The notes below the pieces were generated by a model that saw nothing but the letters and a program-made list of their open reading frames with translations, was not told the origin of the DNA and did no database searches. Source: a virus. Taken from it: a DNA stretch of 42,584 nucleotides. Every line of letters begins with the position of its first letter. Position 1 is the first letter of the stretch. This document shows positions 1 to 42,584 of this stretch, piece by piece. The stretch covers positions 1 to 42,584 of the IMG/VR virus record IMGVR_UViG_3300005468_000011; one strand, written 5' to 3'. A program made the translations under genes and the position numbers.

Positions 1-50
1 CATCTAGGTCAAGAAAGTAGTTGATCGGATCGGACTCTCCCGTTTGATGG
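1..50. repeat. Terminal direct repeat, left copy
   Basis: These 50 bases are identical to 42535-42584. An exact short overlap between contig ends is what an assembler leaves on a circular or circularly permuted molecule, so the unique genome is 42,534 bp. Positions 1-24 hold the last codons and TGA stop of the ribbon-helix-helix gene listed at 42280-42558, so that gene runs across the junction. A genuine short terminal repeat is possible but less likely. Confidence 0.9.
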
Positions 51-98
51 AAATAAAATTCAAACATCCCATCAATGGGGCGGACAAAAATCTTCGGT

Positions 99-126
99 TT
101 GTTCATAGGGAAAATAAAGTTATAGC
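99..126 (+). promoter_or_regulatory. Possible integrase promoter
   Basis: TTGTTC (99-104) and TATAGC (121-126) are separated by 16 bases, about 90 bases before int. Both hexamers match the sigma-70 consensus only in part, so this is a weak call. A 12-base perfect palindrome, TTTAGGCCTAAA (132-143), lies just downstream where a repressor could act. Confidence 0.3.
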
Positions 127-184
127 AAGCCTTTAGGCCTAAATCAAGTACCCCGTTAGACCCAATTTGTTGCGAGACGATGAC

Positions 185-199
185 GGATTTGTTAAATCC
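185..199. repeat. Inverted repeat in the integrase leader
   Basis: GGATTT (185-190) and AAATCC (194-199) form a 6-bp stem with a GTT loop. It ends six bases before the int Shine-Dalgarno site (205-210). It could be an operator or an RNA hairpin that affects integrase translation. Confidence 0.4.
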
Positions 200-216
200 A
201 GGTTAAGGAGTGGCGT

Positions 217-1443
217 ATGGCGAACTTCAAAGTAACTGTCGAAGAAAATCCGAGAAATCCTAATGTTCTTTTTGTGAGGCACCGTGACGGAAAGACGAAA
301 CTTGCAAATGGCCGGTGGAAGCGGTTTCATGATTACACCGTCGATAAAAATGATCGCCAAGTTATAGCCGGCAAAACATATACGGGCAAATCTCTGGCCA
401 ATGCTCTTGCGGAAGTGGTGAGGCAGCGGTACTACAGCAATGAGCTTGGCATCGTCAGTTCAACAGAAACAATGGAGGAATTGATAGAGAGTTATCTGGA
501 TTCCAAGAGCAAGCTTGCCTGGAGAACGCTTGAGCATTACAGTAATTCATTGCGTCACCTGAAAGAGGCCATTCCAACCTTGCCGGAGCTTACCACCGAT
601 AATCTGCGTACCTGGGAAAAAAATTTGACCGCCAAATTTAAACGAAATTCTGTTTATGCCTGCATGAACGACACCAGCATCTTTTGTAATTGGCTTGTAC
701 GGGAAGACAAGATTTCAAAGACTCCATTTAAAAAGGGAATGGTCGGAACTGTCGAGGAATCCACTCCTAAATTTTATCAGACGACCGCCTATTTAGCACT
801 TGATGAGTCGTTAGCCAAGGTTTGCCACTACACGCGCGTTGGTTGTTGGTTGGCGCATGATCATGGGTTACGAAAGGTTGAAATTGTTGGGGATGGCCGG
901 GAACGTATGGAAGGTGTTCTTTGGGAAGATCTTATATGGCGTTCTAATGGCAAAGTCGATTTGCAGATTCGCAAAGAGGTTTCGAAGGGGAAAAAGAAAG
1001 CTAGGAAGGTACGGCTGGACCCTAAATTGGTTGAATTGTTGGGGTCCCGAAAAACGGGCCCTATTGTTCCCTTGGTTCGATGGGTTTTTGATGATAGATT
1101 TCAAAAGGCTAGGAAGATGGCAGGAATAGATAAGGATCTCCATACTATTCACGGCCTCCGCCATAGCTTTGGCAATGAATTTATGCAAAAATCCGGCAGC
1201 AACCAAGTTGCCTTGCGCGACCTCATGGGCCATACCGACGTTAAGACAACAGAGATTTATTCACACCTTGAGGAATCCTACTTGGATGAGGCGATGGATA
1301 ACCTCCATGAGAAGCGATCAATCGACAATGCCAAGCTTAAAGTTGCAGGGCAGAATAACGACATTTCGTTAGAAATCATTCAACAGCCATTAACTAATAA
1401 TAACGAAGATCAACAACTAAATGCCAACGAAAATGAACGATAA
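217..1443 (+). CDS. int: Tyrosine-family site-specific integrase
   Basis: This 408-residue protein catalyses recombination between phage attP and host attB. The catalytic set is visible: Arg219 (GLRK), a Lys-rich beta region at 257-262, His312-x-x-Arg315 (HGLRH), His339 (MGH) and the nucleophile Tyr348. Residues about 80-170 form the core-binding helical domain and the first 70 are an arm-type N-terminus. The Asn/Gln-rich C-terminal tail after residue 375 is an addition beyond the catalytic domain. The start is fixed by AAGGAG at 205-210, six bases before ATG. The attP tRNA half lies 41 bases after the stop, the usual int-attP arrangement. Confidence 0.95.
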   Translation: MANFKVTVEENPRNPNVLFVRHRDGKTKLANGRWKRFHDYTVDKNDRQVIAGKTYTGKSLANALAEVVRQRYYSNELGIVSSTETMEELIESYLDSKSKLAWRTLEHYSNSLRHLKEAIPTLPELTTDNLRTWEKNLTAKFKRNSVYACMNDTSIFCNWLVREDKISKTPFKKGMVGTVEESTPKFYQTTAYLALDESLAKVCHYTRVGCWLAHDHGLRKVEIVGDGRERMEGVLWEDLIWRSNGKVDLQIRKEVSKGKKKARKVRLDPKLVELLGSRKTGPIVPLVRWVFDDRFQKARKMAGIDKDLHTIHGLRHSFGNEFMQKSGSNQVALRDLMGHTDVKTTEIYSHLEESYLDEAMDNLHEKRSIDNAKLKVAGQNNDISLEIIQQPLTNNNEDQQLNANENER

Positions 1444-1484
1444 AACAATTCGATTTGAATATTTTAAAATTTTGCGTGCACCTT

Positions 1485-1524
1485 GCCGACGTAGCTCAAT
1501 TGGTAGAGCACCTGTTTTGTAAAC
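1485..1524 (+). other. attP: attP core: 5' half of tRNA-Thr(TGT)
   Basis: The sequence reads as the 5' half of a tRNA: acceptor strand GCCGACG, TA, D arm GCTC-AATTGGTA-GAGC, A26, anticodon strand CCTGT and loop TTTGTAA with anticodon TGT (threonine). After 1524 it no longer fits a tRNA: the expected ACAGG strand is replaced by ACGTG, and no T arm follows. Its position directly behind int marks it as the attachment core, with crossover in the anticodon loop. A TAAAAT box (1465-1470) upstream could act as a -10 element for a restored tRNA. Confidence 0.85.
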
Positions 1525-1599
1525 GTGAGTGATCATCTATTTTTAGATATGTTTTTAAAATTTGCAGGGCACTATTTAAACATATTGAAGCAACAGATA

Positions 1600-1640
1600 G
1601 CCCCCGAGCGCCTTGGTAAAACTCCCCCGCGCTCGGGGGC
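1600..1640. terminator. Strong GC hairpin between convergent genes
   Basis: A perfect 12-bp stem (1600-1611 with 1629-1640) encloses a 17-base loop. It sits between the rightward int/attP segment and the leftward gene ending at 1650. No T-run follows on either strand, so it may be a transcription barrier or a protein site rather than a classical terminator. After integration it would lie behind the truncated host tRNA half. Confidence 0.6.
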
Positions 1641-1649
1641 AAAATGGAT

Positions 1650-1871
1650 TTAGTCGGAAACTTCCCAGGTATCAAAATCTTCTGAGAGCATGACCTTGCA
1701 AAAGTAGGGCTTATCGTTATGGTCGAGTTCTGGGTTTATAGGGTCAATGATGGGAACATATGCTACAAGGCCTCTATATTCAACGGTACGGGGGTCTACG
1801 TAGGCGGATTGTTTGAAATGAGAGAGACGGAGCTTATAGATCTTCTGGCGCAATGCCTCGTCAAATGTCAT
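1650..1871 (-). CDS. Hypothetical protein, 73 aa
   Basis: Soluble small protein of unknown function with no recognised domain. Its ATG overlaps the stop of the upstream gene by ATGA (1868-1871), which supports it as a real, translationally coupled cistron. It is the last gene of the leftward operon that starts at 2999 and faces the int/attP segment. Confidence 0.7.
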   Translation of the reverse strand: MTFDEALRQKIYKLRLSHFKQSAYVDPRTVEYRGLVAYVPIIDPINPELDHNDKPYFCKVMLSEDFDTWEVSD

Positions 1872-2254
1872 GCGGCCTCCAAGGCTTTCGCTTCATTGAT
1901 AATCTTCCGGTAGCGCCTGTAGATCTGACGATCTTCGAGGTATTGGCGGTATGCTTCTGGATCTTTCTTAATTTTATCCCTTCGAGCGATATAGGATGCC
2001 CGCTGCTTTGCAAGCATGGCTTGATAGGCCAGGGGATCAGACTTAACGACAAGATAATAGGCTCGTCGCCGCGCTCTGAACTTGAAAGGATTGAGGTGAC
2101 GCCTCTCGGTAATTTTTGCTAAGACTTCACGGTATTTACGACTCTGGCGATATTTCATGTGGATGAGTTTTCGTTTTAACCGGAATGCTTTAAACTTGGC
2201 GGGGTCCGCTTTCAATTTCAAAAACCATTTTCGATACCGTTCATTTGCTGACAT
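1868..2254 (-). CDS. Very basic hypothetical protein, about 128 aa
   Basis: The protein is very rich in Arg, Lys and Tyr along its whole length and probably helical, which suggests nucleic-acid binding. No family is recognised. The ATG at 2254 overlaps the upstream stop by 14 bases. A TTG at 2260 has a better spaced AGGA and could be the true start, adding two residues. The gene couples to the one ending at 1650 through ATGA. Confidence 0.7.
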   Translation of the reverse strand: MSANERYRKWFLKLKADPAKFKAFRLKRKLIHMKYRQSRKYREVLAKITERRHLNPFKFRARRRAYYLVVKSDPLAYQAMLAKQRASYIARRDKIKKDPEAYRQYLEDRQIYRRYRKIINEAKALEAA

Positions 2255-2468
2255 GCTCAAGAGATTTTCCTATGGAGGCGGGCCGGCATGTGCATTTACA
2301 AAAGTGCGTCCCGGAAGGGCATCCCGTCTCTAGTTTTTCAAGATGCTTTACGGTTTCGATGACGGTGGACATCAAATCCATAAAATTCGTGACGCGCAGC
2401 TGCCGGCCGGTCATGTGATGCAGGACGTTTCGGAGGGTTTCTAGGGACAGCTTTTCTAGCGCCGTCAT
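2241..2468 (-). CDS. Hypothetical protein, 75 aa
   Basis: Helical N-terminal two thirds, then a Cys-containing tail (CKCTC near residue 54). Function unknown. The ATG at 2468 shares its A with the TAA of the upstream gene and has GGGAGG before it, so this start is preferred to a GTG further upstream. Confidence 0.65.
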   Translation of the reverse strand: MTALEKLSLETLRNVLHHMTGRQLRVTNFMDLMSTVIETVKHLEKLETGCPSGTHFCKCTCRPASIGKSLEHVSK

Positions 2469-2632
2469 TAACCCCTCCCGGATTCCTTGCTCAGTGCCCA
2501 CACGGCCAGGTCAATTCCCTTGATGACGCCTCGGAGCCATTCCGTCCGTGTATCAAAATCTCCCGTATGGACTTGCATGGCCCATTCGTTACGCAAACGT
2601 TCCAATCTTTTAATGACCTCTTTTTCATTCAT
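2468..2632 (-). CDS. Hypothetical protein, 54 aa
   Basis: Small amphipathic helical protein beginning MNEKEVIKRLERL and containing EWLRGVIKGIDLAV. It overlaps the upstream gene by 8 bases and the downstream ATG by one base, a pattern of coupled translation that supports it. No domain is recognised. Confidence 0.7.
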   Translation of the reverse strand: MNEKEVIKRLERLRNEWAMQVHTGDFDTRTEWLRGVIKGIDLAVWALSKESGRG

Positions 2633-2999
2633 AGAGACGGTTGGCACGGGTAGCTTCCTTGCGGTATTTTTTCAGATGGCAACTCCCGCACTCTACCTCG
2701 TAATCCCCAATTTCCGATACGCCCACAATCGATTTGGTTTGCCTTTCGCAGAAGCAACAATAGGAATGCTCGATGGGACTATGGCGATTGCGGATGGCAT
2801 CTTGGGCGGCTTGGCGGACAATAAAGGCAATATAAATATTCCAATGGCGGATCGTTTGGTTCGGATCGCAACCTCTGGCTTCATGGCCATGCCGGTCACA
2901 GCGAAGGACAAATCCTTCTTTTTCGGGCTTCATTTCTAAAGGTGCATTGCATTGCGGACAAGGCATCGTCGGTTCTTCTTCATAGCGGATGATTGGCAT
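2625..2999 (-). CDS. Double zinc-ribbon protein, 124 aa
   Basis: Two Cys clusters are visible. The first is CPQC at 14-17 with later Cys/His. The second is CCFC near residue 82 paired with CGSC near residue 104, so the protein probably binds two zinc ions. Such modules bind nucleic acid or proteins; no specific function is recognised. AGGAGGGG immediately before the ATG at 2999 gives strong initiation. It is the first gene after the palindrome-covered promoter at 3118-3145 and heads the operon running to 1650. Confidence 0.75.
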   Translation of the reverse strand: MPIIRYEEEPTMPCPQCNAPLEMKPEKEGFVLRCDRHGHEARGCDPNQTIRHWNIYIAFIVRQAAQDAIRNRHSPIEHSYCCFCERQTKSIVGVSEIGDYEVECGSCHLKKYRKEATRANRLYE

Positions 3000-3107
3000 G
3001 GGCCCCTCCTAGGATGGAAAGGGGCGCGGCAATAGCGGGAGGTGGAGTGAGGAGATACTATTGCCACGCCCAAAGTCTTTTCCATGATATGCCTCTCCCT
3101 GAGTCAC

Positions 3108-3145
3108 TATCGCTATAAGTATAGCGATACAGGAAAGGTTGTCAA
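3108..3145 (-). promoter_or_regulatory. Leftward promoter overlapped by a perfect palindromic operator
   Basis: On the minus strand TTGACA (plus coordinates 3140-3145, perfect -35) is followed after 16 bases by TATACT (3118-3123, a 5/6 -10). The -10 lies inside a perfect inverted repeat: TATCGCTATA (3108-3117), AG, TATAGCGATA (3120-3129). A dimeric repressor bound there would block polymerase. The promoter faces the genes from 2999 to 1650. Confidence 0.75.
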
Positions 3146-3158
3146 GGGGTCAAAAGGG

Positions 3159-3323
3159 CTATTCTTGAGGCGGGGGGAGTTCGACGTGCCCGATAATGAT
3201 CTCTGGCTCTTTGGGATCTTCGAGCTTTTTCCAGATGGTCCAGCAGCGCCGGCAGCGAAAGGCCGGGCCAAAAGGGTCCCACTGGTGAACACAATAAACC
3301 GCCGGGCCTTTCGGATCAGTCAT
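3159..3323 (-). CDS. Mini zinc-ribbon protein, CxHxW family, copy A
   Basis: A 54-residue protein with C11-x-H13-x-W15, then C24-x2-C27-x3-W31, then the segment PEIIIGHV. The same three elements in the same order occur in the next two genes upstream, so the three are tandem paralogues. Cys/His/Cys/Cys would bind one zinc. The start overlaps the stop of copy B by ATGA. The stop lies just beyond the promoter at 3118-3145. The function is unknown. Confidence 0.7.
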   Translation of the reverse strand: MTDPKGPAVYCVHQWDPFGPAFRCRRCWTIWKKLEDPKEPEIIIGHVELPPPQE

Positions 3324-3508
3324 TTAAGGCGAGGCTCTACGACGTGATCTGGGCGCGTCGAAAAGACGGGGGCATAGGGAGGGATGAATCCTATCACAAT
3401 TTGAGGTTGGGTTTTTTGTTTAGATGAGTCCCATACTTCGCCACACGTCTTACAAGTTCGAATCTTTTCTGATTGATTCCAGCGATGCAAGCAATAGATG
3501 TTTGGCAT
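3320..3508 (-). CDS. Mini zinc-ribbon protein, CxHxW family, copy B
   Basis: A 62-residue paralogue with C6-x-H8-x-W10, C19-x2-C22-x3-W26 and PQIVIGFI. The ATG at 3508 has GGAGGG four bases upstream, so it is preferred to the in-frame GTG at 3559. The leader contains an 11-base sequence (3536-3546) that recurs at 3062-3072 ahead of the gene at 2999. Confidence 0.75.
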   Translation of the reverse strand: MPNIYCLHRWNQSEKIRTCKTCGEVWDSSKQKTQPQIVIGFIPPYAPVFSTRPDHVVEPRLK

Positions 3509-3574
3509 AGCGCCCTCCAAAGACGGAAAATGGAGTGCCACGCCCAGCGCCTTTGCCACGACTAAAATATCAAA

Positions 3575-3751
3575 TCAATGCCGACTAGGCAATGGGACAA
3601 GTTTGGCTAAATCGGTTTCTTCGACATATCCGATTACGACTTTTGGGGGATGGGTTTGATATTCGTTCTTCCATTTGGTTTTGCAGAGGACGCACATCTT
3701 ACAAGGGAGGTCATCGGATGCCCAAATATGGGCGCAAGTGACAGTGAACAT
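3575..3751 (-). CDS. Mini zinc-ribbon protein, CxHxW family, copy C
   Basis: A 58-residue third copy with C6-x-H8-x-W10, C20-x2-C23-x3-W27 and PKVVIGYV. An additional Cys17 is present. There is no clear Shine-Dalgarno site before the ATG at 3751, so expression is less certain than for copies A and B. The conserved motif spacing supports it as coding. Confidence 0.65.
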   Translation of the reverse strand: MFTVTCAHIWASDDLPCKMCVLCKTKWKNEYQTHPPKVVIGYVEETDLAKLVPLPSRH

Positions 3752-3784
3752 TGTTTATATTCAATGAAATTGGTAAAGCCTTGT

Positions 3785-3961
3785 CTAGAGGTCCAAGTCC
3801 GGGTAAAGCTTATTTAAGGCCTCGACGATGAGTCTTGAAACGTTCATGTTCATCCTCTTGGCCTTTTGGCGAACGATCGTGCATTTGTAAGCGCCGATGA
3901 CCCCGCATCCCACATAAGCGCGGATTTCGTGTATTTTTGGACGCTTTTTCTTAGTCTTCAT
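3785..3961 (-). CDS. Possible ribbon-helix-helix regulator, 58 aa
   Basis: The C-terminal part, VRQKAKRMNMNVSRLIVEAL, has the pattern of a ribbon-helix-helix fold: basic helix, turn, then S-x-L-I-x-x-A-L. A short beta-strand-like segment precedes it. Neither the ATG at 3961 nor an upstream ATG at 4021 has a good ribosome site, so the N-terminus is open. If the longer form is used it overlaps the promoter of the small RNA on the other strand. Confidence 0.5.
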   Translation of the reverse strand: MKTKKKRPKIHEIRAYVGCGVIGAYKCTIVRQKAKRMNMNVSRLIVEALNKLYPDLDL

Positions 3962-3983
3962 ACCGCGATAGTACAAATTTTTC

Positions 3984-4011
3984 TTGACAAGGTCATTTTG
4001 AGTTTCGTAAT
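3984..4011 (+). promoter_or_regulatory. Rightward promoter for a small RNA
   Basis: TTGACA (3984-3989) matches the -35 consensus exactly. After 16 bases CGTAAT (4006-4011) gives a 4/6 -10. Transcription would start near 4018 and run into the hairpin and terminator at 4049-4159, with no reading frame between. Confidence 0.55.
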
Positions 4012-4017
4012 CTGGGC

Positions 4018-4159
4018 CCATGCGCCGCCTAAGCAACCCAGATGAATTATCGTAGCCCTCGGAAGAGTTTTATCTCTGGTTTGTTCCGGCGCAGGGGCTA
4101 CGATTATTTATTTCTCAGGTTAGCACTAGACCGTCTCAATAATGGGGCAGTCTTTTTTT
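4018..4159 (+). ncRNA. Candidate structured small RNA, about 140 nt
   Basis: Between a promoter (3984-4011) and a terminator (4128-4159) lies a long hairpin. Its 10-bp perfect outer stem is ATCGTAGCCC (4049-4058) with GGGCTACGAT (4095-4104). An inner stem CGGAA/TTCCG and a tip AGAG/CTCT sit within it. No plausible open reading frame is seen. Promoter, stable fold and terminator in this order are the marks of an independent small RNA. The family is not recognised, and the ends are inferred. Confidence 0.55.
4128..4159 (+). terminator. Rho-independent terminator
   Basis: AGACCGTCTC (4128-4137) pairs with GGGGCAGTCT (4144-4153) around an AATAAT loop, with one mismatch and two G-U pairs. Seven T residues follow (4153-4159). 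It would end the small RNA transcript. Confidence 0.7.
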
Positions 4160-4410
4160 ATGTCTAAATCAGGTGATTACGCACCCTCAGACAACGGAGC
4201 TTAAGTAGGGCCACCCCCTAGAGAACTCATAGAACGGTATGGCCGCATGGGTGAACTCCGCAGATGCAAAACGTAGTGATCGGCTTTTTCCAAACTCTTC
4301 TTCTTTAGAGTAGTTCCTCTTTTATTTAAAAAAGGCCTCATTACATGCGTAAGCCCTTTAGGGCGGGTATCAATCACAATAGATTAAGGTGAGATAGGAA
4401 ATAATAAAAA
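4160..4410. other. Gene-free stretch with inverted repeats
   Basis: No convincing gene is present. Short complementary segments such as CGGAG...CTCCG, GGCCA...TGGCC and GCCCT-TT-AGGGC suggest a folded RNA or a replication/regulatory region. No tRNA, rRNA or known riboswitch is recognised. Confidence 0.4.
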
Positions 4411-4497
4411 ATGATTGAAAAAGTTACCTTAATTATTAGTGTCATGGCGTTAATCGTTTCGATTATTGTTGCTGTGGATACATTCAAACGACAATGA
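4411..4497 (+). CDS. Single-span membrane peptide, 28 aa
   Basis: The peptide is almost entirely one hydrophobic helix (TLIISVMALIVSIIVAV) ending in a basic tail. It resembles the small membrane peptides common in phages, such as toxins or lysis accessories, but no family is recognised. AGGAAA lies about ten bases before the ATG. The call rests on the hydrophobic segment and is moderate only. Confidence 0.45.
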   Translation: MIEKVTLIISVMALIVSIIVAVDTFKRQ

Positions 4498-4508
4498 TTA
4501 ATATCGTT

Positions 4509-4535
4509 TACATACCATTAAAGTTTTGGTATGTA
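4509..4535. repeat. Inverted repeat
   Basis: TACATACC (4509-4516) and GGTATGTA (4528-4535) form an 8-bp perfect stem with an 11-base loop in the gene-free region. There is no T-run after it, so it is more likely a protein site or RNA hairpin than a terminator. Confidence 0.5.
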
Positions 4536-4582
4536 TTCGATTGTTTATAGTTTATAGCCAATGGTTTACTGTAAAGGATTTT

Positions 4583-4729
4583 GGGGATGCCTATAGGCAA
4601 GGCATCGCAACGATACTTTAGATACGTTCCTATGGGTTCTTCTAAAGAAGGCATCCCCATTCATTCCCTATCAGCGGTCGTTAAGTCCCTGAACGAGCAA
4701 CGCCCGTTAGGGCCGCGAGAGTGAATGGG
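4583..4729 (+). ncRNA. Structured leader with two competing stems
   Basis: GGGGATGCC (4583-4591) pairs with GGCATCCCC (4650-4658) and encloses a second stem, CTTTAGA (4616-4622) with TCTAAAG (4641-4647), and a palindrome TGCCTATAGGCA. CCCATTCA (4656-4663) can instead pair with TGAATGGG (4722-4729). The two outer stems share bases 4656-4658, so they exclude each other, as in regulatory leaders. The gene at 4803 follows. No known riboswitch class is recognised. Confidence 0.45.
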
Positions 4730-4802
4730 ACGGTTCGGTTGTGCGGTGTTGACCGAGGGGAAGATTCAAAAGGAACCCGATGGAATCTGGCGGAGGATTA
4801 GA

Positions 4803-5102
4803 ATGACTTGGATGATATTTGCTATCGCTCTTAATTGGCCATATACGAGGGATGGTGGCCCTTGGACCAAATCGGCCCAGGCGGGATTGGACTATGTGAT
4901 CCATCAATTGCAAGTCGGGCCTCCTTCCTACAAAGGTCCGATTCATGCTATCGCTGTGCATAAAGAAGATTGGGACAGTGGCAAATGTGTGTGGAATTAC
5001 ATAGACAATAAAATTGATGGCTGCGTGTGTGAATATTTGGCAGTTAATTATCCTGAAATGTCCGGGATGCATATGTATATGAATTTAAAAGAGGATCAAT
5101 GA
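4803..5102 (+). CDS. Hypothetical protein, 99 aa
   Basis: A protein of unknown function starting MTWMIFAIALNWPY, so the N-terminus is hydrophobic but also Trp-rich. Several Cys residues sit near the C-terminus. GGAGGA five bases before the ATG at 4803 makes this start much better than an upstream in-frame ATG at 4725. It is the first gene of a rightward accessory series and overlaps the next by ATGA. Confidence 0.65.
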   Translation: MTWMIFAIALNWPYTRDGGPWTKSAQAGLDYVIHQLQVGPPSYKGPIHAIAVHKEDWDSGKCVWNYIDNKIDGCVCEYLAVNYPEMSGMHMYMNLKEDQ

Positions 5103-5224
5103 AACTGAGTCCGCTAGAAAGAAGCATCGCCACCGTAAACGCCACAATACTTTTGATAGTTTGGGTTGTTTTGATCCTGGCCGGCATCGGCATGTACCGG
5201 ATTTTGTGCTGGGTGTTTTCATGA
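5099..5224 (+). CDS. Small membrane protein, 41 aa
   Basis: One transmembrane helix (about residues 15-32, TILLIVWVVLILAGIGM) with a short basic N-terminus. Its ATG overlaps the upstream stop and its TGA overlaps the next ATG, so translation is chained. Function unknown. Confidence 0.55.
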   Translation: MKLSPLERSIATVNATILLIVWVVLILAGIGMYRILCWVFS

Positions 5225-5301
5225 GTGATTCGGTCTACATCCATTTAATTTTCTGGCTACTTTGCGGTATTGCGTTGTTATTAGTTGCGAGGCTGAAATG
5301 A
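5221..5301 (+). CDS. Membrane peptide, 26 aa
   Basis: A single hydrophobic helix (IHLIFWLLCGIALLLVA) with a basic end. It overlaps both neighbours by ATGA. The coupled layout is the main support; function unknown. Confidence 0.45.
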   Translation: MSDSVYIHLIFWLLCGIALLLVARLK

Positions 5302-5378
5302 TAACCCCTAAGAAGCTGGCGGAGCATACTTCCGGTCCTAGGCCGGCCAGGGGTACTTACTTTGGGGATTGGAATTAA
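5298..5378 (+). pseudogene. Truncated duplicate of the gene at 5571
   Basis: The 26-residue frame begins MITPKKLAE, nearly the same as MITPEKLAE at the start of the gene at 5571, and the DNA agrees over about 30 bases. A similar GGCCAGGG...TTTGGGGGA segment lies near both copies. This copy stops early and looks like the remnant of a local duplication. It could still be made, because it is coupled to the upstream gene. Confidence 0.45.
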
Positions 5379-5570
5379 ACCGGATAACTTGATGATGGAA
5401 AATCGTGAGACAACATCCCGGTTGGAGAATCAAGGACCATCCCCATTAAATTTGGCCCTGCGGCGTGGCGATATGACACGTAGATTAGGACGAGGTACGG
5501 ACGCGACCTAGCGTTGGACCGTATCAAGCCGGGGCAGGACCGGCCAGGGTCAATTGATTTGGGGGACAGA
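5379..5570. other. Intergenic stretch with no clear gene
   Basis: A 39-codon frame from ATGATGG near 5391 lacks a good ribosome site and is not called. The end of the stretch repeats the sequence found before the truncated duplicate at 5298. Confidence 0.4.
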
Positions 5571-5942
5571 ATGATAACACCCGAGAAGCTGGCGGAATGG
5601 AGAAAGGCTTGGAATGAAGCAGATTTCTGTCAGGAATGTGCAATTACTACTGAGTATCCCGAAATAATGGATACCATCGAAGCTCTTTGGGCTGTGGCGC
5701 AGGCGGCGGAAGCATTTAAAAAAGAAGTAGAAAGCGCGTGTACGAATCTTGCCAATCGTACTCTTGATCCGCTATCGGGACAGGCTAAATGGGAAATCGA
5801 TGCTCGATATTATCAATCAACTATTTTTATGCGAGCTTTTCAGGATGTCAATGCAGCCCTCGCCGCGCTGAAGACAGATGCACAAAGACAAATTGAAGGA
5901 TTAAATGATCCTTTTCGATCCAGCGGAGATGTGAAGCCATGA
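5571..5942 (+). CDS. Hypothetical protein, 123 aa
   Basis: A helical soluble protein, MITPEKLAEW onward, with two Cys residues near the N-terminus. No domain is recognised. GGGGGA lies five bases before the ATG at 5571, which is therefore preferred to an upstream start. Its first nine codons recur in the truncated copy at 5298. It is coupled to the next gene by ATGA. Confidence 0.7.
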   Translation: MITPEKLAEWRKAWNEADFCQECAITTEYPEIMDTIEALWAVAQAAEAFKKEVESACTNLANRTLDPLSGQAKWEIDARYYQSTIFMRAFQDVNAALAALKTDAQRQIEGLNDPFRSSGDVKP

Positions 5943-6130
5943 GCTTCCCTGAATGGATTTATTCAAATAAGCCTGGCCGCGATCTATATCAGCGTGAGGT
6001 TGATTTACAGAAGGCTCTCGAAATCGCGTGGAGCACATTGGAAAGCTATTCAATCATCGGCCAATACAGTAAAGCAGATGAGGCCATGCGCCGTATTTCC
6101 TCGCTAGGCTCTGGCGGGTTAAATGGCTAA
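5939..6130 (+). CDS. Hypothetical protein, 63 aa
   Basis: Small helical protein of unknown function. The ATG overlaps the upstream TGA and the stop overlaps the next start, so it is part of a tightly coupled operon (5571-6976). Confidence 0.65.
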   Translation: MSFPEWIYSNKPGRDLYQREVDLQKALEIAWSTLESYSIIGQYSKADEAMRRISSLGSGGLNG

Positions 6131-6347
6131 AAAATTACGGGCTTTCAATATCACAGAAGAACCCCCGCCCCATTTGGTATTGCGGTGCCAACGTTATCTT
6201 GAAACTGTATTAGTGCCTGAAGCGTTGCGTGAAGGCCAAACTTTAATTTATGCCATTTCTAGATATATGGCAAAGCAATTACAGATCATTGAGGAGCTAT
6301 GCACAGAGGAAAAGCAAATAGGTAGTGAGTTTGGAGGTAAGAAATGA
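6123..6347 (+). CDS. Hypothetical protein, 74 aa
   Basis: Small protein with a helical, moderately hydrophobic C-terminal half. No family is recognised. It overlaps the preceding gene by 8 bases and the next by ATGA. Confidence 0.65.
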   Translation: MAKKLRAFNITEEPPPHLVLRCQRYLETVLVPEALREGQTLIYAISRYMAKQLQIIEELCTEEKQIGSEFGGKK

Positions 6348-6976
6348 CCTTGACCGACGATGATTTAAAGTACAATGCCGGATCTCCCTGGCCTATTCAG
6401 GCATTGTCGGAAATGTTTGTGTTTGGATCAGGTCAAACGCAAGGCGGCGGGGAAGTGAAAACCGTCGAGGAACTGGCTGGGGTTATTGGGGATCTTTTCG
6501 ATAAATACGAAGTCTTTCTGTCTGCGGATATGTATGACGAGATTTATCAACTCGTTAAAGCCTTCGCCGAAGAGCGGGTAGCTGACGCGGTGGAGGAAGA
6601 GCGTAATTATAGCAGCCTAGCGTTGGAGCGTATGAGAGAAGCAGCCCGCGCAGAGGCGTTGGAAGAATATCGACGGGAATGTGTGCAATGTTCCTATCAG
6701 GCGGAACGCGTTGGGAATTTTGAAGGGCATTTATGTCCGCATTTGAAACAGGCCTATGAAAGGGGGTTGGAAGAGGCATTAGGAAAATGCTCTATTCACG
6801 ATGTAAGTCGTGGACCGCTTTGCTCAGTTTGTGTTGTGGAAGCTTCCAGAAATATAGCTTTGGAATCGGCGGCGAAGATTATAATCGGCCATGAGTGTTC
6901 CATAGCGGCGGGCGCTGAAGTGTGCAATTGCGACATTGAAATTGCAGAGCGCATCCGCGCATTGAAGGGTAAATAA
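6344..6976 (+). CDS. Hypothetical Cys-rich protein, 210 aa
   Basis: The first 100 residues are acidic and helical. From about residue 113 there are repeated Cys pairs (CVQC, CSIH, CSVC, CNC) that could hold zinc. Function unknown. It is the largest gene of this accessory cluster and is coupled to the upstream gene. Confidence 0.7.
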   Translation: MTLTDDDLKYNAGSPWPIQALSEMFVFGSGQTQGGGEVKTVEELAGVIGDLFDKYEVFLSADMYDEIYQLVKAFAEERVADAVEEERNYSSLALERMREAARAEALEEYRRECVQCSYQAERVGNFEGHLCPHLKQAYERGLEEALGKCSIHDVSRGPLCSVCVVEASRNIALESAAKIIIGHECSIAAGAEVCNCDIEIAERIRALKGK

Positions 6977-6981
6977 CGGCA

Positions 6982-7095
6982 ATGATTGAAATCAAAGAGA
7001 TTCGTTTCAAGTACGACAAGCCAGAATGGTCTGAGTTTGATGCAATTGCCGAAGCTCTGTACGCTCTAATTATGGGCTATGATAACTACTCCTAG
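6982..7095 (+). CDS. Hypothetical protein, 37 aa
   Basis: A short acidic and aromatic peptide, MIEIKEIRFKYDKPEW onward, directly after the 210-residue gene. There is no strong Shine-Dalgarno site. Position and amino-acid composition give modest support. Confidence 0.45.
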   Translation: MIEIKEIRFKYDKPEWSEFDAIAEALYALIMGYDNYS

Positions 7096-7125
7096 AAGCT
7101 ACTTAGCCTTACAGAGGGAAAATAA

Positions 7126-7332
7126 ATGATTGACCGAGCTAATTACAGGCGGATATTAAAACGAATTGAATTTAAAGGTTGTAAATGCGGAGCCTTGCTA
7201 TGGAAAAATTGCGTATGTCCATTTAAAGCAAATATTGATTATTGTAGGTGTCGGTGTTGTATGGATCAACTTCAAACCTGTTGCAAAGCAAATGACGAAA
7301 AGTTGACGAAAGAAATATTTCCTCGACGGTAG
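7126..7332 (+). CDS. Cys-rich small protein, 68 aa
   Basis: Nine Cys residues lie in clusters (CKC, CVC, CRCRCC, CC), consistent with a zinc-binding knuckle. GAGGG seven bases before the ATG supports the start. Function unknown. It is the last rightward gene before the convergent leftward block. Confidence 0.65.
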   Translation: MIDRANYRRILKRIEFKGCKCGALLWKNCVCPFKANIDYCRCRCCMDQLQTCCKANDEKLTKEIFPRR

Positions 7333-7356
7333 CGCAGTTCCCTGCGAAGGAAGTAA

Positions 7357-7503
7357 TTACAGCTTAGGGATCTCGATCTCTTTCTTTGGCCGGCTGCTTG
7401 GCTTAAACCATTTGTATTGATGACATCCTGGGCATTGTTTGGGCATAGCCTCCGTTCGGGGCATCCATTCATGGCCGCAGCGGAGGCATTTGAGTTTGGT
7501 CAT
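7357..7503 (-). CDS. Zinc-ribbon protein, 48 aa
   Basis: A single zinc ribbon: C6-x2-C9-G-H-E-W, then C24-x2-C27. The tail is basic (RPKKEIEIPKL). Its ATG overlaps the stop of the secreted-protein gene at 7500. Such ribbons are common in phages, often of unknown role, and it ends the leftward operon starting near 9870. Confidence 0.7.
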   Translation of the reverse strand: MTKLKCLRCGHEWMPRTEAMPKQCPGCHQYKWFKPSSRPKKEIEIPKL

Positions 7504-7841
7504 TTGGGTTCTCCGAAATGCTTCATGGTTTCATCAACGCTTTCGGCCGGGACAAACAAGAGGATCGAGGTTGGCTTATAGTCATCATGGCGTTCGAAGT
7601 TATAGGCGATGTTTACCCCGTGGTCTTCGCACGTGATGAGGCCCTTGGTTTCGTCCCCTTCGTCCCAGCACTTGAGATCGCGCAGGAACGTATCTTCTTT
7701 GGCATCCCTAGCGGCATCGGATAGGCGCATCAAGTTTTCGGTGACGTAATAATCCATGGCCGTATTGCAGAATTCGAATTGATTGGTCATGCAAGCGCCG
7801 GCGATGCTTTGCAAGGCTAGGATCACGAGTAGAGTTTTCAT
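7500..7841 (-). CDS. Secreted/periplasmic protein with signal peptide, 113 aa
   Basis: The N-terminus, [17 protein letters not shown], is a clear Sec signal peptide with cleavage expected near AGA. The mature part has several Cys residues suited to disulfides in the periplasm. No domain is recognised. AAGGAG lies about ten bases upstream. It is placed between an HNH gene and a zinc ribbon in a leftward accessory operon, so it could act on the host envelope. Confidence 0.7.
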
Positions 7842-8185
7842 GTTAATTTAGGCTCCTTTTTCCAATGATATTTGTGGCGATTCTTTGAAATCATATCGGC
7901 TGTATTTTCCTTCGGAGTGCCTAGAAATAAATGATTGGGGTTAATGCAATTTCTGACATCGCATTTATGAAGCACCCATAGCGAAGAAGGGATACTTCCC
8001 TTAAATAATGTCCATGAAATTCTATGCGCGGTGGTTCTTTCCCCTTTATGTTTCATTAATTTATAACCGATCTTTGTAAGACATCCAGTAGTGAGCCAGC
8101 AGTCGTTTTGTTGAATGCAATTTTGGAGTAAATCCCGAGCGCGTTTTAAATCATTGTAAAAACCCGATTGATAGGTTGCAGTCAT
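7838..8185 (-). CDS. HNH homing-type endonuclease, 115 aa
   Basis: The segment [19 protein letters not shown] is the classic HNH core of the HNH_3 type: H-x-C-D ... C-x-N-P-x-H-L. The Cys and His residues bind the metal, and the enzyme would nick or cut DNA. It is probably a selfish or packaging-related element. It overlaps both neighbours by ATGA and lies next to a second HNH gene. Confidence 0.85.
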
Positions 8186-8658
8186 ATTTTACCCTCCGCT
8201 TTGGCGATGGCTCTTTGGTATAGCTTCGCCCTTTGTCTTCCACATGTTTTACAGTGACGGCAGTTTTGTTTATCTAGGTATGTGTTTGCATCATCGTAAG
8301 GATGACCTTTTGGACAAGACTTAATTTTGCGAGCTGAGCTTACGAAGTGATGCCAGGAAGAACTTCGCTTCACATTTTCAGATGGTGTCACAGCTTCTAA
8401 ATGCGAAGGTCTAACGCAGGAAGACACCTTGCATAAATGATCTATTTCATATCCTTTTGGGATAGTCCCGAACGCTTGCTGATATGCCCACCGATGAGCG
8501 CCTATTAATTTAGGATTCGTATTGAATGCGCCGTATCCTTCTTGATGGTGCGCGCCAACCCATAGCCAGCATGTATTTAATGTATTCACGTGATTAAAGA
8601 ATCTCTCCAGCGTCGTTAAACGCCTTCTCGATCCTTGCCGAGATTTCGCTATTGCCAT
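8182..8658 (-). CDS. HNH endonuclease with C-terminal zinc ribbon, 158 aa
   Basis: The HNH core is [20 protein letters not shown] at about residues 72-92, after an N-terminal segment (LERFFNHV...CWLWVG) typical of phage HNH proteins. A second Cys cluster (SCPKGH, CRHCKTC) follows and probably forms a DNA-binding ribbon. AGGGGG six bases before the ATG at 8658 fixes the start although the gene overlaps the upstream frame by 65 bases, a sign that it was inserted late. Confidence 0.85.
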
Positions 8659-9358
8659 TTGTTACCCCCTGAGATTTATAAATCCAGCGGAGCAACTCTA
8701 TCATGCCTTCATAATGATTTGCAACGCGGACGATATAGGCGGCATTAGCTTTTTGTTGGTCCAATGGAATTGAAGGCATATCATAACGTGCAACCGCTAT
8801 TTCTTCGTTTTTTGAACCGCTGAAAATATACGGGTTCAATTCCAATAATGTCCACGGTGTCGGTGTATGCTTACTAACGTTCGCCTGCGCTTCGCTGTGC
8901 TGAGGGTTAACTCTTTTTCCGAGTAAACCGACAGAATTCCCGCAATCGAAACACTTCGGCAGTTTTTTAGATTTCATAGCTAGGCTTCCTTTTACGGCGT
9001 GTCTGTCGTTAGTCTGATAAAACGTGACGGCTCGCCATTGGTGACTGAGATCTAATTCCCGGACATAGGCTAGTTTGGCTTTCATTTCGTTGACCTGATC
9101 GACGGCTTGATTGAAATTAAAGGTGGCCATGCGAGCGCGGCTTTCGACTTGTGAGCCCATCATGGCATCGGTAAAGTTAGAGAACAACCTATAGACGAGT
9201 TTAGGATCAAACCCGCCCATGATGGCTAATGATGCAGCCTCTTGTGGGCAATTGCATTGCGTGAGCCTTTCTTTATTCAGTTTGATCCAGGCCCGTAATT
9301 CTTTCTCGTCTTCAGTCATGGGGATGGGCTTTAGGAGTGCGGCGAGGTCGAGGGGCAT
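8594..9358 (-). CDS. Hypothetical two-part phage protein, 254 aa
   Basis: Residues 1-130 form a helical region of unknown function. A Cys pair (KCFDCG) follows near 135. The C-terminal part carries HTPTPW and then ANAAYIVRVANHYEGMIELL, the pattern of a small phage protein usually found on its own (HTPGPW ... NA..I...... LL). It therefore looks like a fusion. AGGAT before the ATG supports the start. The 3' end is overlapped by an HNH gene. Confidence 0.65.
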   Translation of the reverse strand: MPLDLAALLKPIPMTEDEKELRAWIKLNKERLTQCNCPQEAASLAIMGGFDPKLVYRLFSNFTDAMMGSQVESRARMATFNFNQAVDQVNEMKAKLAYVRELDLSHQWRAVTFYQTNDRHAVKGSLAMKSKKLPKCFDCGNSVGLLGKRVNPQHSEAQANVSKHTPTPWTLLELNPYIFSGSKNEEIAVARYDMPSIPLDQQKANAAYIVRVANHYEGMIELLRWIYKSQGVTNGNSEISARIEKAFNDAGEIL

Positions 9359-9360
9359 GG

Positions 9361-9600
9361 CTAGATCCTCTCCTGAATAGCTTTTTGAACCTCATCTGGA
9401 AGTTCATTCGCTTTCAGTTCAACGCCCGCTAATTCGTTCCACATTGGACGATCAGTCCCTGCGTATTGATTAACGCCTTGCGGAGACAAGGCATTACGAG
9501 ACATGGTGAACATATTCCAATTCCCGCCACTGGCTCTCACATAGACCTGATAACGATCCATATATTTTTCGCCCACATCAAAAACGCGGATGGTCTTCAT
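9361..9600 (-). CDS. Conserved phage hypothetical protein, 79 aa
   Basis: The opening, VFDVGEKYMDRYQVYV, resembles a widespread short phage protein family (DxGxxxDRYTV). Its function is unknown. GAGGTGG six bases before the ATG gives good initiation. It is the second gene of the leftward operon. Confidence 0.65.
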   Translation of the reverse strand: MKTIRVFDVGEKYMDRYQVYVRASGGNWNMFTMSRNALSPQGVNQYAGTDRPMWNELAGVELKANELPDEVQKAIQERI

Positions 9601-9601
9601 G

Positions 9602-9838
9602 TTAGGCCACCTCGCCTTCGAGCTTCTTAATCATTTGCTCGATAGTGCGGTTCTCAGTATGGAAGTTGGCATCTTCTAACGCGGAGTAAGCGACTTTCAA
9701 TAAGGCGAGTCCATCCCATTCAAAGTATTGAGAGAGCATAATTCCGAGGGCTTGTTCATCGGTTGCTTTGGATTGATATTCGGGAACGAAGGACTTTTTA
9801 ATCTGGGCTTGGATCATTTCTTTCAATTGCTCTTTCAT
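9602..9838 (-). CDS. Hypothetical protein, 78 aa
   Basis: An acidic helical protein beginning MKEQLKEMIQAQIKK. Three starts are possible (GTG 9847, ATG 9844, ATG 9838). GAGG is best spaced for 9838. It is the first gene after the leftward promoter at 9879-9906. Confidence 0.65.
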   Translation of the reverse strand: MKEQLKEMIQAQIKKSFVPEYQSKATDEQALGIMLSQYFEWDGLALLKVAYSALEDANFHTENRTIEQMIKKLEGEVA

Positions 9839-9878
9839 CGTCATCACCTCATGCCTAACCCTGAATCTCTACATTAGG

Positions 9879-9906
9879 AGTATAACATGAATATGATAAT
9901 AATCAA
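9879..9906 (-). promoter_or_regulatory. Leftward promoter of the 9838-7357 operon
   Basis: On the minus strand TTGATT (plus 9901-9906) and TATACT (plus 9879-9884) are 16 bases apart, about 40 bases before the first gene. This matches a sigma-70 promoter well. Confidence 0.6.
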
Positions 9907-9952
9907 TAGGTCTAAAGACACATTTATGAATAATGCATTTGAATGATGAATT

Positions 9953-9971
9953 GCGGTTCGTGGTGAACCGC
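9953..9971. repeat. Inverted repeat GCGGTTC/GAACCGC
   Basis: A 7-bp perfect stem with a 5-base loop in the divergent intergenic region. CGGTTCGT also occurs twice near 42083, so one regulator may bind both places. Confidence 0.45.
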
Positions 9972-10046
9972 TTCTAGGAATAGCGCTATACGCTCTAGGA
10001 TTCGATTTTAGGCCCATAAAACCCTGTTTACGTACAAAGACACTAC

Positions 10047-10075
10047 TTGACGCCAAATCGAATATGAGGCATAGT
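10047..10075 (+). promoter_or_regulatory. Possible rightward promoter
   Basis: TTGACG (10047-10052) and CATAGT (10070-10075) are 17 bases apart. It would drive the accessory operon beginning at 10303. The remainder of 9848-10302 contains no gene. Confidence 0.45.
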
Positions 10076-10252
10076 GGACACAATGCGGGTAAAGATGAGG
10101 TTTTGAGAGCCCGCCTCAATGGAGATACTGCTCCAATTAGCTCAGCCCAACATACCGCGGCCGCTAAATATTAACCTCGGTGCCTAGCATTCGGTTGTAA
10201 GCATCCGGGAAGAACTCAGTATCCGTCCAGACCCGCATAGACCCCCAAGCTA

Positions 10253-10277
10253 GGGATAGGGGGGTAGGGGGGTTGGG
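10253..10277 (+). other. Possible G-quadruplex sequence
   Basis: Four G-runs lie in order: GGG, six G, six G and GGG, separated by three, two and two bases. On the coding strand it would be in the leader RNA about 25 bases before the TTG start at 10303. Confidence 0.45.
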
Positions 10278-10302
10278 CAGAAGTGGACGTTTAAGGTGAC
10301 GA

Positions 10303-10533
10303 TTGGAATCTATATTTCTCCCATGTAAACATCGTTGGGTGTTGGTTAAAAAGATCCATCGAACAACACTCAATTGGATTACGGTGGATAGATGTAGGAA
10401 ATGCAGTTCGGTAGTACAAAGGGTATGGAACGTTAAGGTTGTAGATGGAAGGGCAATGACAACGTGCGATAGCTCGACGGTAAATACCACACTCCCCGAC
10501 GATAAACCAACAACTTCTCCTCAGAATGTCTGA
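10303..10533 (+). CDS. Mini zinc-ribbon protein, CxHxW type, 76 aa
   Basis: It has C8-x-H10-x-W12 and a later C-x2-C (CRKC), the same order as the three tandem copies at 3159-3751, though the spacing is longer and the IIIG-type end is absent. AAGGTG lies four bases before a TTG start, and no earlier ATG fits. A distant relative or a convergent zinc protein; function unknown. Confidence 0.55.
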   Translation: MESIFLPCKHRWVLVKKIHRTTLNWITVDRCRKCSSVVQRVWNVKVVDGRAMTTCDSSTVNTTLPDDKPTTSPQNV

Positions 10534-10864
10534 TATCTGCCCTGCAACATTACCAAAACCATTGATACTCAACGATTCAAATACTATTACTAAGAGTATC
10601 GACGGTGAGATCGACGGTAGAACTAGGTTGAGCAAGCGAGTCGTAAGATCAGTTTCGTCAGTAATATTACTATCAGCCTTCCGCAAACTTTTTTCTTTTC
10701 ACAAACCCTTTCGAAAGCTTTTACATCTCCCAGAACCGATGAAAGAATTCCTAAAAGCGTCATTACAGACTTTGGGCTTAGGGATGATGATCTTATGGTT
10801 CATAGGGTTGTCCCTACTCCCGGTGATAGGGCTTTGGTTTTTGCTGATGTGGATCGTTAAATGA
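10526..10864 (+). CDS. Membrane protein with tandem decapeptide, 112 aa
   Basis: The N-terminal half is polar. Residues about 50-70 contain two copies of a 10-residue repeat (AFRKLFSFHK, PFRKLLHLPE). The C-terminal 41 residues form two close hydrophobic segments, likely membrane spans. An ATG at 10739 could give a short form of only the membrane part. The ribosome site is weak and the start overlaps the upstream gene. Confidence 0.5.
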   Translation: MSDICPATLPKPLILNDSNTITKSIDGEIDGRTRLSKRVVRSVSSVILLSAFRKLFSFHKPFRKLLHLPEPMKEFLKASLQTLGLGMMILWFIGLSLLPVIGLWFLLMWIVK

Positions 10865-10919
10865 CCGAACCCTTCCGAAAAACTTTTTTCAATTTCAGAA
10901 TCCTCCGAAAACTTTTTTC
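10679..10919 (+). repeat. 30-bp-period direct repeats (TCCGAAAACTTTTTTC)
   Basis: Close copies lie at 10679-10695, 10873-10890 and 10903-10919, with a weaker one near 10709. Copies within each pair are 30 bases apart, equal to ten codons, and encode the F/L-R-K-L-F motif in two adjacent genes. Confidence 0.6.
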
Positions 10920-10926
10920 CCAATGA
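10861..10926 (+). CDS. Basic peptide made of the FRKLF repeat, 21 aa
   Basis: The peptide reads MTEPFRKTFFNFRILRKLFSQ in two pieces of ten, matching the repeat of the upstream gene. Its ATG overlaps the upstream TGA and its TGA overlaps the next ATG, so it would be translated if its neighbours are. Cationic and aromatic, possibly membrane active; function is not known. Confidence 0.4.
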   Translation: MTEPFRKTFFNFRILRKLFSQ

Positions 10927-11177
10927 AGTCATCTAAATCCGAACCCATCAAAGCGGATGACCTTCGAAAAGCTGTCTGCAAGATGCGGATGGATGCGGAT
11001 CAGAAGGCGGAGGAGATCATCCGGGCTTGTTATCCGGACAATGAGTGGGTTGATCTGCCGCAGACGGCGTTATTTCAGAAGTTTAAGCTGTTGATTGTGG
11101 AGGCTTGGATGGAGGCCCACGCGGCGGGAGTAACGTGGGCGTATAAGAATTTTGAAGAACTTTTCAGGATGAGATGA
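10923..11177 (+). CDS. Hypothetical protein, 84 aa
   Basis: A helical soluble protein of unknown function in the rightward accessory operon. There is no separate ribosome site; the ATG overlaps the stop of the 21-residue peptide, so translation is probably coupled. Confidence 0.6.
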   Translation: MKSSKSEPIKADDLRKAVCKMRMDADQKAEEIIRACYPDNEWVDLPQTALFQKFKLLIVEAWMEAHAAGVTWAYKNFEELFRMR

Positions 11178-11181
11178 CCAA

Positions 11182-11361
11182 ATGTTCGTGATTACGTATG
11201 AGGGGAAGTATTGGAGTTACGAGCGGGCATTGACGGAGGATGTGGGAGAGGCTCGGAAGTACAACCAGAAGGTGAATGCGGAGAATGCAAGGTTGCGGTT
11301 GTTGCGGGGCAGGCCTAACTTTAAAGCCGACTTGATGGAAGTGAAAGAGATTCCGGGATGA
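11182..11361 (+). CDS. Hypothetical protein, 59 aa
   Basis: A charged helical protein with aromatic residues near the start (MFVITYEGKYWSYE). It is coupled to the next gene by ATGA. Function unknown. Confidence 0.55.
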   Translation: MFVITYEGKYWSYERALTEDVGEARKYNQKVNAENARLRLLRGRPNFKADLMEVKEIPG

Positions 11362-11540
11362 AGAAGTATTCAAAGATTCGGTTTCCAAGTAGGCGCGAGC
11401 GTCGATTAGCGTTTCGAACATCGACTTTAATGCATTGGATGGAATGGGGACCTTTGCATAAGCGAATATTGAAAAAGATGTCCGATCATATATTTTCCGC
11501 TACTCCGCTATTTGACTATGTGAGTAAGCAACATGAGTGA
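11358..11540 (+). CDS. Basic hypothetical protein, 60 aa
   Basis: Rich in Arg and Lys in the first half (RFPSRRERRLAFR), suggesting nucleic-acid contact. No domain recognised. Overlaps both neighbours. Confidence 0.55.
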   Translation: MKKYSKIRFPSRRERRLAFRTSTLMHWMEWGPLHKRILKKMSDHIFSATPLFDYVSKQHE

Positions 11541-11682
11541 GATCGTTTGCGTCCATTGGTGGTCCGTCTGGTTTGAACCGATGGGGGATGGTCCGAAGTG
11601 GCGTATCTGCCGGGGGTTATGCAAGAGGACCCAGAACGATGGCGATCCCGATCCGGAAGTCGTTATTGCGAGGTTCTTATGA
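11533..11682 (+). CDS. Mini CxHxW protein with PEVVIARF end, 49 aa
   Basis: It has C6-x-H8-x-W10, a later Cys pair (C26-x3-C30) and PEVVIARF, matching PEIIIGHV, PQIVIGFI and PKVVIGYV of the cluster at 3159-3751. It is thus probably a fourth family member on the other strand, with the second Cys pair one residue wider. Coupled by overlaps on both sides. Confidence 0.6.
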   Translation: MSEIVCVHWWSVWFEPMGDGPKWRICRGLCKRTQNDGDPDPEVVIARFL

Positions 11683-11996
11683 CAGACGAAGAGATTAATA
11701 TCTCGGTGGCGCGAAAGCTTGGGTGGAAGGAATGCGATGGGCACGAACTATGGCCAAAAAACTACTGCCACTCCATCGAAGCGGCGTGGGAGGTTGTGGA
11801 GCAACCAGGATTATTTGTTGAAGTAAACAAAAAGCTCAATCGTAAGTTTGGCGAAGAGAAGATTTGGACTACATATTATTGCACTCTTTGGAAAGATGGA
11901 GAGTTTGACGATGGAAAGGTTTATTCAGTCGAAGCTGACACAGCGCCCATGGCCATCTGCTTGGCGTTTTTGAAATTAGATGAAAAGGAGCCTTAA
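11679..11996 (+). CDS. Phage ABA-sandwich domain protein, 105 aa
   Basis: The opening MTDEEINISVARKLGW, the central SIEAAWEVVE and the final APMAICLAFLK match the small phage protein family with an alpha-beta-alpha sandwich fold. Its role is not known. The ATG at 11679 overlaps the stop of the preceding gene and is preferred to an upstream start. Confidence 0.7.
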   Translation: MTDEEINISVARKLGWKECDGHELWPKNYCHSIEAAWEVVEQPGLFVEVNKKLNRKFGEEKIWTTYYCTLWKDGEFDDGKVYSVEADTAPMAICLAFLKLDEKEP

Positions 11997-12182
11997 ATGC
12001 TGAGTCTCTTGATTACGTTGGTCGTAACGCTCTTGATTGTTGGGTTGCTCTTGTGGGCCGTGGATGCGATGCCGTGGATCAATGCCCAAGTCAAGACCAT
12101 GATTCATATTCTGGTGATCGTATTCGCTGTCTTATACGTGATTCAAATGATCTTTCCGGCCATTCGAGGGACCCTTCATTGA
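11997..12182 (+). CDS. Two-span small membrane protein, 61 aa
   Basis: Two hydrophobic helices (about 2-23 and 33-53) with a short loop containing DAMPWINAQVK. It resembles a small bacterial and phage inner-membrane family of unknown function. AAGGAG six bases before the ATG supports it. Confidence 0.65.
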   Translation: MLSLLITLVVTLLIVGLLLWAVDAMPWINAQVKTMIHILVIVFAVLYVIQMIFPAIRGTLH

Positions 12183-12204
12183 AACCTAAGAAGCCTCGCT
12201 GTTA

Positions 12205-13251
12205 ATGATTCCGCTGTTTAAAGTCCGTATGGAACCGTCTGTCGATCAGGCGGTATCGAAAGTTCTGCATTCCGGATTTATCGGGCAAGGAGAAAACGTT
12301 GAAGAATTCGAAAAAGCCCTTATCCCCTGGATTGGCCGCGAAACCATCCTTACCGTCAATTCCTGTACCTCCGCTATCCAATTGGCACTCCGCCTCTCTG
12401 GCGTACAAGCAAGCGATGAGGTTATCTCTACCCCTGTTACATGCACGGCTACAAACGAGCCCATTGTCGCAATGGGTGCAAGGATCGTCTGGGCAGACGT
12501 TGACCCTTGGACCGGAAACATCGACCCCCAATCGGTTAAAAAGAAAATCACCAAGAAAACGAAAGCCGTCATCGCCGTCCATTGGGGCGGCCTCCCCTGC
12601 AACATAGACGCTCTCCTCAAAATCTGTAAGGATCATGGGATCAAACTGATCGAAGACGCCGCCCATGCCCTGGGTGCCACCTACAAAGGCAACCCCATCG
12701 GCAGTCATGGCGATTTCGTCTGCTTTTCCTTCCAAGCCATCAAGCACTTAACAACCGGCGATGGCGGTCTTCTTAGCTGTAAGAGCAAGAAGGACTACGA
12801 ACGCGCCAAGCTCCTGCGTTGGTATGGGATCAAGCGGCCGGCCAACTTAAAGAAGGACATCCCGGAATGGGGCTACAAGTTCCACATGAACGATATTGCG
12901 GCCGCGATCGGCCTGGAGAACTTAAAAGGCTTGAAAGAGGATTTACAGAAGCGCCACGCCAACGCCGATTTCATCAATTGGTTTTGTTTAGACCCAAAAG
13001 AAAGCGCCTACTGGTTTCTTGCGCGCCATATTGAACGCCGGGACGCTTTTATAAAGCACATGGCCAAAAACGGAATCGCTTGCGGGACCGTTCATGAACG
13101 TAACGACGCCTATTCTATGTTCCGGGATTTTCGTACCTATCTCCCTGGCGTAGATTCCTTTTGTAAAACCCAGGTCAATCTTCCCATAGGACCCTGGCTT
13201 ATCTTCTCTGATCGAGTCCGAATTGTAGAAGCCGTCCATGCCTTTAAATAA
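12205..13251 (+). CDS. DegT/DnrJ-family PLP sugar aminotransferase
   Basis: This 348-residue enzyme has the full signature of a PLP-dependent nucleotide-sugar aminotransferase of the perosamine-synthase type: T54-S-A for phosphate contact, E150-D151-A-A-H-A, and S175-F-Q-A-I-K180-H-L-T-T-G-D-G-G, in which Lys180 forms the Schiff base with PLP. Such enzymes transfer an amino group to a 4-keto-6-deoxy sugar nucleotide. It overlaps the second DegT gene by 14 bases, so they are probably made together. The ribosome site is only AAGAAG, rather far upstream. The exact sugar is not deducible. Confidence 0.85.
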   Translation: MIPLFKVRMEPSVDQAVSKVLHSGFIGQGENVEEFEKALIPWIGRETILTVNSCTSAIQLALRLSGVQASDEVISTPVTCTATNEPIVAMGARIVWADVDPWTGNIDPQSVKKKITKKTKAVIAVHWGGLPCNIDALLKICKDHGIKLIEDAAHALGATYKGNPIGSHGDFVCFSFQAIKHLTTGDGGLLSCKSKKDYERAKLLRWYGIKRPANLKKDIPEWGYKFHMNDIAAAIGLENLKGLKEDLQKRHANADFINWFCLDPKESAYWFLARHIERRDAFIKHMAKNGIACGTVHERNDAYSMFRDFRTYLPGVDSFCKTQVNLPIGPWLIFSDRVRIVEAVHAFK

Positions 13252-14383
13252 GATCCGCTTAGGTTATAACTCGGTCCCTGCTAAAGCCAAAAAGCTGGTT
13301 CTGGAAGTATTCAATTCAGGGCAATTTTCACCGGGAATTAAGGTTCGGGAATTTGAGGAGAAATTCGCTGCTCTCCACAAAGCCAAACACGCCGTATTCG
13401 TTAATTCCGGAACCGACGCCCTGCGCCTTGGCCTCTTGGCGCTTAAAGAGAAGTACGCCTGGAAAGACGGGGATCTGGTAGCCGTTACCACCCAAACCTT
13501 TGTGGCGACCGTAAACGTCATCCTCCAATCTGGACTTACGCCTTTCTTCTACGATAACGGCAATCCTTGGAGCCTTGAGCATATTCTGAATACCTCTCCG
13601 GAGAAGCCGAACATCGTAGCTGTTATGCCTGTTCACCTTTTCGGGAAACCTTGTGATCCCCGCATTTACCAGACAGCCAAAGAGCGGGGCTGGAAAGTCC
13701 TGGAAGATTCCTGCGAAACCATCCTCAATCCGATCCGAGGAAACGTCTCTTGCCATTCCACCTACATGGCCCACCACTTAGTAACCGGAGTCGGCGGGTT
13801 TGTCCTTACTCATGACCATGAGATCGCAGATCTTATCCGCAGCTACGCCAACCATGGCCGAAACATCGCTTATCTTCCAGGCCACCGAACCCCGCCCCTT
13901 TCAAAACAGCTTCTTCAGAAACGCTTTCTCTTTGAAAGAAGCGGCTATTCCAGCCGGGGAACCGAGTTCGAAGCCGCGCTCGGCCTTTCGCAGCTTGACG
14001 ATTTACATGTAAACGTCCACAAAAGGCGCGAGGTGGCCGCCAAGCTGTGCAAGGCGCTCTGGCCCTGGTACGCAAAGTTTCAAATGGACGAACCCAATTT
14101 GCACCCCCGACATACCTTCATGATGTTTCCCATGATCGCTAAGGAGGGATACAGGTTCGACAAATACAAGTTCTGTCTGCACTTGGAAAAGCGCGGCATC
14201 GAAACCAGGGATTTAATGCCGATCACAAGCCAGCCCTCCTTTAAAGCGCTCGTTAAAGAGTCCGATTATCCCAGTTCCGACTACTCCAATAAGAACGGTT
14301 TTTACTTGCCCATCAATCCGGGCATGACCGATCGGGATATTGCCCAGATCCGACGAGCTTTCAAATCATATTTGCAAAAATAG
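13238..14383 (+). CDS. DegT-fold protein with Lys-to-His change; likely sugar 3-dehydratase (ColD/DdhC-like)
   Basis: The 381-residue protein has the DegT fold (N56-S-G-T-D near the phosphate site, E156-D157-S-C-E for the cofactor ring), but where the aminotransferase has S-F-Q-A-I-K-H it reads S174-T-Y-M-A-H179-H. His in place of the Lys is the hallmark of ColD and DdhC/RfbH, PLP/PMP-dependent 3-dehydratases that remove the 3-hydroxyl of 4-keto-6-deoxy sugar nucleotides and lead to 3,6-dideoxyhexoses. The AHH sequence resembles RfbH. Activity is inferred. It is coupled to the aminotransferase gene; no reductase partner is seen. Confidence 0.75.
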   Translation: MPLNKIRLGYNSVPAKAKKLVLEVFNSGQFSPGIKVREFEEKFAALHKAKHAVFVNSGTDALRLGLLALKEKYAWKDGDLVAVTTQTFVATVNVILQSGLTPFFYDNGNPWSLEHILNTSPEKPNIVAVMPVHLFGKPCDPRIYQTAKERGWKVLEDSCETILNPIRGNVSCHSTYMAHHLVTGVGGFVLTHDHEIADLIRSYANHGRNIAYLPGHRTPPLSKQLLQKRFLFERSGYSSRGTEFEAALGLSQLDDLHVNVHKRREVAAKLCKALWPWYAKFQMDEPNLHPRHTFMMFPMIAKEGYRFDKYKFCLHLEKRGIETRDLMPITSQPSFKALVKESDYPSSDYSNKNGFYLPINPGMTDRDIAQIRRAFKSYLQK

Positions 14384-14407
14384 CCAAAAGCGTGTATATA
14401 TAGCCAT

Positions 14408-14452
14408 CTCGGGCAAAGAGTAATCGATTTTCCGATTTTCTCTCTGCCCGAG
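14408..14452. other. Nested hairpin between sugar genes and packaging genes
   Basis: CTCGGGCA (14408-14415) pairs with TGCCCGAG (14445-14452), extended by a nearly perfect AAGAG/CTCTC stretch, with AATCG/CGATT inside. No T-run follows. It may attenuate transcription or stabilise RNA at this operon boundary. Confidence 0.5.
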
Positions 14453-14461
14453 GGAAATCGG

Positions 14462-14479
14462 CGGTCGCCACGGCGACCG
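14462..14479. other. Hairpin just before the packaging operon
   Basis: CGGTCGCC (14462-14469) and GGCGACCG (14472-14479) form an 8-bp perfect inverted repeat with two bases between. It lies six bases before the proposed TTG start at 14486, where a ribosome site would be expected. Confidence 0.5.
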
Positions 14480-14485
14480 ACCGTT

Positions 14486-15046
14486 TTGAAACGCGACGAT
14501 CTTGCTAAAGGCATCAATGATTCCTCCCGCCGGATCAAAATCCGTGGCCAGTACGCCGTTGTTCCCCTCAAATTTGATCAAGAAGGCCGGCCGGCGACCG
14601 AAACTACTATGGTCGTCAAAAGACTTACGCTTAATGACCTCCGGTTCCTGGCGCTCTGGCGCGAAACGGATTTTGCCGAAGACGTAAATGTTTTAGCCGA
14701 AAAAGCTAATCTAGACATAGACCGCGTCGAGCGGTTGATTAAAAAACTCTCCTGCTTCTCTCAAGAAAACGCCCGCGTCAAAGCCCTTTGCGAAATCCCA
14801 ACCCCCAACTGGATCAAAGCCAAACACGTCGAAAGCATCTACGGCGGAGCCAACGAAAAGCTCTGTGACGCCGACCAAAAGTCCCTCTCTGAACTCGCCA
14901 AGATCGAAGGGGCCTACAAGAACACCTCCACCGTAAACATGAACGTGACGCACTCCCTCCAGCTCCCTTCTTTATCGCCAGAGCAAGAAGCCGAACTAAA
15001 ACGGATAGGCGATTCCATCGCTACAACCGCCCAGGAGGCCGCATGA
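14486..15046 (+). CDS. Probable small terminase subunit, 186 aa
   Basis: The position directly before TerL and a central helical region (NVLAEKANLDIDRVERLIKKL, about 68-88 in two pieces) that can form a helix-turn-helix suggest the DNA-recognition subunit of the packaging motor. The sequence itself does not identify a family. The TTG start has no Shine-Dalgarno site and follows a hairpin, so the N-terminus is uncertain; an ATG near residue 42 is the alternative. Confidence 0.55.
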   Translation: MKRDDLAKGINDSSRRIKIRGQYAVVPLKFDQEGRPATETTMVVKRLTLNDLRFLALWRETDFAEDVNVLAEKANLDIDRVERLIKKLSCFSQENARVKALCEIPTPNWIKAKHVESIYGGANEKLCDADQKSLSELAKIEGAYKNTSTVNMNVTHSLQLPSLSPEQEAELKRIGDSIATTAQEAA

Positions 15047-15059
15047 CAGGTGATTCTCT

Positions 15060-16487
15060 GTGACCGATTCCTGGATTCTGGCGCAGACATCCTTAAAGTT
15101 CTTTACCACGCAATTTCTAGGGCTTAGCTGGCATTCTCATTACGAAGAATGGCGCGATCTCTTGGAAAAGTATAACCGCGTCTTGATTCAGGCTCCGCGC
15201 GGCAGCAGGAAAAGCTACTTTTTCTCGCTCACCTATCCCCTTTGGAAGATCATCCGTGGCAAAACAGATGTTCTCTTGGTGTCAGACTCCGAGGATCAAT
15301 CCCGAAAGAACCTTCGCATTATCCGGGACACCGTAGAATCAAATCCTTTCTTAGAACCCTTACGTCCATCCACCAAAGAACTTTGGGGAGTCGATCAAGC
15401 GCAGTTCCGTAACGGGACCATGATCAATACCATGGGATTTGGGACCAGTAAACGCGGCGAACATCCTCTCTTAATCCTAAACGACGATATTGAATCCGAA
15501 CGCAACAAGATGTCTAGAGAGGATAAGAACCGCATGTATTGGGCGGTTATTACCGGGATGGCCGTAAACGAGACCCAGCTCATTACCCTGGGAACCCCCC
15601 TGGAATTTGGCGACATCTTAGAGCAAGCCGAAAAGCGAAAACAGGAAGATGGGACGTTCATTTACAAGCAATGGAGTAAGCCCGTCTGGAACAACATGAT
15701 TGACCGGGTTAATCAATATCCGGATCTTTGGACAGACGCCCAGATTCGATTTAAGTTGGCCGAGATGGGCACGCTCGATTTTGCCCGAGAAATGATGCTC
15801 CAGCGCATTGACCCGGCGACGCAGCCGTTTAAAAAAGACTATGAAACGCTGTATTCCGAACTTCCCAACAATTTTGCTTTTACGGTGACAACGTGCGACC
15901 CCGCCTATACGGAGGGAGACGGCGACTATACCGCCATTATGACGACCAAGTTTACCCATGGGAATCATGCCTATATTGTCGAAGCGAAGAGGTTTCGGCG
16001 TGAAGATCCGGGGAAAATTGTGGATGAGCTGTTCAAAACCATCGCCATTCATAATCCGAATGCCGTGGGTATTCCAAAGAAAAAAGGCGAAGTGGTTTCC
16101 TACACGTTTAAGGAGCGTCGTATTCGAGACCAGCGCTACGACTTTAAGTATGTCGAACTTCCTGAAACCCAGGGGAAGGCATCCAAAGCTAGGGTCGGCG
16201 GCCTTGTTCCAAGGTGGGAAGCTAGAACCATTCATGTCCATAAGAACATGACGGATTTGCTCAATGAGTTTTACCAGTTTCGCTTGGATGATTCTCATGC
16301 AAACGACGATATGTTGGACGCTCTAGCCCATTGTTTCAATTCTGAGATGGTTGCGCCAAATTCAGGAAAGCAAAACGTCCAGAACCCGGAAACCTCTAGG
16401 GTAGGCCGTGCCTTTTACCGGGTCGGGAACGCTCAAACCTCCGTTGAAGCCGGAGCCAAAGCCATTCTTCTAGGGTTAGCCGCATGA
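15060..16487 (+). CDS. terL: Terminase large subunit
   Basis: The ATPase-nuclease motor that packages DNA, 475 residues. The ATPase has a Walker A variant A45-P-R-G-S-R-K-S52, Walker B L138-I-L-N-D-D and the coupling motif TLGTP at 176-180. The RNase H-like nuclease starts with D280 (TCDPAYTEGDGDYTA) and ends with the acidic cluster ANDDMLDALAH near residue 410. A GTG start with AGGTG upstream is used. The stop overlaps the start of a small zinc-ribbon gene by ATGA. Length and order fit a complete enzyme. Confidence 0.95.
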   Translation: MTDSWILAQTSLKFFTTQFLGLSWHSHYEEWRDLLEKYNRVLIQAPRGSRKSYFFSLTYPLWKIIRGKTDVLLVSDSEDQSRKNLRIIRDTVESNPFLEPLRPSTKELWGVDQAQFRNGTMINTMGFGTSKRGEHPLLILNDDIESERNKMSREDKNRMYWAVITGMAVNETQLITLGTPLEFGDILEQAEKRKQEDGTFIYKQWSKPVWNNMIDRVNQYPDLWTDAQIRFKLAEMGTLDFAREMMLQRIDPATQPFKKDYETLYSELPNNFAFTVTTCDPAYTEGDGDYTAIMTTKFTHGNHAYIVEAKRFRREDPGKIVDELFKTIAIHNPNAVGIPKKKGEVVSYTFKERRIRDQRYDFKYVELPETQGKASKARVGGLVPRWEARTIHVHKNMTDLLNEFYQFRLDDSHANDDMLDALAHCFNSEMVAPNSGKQNVQNPETSRVGRAFYRVGNAQTSVEAGAKAILLGLAA

Positions 16488-16663
16488 AAGGTTTCCAAAA
16501 TCGGCAGATGCAGATGGAGGTCGCTCCTCCTGTTCCTAAGGAACCTCTGTTCCCCAAGAATTTAAGCTGTTCTTTCTGTGCAAATGACGCGGACGTAATC
16601 TGGAAAGGCACAACCCTTTGTAAGGGGTGTCTTAGTGAAAAAACGCGAACGGGAGGACTTTAA
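16484..16663 (+). CDS. Zinc-ribbon protein, 59 aa
   Basis: One zinc ribbon, C29-x2-C32 and C46-x2-C49, follows a Pro-rich N-terminal half. It is coupled to terL by ATGA and ends one base before the next gene. A role in packaging or regulation can only be guessed from position. Confidence 0.65.
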   Translation: MKGFQNRQMQMEVAPPVPKEPLFPKNLSCSFCANDADVIWKGTTLCKGCLSEKTRTGGL

Positions 16664-16897
16664 ATGAAAGGCATAAAAGCAACCCAGGATAATCTTGAAC
16701 CGCAAGGATCGTTCGATCTGCCGGCGACAGGGCCAGCCTTACGGATCGTCACGCAGGATGGCCGAAATCCAGAGAATAGGAACATCCCGATTACTAATCG
16801 GACGGATCATTCCAGCAAAGAAAGTACGAGCATGGGTCAATCCACGTCGCCGTCTCCGGAAATCGGGAAGATAGGTAACGGGCCTACGTCTAAATGA
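16664..16897 (+). CDS. Hypothetical protein, 77 aa
   Basis: A polar, probably disordered protein rich in Ser, Pro, Asn and Gly. GGAGGAC five bases before the ATG gives strong initiation. It is coupled to the next gene by ATGA. Located between terminase and portal; function unknown. Confidence 0.6.
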   Translation: MKGIKATQDNLEPQGSFDLPATGPALRIVTQDGRNPENRNIPITNRTDHSSKESTSMGQSTSPSPEIGKIGNGPTSK

Positions 16898-17130
16898 AAA
16901 AGAAGCCAGTTCCTAAGAAGAAACCAGTACCGAAAAAGAAGGAGGTCCGTATGCCGAAGATTTTCCCAGGCAAGAAAGAAGAACCGTACGTTCCGGCAGA
17001 AGAAAAGCCAGCGTTGAAAGAAACGCCAAAAGAGGTCCCCGCTGAAGGTCGTTGCAAGACGCCGGGATGCCATGAACCGTTGGCTCCTGATCAACCGAAC
17101 GTGTGTGTTCTTCATACGCGGAGAAACTAG
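16894..17130 (+). CDS. Lys/Pro-rich protein with Cys/His motif, 78 aa
   Basis: The N-terminus is a repeated KKKPVPKKKPVPKKK, strongly basic. The C-terminus holds CKTPGCHEPL ... NVCVLH, a likely zinc site. This could bind DNA or another charged partner near the portal. Function unknown. Confidence 0.6.
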   Translation: MKKKPVPKKKPVPKKKEVRMPKIFPGKKEEPYVPAEEKPALKETPKEVPAEGRCKTPGCHEPLAPDQPNVCVLHTRRN

Positions 17131-17133
17131 CGA

Positions 17134-19248
17134 GTGGAAACCAATCAGCTGCGCCCCGCACCCATAGCGAACCCGCAAGATAGTCCTCTGGCGGCCGGCC
17201 GTAAGGCCGACCTTCTCCGCTACGTCCAGAGCTTCTATCGGCGCAGCTGGGATTGGCGAAGCCAGCGGTTTCATTCCAAATGGGACAGAAACGATCGGGA
17301 TTACAATTCCATCTACGATCCCCAGCGGGCGGCATCTAAGGAGCCTTGGCAGGAGAAGATCCATACGGGATTGACCGTCCAGAACATCGAAGTCATCCAT
17401 TCCCAAATCTACAAAACGATGATGGCTCCGAAACCCTGCGTTCAAACCGTAGCGGGGCCGGCCGGGGATGATCTTCAGGCGAGGTTAATGCAAGACGTTG
17501 TAGCCGACCAGTTCGCTAAAGCCAAGTTCGACATTGCTTTCTATGACACCTCTAAAGAAGCCGTCAAATACGGCGATGGGTTCATGAAGCTGTATTGGGA
17601 AAAGATTGAAGATGCCCGCCGTAGGAGAGTGCCCGTCCAGCAGACCCCGCAACAGCAAATCGACACCATGCCTCCCGAAGCTTTGGCTGGCCAAGCGCCT
17701 ATCCCCCCGCCGGGAATCAACGGTTTCCAGATGCAGAATACCACGGTCCTCTTAAAGGACCAGTTGTGCGCCAAGTACATCCATATCCGAGACGTTTTCC
17801 CGGAACCCAATACGACTTCTTGGGATAAAGGCATCCACCGCGACAAAATCACCTACGGGGAAATCGTTAAGAACATTTTGGCCGGAGCCTTCTTTGATGT
17901 GCGCGGGGACTTGGACAATGTGACGGAAGGCCAGAACTTCGAATCCGATTTGCAGATCATCAAGCAGGAATTGGGCTATTTCGATACCCACCGCGAGATG
18001 TCGAAGTTCGAAAAGCCACATACGGTCTGGGAACTGTTCTGTCCGATCCCGCGCAAATGGATTGAATTCGATATCCCGGAAGGCGATGATGCCGAGATTC
18101 TTGTCCCGGCTAAGGTGATGGTTGCTTCTAGCGTTGCCCTTTTGACCTCCGAGGAAAACACGAATTTTGATGGGGAATGGCCAGTCAAGAAGTGTCCTTA
18201 CATCCGTTCTGGCCAAACCTACGATATCGGCGTCTGCGACTTGATCGGAGACGATCAGGCCCTTTCCAACGAGATCGTAAGTATGCGGATCGATAATCTG
18301 AACTTGATCTTAAATAAGGGCATCGCCGTAAACGAAACCGGACTTGTGAACGCCGAACAGGATTTGGCTTCGAAACCCGGATGGGTTCTGAGGTTTAAGG
18401 GACTTGTCACCAATATCCGCGATTATTTCTTGCCCATTGAGTTTGGAGATGTCACCTCCGGAGCCTACCGGGAAACCATTGAAGTAGGCCTCCGAGTCCA
18501 GGAAAAGACCGGGGCAAACAAAGTGACTTTGGGGACTTCCAGCCAAGTGACCGATACCAATCAAACCCTGGGCGGGATGGAACTTCTAAAGCAGATGTTT
18601 AACGAGCGGGTTGCGGCCCTGGGCATGGTCATTGAATCCAGCTTTTTAGTGGAATGCGCCCGCATGACCTATGGCCTTATCTATCAGCGGTTCGGAGATG
18701 ATCCGGAGGGCTTAAAGTACATCCTGGGGGAAGAACCTGTTCAGATCGGGATGATTCCGGCTCCTCCTCCCCCGCCGCCTCCTCCCGGGATGCCTCCTTT
18801 GCCGCAAGCGCCCGATCAACCGCACATGGTCCCGCGCTACCTGGCTTTCGCCTTTGTTCCGCCGGAGGTCGTCAACAACGCTTATATCTACAAACCCATG
18901 GGCATTTTCAGCATGGAAAATAAGGTCGTTAAATCCGCCCAGATCATGGACATGATCAAAATGAATATGGGCAATCCCGGTTTTGATCAGCAGCAGGCAT
19001 CGAAATACTTGGCGGTTGAAGTCCAGGGAATTAACGAAGCCGAAAAATGGTTCCGGCCGGTCCCCATGATCCCGATGGCGGCCATCCCTCCGGAAATCTT
19101 GCCCATGGTCATGCAGAACATGAACGGGGGTGGAGGTGGGAATGCCCCTACCCTTAAGAATACCCCCGGCATGAAAAGCGGTGCGAACGGAAACGGGGCT
19201 ACTTTCTCTCCACCAAACCCCATCAATCGTCAGCCGGTGATTGCATGA
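17134..19248 (+). CDS. Portal protein, 704 aa
   Basis: By order (TerL, portal, scaffold, capsid), size and composition this is the dodecameric portal through which DNA enters the head. The N-terminal part (RRSWDWRSQRFHSKWDRN) and the central segment with QALSNEIVSMRIDNLNLILN are typical of large podovirus portals. A Pro-run (PAPPPPPPPP) near residue 547 and a Gly-rich, low-complexity C-terminus follow. GTG start; GGAG is about ten bases upstream. The stop overlaps the next gene by ATGA. Confidence 0.85.
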   Translation: METNQLRPAPIANPQDSPLAAGRKADLLRYVQSFYRRSWDWRSQRFHSKWDRNDRDYNSIYDPQRAASKEPWQEKIHTGLTVQNIEVIHSQIYKTMMAPKPCVQTVAGPAGDDLQARLMQDVVADQFAKAKFDIAFYDTSKEAVKYGDGFMKLYWEKIEDARRRRVPVQQTPQQQIDTMPPEALAGQAPIPPPGINGFQMQNTTVLLKDQLCAKYIHIRDVFPEPNTTSWDKGIHRDKITYGEIVKNILAGAFFDVRGDLDNVTEGQNFESDLQIIKQELGYFDTHREMSKFEKPHTVWELFCPIPRKWIEFDIPEGDDAEILVPAKVMVASSVALLTSEENTNFDGEWPVKKCPYIRSGQTYDIGVCDLIGDDQALSNEIVSMRIDNLNLILNKGIAVNETGLVNAEQDLASKPGWVLRFKGLVTNIRDYFLPIEFGDVTSGAYRETIEVGLRVQEKTGANKVTLGTSSQVTDTNQTLGGMELLKQMFNERVAALGMVIESSFLVECARMTYGLIYQRFGDDPEGLKYILGEEPVQIGMIPAPPPPPPPPGMPPLPQAPDQPHMVPRYLAFAFVPPEVVNNAYIYKPMGIFSMENKVVKSAQIMDMIKMNMGNPGFDQQQASKYLAVEVQGINEAEKWFRPVPMIPMAAIPPEILPMVMQNMNGGGGGNAPTLKNTPGMKSGANGNGATFSPPNPINRQPVIA

Positions 19249-19385
19249 GTGCTGAAACAATTATGAGGGTTTGTCCTAAATGCTTTTCAGACAAAGTTGT
19301 TATAAGCGCGGATACGAACGACCCATTTAATCGGAGATGTTTTTGCCTTAATGAGAATTGTAAATGGAAATGGATAGTTGAATGA
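19245..19385 (+). CDS. Zinc-ribbon protein, 46 aa
   Basis: It has C10-x2-C13 and a second cluster C32-F-C34-x4-C39 with aromatic residues after it (KWKWIVE). ATGA overlaps tie it to the portal gene upstream and to the next gene downstream. Role unknown. Confidence 0.65.
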   Translation: MSAETIMRVCPKCFSDKVVISADTNDPFNRRCFCLNENCKWKWIVE

Positions 19386-19729
19386 AGAAATATCTCGTAA
19401 GACGGTTCAATGAAATCTTTAATCCCAGCCAATTTCAACAGTTGGACGTTTACGGGGTCTTATCGGCCCTTCAGGATCAGATGGTTTTAAAGAAGTGGCT
19501 GTATGAAGTTCTCCAGGAAATTAAGAACCTCAATATGTCGATTGATCGAGGGCTCGTGTCCGGGAAACTTTATGACATCAATGATTTGAGTGCGAAAAGG
19601 AAGGCTCTGCAAGGAATCCTAGAGTCAGCCTTGAGCATTCATCGAGAAGTGCGGAGGGGACCGAGGCCCAATCCGTCTAAAGGTGAAGAATACGACCTTG
19701 AAAACGTGACGTTTAGGCCTTCCGTATAG
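19382..19729 (+). CDS. Hypothetical protein, 115 aa
   Basis: A helical basic protein located between portal and scaffold. The location suggests a role in head assembly, but no family is recognised. Start overlaps the upstream stop. Confidence 0.65.
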   Translation: MKKYLVRRFNEIFNPSQFQQLDVYGVLSALQDQMVLKKWLYEVLQEIKNLNMSIDRGLVSGKLYDINDLSAKRKALQGILESALSIHREVRRGPRPNPSKGEEYDLENVTFRPSV

Positions 19730-19777
19730 ATGTGGTCTACAACCCCCGAATAGGGCAGGCGGACCAAAAGGAGAATT

Positions 19778-20761
19778 ATGGCAATTGAAACACCGTTAAC
19801 CGTCAACGCAGATCCGGCTGAATTACCGCCGTCGGCACAACCGCAAGTTCAGGGCAACATTCTCGAGATGGAAGCCCAGATCAAAGCGGCGTCGGACGCG
19901 GCTCAAGCCAGAGGCGAAGATCCGTCGAAACTCCCCATTGGAGTTTTGGCCCAAGACGTTCCGAATGTTCCAAAGAAGTTTGTTCAACCGACAGGGGAAG
20001 TGGACGTTGAGAAGCTAAAGGCTTCCACCGAGCGACTTAATGAGGAAATCCAGAAGAAAGAAGCGGCGCAGAAAAGCGTCGAAGATTACCTTCAAGCTCA
20101 AAAGAAATTCCGGGATATGCCGAATGCGGAGAAACTGGCTCAAGCCAACATGCGTCAAGCTATCCCGCCGGCAGCGCCTATCATCCAGGAGGTTGCCCCG
20201 CCGGCCTTAACGCGAGCCCAGATTGAGGCTCAGATTAACGCCGACATTCAGGCCAATCCGGCGGCGACCGTCGCCAACTTGATCGACATCATGTTCGAAC
20301 AAAAGTTCGGACAGAAAATCAAGCCTTTGGAGGAAGGGATTCAATCCACTCTCCAAAGAGAACGCGATGACGCCGTAAGGGCGAACTTAAAGGCGTTGGC
20401 GGACAAAGATCCTCGGATTTTAAATCAAGAGGTCTTTGACGCCGTGAACGCAAAACTCGCTTCTGATCCGGAACTCTGGAAACTCAAGAATCCTCATAAA
20501 GCCGCTTGGTTGGAAGTCAAGGATGAGATGCGACTAGGAGATGTTCCACAAGGAACATCAGCACAACCTAGCAGGCCGCTTAGCCCGATTTTGGGCGGCG
20601 GTACCCCTCCTCCTCCCATGTCGTCAGCGTCAGGCGTTGTCAATTACGATTCCGTCTCTATGGCATTGGGTCAAGCCAATCTCAAAGACAAATCGCAAGC
20701 CGACAACCTTGAAAAAGCCGTCAAAGCCCTGGCCGATCAGGAATGGAAAACGGCCCGTTGA
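19778..20761 (+). CDS. Probable capsid scaffold protein, 327 aa
   Basis: A charged, largely helical protein with coiled-coil stretches (about 70-115), Ala/Pro-rich linkers and a helical C-terminus, placed directly before the major capsid gene. These are the marks of scaffolds that guide procapsid assembly and then leave. AAGGAG six bases before the ATG supports the start. Identity rests on position and composition. Confidence 0.75.
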   Translation: MAIETPLTVNADPAELPPSAQPQVQGNILEMEAQIKAASDAAQARGEDPSKLPIGVLAQDVPNVPKKFVQPTGEVDVEKLKASTERLNEEIQKKEAAQKSVEDYLQAQKKFRDMPNAEKLAQANMRQAIPPAAPIIQEVAPPALTRAQIEAQINADIQANPAATVANLIDIMFEQKFGQKIKPLEEGIQSTLQRERDDAVRANLKALADKDPRILNQEVFDAVNAKLASDPELWKLKNPHKAAWLEVKDEMRLGDVPQGTSAQPSRPLSPILGGGTPPPPMSSASGVVNYDSVSMALGQANLKDKSQADNLEKAVKALADQEWKTAR

Positions 20762-20807
20762 GTTGTCCGTCCGCTTAGAAAATGATGTGCGGTTTTAGAG
20801 TGTAACT

Positions 20808-21851
20808 ATGGCTAATACGAATACAACGACTACAGTCCTGAACAACCTTCTTCCGGCGTATTTCAGCTCGAAGATGATGGTCAGGCTTGAGCCGAATACT
20901 CCCTTGGTGGAATTCGCTCAAAGAGACGATATCCCGATGCGATCCGGCAAGACGGCCACCTTCAATGGATGGACCTCCTTGGCGGCCGCTTCGGTAACTC
21001 TCTCGGAAGGCGCGGCGAACTCGCTTCCCGCTCTTTCGTCTCGCAAAGTGGTAGCGACGATTGCTCAGTACGGTCGCGGGGTGATTCTCACCGACTTGGC
21101 TCAGGCAACGTCTTTCTTTGATGCGGTCAATGGCGCTATGGATGTCCTCACGGATTCCGGAGCCAAGACTGTGGAAAGAATCTGCCAGATGGGTATCTAC
21201 AAAAACGACATTGCGGCCAATCAAAGCACGACTGGCCTTTTGTCGGCGTATATGACTTCGCAAGCTTCGGGATTCTGCGCTGTGACTGGAAACTCCAATG
21301 CTTCTAACTTACAGTTCCAGTTCCCGACGATCTTCGCGGCGTCCGTAGGATTCTTGTCGGCCATCAATGCGGCGGCTCCTAGCATCTCGGCTCAACTCTC
21401 GGTGTTCTCCGTCCGTAAGACGGCCACAACCCTGAGAGGCAAAGATGCTCGACCGTTTGCGGATGGCTACTATGTCGGATACGCGCACCCGAATGCTCTG
21501 CATTCCTTACGCAAAGATCCGACCTGGGCGATCTGGAATCAATACGGCAGCGCCAAAGAGACGATGTACGTGGGCGAAGTCGGGCGTGTTGAGAAAGTCA
21601 GATTCATTGACTCCACACTCGCGCCCAGATATGCTTCCGCCGCACATAGTATGTCGATGGTATTTATCTTCGGACAACAGGCGTTCGGGCTCACAAGCTT
21701 GGACGGCATGGTCAAGATGATGATTGCCAGAGGCGCGGATAAGACCGATCCTTGGGATCAGGTAACGCCGGTAACCTACAAACTGTGGGCGGCTGCGGTT
21801 TGTCTGAACCCGTCGGCGGGTCGTTTGTTAGTCGTCGCAGAAAAGCTCTAA
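20808..21851 (+). CDS. Major capsid protein, N4-gp56 family
   Basis: A 347-residue HK97-fold capsid protein of the N4-gp56 type. The beginning (NNLLPAYFSSKMMVRLEPNTPLVEFA), the central VATIAQYGRGVILTDLAQ and the C-terminal TYKLWAAAVCLNP regions are typical. It would form the icosahedral shell. The ribosome site is weak although high expression is expected; the gene may rely on a local promoter or abundant mRNA. It follows the scaffold at once. Confidence 0.9.
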   Translation: MANTNTTTTVLNNLLPAYFSSKMMVRLEPNTPLVEFAQRDDIPMRSGKTATFNGWTSLAAASVTLSEGAANSLPALSSRKVVATIAQYGRGVILTDLAQATSFFDAVNGAMDVLTDSGAKTVERICQMGIYKNDIAANQSTTGLLSAYMTSQASGFCAVTGNSNASNLQFQFPTIFAASVGFLSAINAAAPSISAQLSVFSVRKTATTLRGKDARPFADGYYVGYAHPNALHSLRKDPTWAIWNQYGSAKETMYVGEVGRVEKVRFIDSTLAPRYASAAHSMSMVFIFGQQAFGLTSLDGMVKMMIARGADKTDPWDQVTPVTYKLWAAAVCLNPSAGRLLVVAEKL

Positions 21852-21854
21852 ATA

Positions 21855-22430
21855 ATGGCGTTTGAGGCTCCCGTAGAGATCATCACTCACGAGGTGAAAC
21901 CCTCTACGGGGCCTTTGCGTCTTATGCTGGGCGGAAGGGATCAACGATTAGAGGGCTGGACCAATGTGGATCTCCACGAAGGACAAAACGTGGACATCAG
22001 GGCCGATATTTCAGATTTACGGGCTGTCTGTAGAGATGGGTCTGTTCTGGAGCTTTATTGCTCACATTGCCTCGAACACTTCCCGCACCCAAGAACGCTG
22101 TCGGTATTAAAAGAATGGTATCGGGTTCTTCAACCCGGCGGCCAGATCTATATTTCCGTCCCTGATTTCGACGCGATGGTCAAACTCTATAACAAGATGG
22201 GCGTCTTGGTTCCGTTGATCCGAAATATGCTGTGTGGCGATCAAGGATACGACTTGGCTTTTCATTACAACCTCTTCACATATGCGACTCTCGCGGCCCT
22301 TTGTGTAGAGGCTGGCTTTAGGGATGTCAAACGTCTGGATCGGATGCCTTACGGTCTCCTGGATTGCTCGGCTCTCGTGGACACCGTCACAGATATGCCG
22401 ATTTCGCTTTCCATCAAGGCCATCCGATGA
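21855..22430 (+). CDS. SAM-dependent methyltransferase, 191 aa
   Basis: A class I methyltransferase: motif I is L23-M-L-G-G27, the acidic residue after it is D39, and the later region Y68-CSHCLEHF then L92-Q-P-G-G96 matches Methyltransf_11-type proteins. Targets in this family include sugars and lipids. Because glycosyltransferase genes follow directly, O-methylation of a glycan is the most likely role. The start lies three bases after the capsid gene and the stop overlaps the next gene by ATGA. Confidence 0.8.
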   Translation: MAFEAPVEIITHEVKPSTGPLRLMLGGRDQRLEGWTNVDLHEGQNVDIRADISDLRAVCRDGSVLELYCSHCLEHFPHPRTLSVLKEWYRVLQPGGQIYISVPDFDAMVKLYNKMGVLVPLIRNMLCGDQGYDLAFHYNLFTYATLAALCVEAGFRDVKRLDRMPYGLLDCSALVDTVTDMPISLSIKAIR

Positions 22431-23212
22431 TTGACCTCATGACGAGAATCCAATCCAAGAATCTTTATACTCGGATGATTCATTCGGCCAATGAAACTTG
22501 TTATGGGGCTATTCTCAATCATTTTGAAATAGACGACGTTGGATTGCCGAAGTGCGCCGAAACGTATAACCGGCTCGGCCTTTTAAGCGCGTCCGATATC
22601 CTCTGTTTTGTTGAGGACGATGTCGAGTTCATATCGAAGGATTGGGACCGAATCACTAAGGATATTTTCGCTGAGTATGAATGTGACATTCTCGGGGTTG
22701 TCGGATCTACAAAATATAACGGAGGCGGATATTTTGACGCCGGCCGGGAATACTCTTTTGGACAAGTCGCTTGCAATAAGTCTAAGGAGGAGCCGGAGAC
22801 TTGGGTCCGGGTTCTTTCTGAATACTATCGGTACAAGAAAGTCCAAGTCATCGATGGGATGTTGATGTTTATGACGCGAGAAGCATTTCTCAAAGAGCCG
22901 TTCGACGAGAAAACCTTTGACGAACTCTTTTACTATGACGTTGATCGATGCCTCAAATCCGACAAAGTCGCCGTCACCTCTGATATCTTGGTCAAACATT
23001 CCAAACCCCCTGAGATGTACGGGGTCTACCCGCCGGCCATGAAGACCGTTCACCAATACGAGCCGATCCTTCTAGAGCGTCATGGTCTTGTTAAGAAGCC
23101 GCCAAAGGATCAGACTTGTTGCTTTGTTTCATTGGAGCGATTTAAGAAAGAAGGACAAACAGAATGTTTCAACGGTTTTGAAAGGAAATACAAATGCGTA
23201 TCAGCGGCATAG
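22427..23212 (+). CDS. Glycosyltransferase, GT-A type, 261 aa
   Basis: Residues 58-66 read ILCFVEDDV, the acidic nucleotide-sugar/metal site, followed by W73 and DILGVVGSTKYNGGGYFDAG, a pattern of the Glyco_tranf_2_5 family. The ATG at 22427 overlaps the methyltransferase stop, so an upstream start is rejected. It would add a sugar to a glycan, donor unknown, and lies in the carbohydrate cassette between head and tail genes. Confidence 0.75.
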   Translation: MIDLMTRIQSKNLYTRMIHSANETCYGAILNHFEIDDVGLPKCAETYNRLGLLSASDILCFVEDDVEFISKDWDRITKDIFAEYECDILGVVGSTKYNGGGYFDAGREYSFGQVACNKSKEEPETWVRVLSEYYRYKKVQVIDGMLMFMTREAFLKEPFDEKTFDELFYYDVDRCLKSDKVAVTSDILVKHSKPPEMYGVYPPAMKTVHQYEPILLERHGLVKKPPKDQTCCFVSLERFKKEGQTECFNGFERKYKCVSAA

Positions 23213-24030
23213 CTCCTGTTTTAAATGAGTGCCCATGGATCGGATATTCCATCCTTTCGTCGCTTGAGACGATGCATCAGTTTATCTATGCCTTGGATGA
23301 AGGCTCGGATGACGGGACTAAAGAGCTTCTGCATCACATCAAAGACAAGTACGCGCACGAGAAGTTGATCATTATCGACACGCCCAATTTCCATCCACAC
23401 GATACCAAAGCCTATAACGCGGCGTTCGACGTTTGCATTGAGAAAGCGACTGGGGACGCCGTGATGTTCTATCACCCGGACCAGGTGATCACTAATCCCG
23501 AAAGAATTCCAGAAATCAAGACCGGGCCGATGGCTTGGACGACTAACATGACGAGTTTCGCTGGAGATTTTCAGACCCAGATTACCAGGGGGAGGGCCAA
23601 GAAATGGAAGAACATCCATGCGAATCAATTTGGACTGATGTACCGTGGGGCGTATGGATCTCAGAACGAGGATTTCTATCATGCGGATATAACGGGAAAT
23701 ACGTACTCGCACTATGGCGAAGACTTATTGAAATATCCCTACGAGGTAGCGGATTCTCAGATCGAAATTAATCATTATTGCGAACTCAAGAGTTATAAGC
23801 GCCGTCTGGAAAAGATGAAGCTTTGCATCCAGACCCAAAACCCGAAAGCTACTCCGGACTGGATTGAAACCCTTTCCACGAATCATCCGAGAGTCACCCT
23901 AGAACCTTCTGAAAAGATGTTTGGTGAGTTTGAGTTCGCCAAAACAGAAGCGCCAGTCCCGGAAGTGTTTTCCAAGTACAAAGAGGAATTCGAGCAATTT
24001 ACTAAGGAGGTAGTTCTCAATGGCATTTAA
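23194..24030 (+). CDS. Glycosyltransferase, GT2-like, 278 aa
   Basis: The N-terminal MRISGIAPVLNECPWIGYSI and D35-EGSDDGT42 match the nucleotide-binding strand of GT2 enzymes. The usual DxD is replaced by H94-P-D96, so metal binding may be altered. AAGGA seven bases upstream fixes the start, which overlaps the preceding gene by 19 bases. Sugar and acceptor are unknown. Confidence 0.7.
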   Translation: MRISGIAPVLNECPWIGYSILSSLETMHQFIYALDEGSDDGTKELLHHIKDKYAHEKLIIIDTPNFHPHDTKAYNAAFDVCIEKATGDAVMFYHPDQVITNPERIPEIKTGPMAWTTNMTSFAGDFQTQITRGRAKKWKNIHANQFGLMYRGAYGSQNEDFYHADITGNTYSHYGEDLLKYPYEVADSQIEINHYCELKSYKRRLEKMKLCIQTQNPKATPDWIETLSTNHPRVTLEPSEKMFGEFEFAKTEAPVPEVFSKYKEEFEQFTKEVVLNGI

Positions 24031-24250
24031 AGTCACGATCACAAACGTCGTAAACGACGGCACAAACCTGTTCGTCTCGGCCAATATCTATGACGGCGGC
24101 GAAAAGACAATGGGGCCCATTACGCCGGTCTTTCCGGCCAGTGCGTCGGCAGCGGATGTCACGGCTTATTTCCAGACGGTGGCGAACAATGCTCCAACAC
24201 TTAGCCGGGATTTGGCAAGTCTCATTAATGCAGTTGTGACAGGAGTCTAA
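24020..24250 (+). CDS. Hypothetical small protein, 76 aa
   Basis: A neutral, Ala/Thr/Val-rich protein predicted to be beta strand followed by helix. AAGGAGG lies eight bases before the ATG, among the best ribosome sites here, so high expression is likely. It sits between glycosyltransferase genes, but composition suggests a virion part such as a decoration protein. Not proven. Confidence 0.6.
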   Translation: MAFKVTITNVVNDGTNLFVSANIYDGGEKTMGPITPVFPASASAADVTAYFQTVANNAPTLSRDLASLINAVVTGV

Positions 24251-24251
24251 T

Positions 24252-24530
24252 ATGAAACGAACGTTAGCGGCACTCTTTCTGATCTTTGGATTCTTTGAGG
24301 TGACATGCCTTATGGCGGCGACGTACCAACCACAAAAATTGGGGTACGTGGACATCGCCATTTCATCCGCGCCAGTAGCCTCCATTACCCGATCAACGGC
24401 TTCAGCCGTCGGAACGATGCGCTGGTGTACTGATTGTATCACCAATGGCGGAGTCGGGACCTTGTGTATTTCGACAGGGACAACGGCCTGGAACCAATTC
24501 ATCCTATCGACGGGGACGGTTTGCAAATGA
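24252..24530 (+). CDS. Signal-peptide protein resembling tail-surface proteins, 92 aa
   Basis: A Sec signal peptide is evident: KRTLAALFLIFGFFEVTCLMA with cleavage near MAA. The mature part has AVGTMRWCTDC and GTLCISTGTTAW, a pattern seen in phage tail or fibre C-terminal modules. Two Cys pairs may form disulfides. The next glycosyltransferase gene overlaps its stop by ATGA. Confidence 0.65.
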   Translation: MKRTLAALFLIFGFFEVTCLMAATYQPQKLGYVDIAISSAPVASITRSTASAVGTMRWCTDCITNGGVGTLCISTGTTAWNQFILSTGTVCK

Positions 24531-26002
24531 GTAAAGAGCCTGTATTTTCGTTTGTTATTCCGGTCTATCAGAAGCCGGCGGAGATCTTTGAGCGATGTCT
24601 TGCCAGTCTCTTTGACCAGACGCTAAAGGAAATTGAGGTTATTGCCATATTTGATGGCCCGGATAAAGAACTTCAAGAAGTGGCGTCAAAATTCCCGAAG
24701 GTTCAATCGCATGTGATTGAACATGGCGGGGCTCCAAAGGCGCGGAACTACGGGACCTCTTTAGCCAAAGGGAAATACGTTGTCTGCTGGGATGCCGATT
24801 GTCAGGGGAAACCCGAGATGGCGACCCGATGGCTACAAGAGTTTGAGGCGACCGGGGCGGATTTCGTCTATTCGGGTTATGAGTTCTCCCAGGAAAGGGG
24901 CGGATATCCTTCCGAGCAGTTTGACCCTTACAGCCTTACATGCGGGAATTACATTTCCACGATGTTTCCGATCCTTCGAGAGAAAGCTCCTAAATGGGAT
25001 GAATCGTTAAAATGCGGCCAGGATTGGGATTTCTGGCTAACAGCCGTAGAGAACGGTTGCAAAGGGGTTTGGATCGAAGGTTCCGGATGGATTACGGAAC
25101 CTTCTTTCGGCTCCATTTCTGATATAGGATGGAGCCCGGAAAGACGGGCCGAGACAATTCGAATCGTTAAAGAGAAACACGGTATTCCTGAAAGGGAAAT
25201 CGCCGTCGGATCATTCCGCCATTTCTTTAAGGCTCTCCACATCGCCAAGTTGACACAGGGCGACATCTTAAAGAATCGCGGGGAAGACCTTTCCAAGTAC
25301 AAGATGATTTTTAACCTCGGGATGGGCGATTACGTACGGTTCCGGGGAGCGAGTAAGGATTGCGTCAAGATCCATTACTGGATGCCTTGGGACATCGATT
25401 GCATGTACGCGATCGCCTTTAAGACGGCCAGGGAAACAATTGCCCACATCAATACGGAAGTGACACACAACTTCTGTAACGAGATTACCTCGAAGAAGCG
25501 CTTAGAAGATCTTGGGATTAAAGCGGAAGTTCTTCCGCTTCCCACTGAGATTGATGGTTTAGAGGAAACGCTGCCGGACAAGTTCAAAGTATTGGTCGAT
25601 TGCGACAAGGCTTATCGGCCCATTCTTGTGGATCTTCCGAAGGCGCTCCCTCATATCCCAATCGATTTCGTCGATACGATGGGAAACGTTGCATCCATCC
25701 CGGAATATTCGCTTCTTCTGAGCTTCTACGAAAACCCTGGAGTAGATGAATCCATGCGCCGGTTCCTCTTGCATGGTCGGAACTTGATATCTAACGTCCA
25801 GGCTCCTTTCTGCGGGTACGTGGACATGGGACTCAAACATGTGGATTTTAAGAACGAGATGATCAACCGGATCATGGACGCCAGGGATCTCGGTTTTAAC
25901 AAAAAGGCCCAGGACTACTACAAGAATTTGGTTGATCCAAAGAAGTTCGTTGAAAAGTTGAACAGTCTTTTACCACAACCCGCAATGGAGGTAGTTTCGT
26001 GA
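24527..26002 (+). CDS. Two-domain glycosyltransferase, GT2 N-terminus, 491 aa
   Basis: Residues 1-220 form a GT2 domain: FSFVIPVYQKP, FDGPDKE and the D89-A-D91 metal site. The C-terminal 250 residues (from about FFKALHIAKL) may be a second glycosyltransferase-like or acceptor domain with no clear match. The ATG at 24527 overlaps the upstream stop; an earlier in-frame ATG is rejected. The stop overlaps the next GTG. Confidence 0.75.
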   Translation: MSKEPVFSFVIPVYQKPAEIFERCLASLFDQTLKEIEVIAIFDGPDKELQEVASKFPKVQSHVIEHGGAPKARNYGTSLAKGKYVVCWDADCQGKPEMATRWLQEFEATGADFVYSGYEFSQERGGYPSEQFDPYSLTCGNYISTMFPILREKAPKWDESLKCGQDWDFWLTAVENGCKGVWIEGSGWITEPSFGSISDIGWSPERRAETIRIVKEKHGIPEREIAVGSFRHFFKALHIAKLTQGDILKNRGEDLSKYKMIFNLGMGDYVRFRGASKDCVKIHYWMPWDIDCMYAIAFKTARETIAHINTEVTHNFCNEITSKKRLEDLGIKAEVLPLPTEIDGLEETLPDKFKVLVDCDKAYRPILVDLPKALPHIPIDFVDTMGNVASIPEYSLLLSFYENPGVDESMRRFLLHGRNLISNVQAPFCGYVDMGLKHVDFKNEMINRIMDARDLGFNKKAQDYYKNLVDPKKFVEKLNSLLPQPAMEVVS

Positions 26003-26700
26003 CGCCAAGAGCAACCTTTGTCATTCCTGCCTATAACGCCCAAGCCTGGATTGGAGACACACTTCAGTCCTGTTTAGATCAGACGGTTAAGCAAATCGAA
26101 ATCATTGTCGTCAACGATGGCTCAAAGGACCATACGCGGGAAATCGTTGATGCGATGAGGATAGAAGACAGCCGGATCAGGGCTGTTCATCTGACGCAAA
26201 ATGTCGGTCGATCGGAAGCCCGAAACATCGGGAATAAAGAGGCTCAGTCAGACATCATTTGCGTCCTGGATTCCGACGATAAGGCTTGTCGGAATAGGGT
26301 CAAAGATACGTTGGCTTGTTTCGAACTGAAGAAGCCCGATCTTGTATATGGCGGCTTTATCCTGATCGACACGTTCGGAAATATGGAAAAGCGGTTTGCT
26401 CCCGAACCATTTACCCGCGAAGCCTCGATCAAGTACAAGACCCATCACATTTGCCATTCGACAGTAGCCTACCGCAAGGGCCTGACCATGAATGTTCAGT
26501 ATGAGGCCGGCGACTATTCCAAGCTGGGAATCGATGATTGGAAGTTCATCTGGGACGCTCACGTAAAAGGCTACAAGTTCGCTTACGTTAAAAGCCCGCT
26601 CTGCTATTACCGGCGGGTTGACGGGACGATCACCTATACGCGGGATGAGAACGAAGTGGACAAGGTGAAGTCGGCCTTCCTGGAAAAAGCGTTTGTCTAG
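25999..26700 (+). CDS. GT2-family glycosyltransferase, 233 aa
   Basis: A textbook GT2 sequence: F7-VIPAYNA, V38-NDGS42, and the donor/metal site D91-S-D-D94, then DLVYGGF and the acceptor region IDDWKFIWDAHVKGYKF. GTG start with GGAGG seven bases upstream. It transfers a sugar from a nucleotide donor. It lies between two other glycosyltransferase genes with overlaps on both sides. Confidence 0.85.
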   Translation: MTPRATFVIPAYNAQAWIGDTLQSCLDQTVKQIEIIVVNDGSKDHTREIVDAMRIEDSRIRAVHLTQNVGRSEARNIGNKEAQSDIICVLDSDDKACRNRVKDTLACFELKKPDLVYGGFILIDTFGNMEKRFAPEPFTREASIKYKTHHICHSTVAYRKGLTMNVQYEAGDYSKLGIDDWKFIWDAHVKGYKFAYVKSPLCYYRRVDGTITYTRDENEVDKVKSAFLEKAFV

Positions 26701-27880
26701 GCCAATTCGCATCGCCATGATTCCTACCGCTAATGGCGGGGTCAATTACTACCGGATGGCCACTTGGGCCTTCCAGATGCGGAAGTACCGAAATGTCGAG
26801 GTAGCCGTCTTTGAGTTCTCTTATGGAATGAACGAACCGCATCCCTGGCAAAAGGGATTCTTTGCCAATCCGGATATCCGCTTCAGGATCGACAAGCTCT
26901 GCGAGGTTGCCGACATCGTTCTCTGGGGTCCGGTCCAGTACACCCACACTTACGAATTCTTTACGGAGATGAAGAATAAGCATGGGAAACTGACATTGAT
27001 CGACATGGACGATAATTACGTGGATGTCCCGGAATGGAACGAGGCGTTTCATTCCTATGGCCCGAACTCTTTTCATCGCCGGATTGCCCTTCAAACCCTC
27101 CAAATGGCCGATGGGGTGATCGTTTCAACCCCGCACTTGAAAGAGCTTTACGGCAAGCTTAATGACAACATTCATGTGATCCAGAACTCCCTTGATTTTA
27201 AGGGTGATTCCACGTTTATCGGATGGGATAAGGTTTCGCCCAAGAAGCATAAGGGGCTGAGGATCGGATGGATTGGCGGCCGGAGCCATTTCTTTGACTT
27301 AGCCATGATTGCGCCGGCGCTTCGAAACGTTTTGCTCCGTCATCCGGAAGTTCAGCTTTCTTTCATCAACTCAGCCTTTAAAACAAGCTATGAGGCTCTA
27401 AAGAAACCATACCCGTTCGAAGGACTCAAAAATGTCTATTTGGCTGATCGAAGCGTTCCTATCAATCGCTATGCTCGGTTTTACGGCCATTTCGGTTTTG
27501 ATATTGCTCTGGCTCCTCTTGTCGATTGCAATTTTAATCGCTCGAAGTCGAACCTCCGGTGGCTAGAAGCCTCTGCGATGGGACTTCCTTGCGTAGGGAC
27601 AGACATCTCGCATTTCAGTCAAACCGTCAGACATGGCGATGACGGGTTTCTAATCAAGCCCAACGATCTTCCCCAATGGGAAGTGGCGCTTGAACTGTTG
27701 ATTAAGGACCAAGCCTATCGGGAAGCTATTGGCCGCGCAGCCGGCAAGCGCGTCCGCAAAGATTTCAACGTCAAGAGAAACGCCGCCACCTATTTTAGGC
27801 TCCTCAAAACACTTCTCAACACCACTGTAATGGGCCAGGAAGAAGAGGTTCTTCGGCCGCAACTATCGGAGGTAGCATGA
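26693..27880 (+). CDS. GT4-like glycosyltransferase (GT-B), 395 aa
   Basis: The C-terminal Rossmann half shows G192-WIGG196 and L291-E-ASAMGLP299, in which the Glu and the GLP turn contact the nucleotide sugar. The N-terminal half has the acceptor-domain pattern MIPTANGGVNYYRM. A TTG start at 26693 overlaps the previous gene; the first ATG is nine codons in and is the alternative. The stop overlaps the tail adaptor gene by ATGA, so the sugar cassette is in the same transcript as virion genes. Confidence 0.8.
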   Translation: MSRPIRIAMIPTANGGVNYYRMATWAFQMRKYRNVEVAVFEFSYGMNEPHPWQKGFFANPDIRFRIDKLCEVADIVLWGPVQYTHTYEFFTEMKNKHGKLTLIDMDDNYVDVPEWNEAFHSYGPNSFHRRIALQTLQMADGVIVSTPHLKELYGKLNDNIHVIQNSLDFKGDSTFIGWDKVSPKKHKGLRIGWIGGRSHFFDLAMIAPALRNVLLRHPEVQLSFINSAFKTSYEALKKPYPFEGLKNVYLADRSVPINRYARFYGHFGFDIALAPLVDCNFNRSKSNLRWLEASAMGLPCVGTDISHFSQTVRHGDDGFLIKPNDLPQWEVALELLIKDQAYREAIGRAAGKRVRKDFNVKRNAATYFRLLKTLLNTTVMGQEEEVLRPQLSEVA

Positions 27881-28584
27881 CTCGAGCTGATCTTGAATCC
27901 TTAATTGGCGATTTAACGAGCGATCCCAGTCACGACCGATATACGACTTCCCAGATCGATACTGAACTCGATAACACTCAAAATCAATGGAATACCGAAG
28001 CCAAGATCATCAAGGATACGGCGACGTTAACCGTTGTTGCCGGAACTCGCCAGTATGCGATCTCTAGCCTGGGCGGGGTTCCGATCTCATTTCCAAGGGC
28101 AACGCATAAAGGCATCCCGCTCCAGAAAAGGGATAAGACTTATTTTGACTTGTATGCGGGTTCCGGGGTGGATTGGACGACATTAAACGGGACGCCAACC
28201 GATTTCTTGATTGAGGCAAACGATCCGGCCATTCAATACATAACAGTTTTCCCAAACCCTGGAAGTGCCGATATCGGGGCGAATCTTGTCATTGAATTTA
28301 TCCTGGCGCATACCTCTATGGCTAACTCTGGAGATACGCCTTTTAACGCCAGCCCCGAAACGGCTCCCTACCATTTCGGGTTGGCGTATTCTGTAGCGGC
28401 AAGGCTCCTCTTGCGCGATCCAAGCCCCCAGAATGAGGCCAAGGTTGAACCTTACAGAAGCGTTTCAGATCGAGCCTTAGCCGATCTCATTACCGTCTTT
28501 AAAGCTCTTGAGAAAGCCGAACCTTTGCGCCTTCGTTCCAATTACGTTCCCGTTGGCAGACAGGTCAGCAATTGGCGAAACTAA
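27877..28584 (+). CDS. Head-tail adaptor / tubular-A-type protein, 235 aa
   Basis: The start, TRADLESLIGDLTSDPSHDRYTTSQID, and a middle beta region with DFLIEANDPAIQYITVFPNP fit podovirus neck adaptors that sit below the portal. Its place before the tail hub gene agrees. ATGA overlap with the glycosyltransferase upstream. Confidence 0.7.
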   Translation: MTRADLESLIGDLTSDPSHDRYTTSQIDTELDNTQNQWNTEAKIIKDTATLTVVAGTRQYAISSLGGVPISFPRATHKGIPLQKRDKTYFDLYAGSGVDWTTLNGTPTDFLIEANDPAIQYITVFPNPGSADIGANLVIEFILAHTSMANSGDTPFNASPETAPYHFGLAYSVAARLLLRDPSPQNEAKVEPYRSVSDRALADLITVFKALEKAEPLRLRSNYVPVGRQVSNWRN

Positions 28585-31028
28585 GACTCAGCCTTGTTTT
28601 CGTAGCCCTCCTATCGGGTTGGTCATTTAGTGATCAGGTAGCCTCTACTTCTTTTAAAGGCATAAACAATAACGAGAATTCCGCAATCATCGGTCCTGAA
28701 TACGCTCAGGATCTTCTCAATGTAGACGTTACTCCCGGCGGGAAATCCATTAAGAAGCGTTCCGGATATGGAGTCTATAAAGCCCTTGGAACCGCACAAG
28801 CAATGCACGGCGGGTATCACTTCTTCGATTCTACGGGGAATGATGTCCAGGTTTGGGGGTCATCTACGAGTCTGTATGGAATCGTGGCTGGCGCAACTCC
28901 CACACAACTGATTTCTTCTGCAACGCTAAATTCCACATGGGATTGCGCCGATACGCAAGGATCTGCCTATTGCGTTAACTCTAATCGCAACGCTTTTGTT
29001 AAGACCAATGGCGCGACGATGTCATGGTATGCGACTCCTTTGGGAACGATGGTGGAGGCAACGCCAGATAGGATTGTCGTTGCTGGTGTAGCAGGAACGC
29101 TAAATACGCTCTATATCTCGCAGTCCAATACCTTCACGAATTTCACGACAGGCGTTAACAATACCGATGCTTTTACGGAAGTAATCGCCTCGCCAGGATC
29201 GAAGCTTTATCACATTCGTTGGGGGTGTGGAAAGCTTCTTTGGTGGAAGGATCAATCTTTTGGCTACTTCGATTTTGACAACCAATATGTAGCTCAAGTA
29301 AAAACGGTCTCAGACAGCATCGGAACCTTTGACAATACCTCTGCCATTGATCCAGGAGGCCGTGTCTGGTTTAGAGGTCAGGATGGCCATGTATGGATGT
29401 ACGATTGCTCATTTTTGACAAAGCAAAGCATTGATATCACACCGAATATTCAAGCCTCCGGGAATCGTGTCCTAAATTCATGGCAACAAACGACTGACTC
29501 TGATTTTGGCAATGGGGATTTAAATACTGTCAGCACAGCTCCGGCAATTGGAAATGTATATCTGGATTATTCTTCTACAACGGCGAGACAATCAACGACA
29601 TGGAGTACAGGAACCACGGGATGGACTGGTGCAAGTAATTTCTTATTCCAAAATGGCGACAGCATTGCTTACCTTGGCAACACTTATCACTGGCTTCATA
29701 GAGGCAATACCTCGATTAATGGCCGCTGGCAAACCTCGTATACAATCCCGAGCGGGCCAGGACTGAGTAATGGAAGTCTTTTTCGGATGTATTTTATGGC
29801 CAATATTCCTCCCGTTGATGCCAGCCAGGCGGATTTTTCCAATGGCTACTGCGTACAAGTTTATTATCCAGCGGGGACAACCACCGGAACTATTTCATTA
29901 ATCAGAAAAGACGATACCGTAAGAGAGGGGGGGACCACTCTTGTCAGCAGCACCTTCACATTTAGCGTCAATAGCGATACAGACCATCCGCTTTGGGTTT
30001 CCCATTTTCCAAATGGGTTAATGGTTGTTAATAAAGATGGAGTCAATGTTCTTAGTGCAACCGACATTACATATTCTACTGGAACATATTTCGGATTTTA
30101 TGCAAGGACAGATACCAACCGTTCCGTTTATTTTGTAAACGCCGCCACGATCTATATCCCAGCAGATGCCATAACCGGAGTATTCCGATCTGCTGTCAAG
30201 AATGCCCCTAATCTTACAGGATGGTCAACTTTAACAATTAACTCAGCGAATAATGGCGGGTCTCAAGTATTTTCCATGCGATCATCGACCAACATTTTTA
30301 CCGTAAATACGACAACGATACCCTGGACATCTCAAACCTCCGGAAGTCTCGTAACGATTTCAACAGGAACTTATTTCCAATTTCAGGACACCATGACCGT
30401 AACATTGAGTACTCAAGCCCCCAACCTTAGCGATTTTACGGTCAATTGGTTCGAGGGAGCGGCTTCCGATCAATCCTATATGATCTATTTCGACAATGCG
30501 ATTTGGGAGTCTGTTGCATTTGGCGGAGGACAATCAACCAACAACTACATCTTTAAATATGACCTGATTAACGAGGGTTGGACACTCTATAACTTTGGTG
30601 CTGGAGGTCTTCTTGTCCAATCCAATGTTCTCTATTTTGGCGACACTTCTGCGGGAAATGTTTTCAATTACGGTACCGTGACGGCGGACAATGGGTCAGC
30701 GATAAATGCCTACTTCAAGTCAAAAGATTTTGTCGGTCCAGATCCATTTCTCCAAAATCAATTAACGCAAGTCGATACGTTTGCAAAAAAGAACGCCGGA
30801 AGCACCTTAACTGCAACCTATACCGTTGATACCTCAACGGCGACAAGCTATTCGGTTTCGCTGACGAATGCTACTCAAAACATTGTTCAAAGCCGAAAAC
30901 TTCTTCCCTCCGGCAAGAACGGCTACGTGTTCAATATCCAATACGGCGACAATTCGACCTCAAGCGCCTGGGAACTCTTCGGATACCGGATCGGATTTAT
31001 TCAGCAAGCCTATAGGCCATCGCAATGA
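28572..31028 (+). CDS. Tail hub / tubular-B-like protein with signal peptide, 818 aa
   Basis: A beta-rich protein whose early region FKGINNNENSAIIG, AQDLLNVDVTPGG and KKRSGYG is typical of podovirus tail tube hubs. The TTG start overlaps the previous gene. Unusually the N-terminus (LRLSLVFVALLSGWSFS) is a Sec signal peptide, and no later start avoids it. The C-terminal half is Ser/Thr/Asn-rich and beta-stranded, so it may bind the host surface. Whether it is exported is not known. Confidence 0.7.
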   Translation: MAKLRLSLVFVALLSGWSFSDQVASTSFKGINNNENSAIIGPEYAQDLLNVDVTPGGKSIKKRSGYGVYKALGTAQAMHGGYHFFDSTGNDVQVWGSSTSLYGIVAGATPTQLISSATLNSTWDCADTQGSAYCVNSNRNAFVKTNGATMSWYATPLGTMVEATPDRIVVAGVAGTLNTLYISQSNTFTNFTTGVNNTDAFTEVIASPGSKLYHIRWGCGKLLWWKDQSFGYFDFDNQYVAQVKTVSDSIGTFDNTSAIDPGGRVWFRGQDGHVWMYDCSFLTKQSIDITPNIQASGNRVLNSWQQTTDSDFGNGDLNTVSTAPAIGNVYLDYSSTTARQSTTWSTGTTGWTGASNFLFQNGDSIAYLGNTYHWLHRGNTSINGRWQTSYTIPSGPGLSNGSLFRMYFMANIPPVDASQADFSNGYCVQVYYPAGTTTGTISLIRKDDTVREGGTTLVSSTFTFSVNSDTDHPLWVSHFPNGLMVVNKDGVNVLSATDITYSTGTYFGFYARTDTNRSVYFVNAATIYIPADAITGVFRSAVKNAPNLTGWSTLTINSANNGGSQVFSMRSSTNIFTVNTTTIPWTSQTSGSLVTISTGTYFQFQDTMTVTLSTQAPNLSDFTVNWFEGAASDQSYMIYFDNAIWESVAFGGGQSTNNYIFKYDLINEGWTLYNFGAGGLLVQSNVLYFGDTSAGNVFNYGTVTADNGSAINAYFKSKDFVGPDPFLQNQLTQVDTFAKKNAGSTLTATYTVDTSTATSYSVSLTNATQNIVQSRKLLPSGKNGYVFNIQYGDNSTSSAWELFGYRIGFIQQAYRPSQ

Positions 31029-31696
31029 GGAAACTCCTTTTAATCCTTCTTCTCGCATCGCCTTGTTTTGGCGCAGGCCCGAAACACAGCTTTCAAGATC
31101 CATTGATCAACGATGAATTGATAAACGTTTACAAGGACATCAAGAACCCGCAGATAAATTATACCTCGATTAGTTCTGCGACGATTAGCTCTGGGTCCAT
31201 AACTAACCTGACTGTCACTAACATAAATGGGTCAGCCTACACGGCTATTGTCGCAGGGCAACTCCCGGCAACGGCGACGAATGATAATGCGGCGGCTGGC
31301 AAGCTTGGCGAATACCTTTACAATTTTGTCGGTAATGTCCCAGCAACGAGCGGCGTATATATAGCGATATCGACGATAACATTGACGGCTGGCGATTGGG
31401 ATGTTAGCGCCAATTGCCTCATAGCTCCTGATGCCGGAACCGTTGTGTTTACCGTCGCTGTATGTTATGTGACGGCAACTCCTGGGAATAACACAACGGG
31501 TTTGATTCAGGGCGACAACGATGCGGAACCTACAATCAACAATGCAAATAACGGCAATGCAAATATAACAGGGGCTATTCCGGCTGTACGGGTATCCGTA
31601 GCTGGATCGACGCCCTACTATTTAAAAATACGCGCTAATTGGACTACGTCAACCGTAAGCATTTACGGAAGGATTTCAGCCCGACGAGTCCGATGA
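31025..31696 (+). CDS. Tail fibre-like protein with Sec signal peptide, 223 aa
   Basis: KLLLILLLASPCFGA is a clear signal peptide. Then come FQDPLINDELINVYKDI, a repetitive TSISSATISSGSITNLTVT stretch, and a C-terminal domain with LTAGDWDVSANCL and a final YGRISARRVR, which matches the receptor-side domain of many phage fibres. ATGA overlaps the hub gene. A fibre with an export signal is unexpected. Confidence 0.75.
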   Translation: MRKLLLILLLASPCFGAGPKHSFQDPLINDELINVYKDIKNPQINYTSISSATISSGSITNLTVTNINGSAYTAIVAGQLPATATNDNAAAGKLGEYLYNFVGNVPATSGVYIAISTITLTAGDWDVSANCLIAPDAGTVVFTVAVCYVTATPGNNTTGLIQGDNDAEPTINNANNGNANITGAIPAVRVSVAGSTPYYLKIRANWTTSTVSIYGRISARRVR

Positions 31697-31706
31697 GGAG
31701 AAAATT

Positions 31707-32792
31707 ATGGCCATAAATGCGAATGATCCAAATGCCCCAACCAACGATGGGTTCTTAAAATCCCACACGGAAGACGATCCGGGTTCAAAGTATCTCCCGA
31801 CAAACGGGGAAAAACCCATGGACATCCTTCCGACTTACGGAGGCCGTGGCGGGTCTCAGCAGGCGATGGAGTATTACGCCGGCCAGGAATTTAAGAAACT
31901 CTTTGGACGAAATCCGACCCAGAGCGAGCTTGCTTCCTTAGCGGGAGCCTATCAAGGCGATCCCAACATTGCAAACGTGGCGCAAGGCAATCAAGCCATC
32001 GCTCAGTATTACCAGGGATTCAGCAATACTCCGGATCAAATCAACAAAGCAAACCAGGACAAATACCTAAAAGAAGCGCCAAAGCACTATGACGCCGTTC
32101 AAAAGCTTTTCCAGTCCAGTCTGGGGAGGGCGGCTACGCAAGACGAATTAGACCATTTCGGATCGGCTTTAGCGTCTGGATCAACGGATGCTTACCAACT
32201 CCAAGATTTCTTGAAGCAGCAGCCGGAATACACCCAAAAGCAGGATACCCAATTCCAAGACAAGCTATCCGGGCAATTGGCTGGCTATGACAAACAATAT
32301 TTCAACGAACAGATTCTTCCGTCTATTCAAGAGACTTACGCCAAGCAAGGGCGGTCCTTCGATTCCTCTGCGTTCGCAAATTCGGCCACTCAATCAGCCC
32401 AAGCGCAAAACACCCAGCGCCAAGGGTATCTGGCCAACCTAAGCGCCTCCCAATATGGAGGGCGGCAAAACCAAGCCTATAACGATTACGCAGCTATGGT
32501 TCAAAACCAAACAGGCCTCGCTAACGCGGGAATCCAGGCTCAGTACCAGGGAAATCTGAATATGGGGAATCGGCTAAATCAAATCACCGACTTCAATACC
32601 CAGCAGAACTCTTACAACCAATATCTTGCGAAGTACGGCAAGCGGCAGAGCAATGGAGTTGGCGGGATGATTGGCGGGGGAATTGGTGGAGCTGTCGGTG
32701 CGTACTATGGTGGACCAATGGGTGCCCAAGCTGGCTATCAGATAGGTTCAGGGCTAGGGAATTATGCTCAGAATTCAATAGGTGGCTATTAA
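31707..32792 (+). CDS. Ejection-type virion protein with Gly-zipper, 361 aa
   Basis: A Gln/Asn/Ala-rich helical protein with two short related segments (FGRNPTQSELASL and LGRAATQDELDHF). The C-terminus is a glycine zipper (MIGGGIGGAVGAYYGG) that could insert in membranes. Proteins ejected with podovirus DNA have this build. AGGAG six bases before the ATG. Stop codons of this gene and the opposite lipoprotein gene overlap by three bases. Confidence 0.65.
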   Translation: MAINANDPNAPTNDGFLKSHTEDDPGSKYLPTNGEKPMDILPTYGGRGGSQQAMEYYAGQEFKKLFGRNPTQSELASLAGAYQGDPNIANVAQGNQAIAQYYQGFSNTPDQINKANQDKYLKEAPKHYDAVQKLFQSSLGRAATQDELDHFGSALASGSTDAYQLQDFLKQQPEYTQKQDTQFQDKLSGQLAGYDKQYFNEQILPSIQETYAKQGRSFDSSAFANSATQSAQAQNTQRQGYLANLSASQYGGRQNQAYNDYAAMVQNQTGLANAGIQAQYQGNLNMGNRLNQITDFNTQQNSYNQYLAKYGKRQSNGVGGMIGGGIGGAVGAYYGGPMGAQAGYQIGSGLGNYAQNSIGGY

Positions 32793-33115
32793 TGAACGCA
32801 TTCGAACTTAATCTTCCACTCCTGTTGCTTGCCGTAAAACGCAACATTGCCGATTGGGACAACGGCTCCAGCCCCAAGATGTTCGCCTTCTTCGACAATG
32901 TTGTAATTGCCTTTACATTGATCATGCATTTTCTTATAGGCGTCATTGCGCCGAGCCTTAATAACGGAATTTGCGCCTTGGTTCAGATAGCTGACAAGAC
33001 CGCCATTGATCTCATTCAGAGGCGCGTTAGGTGTGGATTTATTGAGGGTAGTTTCCATGGTTGCTGAACAACCCAATGCAAGAGGCAGGAAGATTAGAAC
33101 TAAAAATCTTTTCAT
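32789..33115 (-). CDS. Probable lipoprotein, lone minus-strand gene in the virion operon
   Basis: It begins MKRFLVLIFLPLALGC, a signal sequence ending in a lipobox-like LALGC, so Cys16 may be lipidated (the -3 residue is Ala, not the usual Leu). The 108-residue protein has two more Cys residues. It is the only leftward gene among the virion genes, so it has its own expression, as in morons that act in lysogens. Superinfection exclusion is a guess. The ribosome site is weak; an upstream ATG at 33142 would hide the signal. Confidence 0.65.
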   Translation of the reverse strand: MKRFLVLIFLPLALGCSATMETTLNKSTPNAPLNEINGGLVSYLNQGANSVIKARRNDAYKKMHDQCKGNYNIVEEGEHLGAGAVVPIGNVAFYGKQQEWKIKFECVH

Positions 33116-33195
33116 GACCAAGTTTAGGCCTTTTGGTCCCATGGTTCAAGACCCAGAAGGACCTAGACTAAAACGACCTGATTCGGAGGTGCAAA

Positions 33196-34422
33196 ATGGC
33201 ACTACAGTTTAACCCGCCGCAAGATTTGATCAATTCTTATATGAATCGTCCTAGTCCTGGAGAGCAAGCTTCCAATTCTATTTCACAAGCCTTGCAATCT
33301 TATATTCAAATGAAGACCCAGCAACAGCAAATGGCATCGCTTGAAGCGGCGCGGAAAGCCGCTGAGTTTAAGGCCGTCGCAGATTACGTTCCAGAAGATC
33401 AGATTGCCGGATTGGCGAAGAATTACGGGATCAACATCCCGACCGCCGGCGCGGTTCCGCCTACGCCCAGCACCGGGACAGTTCCGTCCCCGCAAGCCAA
33501 TCCAATGGCCGTAACGCCTGTTGAACAAGGGGCGCAGCAGTCCATGATGGATCAGCATCCAGGAGGGGTGCCAGATGCGGCCAGCGGTGTTTCGCCATTG
33601 GTTCAAGCCCATGCGGCCGCAACCGGGCATAATCCTTTGGGGATTCCCGTTCCTACCAGCAAAGCAGGGCTGGCAAAGTATAAGACCAATCTTGAAACGC
33701 AGAAGCTTGTTAAGGACTTGGAAAAGCCAGACAAGGGTCCGTTGGATACGGTAACAAAAGAACAAGCGTTGGCAAGCGGGAAATTTGATCCCACAAAGCA
33801 AGTTGTCATGGAACCGCCAGCGCCGAGGCTCGATCTCGGAACCAAGCAGGATCAGTTTGACCAAAAGGAATGGGACAAGATCGTAAAAGATACGAATCCC
33901 TTAACGGCGAGTTCGCGGTCTACGCTCGGGATGGCCTCTAAAGCAAACTTTCAGGCTGATCGGGCATTGGTGACCCTATCTAAGCCGGTTGTGACAAACC
34001 AGGAAGCGGGGAACGTCATGGCCGACATTGCGGCCATTTATCAAACGGGCTCCCCTACTCAGTATGGAATGTCTCATCAAGAGTATTCAACGCTCTATGG
34101 GAAAATCCAAGGAGCCTTGCAGACGGTGACGGGAAAGCCACAAGATGCACTTCCAGATGCCATCAAGCAAAGGTTGGTCGGCGTTCTCCATGACATGAAG
34201 GGAACCAATAGCGGAGTTCTCAAACAACAATTGGATTTCACGGAAAAGAGCAAAGCCAAAATTATCAAAAAGTTTCCGGATGAATGGAAAGGGATCAGGG
34301 CCACTCTTGAAGGAGGGCAAGATGGAGGAGCGGCCATTCCAGAGTCTGGGCCTCATGGCCCCTCCGTAACGCAGAATGGCCATACCTACAATTGGAATGC
34401 CAAAACGGGGCAATATGAGTAA
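33196..34422 (+). CDS. Internal virion/ejection protein, 408 aa
   Basis: The N-terminal 60 residues are a Gln-rich helix or coiled coil, then comes a Pro/Ala linker and a helical C-terminal half. No family is recognised; position between two ejection-type genes and the composition suggest an internal protein. GGAGGTG five bases before the ATG gives strong translation. The stop overlaps the next start by eight bases. Confidence 0.65.
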   Translation: MALQFNPPQDLINSYMNRPSPGEQASNSISQALQSYIQMKTQQQQMASLEAARKAAEFKAVADYVPEDQIAGLAKNYGINIPTAGAVPPTPSTGTVPSPQANPMAVTPVEQGAQQSMMDQHPGGVPDAASGVSPLVQAHAAATGHNPLGIPVPTSKAGLAKYKTNLETQKLVKDLEKPDKGPLDTVTKEQALASGKFDPTKQVVMEPPAPRLDLGTKQDQFDQKEWDKIVKDTNPLTASSRSTLGMASKANFQADRALVTLSKPVVTNQEAGNVMADIAAIYQTGSPTQYGMSHQEYSTLYGKIQGALQTVTGKPQDALPDAIKQRLVGVLHDMKGTNSGVLKQQLDFTEKSKAKIIKKFPDEWKGIRATLEGGQDGGAAIPESGPHGPSVTQNGHTYNWNAKTGQYE

Positions 34423-35926
34423 ACCAGCGTTTGATCCAAACATTCCGTTTGATTCCGTTAAACCGGCCTTTGATCCGAATGCTCCATTTACGGCAACGTC
34501 TTCTGATAGCCAACCCCCGCTTACGGGAGATGCCCGAAATGCGGTAATGGGTGCTGCGGCAAAAGCGGCATGGAACATGACGCCTATGGCACACCCTACC
34601 AAGAATCTACCAATGCTCGGAGCTATAGCCGGATCGGCCATTCTTCCTGGGATAGGAACGGCCGCCGGCGCTGGACTGGGGCAAATAGCGGGCCGTATGG
34701 CCGATATTGCGACAGGGGATGTTCAGCCCGGAGATGCCTCAAGTCCAGTCCGCGAGGCCCTTGGTCCCATGGCTCAGACAGCACTCTCGGGACTTCCCGA
34801 GGTCGGAGGAGTTCAAAGGGCGGCGCAAAGCGCGGCTCAGAATCTTGGGCGACGGGCTTTGGGAATTAGCAAACCGATTCTGAATAAATTAAAGGTGGGC
34901 ATTCCTCAAGCAAATCAAGCGGCTCAAGAAATGCTCGATCAAGGAGTCATCAGACCTTTGAGTGGAGCAAGGGCGACTTTGGGAAGGGCTGAGGATGTCG
35001 CGGCTACAAGTGGCGAAGCTGTCGGGAATGCATTGGCTAAAACCGGCCAACATGCGCTTGATACCAACAAAGTTTCAGAGGAAGTGATCAACCAATTGGC
35101 TCCTAAGTTTCAAGGTGGGGCCTACGGAACTGATGAGAAAATCGTCAATGAGATTGTAGATACGATTGGAGCCCATGGCAACGGCCCTATTGATTTTAAG
35201 AGTGCCCAAGCTCTCAAGAATAAGCTCAAGGAATTGTCAGGAGCCAACTGGAATACCGACAAGATAAAAGCCTCTATGTATCAGAGAGCTTACGGCATTG
35301 TGAGCGATGCCTTGGAAAAAAGCGTTCAAGAAGCCTCCGGAAGTTCTGGCTCCCTTCCAATTGTTCAACCAGGATCAAAGGTTGGTGATCCCCATGCCCT
35401 CTTTGCCTATAACGACAAATTCGGGAAGGGGGGAACCGACAGAGCCATCTACAACGTTTTTGGTGATCCAGCGCATCCAGTTTTAAAAGCTAAGGGATGG
35501 GGATCGAGCTTGCCAAAAGCTGATTTAGAGGCCGCTGGAATTCCGATTACAGGCGCAGAACCAAGAGCGGCTGGAATGACGCCTGCCGGCTCATTACCGC
35601 AAGATGAATTGGCAAATTACATTCGCCAAAAACAAACGTATGGCGCTTCCCAGACGGCGATTAAAGGATTGACTGATAAGGCCAACGCGGAGGCATCAAA
35701 TAGTCTTTTGAGCCTTAGAGGTGCCATGGTTGGCGGTGGAGCGTTAGCCACCGGCAACTATAAGGAGGCGGCGAAAGCATTAGGAGTCTGGGAAGCGGGG
35801 CGACGCATTGGGACAGGAACGGGCTCAGCCGTACTAAACTATTTAAATACTTCCCCAACAGCGGGTGTTGCGCGTCGAGCTTTGATCTCCCAATTTGTCG
35901 ATAAAGTCATTCATGGTCAAAATTGA
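34415..35926 (+). CDS. Ejection-type virion protein with Gly/Ala membrane segment, 503 aa
   Basis: The N-terminus has two similar PAFDPN repeats (KPAFDPNIPF, KPAFDPNAPF). A Gly/Ala-rich segment (IAGSAILPGIGTAAGAG) follows at about 75-100 and can cross membranes; the rest is helical. This is the layout of proteins that form a trans-envelope channel for DNA. The ATG at 34415 overlaps the upstream stop and is preferred to an earlier one. Confidence 0.65.
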   Translation: MSKPAFDPNIPFDSVKPAFDPNAPFTATSSDSQPPLTGDARNAVMGAAAKAAWNMTPMAHPTKNLPMLGAIAGSAILPGIGTAAGAGLGQIAGRMADIATGDVQPGDASSPVREALGPMAQTALSGLPEVGGVQRAAQSAAQNLGRRALGISKPILNKLKVGIPQANQAAQEMLDQGVIRPLSGARATLGRAEDVAATSGEAVGNALAKTGQHALDTNKVSEEVINQLAPKFQGGAYGTDEKIVNEIVDTIGAHGNGPIDFKSAQALKNKLKELSGANWNTDKIKASMYQRAYGIVSDALEKSVQEASGSSGSLPIVQPGSKVGDPHALFAYNDKFGKGGTDRAIYNVFGDPAHPVLKAKGWGSSLPKADLEAAGIPITGAEPRAAGMTPAGSLPQDELANYIRQKQTYGASQTAIKGLTDKANAEASNSLLSLRGAMVGGGALATGNYKEAAKALGVWEAGRRIGTGTGSAVLNYLNTSPTAGVARRALISQFVDKVIHGQN

Positions 35927-36090
35927 CCTGTAAGCAATGCAAGATGGAAATGATCAATACGCAAGATGAAGCTCTCGGATCTGATTGGGTTTGCCCAGGG
36001 TGTCTTGGGAGACAAACTGTCTTTTACGATCAGCCGGAGATTCTCTTGGACGGGATACACAAAGCCGAAGGAGACCAACATGCCGCATGA
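35923..36090 (+). CDS. Zinc-ribbon protein, 55 aa
   Basis: C3-x2-C6 and C24-x2-C27 form one ribbon. The TTG start overlaps the TGA of the previous gene (TTGA); starting at the ATG at 35944 would lose the first Cys pair, so the TTG is favoured. It overlaps the M15 peptidase gene by 11 bases. Function unknown. Confidence 0.5.
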   Translation: MTCKQCKMEMINTQDEALGSDWVCPGCLGRQTVFYDQPEILLDGIHKAEGDQHAA

Positions 36091-36454
36091 ATGGACGTAT
36101 TTTAAGCCGGAGGAAGTGGAGGGTCTCGATGAAGAATTTGTCGCCAAACTTGACCAAGCAAGACACATCGCTGGGATACCTTTCAAAATCACCAGTGGCT
36201 TACGCACATTGGAGACAAACAAATCAATTATTGGAGCGAGCCCGGACTCATCGCACCTTCAGGGATTGGCTGTGGACTTGTTGGTTGAAAATGACCATGA
36301 AGTCAGTCTCATCGTTGACGCAGCCAAGGCTGTAGGCATCACAAGGCGAGGGATTTATGTGGATGCCAAGAACGTTCCGACGCATGTTCATTTGGATGTC
36401 GCTACGGATAGGGTCAGTGAGGTGATTTGGATCAAGCGTGAAGGACTGGCTTAA
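36080..36454 (+). CDS. M15-family D-Ala-D-Ala-type peptidase, endolysin, 124 aa
   Basis: Zinc site residues are in place: S57-S-H59-x-x-G-x-A-x-D66 and H102-V-H104. This is the Peptidase_M15_3 pattern, which cleaves peptide links of peptidoglycan. There is no signal peptide, so release needs a holin. AAGGAG six bases before the ATG at 36080 makes this start clear. It begins the lysis region. Confidence 0.85.
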   Translation: MPHEWTYFKPEEVEGLDEEFVAKLDQARHIAGIPFKITSGLRTLETNKSIIGASPDSSHLQGLAVDLLVENDHEVSLIVDAAKAVGITRRGIYVDAKNVPTHVHLDVATDRVSEVIWIKREGLA

Positions 36455-36464
36455 AAGGAGATTT

Positions 36465-36758
36465 ATGAAACATTTACTAGTAGCTGCTGTCGTTGTCTGT
36501 AGCCCTTGTATCGATTGGACAAGGTTCTCGGGAACCGTCAAGGCCATCAATGGGAAGGATAATACGATCACAATCCAGAACCGGGATGGGGACCTCTTTA
36601 CGATCCCTATCGATTATCAGGTCAAGATCTCTGAAAAGCATGGGGAATTGCGGAGTCTTTCCAATCTCCAGTTGGACGAAAAGATTACGCTCATTCGACG
36701 GCCATCCGTTGAGCCTCCGAAGGAGTCATTTGACGATATGAACAAAATGAAAGGTTAA
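36465..36758 (+). CDS. Exported small protein, 97 aa
   Basis: It opens with a signal peptide (MKHLLVAAVVVCSP) followed by a beta-rich domain (FSGTVKAINGKDNTITIQNR) of OB-like appearance. The role is not known; the position suggests help in lysis. AAGGAG before the ATG at 36465 is strong, so the upstream start is rejected. Confidence 0.65.
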   Translation: MKHLLVAAVVVCSPCIDWTRFSGTVKAINGKDNTITIQNRDGDLFTIPIDYQVKISEKHGELRSLSNLQLDEKITLIRRPSVEPPKESFDDMNKMKG

Positions 36759-36769
36759 GGGAGATTTTT

Positions 36770-37021
36770 ATGAATGCTCTAAACTGGCTTGCCAATTTAA
36801 TCCCAGAACAATACCGTGTCGCCATTGCCATTAAGAAGGTCTCCTATACGGTTGGCAAATTAGCCGCTGGATTTCTGACAGCTCAACTTATCGCCAAGGG
36901 GAAATTGACGCCTGAACAATGCGGCCAAATTGAGTTGGCGACGACGGCGATTGTTGCAGGTGGGCTTGAAGCAGTACATGATTGGGCTAAAGTCAAATGG
37001 CCTGATCAGAAATGGCTTTAA
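36770..37021 (+). CDS. Small amphipathic membrane protein, possible holin, 83 aa
   Basis: Helical segments KLAAGFLTAQLIA and ATTAIVAGGLEAV could insert in the membrane, separated by a polar turn. Size and place beside a peptidase fit a holin, but no holin family is recognised. GGGAG six bases before the ATG. Confidence 0.55.
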   Translation: MNALNWLANLIPEQYRVAIAIKKVSYTVGKLAAGFLTAQLIAKGKLTPEQCGQIELATTAIVAGGLEAVHDWAKVKWPDQKWL

Positions 37022-37051
37022 GAAGCCATAGGGGAAAGTCCATGGCGATAG

Positions 37052-37267
37052 ATGAGGATATATGTGCAGAATGGCGATAAACTTAAACGAAAATGGAAAT
37101 CGAGCTTGGTCTGTAAACTGTGCGAATCTTTTTGCATCGTTGAGGAATGGGAGCGTCCGCCTTTCTATTACCACATCTGCTGTCCTCAGTGCAAAAACGT
37201 AGTCAAGGAAAAACAATGCCCAAAAAAACACACCTACCAAAACCGCGTCAAAAAATCGCACCATTAA
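37052..37267 (+). CDS. Zinc-ribbon protein, 71 aa
   Basis: C21-x2-C24 and C44/C47 (CCPQC) form a ribbon in a basic protein. The start is uncertain: ATG 37052 has no good ribosome site; GTG at 37064 is the alternative with GAGG six bases before it. It overlaps the next gene by 52 bases in another frame. Confidence 0.5.
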   Translation: MRIYVQNGDKLKRKWKSSLVCKLCESFCIVEEWERPPFYYHICCPQCKNVVKEKQCPKKHTYQNRVKKSHH

Positions 37268-37479
37268 GAAAATGGGGCAATTCTCTTCTTTGGATCAATC
37301 TTAAATTTTGGAAATGCGCGTATTGCGGGATATTGATTAAAGATAGAAAGCCATTTTCAGTGACCTTGATCGATGCCAATCCCGACCCTTTTATTCTTTG
37401 TTCTCCGCAATGCTTTAAAATCCTGGTCATCAAATTAGAAGCGCAGCGTCATGATAAAACGCATCGCTGGATTCCATAA
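37216..37479 (+). CDS. Zinc-finger protein, 87 aa
   Basis: The motif CAYCG ... LCSPQCF (about residues 35-66) is a treble-clef type zinc site, with a basic N-terminus. AAGGA six bases before the ATG at 37216 fixes the start. It ends six bases before the M23-like gene. Confidence 0.6.
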   Translation: MPKKTHLPKPRQKIAPLRKWGNSLLWINLKFWKCAYCGILIKDRKPFSVTLIDANPDPFILCSPQCFKILVIKLEAQRHDKTHRWIP

Positions 37480-37485
37480 ATTAAT

Positions 37486-37950
37486 GTGTTCACCTGCCCG
37501 GTCGATCCGCAGTACAAAATCCAATGCGAATACGCGGAAAAAAACAAGCGTTTCGCCTGGTCCATTGACCCCGAAAACGGCCTTTGGCTCCCCAGCCGGG
37601 ACCGTGATGGTTTCGGGCACCATAGGGGACTAGATTTTTCTTGCCCTGTCGGAACGATCGTTAGGGCCATGGTCGATGGGATTATCATCCGATCACGTTT
37701 TGAAAACGCGCTAGATTCAACGTTGGGATCTGGCCTCTACATTTTTCAGCTTGTGATGCTCGTCGGCTATGACTCGTGGTGCCTCAAATATAGCCATCTC
37801 AAAGCCAGTTACGTTTCGGTTGGGCAGAAAGTGAAGGCCGGCGAAGGCATTGCCGAATCGGGCCAGTCGGGCGATGCCATCAGTCCTTTTTTACACGTGG
37901 ACTTAATGAACCTCAAAAAGCAATGGAAGAATATATTATTCGACGCCTAG
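37486..37950 (+). CDS. M23-like peptidase lacking the catalytic His, 154 aa
   Basis: The LytM fold is clear: H46-R-G-L-D50 (zinc ligands), PVGTIVRAMVDG, Y102-S-H104 and the final P134-F135-L-H137-V-D. In active enzymes the last motif is H-x-H, in which the first His acts in catalysis. Here it is Phe135, so the enzyme may be weak or only bind peptidoglycan. No signal peptide. GTG start with no strong ribosome site, six bases after the preceding stop. Confidence 0.75.
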   Translation: MFTCPVDPQYKIQCEYAEKNKRFAWSIDPENGLWLPSRDRDGFGHHRGLDFSCPVGTIVRAMVDGIIIRSRFENALDSTLGSGLYIFQLVMLVGYDSWCLKYSHLKASYVSVGQKVKAGEGIAESGQSGDAISPFLHVDLMNLKKQWKNILFDA

Positions 37951-37953
37951 CTA

Positions 37954-38466
37954 ATGAATGATGAAGATTGGCATGAGAAGATCGAAGAGCATCTTCTTCG
38001 GGAACTTATCGAGGATTTACAGGAAAGGGTCAAGGATTTAGACAACGTTCTAAGAGGCGAAAAAGGCCAAGCAGGCCTCATTGCCGAATACGAACGGCAC
38101 GATGAGATTTTAACGAGGCTTTACGCTGTCGTGATTCAGGACTCCACGGGCAAGAAGGGCCTCCTGCACGACATTGACTACCTGATGGGGCGAAAGTCCA
38201 ATCGGGAAAAAGCAAAGGAATACCGATGGCAATTCTGGACGGCGGTCACAGTAGCGACGATCACGGCGACGACGGCCCTGATGACAAATTGGGAGAAGAT
38301 AAAAAAGAATCTCCCGAAGGACCATCCGGGACCTCTGGAGCAACAGATCGAGAAAGCCAAGCACCCAAGGGCAAAGCGGAAAACGATCCTTTACCGCGTA
38401 GTCCCGGCGACGCCCCCTGGAACAAACCCAAGTACACAGGACCCAGGAACGTCCGAGTCACCGTAG
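37954..38466 (+). CDS. Coiled-coil membrane protein, holin-like, 170 aa
   Basis: A charged coiled coil (1-65) is followed by one hydrophobic segment (WTAVTVATITATTALM, about 90-107) and a basic, Pro/Thr-rich tail. This is like XhlA-type lysis proteins, though no firm match is claimed. It begins three bases after the M23-like gene. A second long frame overlaps its 3' half. Confidence 0.6.
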   Translation: MNDEDWHEKIEEHLLRELIEDLQERVKDLDNVLRGEKGQAGLIAEYERHDEILTRLYAVVIQDSTGKKGLLHDIDYLMGRKSNREKAKEYRWQFWTAVTVATITATTALMTNWEKIKKNLPKDHPGPLEQQIEKAKHPRAKRKTILYRVVPATPPGTNPSTQDPGTSESP

Positions 38467-38594
38467 GGTATCCGTGCCTTAACTGTCCCCATAAACATGT
38501 CGATCACAGCTATTATTCGCCTAAAGAATATCTATTTCCAGACTGCACATGCATTGGGTTGAAGATGGATTTAAATTTATTACCAAAAGATTAG
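38226..38594 (+). CDS. Out-of-frame overlapping gene with Cys/His cluster, 122 aa
   Basis: The N-terminal 75 residues are acidic, Gly/Ser/Pro-rich and encoded over the tail of the preceding gene in another frame. The C-terminus (YPCLNCPHKHVDHSYY ... DCTC) looks like a zinc site and is not overlapped. AAAGGA six bases before the ATG supports it. Rz1-type spanin genes are also nested, but no lipobox is seen here. Confidence 0.5.
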   Translation: MAILDGGHSSDDHGDDGPDDKLGEDKKESPEGPSGTSGATDRESQAPKGKAENDPLPRSPGDAPWNKPKYTGPRNVRVTVGYPCLNCPHKHVDHSYYSPKEYLFPDCTCIGLKMDLNLLPKD

Positions 38595-38595
38595 A

Positions 38596-39132
38596 CTAAA
38601 GGTGGGCCCAGCTATCTCTGCGAATAATCCGATAGAGATGGGTTGTACTAATGTGATACATGTCTGCCATTTTACGACCTTCTCCTAACCTGTAATTATT
38701 TCTTATGCAGAAGATATCGTTTTCTTTTAGCTTTGCCTTCCAGATTTTCTCTCCTTTCACGTTTCGACCCTTAATTTTGCAATCGCGCATATTATCCAAT
38801 TGGGTCCCAAGAAATAGATGTTCGGGATTGACACATGCCCTATTATCGCAACGATGAAGAACGTAAAGGCCGCGAGGGATTGGACCATTAAAAACTGAGT
38901 ATGAAAACCTATGAGCCCGCCCCTCTGACATAAGTGCATAACCTTTCGGGCATCTCCGCCCAGTCCAATTCCAGCAATAGTTTGTCTTTTTGACTTTCTC
39001 CAAAAGCCGTTCCTTAATCGAACGTGTATGGATTTTAAAATAACAAGTTATGCACCTATCCGGGAATGGTTTGTTATAAACGCGCCGTGGATTACCGCAA
39101 GATATACATTTGATGATTTCGCCGCGAATCAC
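38596..39132 (-). CDS. HNH endonuclease with N-terminal zinc ribbon, 178 aa
   Basis: C9-x2-C12 and C27-x2-C30 form a ribbon; the HNH_3 core is LHRCDNRACVNPEHLFLGT; the C-terminus (KMADMYHISTTHLYRII) reads as a helix-turn-helix. Such enzymes behave as homing nucleases. A GTG start overlaps the stop of the nuclease upstream. It is convergent with the lysis genes, with one base between stops. Confidence 0.8.
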   Translation of the reverse strand: MIRGEIIKCISCGNPRRVYNKPFPDRCITCYFKIHTRSIKERLLEKVKKTNYCWNWTGRRCPKGYALMSEGRAHRFSYSVFNGPIPRGLYVLHRCDNRACVNPEHLFLGTQLDNMRDCKIKGRNVKGEKIWKAKLKENDIFCIRNNYRLGEGRKMADMYHISTTHLYRIIRRDSWAHL

Positions 39133-39413
39133 AGTAGATCCTTCATAAAATCCATCACAATCCCCCTCTTGAGTTCTTGAGGGGTAAAGCGAAAGATTTT
39201 CCAACCAAGTTTCCCGGCGGCGTTGTACTTGGTCATATCCGCAATGAACCCACCTCCTCTGGTATGCCTGCCCTGGGTCCATGCGGCTCCTTCGATCTCA
39301 ACGGCAATCTTCTTATCTGGCCAACAGTAATCGAACTTCCATTTGCGAGTAGGATGGAACTTGAATTCCGTCTTAGGTTCTGGGATGCCGAAGGCTTTCC
39401 AGAGATAAGTCAT
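39129..39413 (-). CDS. PD-(D/E)XK-type nuclease, 94 aa
   Basis: F27-D28, then A37-V-E39-I-E41-G, then GRHTRGGGF and KLGWKIFRFTPQ match a small phage family of restriction-like endonucleases. Asp28, Glu39 and Glu41 would hold the metal. Placed beside SSB and a Sak4-like ATPase, it may process recombination intermediates. The ATG overlaps the preceding stop, so a longer form is rejected. Confidence 0.75.
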   Translation of the reverse strand: MTYLWKAFGIPEPKTEFKFHPTRKWKFDYCWPDKKIAVEIEGAAWTQGRHTRGGGFIADMTKYNAAGKLGWKIFRFTPQELKRGIVMDFMKDLL

Positions 39414-39628
39414 GCGAACCTCGTTTGATTCCCATCTGGGGGAACCATGACATATAAGTTGTCCGATGGCTTCTCGCCCTTCTCGCAAATGATGGTATAC
39501 CCGTCTTTGCGGAGATCGGATGCTCTTGAGGTGAATTTGTAGCCCCATTGGTAGCAAAGAATTTGTCCCAATTTCATTCGGTACTTATTGTTCCGAAAGG
39601 CTTTGATGATTTCTTCTTTACGGGTCAT
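39410..39628 (-). CDS. Winged-helix-like phage protein, 72 aa
   Basis: The pattern MKLGQILCYQWGYKFTSRASDLRKDGYTIICE fits a small winged helix: helix, recognition helix with SRASDLRKDG, then a beta wing. DNA binding is likely. The ATG at 39628 overlaps the stop of a 30-residue membrane peptide (ATGA). Confidence 0.6.
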   Translation of the reverse strand: MTRKEEIIKAFRNNKYRMKLGQILCYQWGYKFTSRASDLRKDGYTIICEKGEKPSDNLYVMVPPDGNQTRFA

Positions 39629-39717
39629 CTCAATTGTCCTAGAACATAGCCCGTCGCAAAACAGACTGCGCCAATATAGACGAGCTTGATAAATGATAAA
39701 CAGACAATGCTTGTCAT
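39625..39717 (-). CDS. Membrane peptide, 30 aa
   Basis: A single hydrophobic helix (IVCLSFIKLVYIGAVCFATG) with a basic end. Both its start and its stop form ATGA overlaps with the adjoining genes. This double coupling in an otherwise unexplained 85-base gap is the main evidence. Function unknown. Confidence 0.5.
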   Translation of the reverse strand: MTSIVCLSFIKLVYIGAVCFATGYVLGQLR

Positions 39718-40064
39718 AGTCCAAGTTCCATGGCCACTTGCTTAACTTCTTTTAGTCCTAACTCGCTTTCAAACTTTACGACGAGCTTCTTGAAACTTGG
39801 ATCATCGAGTAGAACAGACCTCTCTTGCCACATACCAGTGATTAGGTAGCCTGTAGACCGACCCCAAAACGGTGATGATGCGACATAGACGGCAAACATC
39901 GCCATGACCTCGGGAGCTGTAAGCCAGCCTCTTAGCTGTTTTAGGAGCTTTAGGTCTTGCCCGGTGAACGGATACTTTCTGCCTTTCTTTTTTTGCCATG
40001 TGGTCGATATGTGTTCGAGCGTTTCGGCCCATTGCTCTACTGGCTTAGAACGGCAGCGCGTCAT
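39714..40064 (-). CDS. Hypothetical protein in the recombination operon, 116 aa
   Basis: A basic N-terminal segment, then helices with APEVMAMFAVYVASSPFWGRS and a C-terminal charged helix. No family is certain; it recalls small replication-initiation or loader proteins of phages. GGAG before the ATG and a 20-base overlap with the SSB gene. Confidence 0.6.
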   Translation of the reverse strand: MTRCRSKPVEQWAETLEHISTTWQKKKGRKYPFTGQDLKLLKQLRGWLTAPEVMAMFAVYVASSPFWGRSTGYLITGMWQERSVLLDDPSFKKLVVKFESELGLKEVKQVAMELGL

Positions 40065-40491
40065 CGGAGGTCTCCGTTCCAGTCTCCAATGGCTCCTCTA
40101 GGGGCGCTGCATCTTCGCGATACGGGCTTACTTTTGCCAACTTGTTATTGGATTTCCCTTTGAAGGTATCGGTAAACACCTCGCCCATAAAGTATTTGCC
40201 TTTCCAGGCTCCGGCCTCAACGATGAATTTATCCTCATAGGGTTGGCCGATACACTTGAGAAAGTGGATAGCGATACCAGCGCCTTTATGGTCTTTAGGT
40301 AAGAACGTCACCCAATGCCAAACCGAGCGATCTCGGTAGCGCGGATCAAGGCAAGCAGCCTTGACCAATACCTGCTGATAGCCCTTGCTCGATTTAAGTT
40401 CTTCTGTATCAAAGATCCTGAATGGAAACCATCCATTCGGAATCAATTCAAACTGACTATCTATAAGTCCGACGGCATCATATTCAAACAC
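40045..40491 (-). CDS. ssb: Phage single-stranded DNA-binding protein, 148 aa
   Basis: A beta-rich, OB-like body with aromatic residues and a linker that ends in an acidic tip, S142-D-D-A-L-P-F148. That tip is the signature C-terminal peptide of SSBs which docks to replication and repair proteins. AAGGAG seven bases before a GTG start. Eight-base overlap with the Sak4-like gene, so they are co-expressed. Confidence 0.75.
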   Translation of the reverse strand: MFEYDAVGLIDSQFELIPNGWFPFRIFDTEELKSSKGYQQVLVKAACLDPRYRDRSVWHWVTFLPKDHKGAGIAIHFLKCIGQPYEDKFIVEAGAWKGKYFMGEVFTDTFKGKSNNKLAKVSPYREDAAPLEEPLETGTETSDDALPF

Positions 40492-41407
40492 TGGCTTTCT
40501 CCTTAGTGGGTTCGATCTTTTTCTTTAGGAAATCGATGCACTTCTGAAGGGTGTCGAAGGTCATTTCAGACCATTCATCTACGTCTGCCTTAGTCAGCCA
40601 TGTATTAATTGTGGCCTCATCGATTTTGACGGTTTCCAGCAAATGTTGAATTTCGTCTAATTGTTCTTTTGTGGCTAAAGCCATCGGCTTAGACTCTCTT
40701 TCCAAGACCTCCTTACCGTAGTATTTGCAAAAGTTGGCGTAAGACCATTCAAATTCGTCCGGAAATTTTGGCGCACCAATTTCAGCTCTCTCTTTTATTG
40801 TTCTTGCCAATCGCTTGCCATCAATTTTCCCAGACGGATTCGAGAGTTGAAAAACATAATCAAAAACGTGCGAATCTCCTTTCATAGAATCTGGGCCTAC
40901 TCCGATGCGCTGCATCCCAGCTCCATAGGTATCCTTTTGGTGCGCCGTAATTATGACGTTCATATCCAATGCAAGAATCATTCGCATTAAGGATTTGTAT
41001 TCGGATTTAATCTTCGCCCAATAGCGGAATCCCCAGTCCTGCATTTCAATGGTTTCTGAGGATTTCCCGCTACTTCCAGCGGCCTTCGCAAAAATCATGT
41101 TCCATTTTTCCTGTAAAGCGCCGTAGTAGATAGTTATCGGATCAATGATTAGCGTTCGGTATGGATGTTTTTGAGTTAAGAGTTCTTTTACCTCGGCTCT
41201 AACATCGTTAGGGTTCGTTGTCTGATAAACTACTGAGCCGGATTTAGCAATTGTGGCCGAATAATTCTCCGTCCCTTTTTCCATGTCGATAATATAGGCT
41301 TGCGGGAATTGGATAGCCCCCGTTGTTTTGCCAACCCCAGGCTCAGAAAACGTAAATAACTTAAGTCTCTTTTGCATCGTTTCAGGCTTTACCGCTCTCA
41401 AAGTCAT
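40484..41407 (-). CDS. Sak4-like recombination ATPase (AAA_24), 307 aa
   Basis: A RecA-like P-loop ATPase: Walker A S21-E-P-G-V-G-K-T-T29, Walker B T85-LIID89 and the sensor IITAH156QKD. Residues EKGTENY follow the first strand, as in the phage AAA_24/Sak4 family, single-strand annealing and strand-exchange proteins that work with SSB. A C-terminal helical tail of about 80 residues is extra. Start overlaps the previous stop by ATGA. Confidence 0.8.
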   Translation of the reverse strand: MTLRAVKPETMQKRLKLFTFSEPGVGKTTGAIQFPQAYIIDMEKGTENYSATIAKSGSVVYQTTNPNDVRAEVKELLTQKHPYRTLIIDPITIYYGALQEKWNMIFAKAAGSSGKSSETIEMQDWGFRYWAKIKSEYKSLMRMILALDMNVIITAHQKDTYGAGMQRIGVGPDSMKGDSHVFDYVFQLSNPSGKIDGKRLARTIKERAEIGAPKFPDEFEWSYANFCKYYGKEVLERESKPMALATKEQLDEIQHLLETVKIDEATINTWLTKADVDEWSEMTFDTLQKCIDFLKKKIEPTKEKASV

Positions 41408-41568
41408 GATTTCTCCTTGGCTCTTTGCGCCATCTCATACGCTTCTTCCATCGTGCGTCCCATCCCAAGGACGTTAATGGCCCCATCCTCTATTTCAGGC
41501 CCTACAATCCATAGGCCAAAGTGATTGATCTGTGCGACCCACTCTTTAGGCATTTCCTCTAGATTCAT
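41404..41568 (-). CDS. Hypothetical protein, 54 aa
   Basis: MNLEEMPKEWVAQINHFG onward, ending in MGRTMEEAYEMAQRAKE. A small alpha/beta protein of unknown role, coupled on both sides by ATGA. It fills the space between the membrane protein and the Sak4-like gene. Confidence 0.65.
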   Translation of the reverse strand: MNLEEMPKEWVAQINHFGLWIVGPEIEDGAINVLGMGRTMEEAYEMAQRAKEKS

Positions 41569-41732
41569 TTGCTGTTGATGTAGTCCAGGTGCCTTAAGTG
41601 AAGCTTCTGGCCTTCCGTATTGACGGACTCAATCCCTTGTCGGCCTATCACGAATTCATAAATGCCGACCGTAACGAGAGCGACCGAAATTACGAGAATC
41701 AAACCCGCCAGGAAGTAAAAGACCATCAGCAT
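41565..41732 (-). CDS. Single-span membrane protein, 55 aa
   Basis: One N-terminal transmembrane helix (FYFLAGLILVISVALVTVG) with a soluble tail. GAGGGGG five bases before the ATG at 41732 is stronger than any other start. Function unknown. Confidence 0.65.
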   Translation of the reverse strand: MLMVFYFLAGLILVISVALVTVGIYEFVIGRQGIESVNTEGQKLHLRHLDYINSK

Positions 41733-41743
41733 TCCAGCCCCCT

Positions 41744-41953
41744 CTAAACCTCGTGTTTCTCGATCCACCAATTCACCTTATCGAGCTTAAATCTGTATTC
41801 CCGGCCGATTTTGACGCGCGGCAGGGGGTCTTTCTTTCTTTCAGCCCATTTCGTGATGGTCTGTCGGCAATACCCGACCATTTCCTCAAGTTGTTTCATG
41901 GTCAGCAACCGGCTCTCATAATAGGCGGCTGGCATTTCCTTAGTAGTTTCCAT
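41744..41953 (-). CDS. Excisionase-like / MerR-type HTH protein, 69 aa
   Basis: The core LLTMKQLEEMVGYCRQTITKW then PLPRVKIGREYRF is a helix-turn-helix with a wing of the HTH_17 type, used by excisionases and small regulators. It may assist excision or control this operon. AGAGGA six bases before the ATG at 41953 is preferred to one at 41977. It is the first gene of the leftward operon, next to operator-like repeats. Confidence 0.75.
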   Translation of the reverse strand: METTKEMPAAYYESRLLTMKQLEEMVGYCRQTITKWAERKKDPLPRVKIGREYRFKLDKVNWWIEKHEV

Positions 41954-41992
41954 AGATTTTCCTCTTGCGCTATGCATTCCTCATATGTATGA

Positions 41993-42020
41993 TGATTAAC
42001 GCTGATTAACTATGATTAAC
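41993..42020. promoter_or_regulatory. Three TGATTAAC repeats at exact 10-bp intervals
   Basis: TGATTAAC occurs at 41993-42000, 42003-42010 and 42013-42020, one helical turn apart. They cover a possible leftward promoter (TTGTTA, 16 bases, GTTAAT on the minus strand) of the excisionase-like gene. Operators for a cooperative regulator or small iterons are both possible. Confidence 0.6.
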
Positions 42021-42063
42021 AACAGGTCATCACTCCGTCATTGATATCTACGTTGCCGATAGT

Positions 42064-42098
42064 GAACCGTTGTTATGAAAAGCGGTTCGTAACGGTTC
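42064..42098. promoter_or_regulatory. CGGTTC repeats upstream of the regulator pair
   Basis: CGGTTC lies at 42083-42088 and 42093-42098, again 10 bases apart (CGGTTCGT in both), and its complement GAACCG at 42064-42069. They lie 27 bases and more before the first ribbon-helix-helix gene, in the right place for autoregulation. Confidence 0.55.
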
Positions 42099-42124
42099 GT
42101 TAAACATAGTAAAGGAGTAAAAGT

Positions 42125-42304
42125 ATGTCAAGCAAAAAAATTCGAATGACGATTATTGTTGACGAAGAAACAGCGGATAAGGTGAAAAAGGAAGCGGACC
42201 TTGACCGGCGCAGCGCAAGCGGAATGGTGGCCAAGATTCTAAGAAAACATTTTGAGGCTGAGGGGCAAGGAGACAAACAATGGCAGCAAAACTTTCACCA
42301 ATAA
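42125..42304 (+). CDS. Ribbon-helix-helix protein, 59 aa
   Basis: KKIRMTIIVDEETADKVKKE and ASGMVAKILRKHF form a strand followed by two helices, the ribbon-helix-helix fold of Arc/CopG-type DNA-binding dimers. AAGGAG seven bases before the ATG. It overlaps the second regulator gene by 25 bases. It probably binds the repeats just upstream. Confidence 0.7.
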   Translation: MSSKKIRMTIIVDEETADKVKKEADLDRRSASGMVAKILRKHFEAEGQGDKQWQQNFHQ

Positions 42305-42558
42305 GCATCCGGTTTCCGCCGGACTTAGCGCAGATGATCCAAAAGGACGCGACTTTAAATGAGCGTTCTTTTTCCGGGCAAGTGGTATGGGCGGTTAGGG
42401 CTCACTACATGACGAGGAAGATGGAAGCGGAACTCTTTACTCCGACTGAGCTAGACGGATCGGAACCACGGAAGATTCCTGTTTTTCGAACGAAAGACGA
42501 GCTTGACGCATCTGCTCCTGTAAAACCTCAAAAGCATCTAGGTCAAGAAAGTAGTTGA
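42280..42558 (+). CDS. Arc-like ribbon-helix-helix regulator, 92 aa
   Basis: The beginning SPISIRFPPDLAQMIQKDA then ERSFSGQVVWAVRAHY is a standard Arc-type fold: beta strand with ISIRF, then helices with S-x-x-x-V. A polar 45-residue tail follows. AAGGAG lies seven bases upstream. In the circular genome its stop is at position 24 of the window. It precedes int by about 190 bases and could repress lytic or integration genes. Confidence 0.75.
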   Translation: MAAKLSPISIRFPPDLAQMIQKDATLNERSFSGQVVWAVRAHYMTRKMEAELFTPTELDGSEPRKIPVFRTKDELDASAPVKPQKHLGQESS

Positions 42559-42584
42559 TCGGATCGGACTCTCCCGTTTGATGG
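42535..42584. repeat. Terminal direct repeat, right copy
   Basis: Identical to bases 1-50; see the left copy. It includes the last 24 bases of the second ribbon-helix-helix gene. Confidence 0.9.

Follow-up and report, generated by a model that had tools for sequence, protein, structure and literature searches.

A histidine-type DegT protein encoded beside the terminase genes of a phage group: a candidate 3-dehydratase of deoxysugar synthesis

The window, by which we mean the whole stretch of DNA analysed, is an IMG/VR virus record of 42,584 bases. A direct terminal repeat of 50 bases (window 1-50 and 42535-42584) makes the record look circular, or circularised, and complete. An integrase is found at 217-1443, and the record contains no tRNA gene. 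The protein of interest was named H_DegT; its gene and the features discussed with it are as follows.

12205..13251, plus strand: Lys-type DegT aminotransferase, AtmS13/CalS13-like, 348 amino acids, with Lys180
13238..14383, plus strand: H_DegT, DegT-fold protein of the His type, ATG start, 381 amino acids and stop
13706..13708, plus strand: codon of Asp157, the cofactor-ring aspartate (by alignment)
13772..13774, plus strand: codon of His179, at the position of the Schiff-base lysine, equivalent to ColD His188 and E1 His220 (by alignment)
14486..15046, plus strand: putative small terminase subunit (TerS), constant neighbour of H_DegT (by position and synteny)
15060..16487, plus strand: large terminase subunit (TerL; phrog_38, 200 bits)
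17134..19248, plus strand: portal protein (phrog_1216)
20808..21851, plus strand: major head protein (phrog_1357, 129 bits)
21855..22430, plus strand: methyltransferase, first gene of a cassette, present in part of the group
22364..23212, plus strand: glycosyltransferase Glyco_tranf_2_5 (GT_22364), in the window and in L122/L123
23194..24030, plus strand: glycosyltransferase-like protein with a weak GT2 match, conserved in the group
24434..26002, plus strand: GT2 glycosyltransferase, 522 amino acids, conserved in the group
25999..26700, plus strand: GT2 glycosyltransferase without membrane helices, conserved in the group
26693..27880, plus strand: group-1 glycosyltransferase, conserved in the group
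27877..28584, plus strand: SU10-type head-tail adaptor, at the end of the cassette

H_DegT matches the Pfam family DegT_DnrJ_EryC1 (PF01041) with 198 bits (gathering score 19.8), and its gene overlaps the open reading frame upstream by 14 bases. When the two products are aligned, His179 of H_DegT (CHSTYMAHHLVTGVGG) falls opposite Lys180 of the upstream protein (CFSFQAIKHLTTGDGG), with Asp157 and Ser174 retained. H_DegT thus lacks the Schiff-base lysine of the Lys-type sugar aminotransferases, such as perosamine synthase, and carries His179 instead. The first-pass annotation had proposed this same replacement, with Asp157 kept, and the alignment agrees.

Viral contigs were scanned with three queries: the H_DegT protein, an alignment of H_DegT and an alignment of TerL, which performed better than a single TerL sequence, by which little was found. 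The scans added 18 records of this phage group in which H_DegT is present, at approximately 39-62% identity. The gene is present in 19 of 22 informative group records, a count that leaves out five cut-off, uninformative ones (L127, L128, L131, L136, L140). It is absent from L125, L126 and L137 despite sufficient upstream sequence, and a PF01041 search of the whole of L125 and L137 gave 0 matches. All readable H_DegT homologues of the phage group have histidine at the position of residue 179. Moreover, dN/dS was 0.09 for one pair (L006 and L009), synonymous sites being saturated in pairs more distant than this. Judged from these sequences, H_DegT is under purifying selection and the lysine-to-histidine change is not a stray mutation; the earlier claim that the gene does not look like decay is in keeping with the invariant histidine and this ratio. 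Simple Lys-to-His decay is ruled out by conservation, selection and the tree described below.

At the nucleotide level the window region matched no phage record, and a scan of bacterial genomes for a prophage or host recovered distant relatives only (identity ≤34%). The closest cellular relatives by identity, all of the His type, are mostly Omnitrophota proteins (33-34%). Searches of open-licence papers for phage colitose, DegT or donor-sugar genes turned up nothing on these phages. Short fibronectin-III-like proteins, judged by eye from sequence, seem to be encoded immediately before H_DegT or TerS in several records of the group (L009 4645-5013; L006 3942-4337; L097 3104-3448; L139 6935-8221; L125 5582-5989).

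A maximum-likelihood tree was built from 70 rows, comprising 17 phage proteins, E1, ColD, 9wvy, the cyanophage ACG-2014f enzyme and bacterial or archaeal relatives of both the His and the Lys type, the 27 Lys-type rows being taken from hits to the phage profile. The supports are to be read with the bootstrap not fully settled, 9wvy on a long branch and the root left uninferred. A branch with support 99/91 separates all 43 His rows, ColD and E1 among them, from the Lys rows. The earlier suggestion that the change from lysine to histidine marks the 3-dehydratase branch is borne out by this grouping. Within it, the 17 phage rows form a clade (100/99) and the remaining His rows, E1 and ColD among them, another branch (98/93). 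The phage clade is therefore placed outside the ColD branch, as the sister of a larger group with ColD, E1 and other sequences. Removal of the active-site columns left the His/Lys split with an SH-aLRT of 99, and forcing the phage clade beside the perosamine synthases cost 82 log-likelihood units and was rejected (p-AU 0.002). The outcome that was to have counted against the first-pass annotation, placement among the Lys-type aminotransferases, was accordingly not seen. On the strength of the tree, H_DegT appears to descend from an ancestor common to ColD and E1 but not to the Lys-type enzymes.

The active site is consistent with this placement. Ser57, Gly58, Asp157, Cys159, Ser174, His179, His180, Gly187, Gly207, Tyr237 and Arg324 are common to H_DegT, ColD and E1, Glu160 is the same in ColD (Asp in E1) and Tyr176 is the same in E1. 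Two differences count against a ColD-like enzyme. Ser238 stands where ColD and E1 have an asparagine that reaches the cofactor phosphate across the subunit interface. In the core phages, moreover, the active-site motif is not directly preceded by the hairpin of some 7 residues (H_DegT residues ~161-170) that L129, L134 and L010 keep. None of the four cysteines of the E1 cluster region is found in H_DegT or the phage clade, and the NCBIfam RfbH model scored H_DegT at 126 bits against a cut-off of 423. Identity with the E1-type iron-sulphur enzymes is ruled out by the missing cluster cysteines, and a ColD-like PMP mechanism is for the same reason the most likely. A CxC-type set of cysteines is present in some Omnitrophota relatives; Omnitrophota and a few other bins (L015, L016, L017, L018, L019, L027) have a His-type DegT clade with the set CKCxxC. 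In another clade (L021, L039, L046, L084) the motif reads AHNIQAGE.

An AlphaFold model of H_DegT showed a complete DegT fold (mean pLDDT 94.8). Foldseek ranked GDP-perosamine synthase first (TM 0.83-0.87); TM by query length was 0.86-0.87 for E1 and 0.84-0.86 for ColD. Against family members TM was about 0.86. By plain sequence and fold, then, the nearest solved structures are the Lys-type GDP-perosamine synthases, level with or slightly above E1 and ColD. As all three score alike, the fold comparison does not discriminate between them.

The Lys-type enzyme upstream is closest to the AtmS13-like 4zwv/4xau (283 bits) and to CalS13. Of the 8 long group records bearing DegT genes, two such genes occur only in the window (G000) and G008; L007, a near copy of G008, also has the Lys-type gene. 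In the other six (G002, G003, G004, G012, G016, G018) the His-type gene is the sole DegT gene. The pairing with an aminotransferase noted in the first-pass annotation therefore holds for the window and G008/L007 and fails as a general feature. An obligate pair with the Lys enzyme is ruled out, and a neighbour found in only one or two lineages is not the general purpose of H_DegT.

The constant partners lie on the other side of the gene. Group records share the order H_DegT, TerS, TerL, portal, scaffold-like protein and major head protein, except that H_DegT sits between TerS and TerL in L134 and L135. The product of 14486-15046 has no Pfam or PHROG match. After the major head protein come one or more optional methyltransferases, an optional GT_22364, four conserved glycosyltransferase-like genes and the SU10-type adaptor. 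In the window, this cassette (21855-27880) consists of the methyltransferase and five glycosyltransferase-like genes. It is present in every group record that reaches well past the head gene, and two of the three records without H_DegT still show it, so the cassette does not need H_DegT. A simple hydropathy scan found no membrane helix in the cassette products, which suggests that they work in the cytoplasm, on protein rather than lipid-linked acceptors. With TerS/TerL and the glycosyltransferase cassette as the constant partners, virion glycosylation is the better context for H_DegT; the cassette in the head module is stronger in this respect than the pair of DegT genes.

The remainder of a deoxysugar pathway was also sought. 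No match to the GDP_Man_Dehyd, Epimerase, RmlD or RmlC families was found in the group records tested, in which small unannotated ORFs could hide other reductases, and the complete-looking window has no match to PF16363, PF01370 or PF04321 (no Gmd or ColC-type gene). The pathway is incomplete in the phage group. With no 4,6-dehydratase or ketoreductase found, the substrate must come from the host; in most group members the finishing step must likewise come from the host or from an unrecognised gene, which is the weakest point of our account. More distant relatives have fuller neighbourhoods. In phage L010, whose enzyme is 37% identical, Gmd, SDR, RmlC-like epimerase, His-type DegT and glycosyltransferase genes stand side by side; the region 4273-11855 of this record is apparently a complete 3,6-dideoxyhexose pathway in one phage. 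A GDP-fucose-synthase-like gene, the kind of enzyme that ColC is, adjoins His-type DegT in bacterial L015, L017 and L027 and in L049 of the ColD branch, and a Gmd-like gene does so in bacterial L021.

E1, ColD and SpnQ have a histidine instead of the lysine, and this histidine serves as catalytic base: PMP and the 4-keto sugar form a Schiff base, the histidine abstracts a proton and the C3 hydroxyl is lost (PMC8987622). ColD, which has no cluster, then hydrolyses the adduct and glutamate remakes PMP, whereas E1 and SpnQ need an iron-sulphur cluster and a reductase (PMC8987622). By analogy, PMP in H_DegT would react at the C4 ketone of an NDP-4-keto-6-deoxyhexose supplied by the host, at a best guess a GDP sugar, to form a Schiff base. 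His179 would remove the cofactor proton and the C3 hydroxyl would depart; hydrolysis of the adduct would give a 4-keto-3,6-dideoxysugar, with PMP regenerated by glutamate and no iron-sulphur cluster involved. Where a Lys-type neighbour is present, in the window and its close relative, that enzyme could go on to add an amino group at C4, giving a 4-amino-3,4,6-trideoxysugar. That a trideoxy amino sugar nucleotide can exist is indicated by the title of PDB 3dr7, GDP-perosamine synthase with GDP-3-deoxyperosamine. In other phages of the group, reduction or amination of the ketone would have to be left to a host enzyme. The sugar nucleotide would pass to the phage's own soluble glycosyltransferases, encoded in the head-adaptor interval, most likely for glycosylation of the virion.

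We thus consider it rather probable that H_DegT is a ColD-like PMP-dependent 3-dehydratase of a phage-specific clade, with a product that most likely goes onto the virion; activity, nucleotide, use and target are all predicted here. More broadly, these phages probably modify a sugar of the host and use it as decoration, on themselves or on the host. The fullest form of the proposal is put forward tentatively, as possible: a third 3-dehydratase clade, near-core and beside the terminase, would turn a host 4-keto-6-deoxysugar nucleotide into a rare di- or trideoxysugar, placed on the capsid by the head-module glycosyltransferases. If true, the virion decoration would be built from a deoxysugar that is perhaps not among the host's own products.

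The same chemistry might instead feed a host surface polysaccharide, as in O-antigen or capsule conversion for superinfection exclusion. The integrase, which suggests a temperate phage, the position of the DegT genes outside the head cassette and the resemblance of one GT2 to GtrB-like O-antigen-conversion proteins point this way. However, Gtr conversion systems depend on membrane proteins and the cassette products have no membrane helix; moreover, in every group member read the cassette is flanked by the capsid and adaptor genes. We regard a host-surface destination as unlikely. The enzyme could also be of the His type and something other than a 3-dehydratase, carrying out transamination or another C3/C4 keto-sugar reaction. 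The loop deletion, Ser238 and the position of the phage clade outside the ColD/E1 branch would fit such a role, as would the observation that SpnQ transaminates without its reductase (PMC8987622). Against this stand the active-site letters common to H_DegT and ColD and the pathway neighbours of its relatives. To our knowledge, moreover, all characterised His-type members of the DegT fold are 3-dehydratases, and a different reaction seems to us a little less likely again than a host-surface destination.

Two further explanations concern the neighbouring genes. Phages put sugars on DNA bases by sugar transferases, and the presence of a methyltransferase with glycosyltransferases might suggest a role for H_DegT in DNA hypermodification instead of in glycans. 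The ORFs searched, which included part of the small ones, contained no recognisable base-modification gene, and the cassette adjoins the capsid gene, so that this role is very improbable. Slightly less credible still is a pseudoenzyme, in which H_DegT would be the catalytically dead heterodimer partner of the Lys-type aminotransferase: the two genes are adjacent and overlapping in the window and G008, but the His-type gene stands without a partner in the six long records above, and the histidine and other catalytic letters are invariant.

A ColD-like dehydratase in this position would be of interest in several respects. A few phages have documented virion glycosylation, but little work seems to have been done on phage enzymes that supply the sugar donor itself. 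A 3-dehydratase clade that is both near-core and phage-specific offers a concrete, testable route from a host sugar nucleotide to a rare deoxysugar. The H_DegT clade would also be a further branch for the study of how an aminotransferase fold turned into a dehydratase, either with an iron-sulphur cluster or without one.

Among known systems, ColD (GDP-4-keto-6-deoxymannose 3-dehydratase, PDB 2gms) resembles H_DegT in having histidine for lysine, in its side of the tree, in Asp159, Glu162 and Ser183, which all have H_DegT equivalents, and in the lack of iron-sulphur cysteines. However, ColD-like rows are 25-29% identical to H_DegT and form a separate clade, H_DegT has Ser238 for Asn, Phe88 for Trp and the hairpin deleted, and the phage has no Gmd or ColC-type gene, unlike the GDP-colitose pathway to which ColD belongs. 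E1/DdhC/RfbH (CDP-4-keto-6-deoxyglucose 3-dehydrase, PDB 3bcx) shares the histidine within AHH, the Tyr176 equivalent and the His clade, but its cluster cysteines after the GRD motif are missing in H_DegT. GDP-perosamine synthase (PDB 3bn1, 3dr4), a GDP-sugar enzyme, is the best solved structure by sequence profile and fold but is of the Lys type. For the cassette, there is a published account of virion glycosylation in mycobacteriophages (Freeman 2023, cited by PMC12691614), and the Cluster O mycobacteriophage Corndog, like the window, has a methyltransferase and glycosyltransferases (three in Corndog) among its virion genes, in a different phage and gene order and with no DegT enzyme mentioned in the relevant passages of PMC4351075. 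Cyanophages S-CAM7, ACG-2014f and S-B05 also carry a His-type enzyme among glycosyltransferases, so there is precedent for an enzyme of this type in phages. In the first two, the gene of a ColD-type His enzyme is in one run with Gmd and a GDP-fucose-synthase-type gene. The ACG-2014f enzyme lies within the ColD branch, unlike H_DegT, and that of S-CAM7, annotated as a putative CDP-4-keto-6-deoxy-D-glucose-3-dehydrase, has the same motif. The S-B05 enzyme differs from H_DegT in its E1-like cysteines; its gene lies at 4327-5622 of Synechococcus phage S-B05 (L142), where the product is listed as a hypothetical protein although it is a His enzyme of the E1 type, with cysteines in a CxC...C pattern. 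None of the three cyanophage enzymes is encoded in the packaging and head region, where H_DegT has its place.
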